From positions 372,001-436,000 of the forward strand of contig JAJTWR010000377.1 of assembly GCA_021613335.1 (NCBI GenBank): a DNA stretch of 64,000 nt, in the 5' to 3' direction. The position numbers were made by a program, and so were the translations under genes. Shown piece after piece: positions 1-64,000 of this stretch. How positions within the stretch are numbered: the first letter of the stretch is position 1; each line of letters starts with the position of its first letter. The notes under the pieces are model-generated. The model was not told the DNA's origin, ran no database searches, and worked only from the letters and a program-made list of their open reading frames with translations. The DNA is from Whitmania pigra (Eukaryota > Annelida > Clitellata > Hirudinida > Haemopidae).

Positions 1-304
1 ATTAGAATTAATAAAATTCTAAAAATAACAGCTAAACATTGTTGTTTTTGTCCTAACTAGTTAGACAGACTGAAAGAGAACCAAATTTGAATTGCTGTCC
101 TGATTAAGGATTAGATAAGTCTGATATCGAAGATGATATATTATTTTTTTTTAATGATTTATTGTTTTTAGTGCTTTTATATGCTTAATATAAAAAAAAA
201 CAGAAGTAATTGCAGACGCAAATTGGGTTCGAAATTTGAAGTTTGAATGACGATGTTCACTGTCAAAATTCCTGTGGTTTTAATGGTCGTTTGCTTGATG
301 GCGA
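1..304 (+). repeat. Segmental duplication, left copy (5' flank and exon 1 of Kazal gene A)
   Basis: Bases from about 5 to 304 match about 3975-4286 almost base for base, with small indels. The match covers the putative promoter, 5' UTR, signal-peptide exon and start of intron 1. The unit is about 4 kb long, so the cluster grew by tandem duplication. The left edge of the unit is outside the window. Confidence 0.85.
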
Positions 305-809
305 GTGAGTTTGTCTAGAAATTTGTATTTTTTACATACGATATTTACTGATATTTCTTCAAGTTTAAAGTAAATTTAATGGTTTAAAACGATTTCTTAT
401 TTGAAATATTATAAATTCAACATGGAAAATAACTTTATTTCTAATTGAAGATCCAACGGAGGAATGGTTTTTTTGGGGCAAACCAAAATGCCAATGCCCT
501 GACAAAGTGCGCCCTGTCTGTGGGCCACATTATGAAACATATAGCAATTATTGCTTTGCACTTTGCAAGTAAAAAAATTAAATCTAAGTTTGTAAAACTC
601 TAAGTTTACATTAGAAAAATAGCATTTGGATAGCTGATAATGCTGTAATTTATCAAATTGTTTTTAGAAGATTGAAGTGCCTGCAAAATTAAAAACAGTT
701 GAATAATTAAAAATTTTTAATTTAATTATGTATTCATTATTTATTTAATAATGTTTAATTAAATCATATGTTTAGTGGCGTGAGAGTTGTCCGCAGTGGC
801 CCTTGTTAG
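253..809 (+). CDS. Secreted single-domain Kazal-type protease inhibitor (copy A)
   Basis: Three exons: 253-304, 451-568, 776-809 (67 aa). Exon 1 encodes a hydrophobic signal peptide starting MFTVKIPVVLMVVCLMA and ends at a GTGAGT donor. Exon 2 carries C-x-C-x7-C, the VCG box and the tyrosine (ETYSNYC). Exon 3 supplies the last cysteine (RSGPC) and stops. All phases join (1, 2) and all six Kazal cysteines are present. The one-residue gap between the first two cysteines is the compact, non-classical Kazal spacing known from several invertebrate inhibitors. The family blocks serine proteases by a substrate-like loop; the protease target cannot be read here. It is a near twin of the gene at 4235-4852, including upstream and first-intron DNA. 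Confidence 0.88.
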
Positions 810-1802
810 AAAAGACCAAAGATTCCTGAGCCTATTTCTGTTTAACTATCGTATATTTCAGTCTGGGAGGAATTGAAGTGAATAATAATATTGGTATTGA
901 AATGTATATATCCTTTAATGTGATCAATTCAAATTAATACTATAGAATTCATTTCCATAATCAAGTGCACATGGCTCCAAAGAAAACATAATATTACTTG
1001 TTTTTGTTAATACATTTTAAAAATCGGTTTGGAGTTTTTGGTTGTTCAAATTTTATGACATCAAGATTTGATCGCTCTATGTGCATTTGAATTTTTGGCT
1101 AGCAATTCAAACATGATGATGTTTTTACCCTTTCAATGGACTTTAAGCAAATCAAAATTACGAATTTCAAGTGCGTTTCACTCAGAATTAATTATAATAG
1201 GAAATAAGCAGAATAGTTTAACATAACAATGCTTCCTTTATTTTAAGCATCAATTTATTTATTCGATTTCTGCTATAAAAGCAGCTTTTTATAATTATAA
1301 TATATAATAATTTCATAAGGATATTAATAATAATAATAATAATTTATGTAATAAATATATCAACGGCAAATATTCACCTGTTGTGTGAACATTTATATCT
1401 TAACAATGTGCGCCACCGCAGCGAAATTTATTAATTTTAGATTTCAAGGTTGGTTGCAATTCATTGAGAAGAAAATTTATTTTAAACATTTTGAAGGCTG
1501 TTTTATTTTTGAAAGTGAAAAATAAAGTTTAGTAAGTAATATTAAAATTTTTTGTAATAAATTAACGGAAGGTAAATTTTGTTTCTTTAAACTTTCTGAA
1601 ATTTAACTTATAGCGACTTAACAGGACATGCGTTTTTCTTTACTTGAAGTGTTAAAAATAATTAAAAAGAGTAAAAAAATAAAATATTTACTAAATCTCA
1701 TTGAATAGGTAGCAGTTGTTTGTGAGCTAATTCTATTCGACTGAATATTGTTGACATAAAAGGCGTCCCGATAGAATGCATGGGATTTTTTCTGCACAAA
1801 CT
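810..1802. other. Intergenic, no gene seen
   Basis: AT-rich spacer between two Kazal loci. I see no exon with both splice sites, no RNA gene and only a short AAT run near 1327-1342. Confidence 0.5.
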
Positions 1803-2920
1803 ATGAAGGCTATTTTGATAATTTTGACACGTAAGTTCTGATATCAAGATATCTCTTTATTATAAATTTTTATTTTTTATGCAGCTTTACTTCATATTGT
1901 AAGCGGTATTTTTCCTAAATAGCATTTAAACCTTTTATTTTTGTTTGTATTTTGAGGTTTTTATTCCATACATTTTTATGTATTTGTTACAATTTTAAAC
2001 TTCAGCTCTTACTGCTCAGAGAAACAAATTCTCAAAATAATTATTAAGCTTGTCAAAATTGTAATAACTCACATAATTTCAATTCTGAATTATTTATAAA
2101 TTATTAATGCATTTTAGTTTCCACTGAAAGCAGTGGTCAGTGTAATTGTGAAAATAGCTTTGCATTGGTATGTTCGGTAAATGGAAGAAGTTATTCAGAA
2201 TGCGAAGCAAAATGCAGGTAAGGTCCTAATTAAGATTTAAAAATGATTGTATGCTGAATTTGCGTTATTTTATTATTTAATTTTTAGATGAATTCATTAA
2301 AATTATTAAAGATTTTTTTATAACTTATAATTATTAGATAATAATGCAATGACGAAATGATTTAATTAAATTCTTCAGAAATATTGAAATTGCTTTTCAT
2401 GGACCGTGCCCAAATAATAATAATAATAAACGTGAGCTTTTTGTTGTTTTGATTAATATATTTGAAAAATTATTATTAAAATTGAGATTCTTCTCAAGAA
2501 TATAATAATTTACTAACTTCTATTTCTGGAGTATTAATGAAAATTAATGTTTAAATTTTAGTTGCCACTAAAAGAAGTGGATGTTATTGTCCACGTACAA
2601 TACTTGTATGTGCGATAGATGGAAAGAACTTACATTGAATGCGAATTGAGTTGCAGATGAGATTCTATGGTCATTTAAAAGGTTGAAAATTAAATTTCTA
2701 AGCATATTAGTTATTGTAATCATGCTAATCATGCAGAACAATATCAATTTAAAAAAGATTTTTAAGCAATTTAAAATAATTTACTAATTAAGCAATAAAC
2801 CCATTAAAAAATGGTTTCATTCAATTTTTCAGGGGCATTACAATTAGAATTATTCATTACGGACCATGTGGGACTCCCAGCATATTTTCCATTTTTTCGT
2901 TCAATAGGTTGCCTTATTAA
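1803..2920 (+). pseudogene. Two-domain Kazal inhibitor gene with a broken second domain
   Basis: Exon 1 is 1803-1830 (signal peptide MKAILIILT; an in-frame ATG also lies at 1776). Exon 2 is 2118-2217, with C-x-C-x7-C and the SYSECEAKC end. Exon 3 is 2379-2431, closing domain 1 with FHGPC and ending at a GTGAGC donor. Domain 2 follows at 2562-2656 and 2833-2920 (last cysteine in YGPC). The domain 2 exon has one extra base near 2631, so frame is lost before the tyrosine block. Its donor at 2657 reads AT where GT is expected. Reading through the GTGAGC donor instead gives an in-frame stop at 2503-2505, so a one-domain protein may still be made. Call: domain 1 intact, domain 2 decaying. Confidence 0.72.
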
Positions 2921-3159
2921 TACCAATCAAAACTGTAGATGGACAATGTAAAAATAATTAACTCAATGCATTTTGGAGATCTGATTTTGAATTTAGAAAA
3001 TTTTTAAAATACAGGATATCTATTTTTTCATTAAAGTTAAAAAACACTTAATTGACATTAAAGCAAGACTAGAAAAATGAGTTCTACAATTTGCGTTAAT
3101 TTTCAATTTTATCAAAAAGTTGCATGTCTTGCTAAAATCACTAAGCAAATGTTTATCAA

Positions 3160-3325
<166 letters not shown>

Positions 3326-3974
3326 TTGCTATTATACAATTGCATTAATGGATATGATAAAACATATTTGTAACAAAGGATTGGCCTAAAACTATTTATT
3401 TGTGTAAAATCTTGAAATTTGAGTTGCGCAATTCTGTAAATGTTAAATTTAAATAATTCTTAAGCCAGGTTTCTTGCACACTGCTTTTGTATTGTTTTTT
3501 TTTTTAAATTCGGATAAAGTAAAGCCATCGTCACAGTCTGAAGGCAAATAGTCATAAATTTTTGTAATTATTGTTTTTTTTAACCGTTTGCAAAGTTTTT
3601 AATAGGAATGAATTATAGGTAATCTCTAATTTATTTTAAGATGACTAGACAAATTAAACAGTAATTATAAAATACATATTTTAAAACTTTAAATTGTAAG
3701 ATTAAAAAAATTCATGCGGACCCAACAGTTATTGTTTATTTTTGCTATAAATTTGAGTCGAAAAATTAGACCGCGCCTTCCCAAGCCAGTTTTTGTGTAG
3801 CAGCCGATGAAGATGACAAATTGAGTAATAACTTTTCAGTAATCAGTTTCAAATTTATCAGAATGATTAAATTAATCATTTTCAATGATAATTTTAAACA
3901 ACGTAGCAGCAACCTCCTGCGTATTAAATACTAACAAAATTCCATATTAAAATCTTTACCAAGTAAATTTAATT
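3326..3974. other. Intergenic, no gene seen
   Basis: Spacer before the right copy of the segmental duplication. No exon pair with Kazal spacing or other supported gene was found. Confidence 0.45.
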
Positions 3975-4286
3975 ACTAAAATTAATAAAATTCAAAAAAT
4001 AAAAGCTAAACCTTATTGTTTTCGTCCTAACTAATTAGACAGACTGAAAGAGGACCAAATTTGACATTTGAATTGCTGTCGTTTATTAAAGATAAGAAGG
4101 ACAAAGTCTGATATCGAGGATGATATATTGTTTTTTTAATGATTCATTGTTTTTAGTGCTTTTATATGCTTAATATGTAAAAATAGAAGTAATTGCAGAC
4201 GCAAATTGGGTCGAAATTTGAAGTTTGAATCACGATGTTCACTGCCAAAATTGCTGTGGTTTTAATGATCGTTTGCTTGATGGCGA
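3975..4286 (+). repeat. Segmental duplication, right copy
   Basis: Counterpart of the first 304 bases of the window: same order of 5' flank, ATG, signal-peptide exon and GTGAGT donor. Differences are scattered substitutions and small indels, so this is a tandem gene duplication. Confidence 0.85.
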
Positions 4287-4852
4287 GTGAGTTTGTCTGG
4301 AGATTTGTATGTTTTACATACGATGCTTACTTATATGTCTTCAAGTTTAAAGTAATTTTAATGGTTTAAATGTTTTTTTATTTAAAATATTCTAAATTCA
4401 TCATGGAAAATAACTTTATTTCTTATTGAAGATCCAACGGAGGGATGGCTGTTTTGGCCTAAAACTTGCGAATGTGAAGACAAGTCCATTCGTCCTGTCT
4501 GTGGAGCTGACGGAGTTACTTACCAAAACCAATGTTTTGCAGAATGCGAGTTAGAAAAATTAAATACATTATACTTATCTACACTCGTAAAACTCCATGA
4601 AATGTACTTTAAGATAACATTAGAAATATAGCATTTGGATGCTGATAATGTTTTCTACATTTGATCAAATTGTTTTTAGAACGTTGAAGTGTCTTCAAAA
4701 TAAGAAACAGTTAAATAATTTATAATTTTTAATTTAATTATGCATTCATTGTTTATATATTTATTCCCTAATTAATGATGTTCAATTATTATTATTTATT
4801 TAGAACCGAGGCTGTCAGAAGAGGCCCTTGTTCGAGAATTTCAGATCGCTGA
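4235..4852 (+). CDS. Secreted single-domain Kazal-type protease inhibitor (copy B)
   Basis: Exons 4235-4286, 4432-4549 and 4804-4852 give 72 aa. Exon 1 is the same signal peptide with a few changes. Exon 2 has C-E-C, then seven residues to the VCGADGVTYQNQC block, a better match to the Kazal consensus than copy A. Exon 3 closes with RRGPC and a short SRISDR tail. Phases agree; the second donor (GTTAGA) is weak. Copy A and copy B differ most in the loop between the second and third cysteines, which contacts proteases, so they may inhibit different enzymes (inference). Confidence 0.9.
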
Positions 4853-5547
4853 GTCATTTTCGACTTCATCGTCAGCCTTAAAAGAATTGAACTGAAATTG
4901 ATTGCAGATTAATTTGTTTTTTTTTAATTGAACAATTATTACATTTAAACTGACTTTATCACACAAGATTTTCATTATTTAACTTTTTGATGACATTAAA
5001 ATTTATCGTTGCAATTCCATGACAGAAAAAAAAGTGATATCGGTAAAAAACAGTGACAATTTATAACTTATTTAGAAAATTATAACATGGTTTTATGTGA
5101 TTAGGCTTGACTTGATTAGACAGTAACGTTTTAGGTTTTATCAATTTTTAAGTTACAATTTTGATGCCGTTAGCGAAAGATTCCTATTCCGTTTATATAC
5201 GCTTGGCACATTAAATTAAATTAAAATAAGCCAATTAAAGGCACATTCATTTAGGCAGGATATTAAATGAAAAACGTGAACAATAATGATTAATAATGGA
5301 TATTAATTCCATAAAACTCTATTTCTTTATAATATGTGTCTGTGAACAGGTTGATAGAAAGAACTTGGTCCATTTCATATCATTGAGGCTTTACAAAAAA
5401 ATACTATAAATTGGAAAATAATTTTTTGCCAACGAAACAGATTTGTGAATACGAATCAAATATTAAAAACTGTATAAAAATACTTTCTAATTTATTTAGC
5501 TGATTGATTCACTTAAGTTTAGTTACTGCAATTGAACATTAATCCAA
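4853..5547. other. Intergenic, no gene seen
   Basis: AT-rich DNA after Kazal copy B. No supported feature. Confidence 0.45.
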
Positions 5548-5616
5548 ATGCCAACTAAAACAATTATTATTCTTTTGGCGCTTGCTTTTAAAAAATACGA
5601 AATATTTGCCGTGCAA
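5548..5616 (+). CDS. Possible orphan signal-peptide exon
   Basis: An ATG opens 23 codons with a hydrophobic core (IIILLALA) and ends exactly at a strong GTAAGT donor. It resembles the first exons of secreted genes here, but I found no matching downstream exon. It could be a remnant of another cluster member or chance. Confidence 0.25.
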
Positions 5617-6274
5617 GTAAGTGATATTTTAGGGAAAACATTAATTGCTTTTTGTAAAAAACAAAAACTATTAATAAGTCATTTAATAAATTGACAATAC
5701 GGTGATTATTTGATAAAACATAAAGACGTTTTTGTAACGTTTTTATTGGTTACAAATGAATTTGGACTGAAATAAGTTCCGTCACTTCTCCGATTATCTA
5801 GAGTTACGATAAATAAAATTATATTAGTTAATAGATAAATGGCAAATGTGAAAATAATAGATAGTAGAATGTAGATTCAAATCAATTGCCTTCAAACTTA
5901 AAATTAAAAGTAAACCAAACATTGGTTTTATGTTAATACGTCATTGACCCGGTTGTTATAAGCGATTTTATCAAGAAAAAGATTAATATAAAATTGCTTT
6001 TGAAGAAAAATAGTTGAGGAAAAAAATAAATTTAAATGTAAATTCAAGCGAAAAAAAGAATAAATAAAACCGAACGTGGAAAAGATTCTTTTTCCAAATT
6101 CTAAAATATTTATAATTAATTTGTTTCCTTTTAAAATGATTTATGAGGCAAATAAACAAAAGCAACACATGGTTATATGTAGCAGAAAGATTGCGGTTTA
6201 TCGATTTTATTAAATGTTAATAAATATATTACAAAATTGCTTAAGTATCGTTGCAATTCGGTCATCCAAACATT
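5617..6274. other. Intergenic, no gene seen
   Basis: AT-rich; a 61-codon open frame on the minus strand is Phe/Lys/Asn-rich and has no family signature. Confidence 0.45.
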
Positions 6275-7362
6275 TCAACTTGTAGGTTCAACTTCCACTT
6301 TCTCTGGACATGGTCCAAAGTTAGCTACTTTTTCCCCTCTGCGAAGATTAAAATTTAATTTCAATTTAATTTTTTAATCTAATTTAATTTCAAACTTCTT
6401 AACAAATATGCAATCGATTTAATGTTGAATAAAATGTTCGAGATTTAGAATTAGTTAATAATAACAAGTGCACCTGTTGATAAAAATGAATAAGTATCCA
6501 CTAAAAGATGGCTGTGAGGATGATGTTACTGATGTATCTACTAATGTAACGACTAATATTAAAATTATAAGATTGTTTAAATTACGGTTGTAAACTTTTT
6601 TATGTTATTTTGTAAATAAACACTTAATTTTGATTGATATGCGCTTAACAATTCCTTTGCTAAGAAAGACTTAAAAACAGTCGTAATTATTTATTTGCAG
6701 TGGTTTAAGGAAACTTATACCTCACCTCTTTTATATATCCAAATTTTTATAGAACTAGTTTTCATCAAATTCGAATGTAATAATTTTATATTTATTAAGC
6801 TCGTTTCAATGGCTCAATAACAGTGTTACCAAAGCAACCACTACCTTTCTGCTTAGCTTGCAACCACGTCCCATCAGGGAACTACTTTTGAAAACTCAAT
6901 TGGGAATTGGTTTTTTTTTAACTCATTTGAGTTAAATTTTCTCGCTTGGTCATGCAAGCGGTTATAAGCCTTTTGATCATTAATTAATAAAATGAAAAAC
7001 GTTTGTAAATTTACTTGCAACTTAAGAAGCAACCGTTGGCGTAAACGATTCCAGTCTGAGAACACATTGGAAACAAATACCAATCACATTTGCATTCTGG
7101 CAAATAGCGTGCGTTGAAAAAAGTGCCAGCATCGATTACAACTGTCGATCAAAGAGGCGTCCATTTGAAACATGAAACAATTGAATTATAAATTAACAAT
7201 TAAAATTGAACCACTGCTAATCAATAATCATTACCAAAAATTTGTTTTGTTTATTATTTAAAAGAAAATTTAGCAACATTTAATTTATTATTAATATCGG
7301 CGACGCTATCCTTTACCTTTTTGTCGACTCAACCTTAACAAGTTGAGCACTAAATATAACAT
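6275..7362 (-). CDS. Secreted Kazal-type protease inhibitor (copy C, opposite strand)
   Basis: Read on the minus strand: exon 1 is 7362-7317 (MLYLVLNLL, donor AAAG|GTAAAG), exon 2 is 7141-7015, exon 3 is 6338-6275, 78 aa in total. Exon 2 has C-K-C, seven residues, then C, a tyrosine (GIVYANGC) and FLSC. Exon 3 closes with FGPC and a Glu/Val-rich tail. Phases (1 then 2) match the plus-strand copies, so it is the same gene layout inverted. The two Kazal exons are secure; exon 1 is inferred because its hydrophobic stretch is short. Sequence has diverged well beyond copies A and B. Confidence 0.75.
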
Positions 7363-8132
7363 GAAATTAATTTTCATTGATGACGATTTTCAAAAAGAAT
7401 TTTTTTTAAAAACAGAAATCTTCCATAACCATCATCATTTTATCATACTTTTATGAATTATTTAAATGTTTAAATGAATGATTTAATGAATATAAACACG
7501 CTGACACATGAAAGATGGCTCCCAGATGCACTAAGAAATTATCACAACCGATTGCATGCTACTTCAAATTCATAACGAATGTTGATAAAGTACCGATCCG
7601 ATTAAAATGAGCAGATTTCACACAGAGAGGGGAAGCATTTAACCGTGGTCACTGATGTTTTCTTACAACCAAAACCACTAAACGGTGTGAAAGTGTGCAT
7701 CGACCAGTCAGTTGTTGTGATATAAAAATTTTTGTTTATATTTGAACCTTTTATTGAAACTTTTGAGCGCTTCTGTTTATTTTGCTTCTTGGTTTGCTTA
7801 AAATCTCGGCTGATTTTCGGGAAAATCAAAATTTGAGAACTGTTCATGTTAAAGTGACAATATCTTCCAATACCTTGATGGTATCTATCCAATATTGCAT
7901 TTTCTCATTATGTAGATGTTATCAAAAAAGTATTTTTTAGGTGCATTTGCGGGTTTACTGAGTTCATTTTTTTAACGACTCAAATTTAAGATTTCGTCGC
8001 CTGAAAATTTTTAAGTGCTGACGATAACTTGACATCGTAAAAGTTTTAAAACTCAGTTGGTGAAGGGTTTATTGAGTTCATTTGCTTTGAATTTGATTCA
8101 ATTTTGAATCGCATAAGACTGTCTGCTTACAG
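7363..8132. other. No supported gene
   Basis: A 96-codon minus-strand frame (7602-7892) has no recognisable domain. If the exon at 8133-8218 belongs to a complete lectin gene, its upstream exons should be here on +, but I could not find them. Confidence 0.4.
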
Positions 8133-8218
8133 ATTCTTCATCATTCATCAAGCTTTATCCGGATTTGAAGGTGGTTTCGCTGTATGTGAAGTTGAGGCCT
8201 ACACAGCTTTAAACAAAA
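8133..8218 (+). CDS. Orphan exon resembling the C-terminal strand of a fucolectin / F5-8C domain
   Basis: After a TTACAG acceptor the frame reads FFIIHQALSGF ... FAVCEVEAYTALNK and ends at a strong GTAAGT donor. The CEVEAY block matches the conserved CEVEV ending of fucolectin-type discoidin folds, which bind sugars outside the cell. Phase is 1 in and 1 out. It would join in frame to an acceptor just before codon K of the PAN-like ORF (about 9580), suggesting a lectin-PAN protein. No N-terminal part of the domain was found, so this may be a remnant. Confidence 0.5.
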
Positions 8219-8349
8219 GTAAGTGTTAATTGCATGGTAGAAGCAACATTGATGAGCTTTCAAAATTTGTTAAACATTTACAATTCCACCCAGTGTACAC
8301 TAAATTTTTTTTAGCTTTAGTGTCAAATGTTTTTATTTAATTTTATTTA

Positions 8350-9110
8350 ATTATTTACAGAAGGTGTGACCACGTATGCGAGGTAACAAGAAATCCGTTG
8401 TTTTGGTGGAAACTTGGAGGCATTGGTCTGGGACTATTTGTAATTGCCAATTTTCACTCCGTGACACGAATCTGTCGACAGCAGTTTGTAAGGAAGAGCT
8501 GTGAGAAGGTGATGATGTTGAGTAGAGCTTGATGTCATCTGCGAATAGTTTGTATTTGACAGAGTTGCCTCTAAATGCGTCCATAACATCGTTTATTTTA
8601 ATAAGAAAAAACGTAGGATCCAGCACTCTTCCCTTGAGTTAGAGTTAGTTCCCACTGTTAGATAATTGGCCATTGATCTTGGCAGCTTGAATTCTATTTG
8701 CTAGAAACCTATTTTATTCACAAAAATAGGTTGCCTGAAATTCCATAAGCCCGAAGTTTCGTCAGTAATTTTAGGTGAGGCACTGAATCAAAAGCTTTTT
8801 TGAAATCGAAATATACAATATCAGTGCCCTGATAGAGTTGCATTGAAATTGACCAGTCATTAGTACGCTCAATCAGAGTTGTACATGCTGACCTCAAATT
8901 CAAGAAACCATGTTGCTCTGGAGATATAAGTTTGTTTGCCTGAAGGTAATTCAGGATGTCTTTATTGATCACCTGATCCATTCCACGACAACAAGAAGAT
9001 GTCAGTGAACAAGAAATATTGGTCTGTAATTCCCTGTATCAGATGCAAATACTTTTTTGTAGATTGGAATGATGTAAGAGGAGGGATACCAGGGATATCT
9101 CATGCATGAA
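8350..9110 (-). mobile_element. Decayed LINE reverse-transcriptase fragment
   Basis: Minus-strand reading, in order: NYRPI (frame broken soon after), ISPEQHGF, VYFDFKKAFDSVPH and YKLFADDIKLYS. These are the ordered blocks of non-LTR reverse transcriptases, including the catalytic-site FADD motif. Stops and frame changes occur between blocks (about 8980-9010 and 8625-8720), the usual QGSVLGP block is corrupted, and 5' and 3' parts are missing. It lies inside the gap between the fucolectin-like exon and the PAN-like ORF. Clade not assigned; motif wording is Jockey/CR1-like. Confidence 0.88.
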
Positions 9111-9388
9111 AAAAAATTGAAAATATGGCAGAGTGATATCTAAATCTAGAAAACTGATTAAATCATTATTTTGAAAGAGAATTTTGTTTATCGCCATGAG
9201 AAAATTTTCTAATTTGAATTGTTATTGCGTATATACTTTCTTAATTTAAAATGACTAAGAGTTGAATTGCTAATTTCTCAATGACGAATAAAATGTTTAA
9301 TCTTCAAAACAAGCTTTAAATTTTGTAGATTCGAAAATTTGGAAGTTAATGGCAAAAATTAAGCGACTATCGTGAGAACCATCTGTTG

Positions 9389-9411
9389 TGACGTCAACTT
9401 GGCGTATAAAA
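9389..9411 (+). promoter_or_regulatory. CRE palindrome plus TATA box
   Basis: TGACGTCA at 9389-9396 is the perfect cAMP-response-element palindrome. TATAAAA follows at 9405-9411 in a GC-richer patch, with a short GTACGAGTTT tandem just downstream (about 9441-9485). The ATG at 9518 lies about 110 bases from the TATA box, a normal distance. This supports a CREB/AP-1-type inducible core promoter for the PAN-like gene (inference). Confidence 0.6.
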
Positions 9412-9517
9412 GGAACAGGCCTCGGCAGCGAGGGGGTTTGGTACGAGTTTGTACGAGTTTTACGGAGTTTGTACGGGGTTGGTACGAGAGTTGAACGATA
9501 GGGATTGCGAGTTGGCG

Positions 9518-9832
9518 ATGTTACATGCGAATACGTACTTGGTAGCCATTAGCGATATTTCGGTTCTCGTTTCTGTTTCTGAATATTTGACAGCCAAAGT
9601 TGTCTGTTCAACTTGTTATTCTTACAAAGACCCAACACCATCTGTTGAATTAGCACACTCGACAGTTGTTCGATGTTCAGCTTATTGTAGCCACAGAAAT
9701 TGTGATTCTTTCAGCTACAATCGCCAACAAATGTTGTGCCAAATTAACAAAGACATAAATGGTTATGTGTTGGCAGACCTTCAAGATTCTTTAGATTGGA
9801 CCTTTTGGACAGCGGTATATGCTGACTTTTAA
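9518..9832 (+). CDS. Small PAN/apple-like secreted protein
   Basis: From the ATG at 9518 the frame runs 104 codons with a moderately hydrophobic N-terminus (ISVLVSV) and then a cysteine-rich body. The core VVRCSAYCSHRNCDSFSYN followed by MLCQIN fits PAN/apple pattern C-x3-C-x4-C-x-SFxYN-xn-C. The protein ends WTAVYADF. A good acceptor (pyrimidine tract, GACAG) near 9580 also allows it to be the last exon of a spliced gene that includes 8133-8218; the phases agree. PAN modules bind proteins or sugars outside the cell. The open frame extends upstream of 9518 without an ATG. Confidence 0.6.
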   Translation: MLHANTYLVAISDISVLVSVSEYLTAKVVCSTCYSYKDPTPSVELAHSTVVRCSAYCSHRNCDSFSYNRQQMLCQINKDINGYVLADLQDSLDWTFWTAVYADF

Positions 9833-9935
9833 AAACCTGTAATTTAAGGAACAATGAAGCTGAAATGGTTAAATATACAAAACAGCAATTTATTATTTTT
9901 TGTTAAATTATATTATCAGGGTTTCCGAAAATTTA

Positions 9936-9941
9936 AATAAA
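9936..9941 (+). terminator. Poly(A) signal AATAAA
   Basis: About 100 bases after the PAN-like stop codon. Confidence 0.5.
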
Positions 9942-10922
9942 TTATTTAATTTAAATTTGACCGAATATAATACTGCTCATTCTTTACTCATTTATCGACA
10001 TGATAGTGCTTATTTCATCTTTTAACACTGTTTCTCTTTATTCATAAAGAATTTAATTTATGGCATGTTCTTGCCAAAGCAAAGTATAAATTTTCCTAAC
10101 AGTTTTTGTGAATATGCTAGGTGTAAATGCTTGTATTTGTGAAGTTATTAAAATGGTTTTAGTAACCAGTTTTGAAAATAATGTAAACATCAATCTATTT
10201 GCACCATTTGCTGTTCGACATTGAAACTTGATATTGATTTTAAAGATGTGTATCTTATTTTTTTAAACTTTTACAAAGTTCGGGTTGGTGGAGAACATTT
10301 GTCATTTCTTTTTAAATTGAATCTTTTCTTTTTGAATGAATGAATTGCAAAATTTACTGATTTATGCATTTCCTTTCGTCGAAAATAGGAATAAATATTG
10401 TCAGATCTGCAAAAACTTAAAGCTGCTCAATCCAGGGACCTGAAATTTCTGCCTATTCTGCTTGCATTATAATTATTCGATAATTTAAAATTATGCACGT
10501 TTTATTCATTCGTTTCGAAAAACCTGACGTATTCTTCTGTTGACATTGAATATGATTCGTTTTTATTTTTTAAAAGTCAAAAAACAAAACACGTCAAAAG
10601 GGTCAAGGACGCAGTTCAAAAAAGTGAAAAATGAAATAACGAATTATAAAACCAAGTTTGTAAATCGAACTTTTTTCTATTCTGCCTTTTAGAATTCCCA
10701 GAATATAGATTCTTTAACGTGGATCCATGAGATCACCATAACCAATGCTTTTTCTGAATTATAAATGCTTTTCATTAAATTAAATAAAATTGAAGACAAT
10801 AACAATAATAAACGATAATACAAAACATAAAAAAAAAAACAATCTTTTGATTATTTAGAATAAAAGTGTTTAAATTGTTTTGTTAATGCAATGCAATACA
10901 ATATAATACAATATTAAAGATT
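9942..10922. other. Intergenic, includes 3' flank of the transporter gene
   Basis: AT-rich spacer between a plus-strand gene and a convergent minus-strand gene; no further gene seen. Confidence 0.45.
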
Positions 10923-21440
<10,518 letters not shown>

Positions 21441-21580
21441 CACAGCTTGCCAGACAAATAATAAATCTGCTTAGTGTTGATATTGAGTATTAAGTATTGC
21501 TTGCATTGGTTCGGATAATGTTTAAGTGTTTGTTGATGTGCTGATGCGCAATCTGAAAGCAGTTTTTAGCGTTCACTCGC

Positions 21581-21590
21581 TTTATACGCC
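21581..21590 (-). promoter_or_regulatory. TATA box of the SLC6 transporter gene
   Basis: On the minus strand GGCGTATAAA lies about 145 bases upstream of the transporter ATG, a suitable place for a core promoter. The same GGCGTATAAA core occurs before the PAN-like gene. Confidence 0.5.
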
Positions 21591-22387
21591 AGTCTTAGCC
21601 TGTGTCGGGGATTTGAAGTATCCCAGTTTTTTTTTTTTTTTTAAGTTTTTATTTTAGGTTGTTGACATGCTCATGAACAATCTGGATGTGTATTTCGATT
21701 TATCATATTTAATTTTTTTTTATTCATCTTCCAAATTTCAATTTGAATTTTCTGAATGGTAAATGTCTTGATTGATAAATTTTCATTCAATTATTTAAAT
21801 AAATTGTCAACAATTTAAAATTCTTAATTCAAATGCACAACCATCTCTGGCCTTTCGTCAACACATGCTGGTCTTCTAGTGTTTGTTTGCTGTCGTTGTT
21901 GAGACCTTTTTGAGTTGCTGTTGTTGTAGTAAGAGAATTTAAGTCCTTTTAAAGAATAAGATTGCTTTAGAAAATATCGATCGCTTATCATTTAAATGTA
22001 AAAATAATATTGTTAGAATTCAGCTTTGTCTATGAATTGGTATCATGTTGATTATGTCTATGATGATGGCAGTGATGATAATAATGATGGTGGTGATAGT
22101 GATAACATTGATGACGATGACATGAATGGAATATTTTTTTTGAATTGACAGTTGCAATAAAATTACAGCTAATCAATCATTATTTTGTTGAGGATGATTA
22201 TAATGAATGACTTTAAATTATAAATTTATAAAGTTTAATTTAATTGTAATATTATAATTATCAATGCAATTACGCTGCTGAACGAAAAAAACTAGTACAA
22301 ATCAATCCTTCAGTCAAAAATGTATTCTCAAGGCACTGTTTCCTCAGCGTCTCAAACTTTAGGCTATTAAAGTAAGCGGTTGGTTTC
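21591..22387. other. Upstream flank of the transporter gene, no gene seen
   Basis: Poly-T near 21628 and a GATGAT-rich patch at 22055-22130. May hold transporter regulatory DNA; no specific site claimed. Confidence 0.4.
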
Positions 22388-23114
<727 letters not shown>

Positions 23115-23646
23115 TAATTTTTTTTTTAGAGCGAAAGTATTTCGAACAGTTTTGAGATCTTGCATTTTGTTGTTATTGTTTTGCAGCAATAAGAAGGATA
23201 AATAATTGAACACTTACTCTCTTTGTTAGCAGGTTTTGAAATTCGAATAACAGATTAAGATTAACTCTTAATAACTTTGAATAAATTGATCAGTCGGGTT
23301 TTTACGGGTTAACAAGTTAAAATAAAAGTTTGAGAACCATTTTAGGCTCAAATTTGATTCTTGATAATTTTTTTTTTCTTGTTTATGACTGTTTTGATCA
23401 TTGGTCGAATGCAGAAATGTAAAGGAATTGTTTTGAAACTCTACTTAGCGTGTTAGATGTCTGAAGCTGGCTATGATGCGCCACATGTAGGATGTTGATT
23501 TTCAAGTTAAAAATAGATTATAAACAATAATAATAATGAGTTTTAATGTGAATAATATGAAAAATAATAATAATAGCGTAATAGTTATAGAGTTAGATAT
23601 AATTATAAATATTTATATATAATAATTACAATGTAAGAAAAATAAT

Positions 23647-25598
<1,952 letters not shown>

Positions 25599-28500
25599 TC
25601 ATGAATATGTATTTCCCATATTTACACTGGAATTATTGGAGACATTATCCGATTCGCTTAGAAGGTGCAGGTAAGTCCTGTCAACTGACGTCATCGGAAT
25701 GTGCAAATATGAACCGTTGTTCACTTTTAAACTCTCCAGGTGAAGACTTCCATCTTTTAAGGCTGAGTTTTCCAATTCGTTTGAATTTGTATTCCTCGAT
25801 TGTCCACAAAGTTCCCGTTGGTATGCATCCGATACTAAATCAAGGTAGATGTCGTCTATCATTTCGTATGGTTGGACGTAAGTAGACCTCTTGCTGTTGC
25901 TAAAATGTTGTAAGTTTTTTATTTCATCAGATTGATAATAATAATAATAATAATAATAAAATTGTTGTAGCTCACGAAAATAAACCTTTTTACTAAAAGA
26001 AACCAATTTACTGCAACAGATGCTAACCTTAGTTTTGAATCGACTTCGTCATCCTCGATTTTCTTAAGCAAAGTATTATGGTTCAGTTTGGTGTAAGCTT
26101 CGACATTTAAACTAAATTCCAGAATTTCTTCATCAGGGTTGATCTCGTCGTACAAAGAATTGGCTTCCCTCAAATGATAAGGAACAGATTTCCCTCTGAC
26201 TGGGGCTCTGGAGTTTTGGAAATCTGAGAGATATCATAAAATGAAAAAAAGCGGATATAAATTTTAGGTTTCTATGATTTCAGAAATCCTTTAGGTAATT
26301 GTAAATGTTGTTATTTGCTAGTTATTATTTGCAAAATATTTTAAATATGGTTATTATTGATTTTTATTTTTATTAATATTAGACAATGTTATTTTAATGA
26401 AGTATAATCAAATATTCACTTCTCGCGCGTTTGTTCATTTGAAAGTAGCAGAATGAGAAGATGAAGACTACGAAGAGCAACGTGGCGATCAAAACTCCGA
26501 CGATTATTAATGCTGTTCCATCCAATAATTCATTCTTATGTTCCCCTAAGTTAAAACTTGTTAACTTAAAATTATTTTAATTTATTTTAATACACCTTAT
26601 TATAGGCTAATAAAATTTATTTTAATGTATTAAATCTATTTTATTAATTTTAAATACATTCTCTCAATGTCTATCAATTTAAATATATTCTATTTTAACC
26701 TAGTTTTTGACAATATTAGTTTCAAGTTGTTCATCAATTTCCATGCTGAAAAACAAAATCATATTTCAAAACACTTTGATTTTGATGAAATAAATTACAA
26801 TAATTTAATATTGGATAGCAAATTAGAATTACATTCATAACTCGTTTCGGAATAATAATGATTAATTTGATTAAAATTCATTTGATCAGACTTTATAATA
26901 AATGTTTTTAGAAGTACTAACCATTTACTACTTCACCTGTCTTTATGGCCGTTTGAGAAGTTTTATAGAAGGCTTCTGTTAATTAACAGATTAACAAATT
27001 GAATGTTAGTTTAAACATTAAATTAAACGATAATTTAAAAATTTAATTAATTAATTAAGATTAAATAACAAATTAAATAATACTTCACCTGTCTTTATGG
27101 CCGTTTGAGAAGTTTTATAGAATGCTTCTGTTAAATAACAGATTAACAAATTGAATATTAGTTTAAGCATTAAATGAAACGATAATTTCAGTATTTAATT
27201 AATTAATTAAGATTAAATAACAAATTAAATAATAGAATAAATGTTGGATTCTAGCAGAATTCAAATTTTAACAAAATCAAATATTCGATAATTCTATTTC
27301 AATTGGATCACCTACCTTTGACGGGAACCAATACCAATGGAAAGTGGATTTCATAAACAAGTACCTCAGAAAGTATCGTACCATTTTCAAAGTCGTCAAT
27401 CTGAGACGGGAAACTTATAGTGAGACTAACTTTGACCATTTCAAAGTCGTCAAAAGTTACGTTAAAGTCAAAGCTGCTCAGGAAACTTTGACTCAATGTC
27501 TTGCTGCCGTAGTTTGTAGTTGGTGATGTTGTTCCAATCAGGGAAATGCGAAAATTGTGGACGAGATGGCCTGAGTAGTTCGAAGAGCAATGAACCGTGA
27601 CTGTCGTTCCGTTTGAGATTGACCTGATGTCGATATCGAAAGAGCTGTTGATGTAGTCAGAGTTGGAATAAATGACAGTTTCCTCGTTATTCTCCTTTGT
27701 AACAAGACGACAAATTGGTTCCTCTTCTGAGATAAATGTTAAGTGAAACACGTTTAATGAACACTGGTTGTACTTCAAATATTAAATTTAATTAATATCT
27801 AAGTATTATCTTTAATACATTACGAAATTCGATTTAGTCCAAATTATACGAATAAAATTGTACTACTGTAATACATATTATTATAACCATAAGAATTTTA
27901 CTGATCTTCGAAACAAGACAAAAGAAACAGAACGCTAGAATGAATTTTGAGTTCTAAAAGTCGTTGAACAGATTGCTCATTGGAAAAACAGCCATTCTGT
28001 GAGAAAGAGCTCTCATATCAATAAGGCTTAGCAACATCCTAATTAATGATTGTATGAGAGGTCCAAAAGTGCCACAGAAGGTCATCGAAGAAAGTTACCA
28101 TATGTTGACATAATAAGTGACATGATGTCATCACTATGATAACTGAATGGAAGATTGCTACCCAGATTATTGTAAATTTTGAAGTGCATTTAGAGGATTT
28201 TTCAAAACAAAACTAAAAATGGAGCTCAGAACATGAAACAAATTTATCACTCACCCATGATTACAAGCTCAGACGAGAATCTCTTCTGATCGGGAACAAA
28301 CTTGAGGCACTCGTAAGTACCAGCAGGAACGAGAGAAGCATTTGTGCTTTTAACAATACATCCCATCACTCCGTCAAGTTCCGGAAGAATCTCAAATATG
28401 CTTTGGTAGTTGGGATTAGTGTTGGTACAAGATGCTAGAATAGTTCTGCGTTTGTCAAAAGGCTTGACGAACCAGGAGAACTTTGGCAGCGTCGAGGCAT

Positions 28501-28618
28501 TTGATTGCTCTGCCGCTGAGGATTTAAGGACGTCGATGTTATTGTTGAACTCAGCCTCATCGCAAGTCAGCACAATGTTTTCTCCTCTCTTGATGACTTT
28601 GCTGACCATGTTCAAACC
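25599..28618 (-). CDS. Ig-domain transmembrane receptor with ITAM-bearing tail (5' end not found)
   Basis: Minus-strand exons: 28618-28255 (Ig-like 1: VLTC ... FSWFV ... AGTYEC), 27726-27316 (membrane-proximal Ig-like region with VTVHC and several N-glycosylation sites), 27127-27089 and 26975-26937 (duplicated 13-residue stalk exon), 26545-26420 (transmembrane helix ALIIVGVLIATLLFVVFIF, then NKRAR), 26223-26028 and 25887-25599 (tail). All joints are phase 1 until the last (phase 2). The tail holds YDEI...YTKL, then YEMIDDIYLDL, then YLHI-x8-YLHL at 25662-25709, a consensus ITAM. Such motifs, once phosphorylated by Src kinases, recruit Syk/ZAP-type tandem-SH2 kinases. No signal-peptide exon was found upstream. 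Confidence 0.72.
26930..27233 (-). repeat. 152 bp tandem duplication carrying a 39 nt stalk exon
   Basis: Units 26930-27081 and 27082-27233 are nearly identical and each includes exon, acceptor, donor and flanking intron. The exon is 39 nt with phase 1 at both ends, so both copies can be spliced in without a frame change. Confidence 0.88.
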
Positions 28619-28629
28619 TGATGAAGTAA

Positions 28630-28860
28630 TTATTGTTACTATTAGTCTCAAAAATTTATTATTAATATTAGTCTCAATTATTATTACTATTAGTCTCAGT
28701 TATTATTAATATTAGTCTCAATTATTATTACTATTAGTTTCAGTTATTATTACGATTAGTCTCAATTATTATTACTATTAGTCTCAATTATTATTACAAT
28801 TAGTCTCAATTGTTATTACTATTATTCTCACTTATTATTATTATGAGTCTCAATTAAGCT
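28630..28860. repeat. Tandem repeat, about 27 bp unit (ATTAGTCTCAATTATTATTA)
   Basis: About eight units with small changes, directly upstream (minus-strand sense) of the first Ig exon acceptor. Confidence 0.8.
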
Positions 28861-29324
28861 AAGCCGCTATTTTTTTTTGTTTCTTTATATTTGTAATTTA
28901 TTTGATAGATTCATTCGAATCCGAGTATTAATAGAAATAATTATGATGAATATTATTTATAATATTAATAACAATAACTTTTTTAGTCAGTAATTTTATT
29001 ACTATCCAAATGGATATGATTTCAAGTTTGACTTATTATTTAATCCTCCAATCTTGATAGAGCCATAATACACATTAGTACTATAAATTAGTTTTATTAT
29101 TAAAACAATTATTACTCAGTACATTACTGAGGGGGTCTGTAGCAGACTAAGAAACTATTTTCGGAGTTTTCGCTATTCTTGTTTGGGTTGGTAATTATCT
29201 TGTTGTCTTGTATCAAAATAAAGCTAAATATTTCTGTTGCTTATGAAGTTGAGTTTATAAAATAAAGTATTTATAAAGTAAGAGGTTTATTACATGACCC
29301 AATTCCATTAGCCTCTCCCTTCAG
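28861..29324. other. No gene seen
   Basis: AT-rich spacer upstream of the Ig receptor exons; its missing signal-peptide exon could lie here or further up but was not recognised. Confidence 0.4.
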
Positions 29325-29672
29325 AGCATCCAAACCAAATAGGTCAAACTTGTCCTTCTTGATCCCAACCTTAATAGGTCAGAGGCACATGATGCAACTA
29401 CACCTGTTATCTGTACACCTCCTAGGTAATCATTTGTGTTTTAATTTAATTTATTTACTTATGTCTTTCATTAATTATTTATTTGTGATATCAATTCAAG
29501 CTCATCAACGTTTGATATTCTTTCTAATTTTTCTACATTTCTAGCAACTGAAGAGATAAAGCAATTAAAAGCATTCTATCTGTATGACTGCCATCTGCGT
29601 GATGAACCGTTAATTTCACAGGATGCTATTATGCTCTTTCATCTCTTTACTAGTGAAGGATGGGAGCTTTAG
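29325..29672 (+). CDS. Two candidate terminal exons of an unrecognised plus-strand gene or remnant
   Basis: Exon a is 29325-29425 (acceptor TCCCTTCAG, donor GTAATC) and exon b is 29545-29672 (acceptor CATTTCTAG), joining in frame. The reading is NRSNLSFLIPTLIGQRHMMQ ... then TEEIKQLKAFYLYDCHLRDE ... and ends FTSEGWEL. Composition is that of a folded protein, unlike the repeats nearby. I do not recognise the family and found no earlier exons, so it may be a partial duplicate. Confidence 0.35.
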
Positions 29673-30898
29673 TAAGCATATCAAATGGGAATAACGTAAT
29701 GATGAACAATGGATTAAGGTGTTGATGATGATGGTGATGTATATGACGTTGATGGTGATGACGAGGATGTCGACGATGATGCCGATAGTTTGTCTGTCTG
29801 TTAAACCTTTTGAAGTAAAATTGATAAAAATATAAAAACAAAGAGAAACACCACGTAATAATTTCGTGAATTAACAAAAATAAATTAATGAACGACAAAT
29901 TCGAAATCTAGAGATTAACAATTATAAACAGGGTTGGAGTTAGACTTCAATTAATTTTTAGCAACGCTTTGAGTTTAGTCAACGCACCTTGATGGACAAA
30001 AATGAAAAAGGCCAAAGTTATCCACAGAAGGTACATTTTAAGATTCAAAAACAAGTTCGGAACATCCTAGCCATAGTTAAAAGTTATAAGTTAAAAATAA
30101 ACAAGTTATTTAAAAATTATTTCGGCGAATTAAACAAAAAATTTAATATCATACCCTTGCGATCGAAAAAACTAATACTTTCTCTAACGCATTATTCGTT
30201 TCTGAAAGTAGGAAGAACCAATAACTATTGTATATAATTGCACATCCTGTTTTTCATGGGCGCTGCAGAAGACAAGTGATTACGAATAATAATAATAAGG
30301 TTTAGTTTCGTATGAAATACGTACACATTAAAATTGTGCTAGATGCTAAAGCTAGAATAGTTACGAGACTGTCGTTACTTTGAGACTATTGAATTAAATA
30401 TAAAATAGTAACGTATAATAAATATTTAATTTATTTGAAATTATTTAATTTAAGGTAAAATAGTCAAAATCATGGCAATGAAGTTTATGTGGAAAATATT
30501 TACCTATTTTAGCCTCTATTCACCAAGTTCTTTTGGAGTTATTCCATACCAAATAACTTTTTTTTGTATAATTATTTCACCAAAAACTCAAACATTCTAA
30601 ATGTCTCTGACTTCAAGCAAAGGCACTTTAGTATTTTTTTCGCTTTTATTATAACACCAATTAGTTTGCAAAATGATAATTAGAGCGAAAGGTACTTCAA
30701 AACTTCGTGCAATCAGAATTACATTAACTACTGGTTAGTTTGTTTTAACTAACGTTAACTATCCAATAAAAATCAACTTATTACATGACTTCTAATATGT
30801 GAAATATGTGAAAAATAAAACCAAGATTGTCTTTAGCAAAAGTTTCAATAGACACAGCACGATTGAAAACACTTGAAATACTTTACTTACTTTAAAAA
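29673..30898. other. No supported gene
   Basis: Contains a GATGATG-rich patch (29720-29780) and an 82-codon plus frame (29989-30237) that is Lys/Asn-rich with no family signature. Confidence 0.4.
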
Positions 30899-31096
30899 AT
30901 GCTTACAATTAATAAATTGTATCAAGATATTGGTAACTTTATCAGTTCGGCAGCGGAAAATTACAGCAGTTATCGAGATAGTTTTCAAGAACAGGTTCTA
31001 GGTAAGTTACTCCGGCTCCTAGACTCGAAATGGCAACTCTTGGAATTGGCACAGGCTGCAAGATACTGTACGTATTGGACCTGGAATTTAAAATAA
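30899..31096 (+). pseudogene. Possible methyltransferase-like exon remnant (competing with a receptor tail exon on the other strand)
   Basis: On +, from the ATG at 30899 the frame reads IGNFISSAAENYSSYRDSFQ then EQVLGKLLRLLDSK. A one-base shift then gives ATLGIGTGCKILYVLDLE, whose GxGTG looks like the SAM-binding loop of a class I methyltransferase. That suggests a frame-shifted remnant. The same DNA on - could be the last tail exon of the receptor cassette at 31206-32008 (acceptor CCAG after 31087). I cannot decide between them. Confidence 0.25.
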
Positions 31097-31205
31097 AAAT
31101 ATAAATATCATTCAAAAACGTATTAAATATTTTCAATCTTGAAAAGTTCTATACAAAAATAAATACGTGTTATTTATGATATAAAAATCTATCGCTGATA
31201 GATAC

Positions 31206-32008
31206 ATTATCTGAGACTGACCCTGCTTTTGGACTCGTAAGCTTTTGGCTTTGGTCCTTCGTGCTTTCATCTAAAGTCGCATAACCTTCCTCTGATTTGA
31301 AGACAGACAGCTCTTCGTCTGGATTTATCTCGCCATAAAACGATGAAAACCTACTGAGATCCGGCTTTTCAGCGCCATCGTTAGTATTTTGGCTGGTTAC
31401 ATCTGTCCTGTCTGGGTAGCTGCAAAGGAAAGTAGCATGTGAACTGAATGTCATTTTACAAAAAAAAAAAAAGGTTTTAAATTAGTTAATCTAGTAATAA
31501 AATTACGGTTATTAAGAAATGTAAAACGCTGACTAATCCTAATTATATTATCCGACAGTATTGCGGAGGTTTTAAACCAAAATAATTTTTTTTTGCCTCA
31601 GAAAATTTGTTTAAACTATTTCTAATAAATTCTATTATACTCTAATGATTACAACATCAATAATATTATTGGCATTCTTAAATACAATTAATTTACTAAT
31701 AAAACAAAATAAAATAAAGTTAAATAAGAAAATCAGAAAATGTAGATTAATTTTATTATGATAAAAAATAAATTACTTCTTATTTTTGTGGTTATCTTGA
31801 AATAGATGAAGGCAAAGGCAACGATTATCAACACCGGCAAAATGAGTGTTGTCACGATAACGATTATAATTGTTTGATCCAATCCCGCCTTTGACGAAGC
31901 TGCTTGTTGGTAATAAAAATTAATAAATTAATAAAAATATTAATGAAATTTGTATTTATGAATTAACCAGTAAAACAGAATACTAACCGCCAGTTAAGCT
32001 GAGGTCCT
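31206..32008 (-). pseudogene. Paralogous receptor membrane/tail cassette without a visible ectodomain
   Basis: Exons on -: 32008-31988 (21 nt stalk), 31902-31777 (helix TIIIVIVTTLILPVLIIVAF, then YFKITTKIR) and 31411-31206 (tail). The membrane exon is 126 nt, exactly as long as that of the receptor at 25599-28618, with the same phases. The tail FYGEINPDEELSVFKSEEGY plus ATL matches YDEINPDEEILEFSLNVEAY plus TKL of that gene. No Ig exon lies between 32008 and the FAM76 gene at 34357, so this is a partial duplicate unless its ectodomain is too diverged for me to see. Confidence 0.6.
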
Positions 32009-32153
32009 CTGAAAAAAAAACAAAAAATTGAAACTTAGATTATTTTTACGATAATAATAATGATTTCAGTTTTTCTTTTGAATTAAATTTTACTTTCTTT
32101 TAAATTTTACTTTCTGGTGCCCGGAACAGAATGGAAAAAACAAAAAAAGACAA

Positions 32154-32209
32154 TTGCACACCTGTACGGATATACACTCGATTAGGTGTACATCCGTAAA
32201 GGTGTGCAA
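32154..32209. repeat. Near-perfect hairpin, 24 bp arms and 8 nt loop
   Basis: Arms 32154-32177 and 32186-32209 pair with two mismatches around loop TCGATTAG. It could be the tip of a MITE, a miRNA-like foldback or an untranslated element; no ORF crosses it. Confidence 0.8.
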
Positions 32210-32298
32210 ATGTTCTTACATAAGCATAGATTTTGGCATAGAATAGGCATTGGGAAACACGAGAACTTTGTGTGTCCCACTGGATATTAAAAAAAAAT

Positions 32299-32467
32299 CA
32301 AATTGAGAAGTTTATTTGTTAAGTAAAATATGTTTAAAATTAGTTTTTATAATAAAAATCAAGTTTATTTGTTAGGAAAATATATTTAAAATTAGTTATT
32401 ATAATAAAAATCAAATTTATTTGTTAGGTAAAATATGTTTAAAATTAGTTATTATAATAAAAATCAA
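32299..32467. repeat. Three-copy minisatellite, unit about 53 bp
   Basis: Three successive units of roughly AAGTTTATTTGTTAGGTAAA...TATAATAAAAATC, differing at a few bases. Confidence 0.88.
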
Positions 32468-34356
<1,889 letters not shown>

Positions 34357-36945
34357 ATGGAGGCGTTATTTGCCTGTGCGAATTGTCACGCCAGACATCC
34401 TTTTGAGGAGTTGAGCGCGGCCGAACAGTTTTGTAAAGTTAGTTTGCGATTTTTATTGTTGATATGCTTGGCTATGGATCATATACTGAAGTTGAATTAA
34501 ATGCTAATGATTTGTTTCTAAGGCGTGCCAAAAACATGGCGACACTGTGCGATGTATTTATTGTCGGGTGGAGTTCCAATCAGACGAGTAAGGCGATATT
34601 AAGAAAACATTTTATTGTTTTGTATTCATTATTAGTTAATCTCAAAGATCTAAATATTATTTTATTCTAAAAACTACTTAACTTATTTGTTAATGTGTTG
34701 TGCTTGTTCAATTATTATTAATTTATATTAATTTACTGGTTCAGTTTTTTAATTCCTTCTGCAAACTGTTCTTGCAGCAAAAATGGTTTGAGTTCTCTGT
34801 GCAAAAATTGCAGCCACTGCTTAAAAACTTATGGAAAGGTATTTTTTGTTTCCATTTTAAGTGATATTCTGCTAACAAAACTCGATATTGTAAAATACCT
34901 AAATGATACTCTCGTTACGTGGTCGATTATCGTTCAAATATTATTTAAACAATTTTTAATCGCATTTCAAGCCAAAAACTTGTGAATACTGCAAGGAGAT
35001 TGCAGCCTTTGTGGGCAAAAAGTGCCAGAGATGTTCGCATCAGGAAAAGAAGTACGGGCCTCCGAAGCACTGCGTCAGGTGCAAGAACGTGTGCGCGTTC
35101 GACCGCGGCGAGGAATACAGGAACACGGTGGGTGTCGACTTTGCGACTTTCCTCGAATAAATGATTCCGTTTTAGTCAAATTTATTAGTTATTAAAATAA
35201 TCATTGATGAGCCAAGATTAACTTAAGATAATTGTTAAATGTTAGTCAATACTTTTATCTGGAGAATGTACGGTTTATGTAATTTGAAATAAAAATCTAT
35301 AAAAATTTCATTAAGCTCGATTATCGCACCATTGATGACGGTGCCGTCTCGACCGGATGTCTAAATAAGTTCATCTCGGATAAAACTGCACATTATCTTC
35401 GATCGTCGAACATTGCAAAACAACTTAGTTCATCAAACAACAACAACAATGATGATGATGATGATGATGATTCAGATGGAAGGCAAGATGTTGTGTTGGC
35501 TTTGCATCGTCGCCTACAAAAGAGCTAACAAGAAGCAACAGAAGATGGAATCTTTAACCAATAGCAGCCTCTCTCGATTCTCTCCCCACACCAACAACAC
35601 TTCTACCCCAATTCTACTCGGGGCAGACAAGAAAACCCTCAAAGACGTGCCACTCTCTGCCAATGGTACGCCAAACATGGCCAAGGACGGCGACACCATG
35701 GAATCCAAGTTTTCTGATTCACTAAGGTGGGACGTGTCGTGGATAATTAACAAATTAATCAATAAATTATATTTTATATGATTTTTTATATTGTAACAAT
35801 ATCTCATAGCAATGTCATTAAATTACTGACTCTACATTTGGATACAATGCTAATACATCAGGTGGATTTAGAGCCTTTCAGAAAATAATCTATTAAGACC
35901 TACATTCTTATTGCTCAAACGCATAATTTGAATAATCAGATGCCTTAGTTCAAATGATTTCAAACTAAAGTTCAAATGGGTTCAAACTAAAGTTCAAATG
36001 GGTTCAAAATAAACAATATCTCAGGTCAAGGGAAGACCTGTTCAGAAGTTCATCTCCACTGAAAAGAAAGCTCGACAGGAATTCATCGAGTTCGAAAAAG
36101 TAAACTGCTCGTCCGTTTGATGATTTTATTTTACCATTATTTATTTACACATTACTAAGAAACAAAATTATTATTATTATTTATCATACATGTATATCCT
36201 AAATTCAAGAAACTCGAGACGACAAATGATCGCATTCGATAAAACCTACACGACAACGGCATGACTTAAAAATAACATTTGGACATTTTCGAACAACAGA
36301 AGTCGCTTCGAGTTTGACTTGGAAAGTGGTGAACATCTCACCACCATTACCCAACTGAGGGAGGAGATTGAATGCTTTAGGAGACAACTCAACAACAAGG
36401 ATCAAGTCATACTTCAGAAGGAGCAGAAGGTCATTATCATTATTACTACTATTATTATAATTACTATTATTATTATTAGATTTTGAATTAAAATTCTTTA
36501 AATGTTCTGTGAAGAAGAAATTCGACTCTTTTTCAATAGATAAATCCCACAAATTTCTTACGCGAGCACGACAGGGCAATCTCATTTGAATATTAATCGC
36601 CTTTCTCCTCCAGATTACCGAGCTGAAGGCTCAGTTGTTCGAGCTGGACAAGGAAACGAGACTTAAGATCAACCAAGTGCAGAAGCAGAACGATGAAATC
36701 ATCGACAGTCTTCAGGTGGCGTTGCGATAAGTTTTCGACACGTAATGACATCGTAACGTGTTTTCGATACGTAGCCACCTCATAAGCCTTTCTCAGGACG
36801 CTTGTATTTTCCCCTGAATCAATAATGTTCAGCTTCAATGTCCGGTAAACCTGACTTACGTATTCATTTCCAGACGAAAATCAGAGAGCTCCAGAAGGTT
36901 GTTAACTCGACGGCCAACAGGAATCCGAAGAAGTCTTCGAAGTGA
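34357..36945 (+). CDS. FAM76: FAM76 family zinc-binding/coiled-coil protein
   Basis: Nine exons: 34357-34437, 34523-34587, 34778-34838, 34972-35127, 35476-35726, 36025-36099, 36300-36429, 36614-36715, 36874-36945 (330 aa, phases consistent). The N-terminus has paired CxxC motifs in the FAM76 order: ACANCHARHPFEEL, RCIYC, LCKNCSHC, CEYC, KCQRCSHQEKKYGPP and MLCWLCIVAYKR. The middle is Ser/Thr/Asn-rich with a basic patch (PLKRKLDR). The C-terminal half is heptad-like (TQLREEIECFRRQL ... ITELKAQLFELDKE), a coiled coil as in FAM76A/B. The vertebrate proteins are nuclear-speckle proteins linked to RNA/NF-kB regulation. The long poly-His tract of FAM76B is absent. Confidence 0.93.
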
Positions 36946-37394
36946 AACGATCCCACCGTTCTTGTAAACTAATTTCGCTTCACGGACCATCGAAGCCTGT
37001 GCTAACCCGAGACGATTCGCGTCGAGAACGACTAAAACAGATCAGTGTTAGGGAGGAGCTAAACTAATTAAACATTCACGTTGACAATACTAAAACGGAC
37101 TAATTAGGGAAGAGCTAACTCTTGTTTGCTAGAGTGCATTTGTTGGAGTTCAGACAATTTTTGTACCTATTGGGAGGCTTTTTCTACTCTGAATTTGACA
37201 AAACTCTTCTTGTGTTCTGTAGGCTTATCATGTTTGGGGCTCTCTTTGGTAAACTAATCAGTTTTTTGATTTATGCTCGTCCGTTTTGCATATTCGTTGC
37301 CATCACGTTTTATCTCTCTTTTGTGGTTCGGCCTATTGCTGCGGTCTATTCGTGATTTTATGTGTCTTTGTGAGCGGATCTACCGTCGATCTTG

Positions 37395-37400
37395 AATAAA
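37395..37400 (+). terminator. FAM76 poly(A) signal AATAAA
   Basis: About 450 bases after the FAM76 stop; the first clear plus-strand AATAAA. A 77-codon frame between (37122-37355) is 3' UTR noise. Confidence 0.55.
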
Positions 37401-37428
37401 AGTTTCCAAAGTGTTAAATTTGAAAGAT

Positions 37429-37434
37429 TTTATT
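37429..37434 (-). terminator. OXSM poly(A) signal
   Basis: TTTATT on + is AATAAA on -, about 110 bases beyond the OXSM stop and only 30 bases from the FAM76 signal. Confidence 0.5.
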
Positions 37435-37542
37435 GGAAGATTCGATACAAAGTAATGCTTTCCATGTCAACGGCTGTGCGAAAAGGACCCGACATGATGA
37501 GTACTGATGCTCGAGAGGAAGAAAATGTTGCCAAAGAACCAA

Positions 37543-39667
37543 TTAACTCACGAATTGTCCGACGCAGAGGGAGGCATTAGTTCCCCCGAATCCGAACGAG
37601 TTCGTCACGGCAATTCGCCTCTCGACGGGAGATTCCCACTTCCTGGCAGAGTTCCGAACAAAATCGAGTTCGACTCCGAGAGAAGTTGCGTCGTGGAGGT
37701 TCAAGGACGGCGGAAAAATGCCGTCCCTGCAGGCCAGCATGGCAAAAGCCGTTTCGACCGAGCCCGCACCGCCGAGCATGTGACCCAGGGCACCCTTGGT
37801 GGATGAAACTGCAGGGCCGGATGGAAGGGTTCCAGATGAAGACATTGTTGCTCCTTGTTTGAGATCGTTCGATGTTTCACTTTGGCTAACAAAAGTCCTG
37901 TAAATGGCTTGAGCTTCTGCTTTGTCACCCAAAGGGGTTGATGTCGCGTGAGCGTTGACGTAGCCCACCTGAGCTGGGTCGATGCCAGCATCTCTTAGCG
38001 ATGAGGTCATGCATCGTTGGGCTCCCTCGCCGTTCGGAGAAGGTGCGGTAATGTGGCAAGCGTCCGAAGAGAGTCCATAGCCCAGTACCTCTGCCAGCGG
38101 CTCAACCCCTCTTTTGATGGCACTTTCGAGGCTTTCCAGAACCACAATGCATGCTCCTGGTTGGAGATGATCAAAGAAATGAATTAAATTCAGAAAGTTG
38201 AAGTCTTACTAACCAAAAAAGATTTAAAACGATTCTAAAATTAACAAGATGAATGAAGGATTCAGTTGGCAGCATGGAAATAAAAACATCATGAAATATA
38301 ATTGTTAAATACAAAGAGGGACTTAATACTAAATTCAATGATTACACAATGAGTGATGTGCACATATCTCTTAATAATGACAGAATGATGCAAGTGGTTT
38401 TGAAGTCATGACATTTCCTGGCAACAGTCAATCAATTTAATCAATCGATTGTCAGAGAAAAACCTCTAAAAATAATCAATAAATAATAATAATAATAATA
38501 AATAAAAATAATCACAATATGCCAGCTTCCAGGAAACAAAACAAAAACCTAAAGATTCACAACAACCCAACCACCGCTTTCACAAACTTCAAAAACAATC
38601 CCGAAGATCGAACCTTCCGACATGACAAATCCATCCCTAAGACTGTCAAAAGGTCTGGAGGACTCCAGGGGCTTGTCATTGAAGGCCGTGCTCAGGGCCC
38701 TGAGTCTAGAGAAACCAGCCAATGACAGAGGATCGATGCAGGATTCCGTACTTCCGCAGACGGCGATGTCGATGTCTCCGTGCTGGATGAAACGAGACGC
38801 ATCTCCGATGGAATGAAGACCGGAGGTGCAAGCCGTTGCCACAGCGTGGTTGAGTCCCTGAGTCGATCATTCCACCTCTTAACAACCAGGACATTGACAA
38901 AAAACAACAGCAATAGTAATAAGATGGTAATTTCGGCCTGACTTTTATCCCGAACTGCATGCTGACGAGACCTGCTGCCATGTTCGACAGTATCTTCGGA
39001 ACAAAGTGAGGACTGACTTTGTTGTAACCCACTTCAAACTTCTCGACAATGTCTTTAACCTCGTCCAAAGAGACCATGCTCATGCCAATCACAACTCCTG
39101 TGCAAGCATTTTTACTTTTTTGTATAGTACAGCACCTGAAAGTAACATATGTTCAAGTTGGTGGAAGCCTAACCTAAGGCTTGCAACGACAAGCATGATA
39201 AATAAATGATTTACCCCTCTACAATCATTAAACGAATTGGAAGCTAACCAGTCCTCATTTGAGTTTCAATGCTGTTGAAATCCAGCTTTGCCTGGGTAAT
39301 GGCTTCATTTGCAGCAGTCAAAGCAAAAAGAGACCCACGGGAGCTGGATCTCAAATCCACTTTGAACTTCATTGAATTCAAATTAAATTCTCCAGGACCA
39401 TTCCCTCTTCTGACGAAACCGGCCACTTTAGACGGTATGCTTGCATATTCTGAATCGATCAGAGTTTACATAAAAAGAACTATGTTTCTGAATGATATTT
39501 CCAGATATAAACACTTCAAATCAGTAACCTTGGCCCTCCAGAGCTGCTAATCCACATTTTCCTTCTATGAGTCTCTCCCATACCAAAGGGGTTCCAACAC
39601 CTAAACACGTCACCAATCCAATCCCAGTGGCTACCACCCTCCTCCTGTTAGCCAGACTAGCAGACAT
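37543..39667 (-). CDS. OXSM: Mitochondrial 3-oxoacyl-[ACP] synthase (beta-ketoacyl synthase II)
   Basis: Five exons, minus strand: 39667-39529, 39449-39249, 39097-38943, 38857-38614, 38156-37543 (450 aa, close to the human protein). It condenses malonyl-ACP with acyl-ACP in mitochondrial fatty-acid synthesis, the pathway feeding lipoate. Key blocks are [34 protein letters not shown], the nucleophile Cys175 in [11 protein letters not shown], His316 in [11 protein letters not shown], and Lys367/His372 in [24 protein letters not shown] ends the fold. The start is the ATG at 39667; only about ten residues precede the conserved core, so a mitochondrial leader is short or encoded upstream. A Ser/Thr-rich insert of about 20 residues follows TFV before the 367/372 motif. 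Confidence 0.95.
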
Positions 39668-39965
39668 TGTCAACAAAAAAAATATGCGATCCCCGATCGA
39701 AGAACACCGACAACCAAAGAAATCGCAAATTCTAATTTTACTAAATTGTCTAGAAAAATATTTAACAACTTATTTATTTAATTTTTTACTTCATATAAAC
39801 AATAAATGAAGAATTTTAACTTTTCTTTTAAAGTGTACCTGATCACAACAAGAGCCTTGGATCTATCGTATCGATGAAATAGGAGTTTAGCAGATTCACG
39901 ATAAAGATGTGCTACTGATGATATAAAAACTGCATTGATATTGAATACTATAACTAGACTTAATC
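39668..39965. promoter_or_regulatory. Bidirectional promoter region between OXSM and TDG
   Basis: Only 298 bases separate the two start codons, which face away from each other. No TATA box is clear for either gene, so a shared housekeeping promoter is likely (inference). Confidence 0.55.
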
Positions 39966-42216
39966 ATGCCAAAAATTAAGCAAGAACTTATTACAAACTT
40001 GTTGCCAGTGAAGAAGAAGAGGGATAGGTTTAATGGTAAAACCGAGGAAGAAGTATTAGAAATGACTCTTCCAGACCATTTGGTTCCCGGATTAGATTTA
40101 ATTATTGTGCGTTTAAATTTATTTTAAATTTTGTGCTAAGAGAAATTACAATATATGGTTTAATTTCTCAGATAGGCATTAATCCTGGCTTAACAGCTGC
40201 TTATATTGGTCACCATTATGCTGGTCCTGGGAACCACTTTTGTATGTTCTTGTCACGCAATTATCTTTTATATGAAATATTATTTTCATTCAAATGAACT
40301 TTCAGGGAAGTGTCTATATCTCAGTGGTCTGATACCAGAACCTATGAATGCTTACGATGATGCGAAACTCAAAGAATTTGGCATTGGTTTTACCAACATT
40401 GTTTCTCGTACTTCAAGAGGCAGCTCAGATTTGACGAGGTCCATTTTCTGTCTATTTTATATTACTGATTTTAAAAAATGTTTTAGGAATCCACTGTGAA
40501 ATTAAATGCTTGCAAAAAGTCAGACAATTAAAAGTCTTAAATTATAAAACTCTTTAGGAAAGAAATTAAAGAGGGGGCTGAAATTCTCCTTGAAAAGATC
40601 AAAACATATCAACCAAAAATTGCTGTCTTCAATGGAAAAGGTGATTATAGTCGTAGGAGTTGTTCATTTAATGGAAGCATGGAACATAAACACTTTTTTG
40701 AAGCCTGGAATTTTTTCTTGTCATTTACTAATCATCCCCTGTCGATAAAGGGGCAGTTTTTCATTTTCTTGAATTATATTAATATTGTTAAAATAAAAAA
40801 TCATCAGTAATAAAAATAATAATTAATTAATTAACTGATTAATTTTTTTACAAAAAACCTGATTTCTTCAAGTTTACTCATTCGAACATTTTCATTTGTT
40901 TAAATAAACAGGAATCTATGAGGTATTTTGTGGCCACAAGAATTTCTTCATTGGAAAACAGCCGGAACCATTTCCTGGAACAAACACGGTCAGCATCTCT
41001 AATGATAATTATTAATAACATTAATAATAATAGTAATAGCAGTAATAATTTAATTTATAATGGTAATAATAATAATAATATCCAATTTATAAGATACCAT
41101 TGCAGGCATAACCACATTCGATTGTAATAATTCGTTAATAACACTAAAAGCCAAAATAATAAAACATAATTCCACTTCATCTTCAGGCAGTCTTTGTCAT
41201 GCCATCTTCCAGTGCCAGATGCTCTCAGCTACCAAGGGCTGTTGACAAGATTCCTTTCTACTCGGCCTTAAAGAAACTCAGGGACCACTTGAGAGGGGAC
41301 GCACCTCACGTCCAAGAGTCGGAATTGGTCTTTCCAGATCTCGATCTGAAGGTCGAGCCCAAGAAGGAAAAACTGGAAAGGGAAGATGCGGAATCATCTC
41401 CGGTAAATCCGACGACTCCCGTGAAAAGGGGCCGGAAGAGGAAAGTGAAATCTTTGGACGAGGGTCCCTCGGATGGTCGAGACGGGACCAATGCAGAGGC
41501 CCCGGTTCCATGCCCACTGTCGAATGTCATTGTCAAGGACGAACCGTTGGATGGTAATTTGGCTTGACCAATTTTCATATTTATTCGAGCTTTGTTATCG
41601 AGATTATGGTTATGGTTAAGTATGTGGATACATAATAATGTTTGGACAATGATAAGTTTTATTTTATGCACGAGTTTATTATTACTATTATTAATATTAT
41701 TGTTGATGTTGTTTTTCAAGAGGATTCTATTGTTATTGTTGTACTACTAAAATTATCTTATTATTATTGTTATTATTGTTTTAAGTTGGGGCTGTAATCA
41801 ATCATTGCACATTTATCTTTGAGAAGTAAATGATTTTAAAATTAAATTATAGAAAATATTAGCATTATACTAAATATAAATAATAAAGTAATGTAGTAAC
41901 TAAGGCTGCTGAATTCTCAGATGGCCCGTCAGGATTGCAATCTCACTGGATGTACACAAGAGGCACTGATTTCAACTACTCTGGCCATCCAGTCATCAAG
42001 CAGGAACCAAACATGGAGGATCAAACATCATCTTATCCTAGTCTGCCTCTCATGGATTTTTCAGGTCTTGACAACCAGCCATTGGCTGCACCATCATCAT
42101 CTTCATCATCCTTCCATGCTAGCCATGGTGCAGCCATATCCCCGTACTTTAATTGGGGTGGAATGAGTTACAGTCTCTCAGGGACCGGAATGACTTATCG
42201 TCATGACAACCAGTGA
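39966..42216 (+). CDS. TDG: G/T mismatch-specific thymine-DNA glycosylase
   Basis: Seven exons: 39966-40106, 40172-40241, 40306-40438, 40558-40640, 40912-40988, 41187-41553, 41921-42216 (388 aa, phases consistent). The core is [20 protein letters not shown], then [20 protein letters not shown] with catalytic Asn51, [27 protein letters not shown] and the DNA-intercalation loop [14 protein letters not shown] (from residue 173). It removes T or U opposite G and oxidised methylcytosines, starting base-excision repair in the nucleus. The C-terminal extension is Lys/Glu- and Ser-rich with VKDEP and IKQEP, which fit the SUMO-attachment pattern; vertebrate TDG is also SUMOylated near its C-terminus. 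The N-terminus is much shorter than in vertebrates. Confidence 0.95.
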
Positions 42217-42830
42217 AGGATGTCTGTGAAATTGTGCGAACAATTTTTTTGTGTGGAACGTAGTTTCTGTAGTTTTTGTTAAGTATGGTAATATCTTTGT
42301 CGCATTTGCGAAGATTTAAACTTGTTATAAAGCAATTGATTATTATTTTATTTTTTGGTAATTTGCAGATGTCCTTTTGTAGTCAAGCTATTTGATCGTG
42401 TTGCTATACTTGGTTTTTGAAGTGCTATTCGTCCCGCAATAAAAAAAATTGTCCGTTCGATGTTTCAGCTTTTGCTTCCACTTAGTATTCGAAGCGACTG
42501 GCACATTGGGATTTTCGTCGTTTCTAATATTACTAAAATGTAAATTTGTAATTAAGTCTAAAGATTTGGAGATCGAGAAGAAAAATAATAATGAAACAAT
42601 ATTTGCAAACGTTTAATTTTTATGTGCAGTTTTTATTAAATTACTATTTTTAAAAATTTCTAATATATAAAAAATTACACAATTATCATTAGTCTTACCT
42701 AACTAAAACAAAAAGTTAATGAACGAAATTGGTTACGTTTATTTATGGTTTTCCATTGTTTATTTCTCTTGTCGTTTTGTGATCGGCTCGCAGCATCATT
42801 AGTTTTTCTATTTTGACAAAAAATTAAGTT
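42217..42830. other. TDG 3' UTR and KIN17 5' flank
   Basis: AATAAA at 42438-42443 is a good TDG poly(A) signal. The rest is AT-rich up to the KIN17 start; no other gene. Confidence 0.6.
42438..42443 (+). terminator. TDG poly(A) signal AATAAA
   Basis: About 220 bases after the TDG stop, in an A-rich run. Confidence 0.55.
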
Positions 42831-44537
42831 ATGGGTAAAGAAAAGGCAGGATTCTTGACACCGAAAGCCATCAGCAACCGAATCAAAGCGAAAGGACTTC
42901 AAAAGCTGAGATGGTACTGTCAGATGTGTCAAAAACAGTGCAGGGACGAGAATGGTTTCAAGTGTCATACGATGAGTGAATCCCATCAGAGGCAGCTACT
43001 TCTCGTGGCCGACAATCCTCACAAATTCGTGGACACATTTTCATATGACTTTAACGATTCCTTTATAAACTTGCTGAGCAGAAGGTTTGGCACGAAACGA
43101 GTTCATTGCAACGTAGTCTATCAGGAATACATCGCTGATAGAAACCACACTCACATGAACAGTACGCGATGGCTGTCCCTCACTGAGTACGTCAAGTGGC
43201 TCGGACGAAAGGGCATATGTACCGTAGACGAAACTGAAAAGGGTTGGTTCGTCCAATACATAGACAGGAGTCCCGAGGCAATCATGAGGCAGCAGGACCG
43301 AGAGGATTTCGAAAAGGCCAAAATGATGGAATTGGAGATGGAAGAGAAGAGAATAAAACGAATGGTCGAAAGAGGGGCGAAGGAGTATGAAAAGATAAAG
43401 AAACAACAGGAGGAGGCAGATCCTAAGCTTTGGGAGTTGAACAGGTCTGAAGAAGATGAAAAGGTCGTCTTCAAGGTGCCCGCAGTTCCAAAGACCAAGA
43501 TTGACCCGACCAAGGTTCAAGAGAATGTCCTGCTCAAGGCAGCCCAGCAGAAGAGGGAGGAAGAGATGAATAAACTGGAGACATCCAGCAGAGCCAGTTC
43601 CAAATTGTCCGAGAGCACCAAACGCAAACTCTCGGCACTCGAAGAAATCAGACTGGTTGGAATAAGAGGATATATAATATATGACATATTGTTTTAATAT
43701 TATTTATACAACTTATAATGTAAAATATATTTATTTTATATTCTTTATTAGATATTCAGATTAACCACGTGATATAATTTTCAGCTGGATGAGAAGAAAA
43801 AAGCCAGGTCGGAGAGAAGGGACCATTGGATTGTCGATGGGATCGTAGTCAAAGTTGTGACAAAAAAGGCAGGAGAAGAATTCTACAACAAGAAGGGCGT
43901 CATACTAGAAGTGAAAAACAAGTACGAAGCAGTCGTCTGCCTCATCGACGGCAACGACGAGGTCACTCTTCACCAGTCGGATCTAAGGACGGTTCTACCT
44001 GCCATAGGTAAGGAAAATCTATTACGACCAAAATTTTATTATTATTTCTATTTTATTTTCATTATATTTTGAAATTATTACATCATGTCATGTTGTCCAA
44101 TTAATTTAAAATCATCTTATTATTATTTTCATTATTATTATTTTTGCTATTGTTCAACCAAGTTACAAGTTTATTTATAATGTGATTTTAAGTATTACAT
44201 GATCCTTTAACGTAATACTTAGGCAAGCACGTGCTGCTGGTCAATGGTCCATACAGAGGTTGTAAAGCAACGTTAAAGTCGATTGAAGAAGATAAATTTT
44301 CTTGCACAATTTGCTTAGAATCAGTGAGTTCTTATTATTATTAATATTATTGTTGTTATAAATATTATTCATCAGTTAATTAATAAATTTTACTATAACT
44401 TTGTTTAGCTATTACTTTTGTATTAGCTTATTTTCTTAATTTGTTTCACATGTTTGTTATTAATTTGTTTACAGGGAAATTCCAAGGGGAAGATCGTAAG
44501 CAACATCGACTACGAAGACGTCTGCAAAATTTTCTGA
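42831..44537 (+). CDS. KIN: DNA/RNA-binding protein KIN17
   Basis: Four exons: 42831-43655, 43785-44007, 44223-44323, 44475-44537 (403 aa; human about 393). The start MGKEKAGFLTPKAISNRIKA is nearly invariant in the family. A C2H2 zinc finger follows (C30, C33, H46, H52: WYCQMCQKQC ... CHTMSESH), then the winged-helix region with TRWLSLTEYVKWLGRKGIC and a charged helix rich in Lys/Glu. The C-terminal tandem SH3-like (KOW-type) domain covers the last three exons (DHWIVDGIVVKVVTKKAGEE, then HVLLVNGPYRGCKATL and SNIDYEDVCKIF). It acts in the nucleus in DNA replication/repair and RNA processing. Exon 1 alone encodes two thirds of the protein. Confidence 0.96.
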
Positions 44538-44593
44538 TGCCCTTTGAGACATTCTGTGACTTGAGCAAACAGTTTTTAATATACGTTTGTGTA

Positions 44594-44599
44594 AATAAA
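44594..44599 (+). terminator. KIN17 poly(A) signal AATAAA
   Basis: About 57 bases after the stop; another AATAAA lies at 44784-44789. Confidence 0.45.
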
Positions 44600-45013
44600 T
44601 ATTTTATAATTGATTTAAATTTTCTTTTTGAACAAAAGCACTTCTAGTAAATTTATTTAAGCTTCAAAAGTGCTTACAAGATTAAAACAGTTTTTAAGAT
44701 GTCAAAGCTGGGAGATCAGTGTTAAATGTTCAAGTATTTGAATAAGTTGATTGAAATCAAGCATTGTTGCCATCACATTTGGTAATAAACATTTTTAACT
44801 TAAATCTAATTTGCTTCAAAGTTGTTTGCAAAACCATGTCATAGGACCTCGACCACAAAACAATCACGTGCACCACTTAAAAGTGCACAATAATTGATTG
44901 ATTAATATTAACAACTTTATAAATATCTAACTCAAAGTTTTCTGCAAAAGCAGGACAATATTAATCTTGTTCAAAACTAAATGTTCAGCAGTTTCCTTGT
45001 TGAGTTTGAAAAA
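44600..45013. other. Intergenic between convergent genes
   Basis: Holds the KIN17 3' end and the 3' flank of the mesothelin-like gene; nothing else seen. Confidence 0.45.
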
Positions 45014-48000
45014 TCAGAATTCCCTCAGTACCACTGCCAAAAATGCCAGAACCAAAACCAAAGCATTGCTTCCCAGCCTTTCACCTATTCAATTAAAATT
45101 ATTTAGTAAATAGTCAATAAATAGTTACATAATGCTTCTTATACTTTTAATATTTGATTTGTCAAGGCCAGGATTACAGATCATATTACACATGGTATAA
45201 CAACTTTCTAAAGTTCATTTTTATTATTCATTTATTTATTTTTTATTTATTAAGCATCAAACTGAAGGGTCTTTGAGACCATTAACACAAGTCTATACAA
45301 TTTACATATAAAAATTATTATATTTAATATTATTAATATATTTAATTTTAAAATTTATATTTAATATATTATTATATTTAATATTATAACAAAAAATGTA
45401 AACATTTTTAATTTGAAAAATTGATAAATAAACATTTAACCTATTCCACTGTCTCCAGTTAGAGAAAGTGCAATTTCTGATTTTATCGAAGACAATTTGT
45501 CTTCTATGATTTTCTTCTTGTTGGCATCAAGTGATTTCAGCTGACTGCTGGTAATTCTAGCAGCTTGATCCAGGCTCAGCTGCTGTAGCTGCTCTGCTGT
45601 GAATCCCTGGGAATGGTTGATAAATTAATAATGATAATTTCTTTATTATTAATTATGAATTCGGGCACTTTGTTTTCTTGGGAAGAGACATTTTGGGTTG
45701 TAATAAAACTTAATAAATAAGCAAATGTTAAATCGGCTGATAACCCAATCGTTAAATTAATTATAACTTTATTGTTATTAATTATGGGGCATCTTTATTT
45801 GAAATTATAATTAAAATAAAATATAGCATATTTGAATGAATATCATGAATGATATTTACGTAACACTGACATTGAATTGCATTGGTGAAATGAATGGAAT
45901 TGAAGAGGGGCTTATGAATCTCAACTGCTCATTGGACAGTTTGCTCAGGTCATCCTTTGTCAAGCCCCCTGAAATGAAAACTCTGATTGGCCAATCGATC
46001 CGATTTGATTTGATTAAAATAACTGAGCAGTAAAATAATGTGTGCATTAGGAGTTGTTCATAAAGTACGACACGAATTAGAAAATTTAAAAAAATAAATA
46101 AATGATAAAATTCAAAAATTTTATATTTGTTATGTTAAATAAATGTTAAATTTTTAATATGCTGATTCTATATAATATTTGGGAATGAAGCTAAGAAAAT
46201 CGCGATTAGCTTTGTTTCAGACAGATCGCTAATGGCCCAGTATTTCAAACATTGGAGAAAGGTAATTTGTATACATCATCGTATAATGCTTATATTAAAG
46301 TATACATACCCAGGAGTAAACAGGATTATCAAAAAGAAGTTAATGAGATATGGACTAAAATCAAGTCTGATGCTACTTTATAACTGCATTTGAGAAAGTG
46401 GGGAGAGTGTCTGAGGTTTGTGACAGAGTGTGACATGGGGATTTAAAATGGTCCAAAATAGCGTGACATACTCTCTGAACGACCCCTTAAGAATTAAATA
46501 GATTTACTGAAATCATTAATGATCGTATTGAATTCCCACTACATAATTCCAAACTACATTTTGTTAAGTTATAAAAGATTGTAAATCGTGATTGATACAA
46601 GTTCAATCGCAAACCAATCAGACTGCCAAGGGCGTAAATGTTGCTAGGGGTCCAAGAAGAAGGCGAAGGCCCGAGACACGAGGGATCCTTGACCGCCTTC
46701 AGGAACTCTGCCATCTGATTTTCAGCACATTCCTCAAGCTGTCCGATATTTTGGAAGGATTCGCTATTGAAGTTAAATTTAAAAGAATGTATTTTTAAAA
46801 CACCGCCAAACACAACCGAAAGTATTGTAAAAATTGGCCATTGATCTATGAATTAACAATTAACATCCCACTGTTTTATTATTAATGGGTTGCATTACAA
46901 TAAAATATTAATTTATTATTATATATAAAATACAATCCAGTATTAATTATTAATATTTTATTTTTATTATCATATTGAATTACATTGTCGGTTTTTACAA
47001 TTGTTTTACAAATGTTTTACCAATGTGTTAAATAAACTCTCAACAAAGCAATTGAACCATAAATTCTTGAATCTCAAAACTAAATTTTCCAGAACTTCTT
47101 TATACTCACCAAACAACCATAAAAGGAATAGTAGAAATGTCGATCACAATGGCACCGCAGATGACCTCACCCATTGACCTCAGCTGGGGTGACCTTAAAA
47201 AGGTCAGATTGTTTTTCAATAGGTTTTTCTTGACGCTCCCAAAGGCAGACGACAACTGAACGTAAACATTGAAAAATTACTCATTATTAATTACAAAGTT
47301 TTGATTCATGATTTACTTTATTTGATAATGCGATGGGAATGCATTTCGAAAATACATGGCGGTAATGTAAATTAATTTAATTGTTGCTGCACATAAAATT
47401 AATCAAAAAATAATATTATGAGTAGTAGCAATCACATTAGATGGGCGGATTGATGGATGGACGAACGGACAGATAGATAGATGGATGGATGGATAGATAC
47501 GTGGATGTATCGAAGAGTGGGTAGATTGATGAAATGATGGATGGATGAAAGATCATTGGAGTGTGACGCTTCAAAGACAAGCTCCTGACCTTAAAAAAAA
47601 AACCAATTCGAAAAACAAAACAGCCACCTTCTCATCATTCCACAGTCCGTTCCTCCCGATGGCACTGATGGCCTCAACTTGATCCAAAACCAAACTGGAA
47701 ATCTCAGCTGGAGAAAGACCGCTGATTATTCCAGCTGAACTTGTGATGATGTCGGCTGTCCATTTGCCAGGATCGCTGCCATAAGCCTGGGTTGTTGTTT
47801 TATTTTAATATTATTACTGTCATGATTATAAATATATGTCGTAAATATAAATTAAGGCAATTAAAACAAATAATAAATCACGTAAATAACACTAATTTGT
47901 TATTCAATAGCATTGTTAATAACTTAATAATTAATGTTAAAATAACATCAGACGTAAGAGGTACAACTCATACGTTCTTTGCCAAAATAGCAAGGGCATT

Positions 48001-51000
48001 CCACTGGCTCTCATTGAATCCGTCCACTCGGCCCAAAATGTCGACGCAATTGACAAAGTCCTCTTTCGACATCGTTCCAAGTTGAGACGCCGTCAGCTCA
48101 ACCACGTTTCTGGACATCTGGTAGATCAAGGGACATGTCACTTTGGAGGCTGAAACAAATTATGATCAACAACAGTTATTATTAAATTATATTATGCAAA
48201 CTGTTTAAGTGTTAGTAGAATTATTTAAAAGCGGTATATTGTTTTGAATGATATTTTATGAAAGTTGTTAAGTAGTTAGATTTAGTTGACAAATAAATTT
48301 TCACAACCATCCAAAGTCATACAAATTATTAAGCAATTACAGCGACAAGACATCAAAATGCGGATTCTTAAATCATGCAAACATTTGCAAATGCAGATAC
48401 AAAACAAACAAAATAACAGAATCACATCCAAACATTCCCATCAGAAAACTGTAAAAAAAAGCCAAAAATACCAGCTTGTCTCTTTCTCCTTGTTACTGAC
48501 GCAAGTCCATTGCACTCTGTCGAAGCTTCGACTGCCATCAGCCTTTGGTACGTCATCATCCTAGGGCACATTTCCAGAGCCTTGAAGCCTGCCGAAACCC
48601 TTTCTTCCGAGATTGCATCCCATTTCTCGTATAAGCCGCTCAATATGGGCAGGAAGCCACAGAGAAATTTCTGTTGGATGGTTATGAAGATGTGATTTTA
48701 TTTATTGGTAAGCTTTTGAAGGGATGAGTGATGAAAATGTCTTTTGTGTATTTTACGATATTACATGAATAAATTAATACGTTCAATTACTAATAAATGT
48801 TGATTTAACAATTTTGCCAAAAGTTTTGAAAAATACGACCTTCGGAATTTTATTGAACTCCTCGTCTGACATCTGATCAATCAAGGAACCGAGTTGTGCG
48901 ACATCATTGGCGTTTGTGAAACTTTAAGAATAACGCTTAATTTGTACTTGTAATTAATTAATTTTTTACTGTCATTATGTAAATATTCAATATGGTCACA
49001 GTTATTAGTCAATGTTATCGTCGCCATCATCATCATCATTTTCCAACTTGAGATTTTTGGCGCAATTGTAGACGGCGTTCCTGGCCCGGCAGTTGATGAC
49101 GTCAGCCTGGAGAACGTCAACGTCAAAGAGGAACTCTTCGCACGTCACGTTCAACTGGAAGAAGTTTTCCACGGCGATGGAAAGGAAGAGACTGCTGTCC
49201 TCACCGGTGCACGTCAAACTCCTCAGTGATGCGTTGTTCTGGAAAAGTGGAATGTAAAGTTTAGTTCTGGTTGCGGTTTTGCTGTGATTGTAATTTTTCA
49301 ATATGTATTATCTTTTCGTTGTTGCTGATATTGTTGTTGCTGGAATTGTTTCATTTGTTTGTTTTATTTTTTAGGTTAAAAAAAAACTAAATCTCACAAT
49401 TACTGTTGAAGAAAAAGGTAGCCCAAGTTAATTGCAATATGATTATAAATTACCTTAAGCATTACGTCGATTTTACAATAAAAGTTAATGTAGTGGTTAA
49501 ATTATTACAAATGTCAAAAATCTCAACATTTGTAATGCATTATTAAAGCTATTATTTCCTCACTCTCAAACAAAACTCCATCTTCTCTCTGATCACAGCA
49601 GCCGGAATGTTTCCCGGCATTTCACAGGCCATCTTTTCACAAATCCGTCTGATTGACAAGGAGCTTTTCAGTAGTTCCAAAGTGCTGATTCTATAAAGAT
49701 TGGAACCAACAATCAATCATTCACTAAGTGGTCTGCAATATTTGGAGAATATGTATACACACTTATGGGCAATATTATTTTACTATATTGTTTATTGATA
49801 AAATTTACCATATTATAATTAACTAAAATGTAAATATTGATGATTAATAGTATTTTAATAATGTATTTAATACTTGAGTTTAGGAAGAAAGGCAATAAGC
49901 CTGGGAGACAAGAGAATATCCGGTCTCTTATTGGCTAAACTCTCAATGACGTCAACGATTAATTTTGTCTGTAAAAGCAACGACAATTAGCGCGATCGAA
50001 TCAATTTCACATATTAATGTAATTTATGAATAAAAAATGAATAACTATAACTTTTTAACAACAACAACAAATATATTTAATATACATATAAAGTTAATAT
50101 ATTAACATTTTTATGTATAGTTATATTAGGCAGTTTTATATTTATAAGTGTAAACATTACTAATAGTTATAATCTAGTGGACTCAGTCACTCAATCACTC
50201 AATCAAAGACTTGTTAATAATAACTTAATCATCGCCATAAATGTAATAATAAAAAATGGAGCAAAGTCTCAAAATGCCCTTACCACGGAATCAGATATCC
50301 ATGCAGCTTCTGGACAAATTTCCATTAAGCATAGCTGCAGAACCAGTTTGGCATCAATAGAACGAAGCTCATCTGGGGTCATGAACCCTGCTGGCAAGGT
50401 CAACATAGATTTGCAATGGTCAACAAAGCTGGATGAACATTGGTCAAATATAGTGGACACCTTGTTTGAAAGAAAAATTCGAACAGTTTTAATACAATAT
50501 TGTAAAACATAGTAGAAGATTAATCTAATAGTATTGCATTATTTATTTAATCATGTTAATATTACTTTAATAATTATTCTTACAGTAATAAGTATTTTTT
50601 TAGTAACATGTAATAATAGTAATTATTATTGCAGTTGTAATAATTGCAATTGTAATTTTAATTATACAATGACAACTATAATAAAATTACATTCATCACC
50701 ATCACAATCTGACAACATTAATTGTAACAATAATAATTTATTTGAACCAAGGTGGGATCAGTCCCCAGGTATACTCCTTTGTCCAAAATGATTCCACAAG
50801 CGTCATTTTTCATGTCCTTGATATCTTTCACTGTCAAGAGTTGTTTTACCAACAGAAAGTCCATCTGATCTTCTGATATTTGGCTTCCATTTAGCATCTG
50901 AATTTATGTAATTTAATTTTTTCTTAAAATCTTGCATTTTTATTAATTTTAGATGATGTCCATTATTATTTTTATTATTATTAAAAAAAATTGTTAGTTG

Positions 51001-54000
51001 ATGGACAAGAAATAAAAAAATGAAATATTAAATATTGCAATTTATAAAATATTTCAGAGTTTTATAATTAATTTTTTATTAAAAAGATCGAAATTTAATT
51101 TACCAGATTAAAAAGAATTCAATACTTAATTTATATAATTTTATTTTCGTTTAGAGATTTTAAAATTTCTTCCATAAATAAACATTTAGACTAAAAAGAT
51201 TCACAATTCATGGCGGCCACTCAGATCAAGCCTTTAATCTCCTGAAAACTTACCATATCATAAAGCTCATATTCTACAGGCAGCGGCTGATCATTAGAAC
51301 CAAGATCAAGACTGTTCCTGTTGTCCAGTCTTTGAAGACTTTCAAGTGAATGTTCGATTGCTTTGAGGATTGAAAATGAAACATCAGGGTTCAGTCCCTG
51401 GACGTCTCCAGGTCTGACCGAAGGACTGAGGAAATCAGGGAGGCTCAAGAGCAGCTGAGTTTTGGCAGAGGGATCCATGTTTTTGACGTCAACCTGGATT
51501 TTGGTTTTTATTTGATCAAGATGATAATATTAATAGCATGTGGCCAATGAGAGAGCAATTATTAAAATTGTTTATGTATTCATACGAGAAATCATTATTG
51601 ACCATTTTATTTGTTAGTTGGTGAAATTAATAAATTACCAGTACCTTTCATAATAATTTATCATTTTCCAGTAATTTATTTAAATAATTTAGCGCAAAAT
51701 AATTTTTAAATATGCAAATTAAATTACCCCGCTGTCTGTTAAAAAGCTCTTGTACAAATCTCTAGACTGAAAAATTAGAAAGTCGGTATTAGTTATAAAG
51801 TATAAAAATAATAATTATATAAATATACTGCTTGAAGTTAAGTAAATATGACATTTTAAAGTTAAAAAGAGTAAGGCGCTACATAAATTGAGTTCATAAA
51901 TGATTACTTTCACCTGTTTATCGCTCAACAAAGAATCACTGAAGGGACGAAGAAAATCTTGAGTGATTTTCTGTTTGTTGATGAGTTTGGAAAAATCCGA
52001 GTTTGGAACGGCGATGAGGGTTTTTTTGAAGGTGGCCATCTTGGATGGATCACCCAACAAGATGGCTGCCACTTTTGACCCGATGACAGGCAGCTATCAG
52101 TTTTAGACATGTTTTTTTTTTATTAATATCTATTAGCTTTTTATTTTGCAATAATTTAAAGTTATTCTTGTTGTTAAAGTGTTGATAAAATTTTGTGCTG
52201 AAAGAGCTTATTGAAATAAGGTTGTAGCTAGATAACAATTATTAATATATTACATAATCTAATAGGATATCCTATTTTCAATTTAAAATTTTTAATTTTT
52301 TTAATCTTTAACTCAAAATTGTACATAATTTTTAAGAAAATTAACTTTTAGAAAACGACAACACTGACCAAGTTAAGGCTCGGTTTGTAATTGGGAATCT
52401 TAACAATCATTTCCAACTGGTTGTTGGTGAGGCTTTGGAATCTCTTCGGCGTGATGAAATTCTGACCTCTGAATTTTAAATTCGTGTTAATTACATTTAA
52501 ATTTGTCGCCAATTAAAAAAAACATGTGCTAAATAAAATACATTTATTTCAAATATTTTAATGTATAAATACAATAGTATAATTTAAATATAACATTTTA
52601 ATTTACAACATAATAGTGTTTCAATATTTACTATTTTGAATAACAGACCAAAATATCAGATTTTTTACTTACGAGGCAAAAAGTTGAGGATTGAAATCAG
52701 ATGCTTTGGACAACATTTCCTCAACTTTTTCCGTCAGTGCCAAACGCATGCTCAAATCGAGTTCATTATTTGATAGTGCTGTCAGAACTTCAGGATTGGC
52801 CAGCTGAAAGATTATTTTAGTTAAATAAAAATATAATAATAATAATAATATCAATATTAATAATATTAATATAAAACAATCTATTTTTCTCCAAAAAACT
52901 CATTCTTAACCATCCTTAAATTGGTACATAATGAAAATATCAGCAATTCACTTACGGCACTTGGGTCAATCCTTTGTACATCTTCAGTGGACAATTTTGA
53001 TCCAATATTGTTGAGGAACAATTTGATGTTACTGGCATTGATTACATCTGGAAGATTATCAGGGACTTGGCCATTTGGGGGACCCTGGGTATAGAGGGCT
53101 TGGCCATTTATAGGACCCTGAGAAGAGAAGACTTGGCTATTTGGAGAACCCTTTGTGGAGAAAGTTTGTCCATTGCTGGGAGCGTTTGGGTTTTGAGGTG
53201 CTGTTGTCGATCCATTTGGAATTTGATAGTTGGAATCAGATGGATTAGTGGATGCTGGGACGACATCTGAGAAGGTAGCCTTTGTGGTTCTTGGACTTAA
53301 TTCATTTGTCATTGCTACTTGTGCTTGAATTGTGAAGCTCGCGTTGGTGCTAGGGGTAACCTTGACAGTAATTGCAGTGGACATTTGGCTGTACTTTTGT
53401 AGCAATGAAATGATGAGGTCTCTTCTGTCTGCAGTCAGGTTTGCCAAAACTGCCTGAGGAATCGCTCTGAGCTGATCCACTGTCATAGCCGTGGTCTGGT
53501 TCGTGCTGAGGGCCTGTTAAATAATAAATTAATTATTGTTTTATTTACTGAAGTGTTTGGTTAAGGCCATCTTTAAAGTTTAAAAAAAACCTCAGCATAA
53601 TTTTTAATCTCACCTGGAGAATCTCGTATCTTAAAACCCAGAAGACTGAAGGACAAATGGCTGACATTTTCTCAGAAGAAAGTTGAACGAAAACCTCTTG
53701 AGGCATGCCAGCTGTTCAGAGGTAGTACGACGGTGATCATTACAATTTTTGCAATTTTTTAAATTATTGTTATTATATTAATTAATAATATTATTACTTA
53801 TTAATATTATTGTTATTATTGTAATACATTTTATTCAAGTTTAGTTTGGCGAATATATTTCCATTGTTACTTTAATCAGTATGAAAAAAATTATGCGATT
53901 TCCTTTTCTTATTTATTAATCAAAACATTTCTACAACTTTATGTAAAATATATATTTATGTAATTTAAATTGACAATATTTCCATTGAGTATTTGCTAAC

Positions 54001-56731
54001 CGACGATATTGCCGACATTTTTTATGGTGGTGGCATTCCAGGATAAGCCACTTGTTCCAAAAGATGTACAAGTCAGATTGTACAACTTGACGAAGGCTGG
54101 GTATTTGAAGCAGTTGTACTGGGAAAAGATGCTGATGGATTTGCTGAAAGTGATTTAGAGTAACGTCAATTTTATCCATTTAGAAATAAAAAAAAATGCA
54201 AAAATTAAATAAAATCCTTTTTTCATAAAAAATTAAAAGAGAATAATTTACAAACTGTAAATGCACTTAGAAAAATAAGAACAAAAAGTGAGAACGATTC
54301 AATATCTAGAAATACATCATTAATAAAAATAAATATTAATGAAAAATAGTACGAAAAAATAAACAAAGCATTAAAACTATTTATTGGTTTTACTATTATT
54401 ATTATTATCATCATTGTCATAATTATTATAAAATTTGCATTTCAAAGCCTACCTGAATTCAGTGGAAGGCATAGAATCGAGATCGGCCGCACTGAAAGCA
54501 CAAGTCAGTCCTTGAAGCAATGAAACCTTGTCACTTGTTATGACGGATGTCATCGTCATATTCTTCCAGCGTTTGTGAAGTTGTTCTAACTTTTAAAAAA
54601 ATATTCATAAAATATTTTTTAAACAATAATTTTATTACAATTTTAATAAATGTTTTGACTTATTAATTACTTATTAGTTTATTAATAAGTTCAGGACACT
54701 CTAGAACCAGTTCTCTCAAATTCTACTTAAATATCATTATACAAATTTCATTTCAAAAACAAATCTAAAATCTAAATAAATGTTCTTAATCTGAAATCTC
54801 TGAACCAAACTTTTGGCATTGATGCATGAATGAAGTACAAGGATTTCCCAATGGATGTGATGGAAGCATTGCTGAACGGGATACAATTGAGGACAGTTTC
54901 GTTCAATCCGAGAATCACGAGGGACAAGTTCTGGATGATGTCTTCTGACCATCGGCACGGATCACCGAGGGACTGTTGGAAAATGTCAAAATAAATACAA
55001 TTTCAAAATAAATAATTGAATGTCATATAAGAATCATCGATATTATTACTATTTACAATTTATTTTTATGATGTTGACATTTTTTATTTGTCCAAATAGC
55101 ATCCAGTCTTAAATACAAACTCATAAACTCATAAGTCATAACAAAGACATAAAGTCAGAAATAAATGCAAAATATTCTTAAACTGAAGCTTCAAATAAAT
55201 CAAAATTAGCTTCCCGTAACATCATTACATCTCACTCACCGCAACAGCTTGCCCTGCCACGGCAATCAACTTATCCATGGTGTAGTTTGGCGAGACCAGG
55301 GACCTGGGGCAGTCTCTGAAGACTGAAGCATCGATGTTGGAAAGGCTGGCTACGTTGAATAAGGAAGCTTGGGTTGTTGTGAAACTGGTGCAGTTCAGTT
55401 TTGGGAGAGATGCTTTGGACATGGGTTTGGTATTTTGAAGTTGATTTGGAATCAAAATTTAAAATAAATTGCTAAATTTATGTCTTGAATACTACATTTA
55501 ATTTGAATAATTTTTAATTTATTTATGCCTTATAATATTTGTTTAACTTACCCTGTCTCTTTTCTCTTTTCAAAAGTTTTTCCTTATCCTTTGCAAACAA
55601 ACAATTTTTGCTGAACATTTAACGTTATATAAATTGAAACAGAATCAGGGGTATTTTAAATTTTGCAGGAAATGAAATAAAACTAAAAAATTATTTTAAA
55701 AATAAGTATGCATCTTATAAAATCCGTCAAAAACCTCAGCTCTACAAAACTGTTTTCCTCTTTCGTTGGTGAACTTTTCAAAAAACAAACTTTTCAATCC
55801 CCTACTTGACTCGATCGTGTCGCATAGTTTACTCCTCAGACATTTCGGAGGCTGCTGAATTCAAGTTAAAATATTTCGAATATAATTGGCTTTAAGTTGG
55901 TAAAAACTATTTAGAATTTGTTACCTCCATTTGCAAAAGTTTTGTTGGGCATTCCAAAAGGCCATCAATCCAGTCAGTTGTCTTAAAAGCATTTCCACAA
56001 GCGCATGTTTCATCAAATTGAAGGAAGCACAGGCTTATAAAATATAAGTTTGAATTCTAATTATATTGTAAATTACTTTAAAAGTTTTAATTATATTATA
56101 ACTGATATATTGAAAAAGTAAAGCCGTTATAATAATACCTGATTTTATTGAATTTCTTGACATTATTTACTTTTGAATTATTGCAAACATTCTTCACATA
56201 ATTCCTGCATGTTTCAGACAAGAGAATAGTCTTCACAGCTTCAATGGAAGTCCCATCTAGCGCCATTTTGTTCAACTTTAACACAAATTTATTATTATTT
56301 CATAAAGATCATTAAACATTCCTTTAAAAAATATATTTTAAGTAAGAAATTTGATTCTTAGATCTTGGCTTTGTTAGTTAATGAGTATTAATTAAAATAA
56401 ATACGTAATAATATTCAATTATATTGTAGATATTAAGAATATAATTATGACAAAGTATGCAAACAGGCATACCGAATGTTCATCTTCAAAAAGGCATTTT
56501 TCATCTTCAGCTAAAGTTGAACCCTTCACATGTCCTTGGAAAATAATTCCTAAAATTGGAAGCAATTAGTTATAAATTATTTATTACAAACTAATTATGA
56601 AATCTTAAAATAAAAATAAATTAAGTTAAAAACGTATTAATATTTACGAATGCTTAAAATTTTGCATTTGTAATCAAAAAACCCGGATGGCCACCTATGG
56701 CGACGACGTATAAGATCGAGGCCAAATCCAT
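45014..56731 (-). CDS. Large GPI-anchored stereocilin/otoancorin/mesothelin-like protein, copy 1 (complete)
   Basis: 31 exons, about 1491 aa, phases consistent. Boundaries: 56731-56695, 56549-56473, 56275-56139, 56033-55925, 55854-55751, 55610-55552, 55412-55240, 54972-54811, 54589-54453, 54143-54001, 53711-53614, 53513-52956, 52803-52673, 52468-52369, 52093-51914, 51766-51728, 51493-51254, 50897-50748, 50460-50284, 49968-49874, 49690-49564, 49238-49048, 48921-48840, 48670-48472, 48149-47974, 47786-47628, 47255-47110, 46763-46615, 45968-45865, 45606-45441, 45084-45014. Exon 1 is a signal peptide (MDLASILYVVAI). Helical repeats follow, with family-like blocks such as PSSWTPSNIYALGSLIGGLT and TMSKEDFVNCVDILGRVDGF. 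Exon 12 is a Pro/Asn/Gln/Gly linker with QGPxNGQ repeats. The end SNALVLVLAFLAVVL fits a GPI-anchor signal. The family acts in cell-matrix or cell-cell adhesion. Family call is by motif memory. Confidence 0.7.
47440..47545. repeat. Degenerate GATG/GATA repeat in an intron
   Basis: ATGGATGGATGGATAGATA-type units; a short trace of the same repeat (GGATGGATAAATGGATGGAT) is in the matching intron of copy 2 near 60834. Confidence 0.75.
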
Positions 56732-57517
56732 TTCATTTCTATCTTCTACAAAATTATAATCGATACTAATTTATTTTATATTATTTTAATCTTTAAAAAT
56801 CTCTGAATTCTCTTGAGTTCACTCTTGCAAAAACACTACTGGAAATTCAATGCTCCTGAAATCAAACAGAATTCTTAAGAGGATCAAATGTCGCTCCAGA
56901 GGCCGGTTTGCCGTTGCTGTGTTTGTCTTGGCAACTGAAAAGCTTATATTGTCGATCCATGCGACACACGTTAGACTTGGAAAGACGTGGAAAAGAACAG
57001 GTGTGCATCGATGTGCGGGACACTACGAAGAGCGGTGTTTACTTCTGTCGCCGTTTTCTCAGGCTTTGTAAATTGGTCTAATGGTAATGATCATTTAGTC
57101 CTTTGACGATGGAGAAAATGGCTCTTGCGTGACGTGAGATTGAATGAAATGCTGAATTTCCAAAGCTAAGCTTTTGAAGAATTGTGGAATTTCTTTTATA
57201 TCGTTTACTGATGGATTTCTGATGGAACTGTTTAGTAGAATTAAATAGAAATATCGCAAATATTAACTACGCTGCTGCTAATTGAAATCAAAGACTGATT
57301 GCAAATTGGAGGGCAATTTTATTTGGGAGTTATAAAGTAAAAATAATTTGTTAATTAGCAGTCATTAAATATAATTAAATTGCCACTTGAGTCTTTTACC
57401 GACTTCTTAGCTGGAAAAATTTGATAAATTAATGATAAAAATATCCTCTTTGAAAAAACATAATTACATGTAAAATTACTACTCAACAAAAACAACAACA
57501 ACAACAACAACAACAAC

Positions 57518-57556
<39 letters not shown>

Positions 57557-59076
57557 GAGTAAAAATGGAAAAGTATCTTTTGTCGAACAAATAGCTTCTA
57601 ATTGTTCCAAAAAGGTCTCGCCATGGCAACATGGCATTAATGGAAACTGATAGAACGCTGGAATATAAATAAAAACGGAAATTTAAAATTAATAGATTTC
57701 TCTAGTTTTAATAGGAGGGACAGGAAAACGAGTTTCTAAGTATGAAACATAATAAATTAATTAAAGTAAAAGAATATATTTTATCCAGATTTTGTTTAGT
57801 TCCATTCGACCAACCTTATAATGCATGCTTTTAGCTTTTGATTACCTTAGTTACATGCTGTCGTTAGGGACGCTCAAATGGGTTCATTTTATTCAGAAGA
57901 GTTATCTTGGGTCGAAGTATATTGACGTCGTGAGATTATTTCAGATTGTTTTGCAACCTGCCAAACAATGACATTCTTTTTTCTTAAACTTAGGTCGATT
58001 CAAGCCGAAATGCAGTATTTGATTGAAATCCTGTTTCCGTAGTAGTCAAACTTGAAACAACTCGTTTTTTTGACGATTTACGCAACAAATATTACAAAAA
58101 AATGTAGAGAAATTGCAAATTTAGTGCAATTTTTCTCGAAAAGGATGGTCAAAATGATTTTTCTGAATAATTTTTTTCTTTAGTTCTATGAGAAAAATCT
58201 TAATTTTTAAGATTTTAAAAATCGATCAAGCGATAAAAATAAATTCCGATTAATCGTTCAAGAAAATGTTAATAAATGTTAATGTCTGCAGCCATATTTA
58301 AAATGGCACTTATTTAAAACCTTATTACATATATTTTACGTGATATTATTTTATAAGGTATTTGGGATCTTTGGAAAGTTTACGAGAAAGAATTTACCAA
58401 TAATAATTACTATTTAAAATTTAAGGTAGATTGTCACTATATTGCCAGGATCGTATTGAAATTATGAGGATACATAAAAGCCTTCGTGAAACCTGAATGA
58501 TTTAGGCATATCATTTCATCATAAAATATTAAAATTACAAACTGCTACTACTAAGTACTGATGAAAATGTTTGTCTCAATCACTCTGTAACATATAATCG
58601 TGCTGTATTGTTTTATTCTTCAAAAGAACGTACATTTGCGAAGAACTTCTAGTCATGTCAAATTTTTAAAATTTAGTAGAGACATCTAGGTAAATGTATG
58701 TAAATTTATATTTACTTTAATCATTATAGGCGGAGCTAATTTTGTTGTTGGGGTGGAGTTATCTTGGTTATTTTTCTCGTCATTAAGGCTCTATGAAGCT
58801 CGAACGGTCATATCAATGACTCTATAAAAAGATAAATAAATCAGTTTTATGGACAATTACAAAAATTTCAACAAAATATATAGAATAATTCCACAGGCAA
58901 TAATTCCAATTTTCAAATAAAGTCAATTTCTACCAGTTTGATTGAAATTGAAAAAGTACTTACAAGATTGTAACATTTTAAATATGTCAAACTTGACAGA
59001 TAGATGATGTTAAATGTTCATGTAGTTTGTTGAGATTGAACATTTTTCCATCACAGAAAATGATGAGAAAAGAATT
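56732..59076. other. Intergenic between the two mesothelin-like genes
   Basis: Upstream flank of copy 1 and 3' flank of copy 2. A 73-codon plus frame (56850-57071) has a hydrophobic run but no splice or family support. A CAA/TAA array is at 57487-57555. No other gene seen. Confidence 0.45.
57487..57555. repeat. (CAA)n(TAA)n microsatellite
   Basis: A CAA run passes directly into TAA units. Confidence 0.95.
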
Positions 59077-62000
59077 TCAAATTCCTCTCAGTACCACTGC
59101 CAAAATTGTCAGAACCAAAACTAAAGCGTTGCTTCCAAGCTTCTTACCTGATCAATTAAAATTGTTTAATAAATATCAAATAAATAAATGGTTATTTAAT
59201 GCTTATTATACGAATAATATTTGACTTATTATGACTAGAAATACCTATTACATGTCATATTGCATAAGATATAATACTTTGCAAAAACCAACAAAGGTAA
59301 CCATTTTTATGCTGTACTTTTTAAATAGCATTTATTTTTATTTAATAATAAAATAATTGCACATGTCTTTTACGTTATTTAAATTTACTTCATTTAGTTG
59401 TATGTTACAAAATTCCATTAAAATAACGAATGAACATTTAACCTGTTCCATTGTCTCCAGTTATAGAAAGTGCAATTTCTGTCTTTATCGAAGACAATTT
59501 GTCTTCTATGATTTTCTTCTTGTTGGCATCTAGTGATTTCAGCTGACTGCTGGTAATTCTAGCAGCTTGATCCAAGCTCAGCTGCTGCAGCTGCTCTGCT
59601 GTGAATCCCTGGGAATGATTAATAAATATTAATTATACTTTGTAATCATATATTATATTAATCTTATATTATACTTAATTATGAATTTGTTTGCATTGTT
59701 TTCAGGGGATTAGGCATTTTGGTTTGTAATAAAATTTTTTGAGGTATATTTATTCGCAATGTATAATTAAAATAAAATATTGTATGCTTATAGGAATGAA
59801 TAACTGTGAATGATATATACGACACTGACGTTGAATTGCATTGGTGAAATGAAAGGTACAGAAGAGGGCTTTATAAATCTCAGCTGCTCCTTGGACAATT
59901 TACTTAGGTCATCTTTTGTCAAGCCCCCTGAAATAAAAAAATTGATTGACCAAGCCATAAATTCGATTTTATAGAATTTATGTAAATTGAGTAAAAATAT
60001 GATCTACTAATGAAATTGAGTATGAAATATGATAGTGAATTAAATAGATTTATTAAAATTATCAATGAACGCATTGAATTCTAACCTAGTAAATAATTCC
60101 AAACGACATTTTGTCAAGTTATCTAAAATTATAAATTGTGATTGAAACAAATTCAATAGCAAACCAATCAGACTGCCAAGAGCGTAAATGTTGCTAGGGG
60201 TCCAAGAAGAAGGAGACGGCCCGAGACACGAGGGATCTTTGACCGCCCTCAGGAACTCTGCCATCTGATTTTCTGCACACACCTTAAGCTTCCCAATGTT
60301 TTGGAAAGATTCGCTTTTAAAGTTAAAGTTGAAAAGCTGTTAGTTTTATTTCTCTCAACAAAACCTAGCTACATCCTCTCGAATTACAAAAACTAGATTT
60401 TTCAGAGCTTCTTTAAACTCACCAAACCACCATAAAAGGAATAGTAGAAATGTCGATCACAGTGGCACCGCAGATGACCTCACCCATTGACCTCAGCTGG
60501 GGTGACTTTAAAGATTTTAGGTTGTCTTTCAGAAGGTATTTTTTGACGCTCCCAAAGGCATACGACAACTGAATACAAATTTATTCATTGATAATTGATT
60601 TATAATTTAATTAGCTTAATAATTTAATGGAAATATTGTAACGTACACTATGTACGGTAATGTAATTTAGCATTGTTTCAGTAATTAAAGGTAATTAAAG
60701 ATTGTATCACATCCTGTACATACTGACCTATTTCACGATCCCAACCTCATGGTCCATGTATTAATATTACGATTTATGGCGATACTTACAATAGTCATTG
60801 TGTGTAGTGTTCACAACCAAGCCTGCACCGCCTGGATGGATAAATGGATGGATGAAAGCGAACATGACCAAATCAAATATTTCCAGAAAACAAAACAGCC
60901 ACCTTCTCATCATTCCACAGTCCGTTCCTCCCGATGGCACTGATGGCCTCAACTTGATCCAAAACCAAACTGGAAATCTCAGCTGGAGAAAGACCGCTGA
61001 TTATTCCAGCTGAACTTGTGATGATGTCGGCTGTCCATTTGCCAGGGTCGCTGCCATAGGCCTAGGTTGTTTAATATTTTTTACAATATTATTGATACTA
61101 TTATATAAAAAGTTGGCCGTAAATTTAAGTTATGTCAATTAAAACAAATGATAATTACAATCATTATAACAATTTCAACAAGAAATTGTATTAGCTTTAT
61201 CAAATTTATATTATATTTGAATAAATTATAATTTATATATATTGAATATGATTTAAAGGTAAACATTTTTTATAAACAATATGAAACAATTATTTATTAT
61301 TCAATATTTATTCTTAATAACTAAGATTCCATACGCTTTTTGCCAAAATAGCAAGGGCATTCCACTGGCTCTCATTAAATCTGTCCACTCGGCCCAAAAT
61401 GTCGACGCAATTGACAAAGTCCTCTTTCGACATCGTTCCAAGTTGAGACGCCGTCAGTTCCACCACGTTTCTGGACATCTGGTAGATCAAGGAACACGTA
61501 ACTTTGGAGACTGAAAGAGGTTAAGATCAATTGTTATTACTAAATTATGTTATGCTTATGCTTAAGAAGTAGAATAATTATTTGAACGGTATTTTAATCT
61601 AAGAACATTTTTTCGAGGTTGTTACCAGCACGTAATGATTGAATTTTCACAAACATCCAAGCTCATATGAATGATTGGGCAGTTACAGTGCCTTCCCATC
61701 AAATAGGGAGGCATAAGTCAATCAAATGAGCGGCAGACACAAACAAAAATAAAACAGAATCACATTCAAACATTCCTATCACTAAATGTCCAATACTATC
61801 ACAAGTCAAAATACCAGCTTGTCCTTTTGTCCTTGAAACTGAAGCAAGCAATTGTAGCGCCAATACATCAAAATGCGGATTCTTAAATCACGCAACATTT
61901 GCAAATGCAGATACAAAACAAACAAAATAACAGAATCACATCCAAACATTCCCATCAGAAAACTGTAAAAAAAGGACAAAAATACCAGCTTGTCCCTTTC

Positions 62001-63728
62001 TACCTGTTGCTGACGCAAGTCCATTGCACTCTGTCGAAGCATCGACATCCATCAGCCTTTGGTACGTCATCATCCTGGGGCACATTTCCAGAGCTTTGAA
62101 GCCTGCCGAAACTCTCTCTTCTGAGATTGTATCCCACTTCTCGTATAAGCCGCTCAACATGGGCAAGAAGCCACAGAGAAATTTCTGTTAAGTGATAGAA
62201 TGACTTGATTTTTAATAAAAAAAGTTCTATTGATAAGCTTTTATGGGGACTTATCATAAATTGTATTTTTAGTTATTTTGCGTTTGATATTAAAAAAATT
62301 TGTTAATGATTAACAAATGAACAAATAAATATATTTATTTAATAACATCCAATGCCATACAAATAAATAAATTCAATTGTTGGTTATTATTGATTTAACA
62401 ATTGATGCAACAAATGATTTTTAGACCTTAGGAATTGTGTTGAACTCCTCTTCTGACATCTGATCGATCAATGAACCGAGTTGTGCGACATCATTGGCGT
62501 TTGTGAAACTTAAAAGAAAAAAAACACTTACTTTGTTCATTTTGTAAAAATTCATTGTTGTCTCAGCTTTCGTCAAATGTCATCGTCGTGGCCAACACCA
62601 CCACCGCCATCATTATCGCCATTACCATCATCATCATCATCATCATCATTATCATTTTCTAACTTGAGGTTTTTGGCGCAGGCGTAGATGGCGCTCCTGG
62701 CCCGGCAGTTGATGACGTCAGCCTGGAGAACGTCAACGTCAAAGAGGAACTGTTTGCACGTCACGCTCGATTGGAAGAAGTTTTCCATGGCCATGGAAAG
62801 GAAAAGACTGCTGTCACCGGTGCACGTCAAACTCCTCAGTGATGCATTGTTCTGGAAAAGTGGAATGAAAAGTATGGTTTCTGGCTTTGTTTTCTTGATT
62901 ATAATTTATCTGAATGTATCCCTAACCTTCAAACAAAACTCCATCTTCTCTCTGATCACCGCAGCCGGAATGTTTCCAGGCATTTCACAGGCCATCTTTT
63001 CACAAATCCGTCTGATTGATAAAGAGCTTTTCAGTAGTTCCAAAGTGCTGATTCTATAAAAATTGGAATCAATCAATCAATCACTAGGTGGTCTGTAATA
63101 TATGGAGAATATGTATACACACTTATGGGCAATATTATTTTATTAAAATGTTTATTAATAATGTTACCACATTATAATTAACTAAAATGTAAATATTGAT
63201 GTTTAGTAGTATTTTAATAATTTATTTAATACTTGAGTTTAGGAAGAAAAGCAGTAAGCTTGGGAGACAAGAGAATATCCGGTCTCTTATTGGCTAAGCT
63301 CTCAACGACGTCAATGATTATTTTTGTCTGTAAATGCAACGTCAATTAACGTGATTGGATCAATTTCACAAATTAAGATAATAAAAAAATAATTAACAAT
63401 AATAAAATAACGTTTTAATGTTAATAATAATTATTTATTATTAATAATAATTATTTATTTATTATTTAATAATTATTAATTATCATAACATATTAATCAT
63501 TGGACTAATTCAATTATTAACAAATGGTGAAAAATCTCAAAATGTCTTTTCCATGGAGTCAGATATCCATGCAGATTCTGGACAAATTTCCATTAGGCAG
63601 AGCTGTTGCACTAGTTTGGAATCGACGGCCTGAAGTTCATCTGGGGTCATGAACCCTACTGGCAAGGTCAACATGGATTTGCAATAGCTGGCAAGGATGG
63701 ATGAACATTGGTCAAATATGGTGGAGAT
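59077..63728 (-). CDS. Stereocilin/mesothelin-like GPI-anchored protein, copy 2 (5' part outside window)
   Basis: Thirteen 3' exons on -: 63728-63552, 63327-63233, 63053-62927, 62851-62664, 62508-62427, 62184-61986, 61510-61335, 61061-60903, 60568-60423, 60313-60165, 59927-59824, 59608-59443, 59147-59077. Each has the same length and phase as its copy 1 partner, except that the 188 nt exon lacks one codon (TGDSS against TGEDSS). Protein identity is high (for example GLTKDDLSKLSKEQLRFI) and the GPI-type end is kept (SNALVLVLTILAVVL). Frames are open throughout, so it looks functional. However, the donor after 63552 reads GA instead of GT. Exon 1 to about exon 18 lie beyond 64000. Confidence 0.72.
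62614..62656. repeat. Short (ATC)n run in an intron
   Basis: Directly downstream (minus sense) of a copy 2 exon donor; copy 1 has a shorter run at the same place (about 49026-49039), so it predates the duplication. Confidence 0.85.
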
Positions 63729-64000
63729 CTTGTTTGAAAAAAAAAGTTAATTTTAATTTATTTATTTTATAAAAAAGTAAAATTAAAGATTAACCCAATG
63801 GTGAGATTAATAATAAGAACAATATAAATAATGTAATAATAATATTCATTTAATGTGAGTTATTATTAGAATAGTAATTTTTATAAATATATAAGAATAT
63901 AATTTCTATAAAACAATAATAAAATATAATCATTATCAACATTATCGCAATTTGAGAACATTACCAATTTTAATAATAATAAAATTATTATAATAATATT
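63729..64000. other. Intron of copy 2, cut by the window end
   Basis: Very AT-rich; no exon seen before the edge. Confidence 0.5.

Follow-up and report, generated by a model that had tools for sequence, protein, structure and literature searches.

A candidate single-pass leech receptor with one V-like Ig domain and an ITAM-form string in its tyrosine-rich tail

A gene on the minus strand of a 64,000-nucleotide stretch of the Whitmania pigra genome (the window) encodes a predicted single-pass surface receptor of this leech, whose distal pair of tail tyrosines would act as an ITAM for Syk or Shark, a reading that we regard as evenly poised between right and wrong. An earlier note on this DNA had described a single-chain Ig receptor with its own ITAM; of this description, the single-pass protein, one Ig-like exon, the tyrosine-rich tail and the ITAM-form string are retained, and the second 'Ig' exon is not.

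Structure of the receptor gene

Reading of splice sites and phases gives six exons encoding 481 amino acids in 1,446 coding bases, with a single terminal stop (Table 1). AG and GT are found at every junction, the phases agree throughout, and the coding bases contain neither stop nor frameshift. The layout consists of a signal peptide, a V-like Ig exon, a second ectodomain exon that is unclassified, a membrane helix followed by a basic stop, and a tail of 172 residues. The donor of the membrane-helix exon, GTGAAT, is not a strong consensus site.

Both 39-base stalk exons can be included in frame, extending the protein to 494 or 507 amino acids. The stalk exon is contained in a 152-base tandem duplication (window 26926-27229), the copies of which are 94% identical with nine differences, and the duplication is judged from its sequence to be fresh. 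A separate 22-base tandem repeat (TTATTATTACTATTAGTCTCAA type; window 28612-28900) lies immediately upstream of the Ig exon acceptor.

Table 1. Features of the receptor gene and of its tandem tail copy, paralog A (positions in the window)
Feature	Position	Strand	Details
Exon 1: start codon ATG and signal peptide MYLLWITLAFFIFVHQ, hydrophobic run	29988..30036	-	donor GTGCGT; ends in phase 1; in-frame join to Ig exon
Exon 2: Ig-like (V-like) domain, predicted, 121 aa, phase 1-1	28255..28617	-	C19, W49, AGTYEC104
Exon 3: second extracellular domain, unclassified, phase 1-1	27316..27726	-	five N-glycosylation sequons; Pfam: none at E<=1
Optional 39-nt stalk exon 1 (EAFYKTSQTAIKT), phase 1-1	27089..27127	-	AG/GT sites, in frame
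Optional 39-nt stalk exon 2, copy of stalk exon 1	26937..26975	-	in frame; differs at 1 of 39 nt, synonymous
Exon 4: membrane helix and basic stop-transfer QMNKRAR	26420..26545	-	hydropathy 3.2, residues 286-304
Exon 5: proximal tail, YDEI(NPDEE)-x15-YTKL	26028..26223	-	tyrosine pair also in paralog A
Exon 6: distal tail, YVQP, YEMI, YLDL, ITAM-form string, stop codon	25599..25899	-	translation
ITAM-form string YLHI-PMTSVDRT-YLHL	25662..25709	-	translation; tyrosines 446 and 458 of 481
Paralog A, 21-nt exon that may encode a stalk (EDLSLTG)	31988..32008	-	scan of region
Paralog A, membrane-helix exon	31777..31899	-	phases as in main gene
Paralog A, proximal tail, YGEINPDEE-x14-YATL	31222..31411	-	aligned with main gene
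Paralog A, last exon: YSIL, YLEP, YLDN, no ITAM	30942..31080	-	translation

The ectodomain

Exon 2 shows the hallmarks of a V-type Ig domain, with a B-strand cysteine (Cys 19), a C-strand tryptophan (Trp 49) and a strand-F AGTYEC motif ending in Cys 104. When the exon was shuffled, the hallmark pattern recurred in 0 of 300,000 sequences in its strict form and in 106 of 300,000 in its loose form, figures that are too favourable because the patterns were chosen after the sequence had been read. Profile and structure searches add no recognised family: Pfam yielded none with either of exons 2 and 3 as query (E<=1) or with the full-length protein (E<=10), and a PDB sequence search with the protein returned no chain at E<=10 except saporin (E 0.077), which was taken as a chance match. 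A single-sequence AlphaFold2 model of exon 2 alone reached a pLDDT of 37.1. Among I-set profile matches in the genome (E<=1e-8; 150 of 824 candidates scored), none of the 146 listed lies on the contig of the receptor (C345). A nanobody in the PDB aligned to the ectodomain around the V-domain tryptophan (E 1.5), a match at chance level that was not counted as evidence.

Exon 3 carries five N-glycosylation sequons and two cysteines, and tryptophan is absent. It does not fit the Ig hallmark pattern and cannot be called Ig; its best PDB match (E 0.22) is at chance level. The sequons suggest that this domain may be glycosylated. Of the 'Ig-like exons' claimed earlier, exon 2 thus has the hallmarks, whereas exon 3 lacks the tryptophan and falls outside the pattern, and Pfam recognises neither. 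The term 'Ig-type' is applied here, with moderate confidence, to one domain, the predicted V-like domain of exon 2.

The ITAM-form string and the tyrosine-rich tail

Only when read on the minus strand do the 48 bases running from 25709 down to 25662 encode YLHIPMTSVDRTYLHL; on the plus strand at this place one frame has stops, and another is open across 25598-25885 without encoding the string. The earlier note was correct in placing YLHI-x8-YLHL in the last exon (25899-25599), where the spacing is exactly 8 and complies with the ITAM rule of two Yxx[L/I] motifs 6-12 residues apart, and in placing a membrane helix with a basic stop-transfer sequence before it. There is one such helix, at residues 286-304 with a mean hydropathy of 3.2, followed by QMNKRAR, and from this predicted topology the string would sit in the cytoplasmic tail.

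Ten tyrosines are found in the 172-residue tail, six of them in Yxx[L/I], compared with a mean of 1.49 such sites in shuffled tails (P 0.000875, 200,000 shuffles; P 0.00055 with tyrosines fixed, 40,000 shuffles). The exact ITAM form is less distinctive. Yxx[LI]x(6-12)Yxx[LI] arises in 6.9% of 200,000 tail shuffles, in 7.0% with tyrosines fixed and in 3.1% for x6-8, and the window holds 18 ITAM-form strings including that of the receptor (17 others) per 118,762 six-frame residues, low-complexity strings having been dropped. Given the shuffle rate and the 17 other strings, the ITAM string taken alone does not exceed what chance would produce. Sites of phosphotyrosine type are over-represented in the tail as a whole, but their exact ITAM spacing may be fortuitous. 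Many ITAMs carry an acidic residue shortly before the first tyrosine, as an extended consensus. In the leech string none of the three residues preceding the first tyrosine (NNGSY) is acidic, and the context of the second is VDRTY.

Paralog A and the search for relatives

Upstream of the receptor gene lies a tandem copy of its tail, paralog A (31899-30942), which is 28% identical to it and has matching intron phases. The core common to the two genes is YxEINPDEE...YxxL, with a spacing of 15 in the main gene and 14 in paralog A, and the tail of paralog A is without any ITAM-form string. Upstream of paralog A, a scan limited to exons that are of phase 1-1, 18-500 bases long and preceded by a pyrimidine-rich acceptor found no ectodomain exon, the only two candidates of at least 90 bases both being of low complexity; as the scan used found none, paralog A may be a truncated copy.

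Relatives beyond this copy were sought in two ways. In a protein database, a word-based search of limited reach found no homolog at E<=10, whether the query was the whole protein (7,114 word-sharing candidates) or the tail alone (291 candidates). In the 178-Mb assembly of 381 contigs, all six matches of the main protein at E<=10 were the gene's own exons, and of the 11 matches of the paralog A tail, three were its own exons and significant, with the other eight at E 0.14-7.7. Both genome searches missed the shared proximal exon of the other gene, and their reach is therefore short. The earlier note had let its proposal depend on the tyrosines being conserved in relatives: the sole relative found, tandem paralog A, is without the ITAM, and no ortholog was found, so that this objection holds by half.

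The assembly contains COX1 matches on four contigs (C49, C115, C360 and C47), all four without an internal stop. Inspection by eye suggests that the proteins of C115 and C49 are bacterial, and on C360 the G+C content reaches 60% over a stretch, compared with 28-36% in the window; the bacterial-looking COX1 contigs would represent either associated bacteria or contamination.

Kinases and SH2 proteins in the genome

On contig C61 a kinase domain, assembled by eye from exon pieces, matches ZAP-70 at 300 bits and SYK at 290 bits. Other families score at most 216 bits among the best 60 of 273 matches, with the exception of an EGFR chain with two kinase copies, which reaches 185 bits per copy and 371 bits in sum. 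The domain is 74% identical to ZAP-70 over 47 residues and contains KWYAPEC. Approximately 5.5 kb upstream on the same strand there is a single SH2 match, covering positions 1-47 of the model, with one stop inside the stretch. A Shark-type kinase on contig C274 (L011) shows the Pfam order SH2-Ank-SH2-PK_Tyr on exon-sized frames. With a Syk/ZAP-70-like kinase and a Shark kinase both present, it is likely that ITAM readers exist in this genome. Src-like SH2-kinase loci, named by eye, are also found, together with loci that we take, by eye, to be SHP-like, PI3K p85-like, PLC-gamma-like and RasGAP-like SH2 loci.

In a paper on CARD-CC/Bcl10/MALT1 evolution, invertebrate Syk is linked to ITAM receptors and annelids are among the Bcl10-bearing groups (PMC5978004), which implies Syk in annelids; the same paper describes ITAM-dependent signals mediated by Shark (PMC5978004).

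Neighbouring genes in the window

Downstream of the receptor, on the minus strand, lies a sodium:neurotransmitter symporter exon (PF00209, 21003-21470), a gene that by eye appears to continue to about 11325, and a reverse-transcriptase fragment (PF00078) is found at 8718-9038, also on the minus strand. Between these positions and on the same strand, a 393-codon open frame (16700-17881) has a SAP domain match of 22.3 bits, compared with a Pfam cut-off of 23.9. It is flanked by two identical 50-aa minus-strand frames (16468-16620 and 18001-18153), and because of these flanking copies looks like an inserted element (16468-18153).

On the other side, the region 34960-43697 holds FAM76 and KIN17 on the plus strand and a beta-ketoacyl synthase on the minus strand. 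Among the 120 of 4,068 matches listed for the KIN17 exon (42834-43697), the best-scoring named match is the leech Helobdella robusta (60% over 95%), which points to a leech as host, and three unnamed proteins score higher, at 100, 89 and 68%. Most other named matches among those listed are at 53-59%, including the annelids Lamellibrachia and Ridgeia at 55-56%, and several reach 61-74% over a shorter stretch, such as Rhopilema at 74% over 57%.

A large short-repeat gene, apparently in two very similar tandem copies, occupies 44000-64000 on the minus strand; its frame 45436-45624 recurs, slightly changed, at 59438-59632. By eye we take it to be mesothelin/otoancorin-like, and Pfam gave no match above cut-off in the three pieces tried. 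Rfam found no match in the window.

Comparison with known receptors

FcgammaRIIA and CEACAM3 of mammals are single-chain Ig receptors with an ITAM in the tail, as in the leech candidate, which differs in that it matches no PDB chain at E<=10 except the chance match to saporin (E 0.077). The Drosophila receptor Draper differs from the leech receptor in its ectodomain, which consists of EMI/EGF-like repeats and not Ig domains. The likeness to the Draper/Shark system lies in invertebrate ITAM-dependent signalling through Shark (PMC5978004), a kinase type also present in the leech genome.

Another close system is CgIgIT2 of the Pacific oyster, likewise a single-chain lophotrochozoan Ig-type surface receptor with its own ITAM (PMC11999971). 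It has five Ig domains, a transmembrane segment and a classic ITAM and is reported to signal through ERK (PMC11999971), compared with one V-like domain in the leech gene; the comparison is one of descriptions. Oyster C-type lectins with hemITAMs are reported to associate with Syk (PMC13027682).

A further review describes Hydractinia candidates with ITAM/ITIM motifs and the Botryllus FcoR family with ITIM/hemITAM motifs (PMC12065747). The fester co-receptors (FcoR) of Botryllus resemble the leech protein as V-type Ig receptors with long tails that contain Yxx[I/L/V] and a hemITAM or ITIM, and in having alternatively spliced exons between the transmembrane segment and the Ig region; they differ in having V-Ig, sushi and two C2-Ig domains, 53 loci, and a hemITAM or ITIM instead of a full ITAM. 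The Hydractinia Alr family is reported to have 41 members, compared with one gene and one partial tandem copy here. No sequence homology to the Alr, CgIgIT2 or FcoR families was found at E<=10 in the word-based search of limited reach, the only comparison made with them.

Discussion

If the leech gene is expressed as modelled, the V-like Ig domain and the second, possibly glycosylated, domain would engage a ligand or an adjacent cell from the end of a variable stalk, and clustering of the receptor would lead a Src-family kinase to phosphorylate the tyrosine-rich tail. The Y446/Y458 pair would then serve as an ITAM to which Syk or Shark binds through its tandem SH2 domains, and Src-family or other SH2 proteins would be recruited by the proximal YxEI together with the other Yxx[L/I] and YxxP sites. 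Such a receptor may serve an immune or phagocytic use. The open and phased gene model, the second copy of the tail, the density of Yxx[L/I], the spacing of 8, the Ig hallmarks and the kinases in the genome all argue for an ITAM receptor; the chance rate of 6.9%, the absence of the string from paralog A, the missing upstream acidic residue, and the searches that found no homolog at E<=10 and no Pfam Ig match argue against it.

The main rival is a tail built for multi-site phosphotyrosine docking in which the ITAM spacing is accidental and the sites act singly, through Src-family, Grb2/Crk or SHP-type SH2 domains, so that signalling might do without Syk and might even be inhibitory. We consider this a substantial possibility, well short of even. 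Paralog A favours it, in that the pair common to both genes is YxEINPDEE...YxxL, with a spacing of 14-15 that lies beyond the ITAM range, and the frequency of ITAM-form strings in shuffled tails and the SHP-, PI3K p85-, PLC-gamma- and RasGAP-like loci (named by eye) point the same way. So do the resemblance of YxEI in both tails to the Src SH2 preference pYEEI and that of YVQP (main gene) and YLEP (paralog A) to Crk-type YxxP. What speaks against accidental spacing is that the two ITAM halves, YLHI and YLHL, resemble each other more closely than do any others among the six sites, and that a spacing of 8 is typical of ITAMs.

The six sites fit the YxxPhi sorting rule and ITAM halves equally, so that they could serve mainly as endocytic sorting signals for AP-2 rather than in kinase docking; this is improbable, six such signals being judged unusual and the acidic YxEINPDEE context common to paralog A being more like an SH2 site. 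It is very improbable that the model joins exons of different genes or that the gene is a decaying relic, as the missing homologs (at E<=10 in the protein database and elsewhere in the genome), the paralog A ectodomain exon not found by the scan used and the GTGAAT donor might suggest, since 1,446 coding bases run without stop or frameshift in agreeing phases and these phases are repeated in a second, diverged tail copy.

A fuller version of the ITAM receptor reading, which we regard as doubtful, is that of an annelid-lineage orphan receptor that gained a working ITAM of its own in a genome with Syk and Shark. Its stalk would be varied by fresh 39-nt exon duplicates and its tandem tail copy would carry different motifs, the two genes forming a small activating/other pair independent of the cnidarian, tunicate and mollusc receptors.

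The rarity implied earlier is not supported, as oyster CgIgIT2, the Hydractinia Alr candidates and Botryllus FcoR have already been reported, and from these review reports invertebrate single-chain Ig receptors with such motifs are known. Nor would the leech gene by itself bear on the origin of Syk/ZAP signalling, as had been proposed, because both Syk and receptors with ITAMs have been described before from other invertebrates. In the literature surveyed, of which the coverage was partial with few subscription papers, no annelid single-chain Ig-type ITAM receptor is named. The leech protein is a plausible lineage-specific member of a known receptor type and, if its ITAM works, would represent the single-chain Ig-type ITAM receptors in annelids. 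Taken with the oyster, cnidarian and tunicate cases, it would then support the view that Ig receptors have gained ITAM tails repeatedly and easily wherever Syk or Shark is present.
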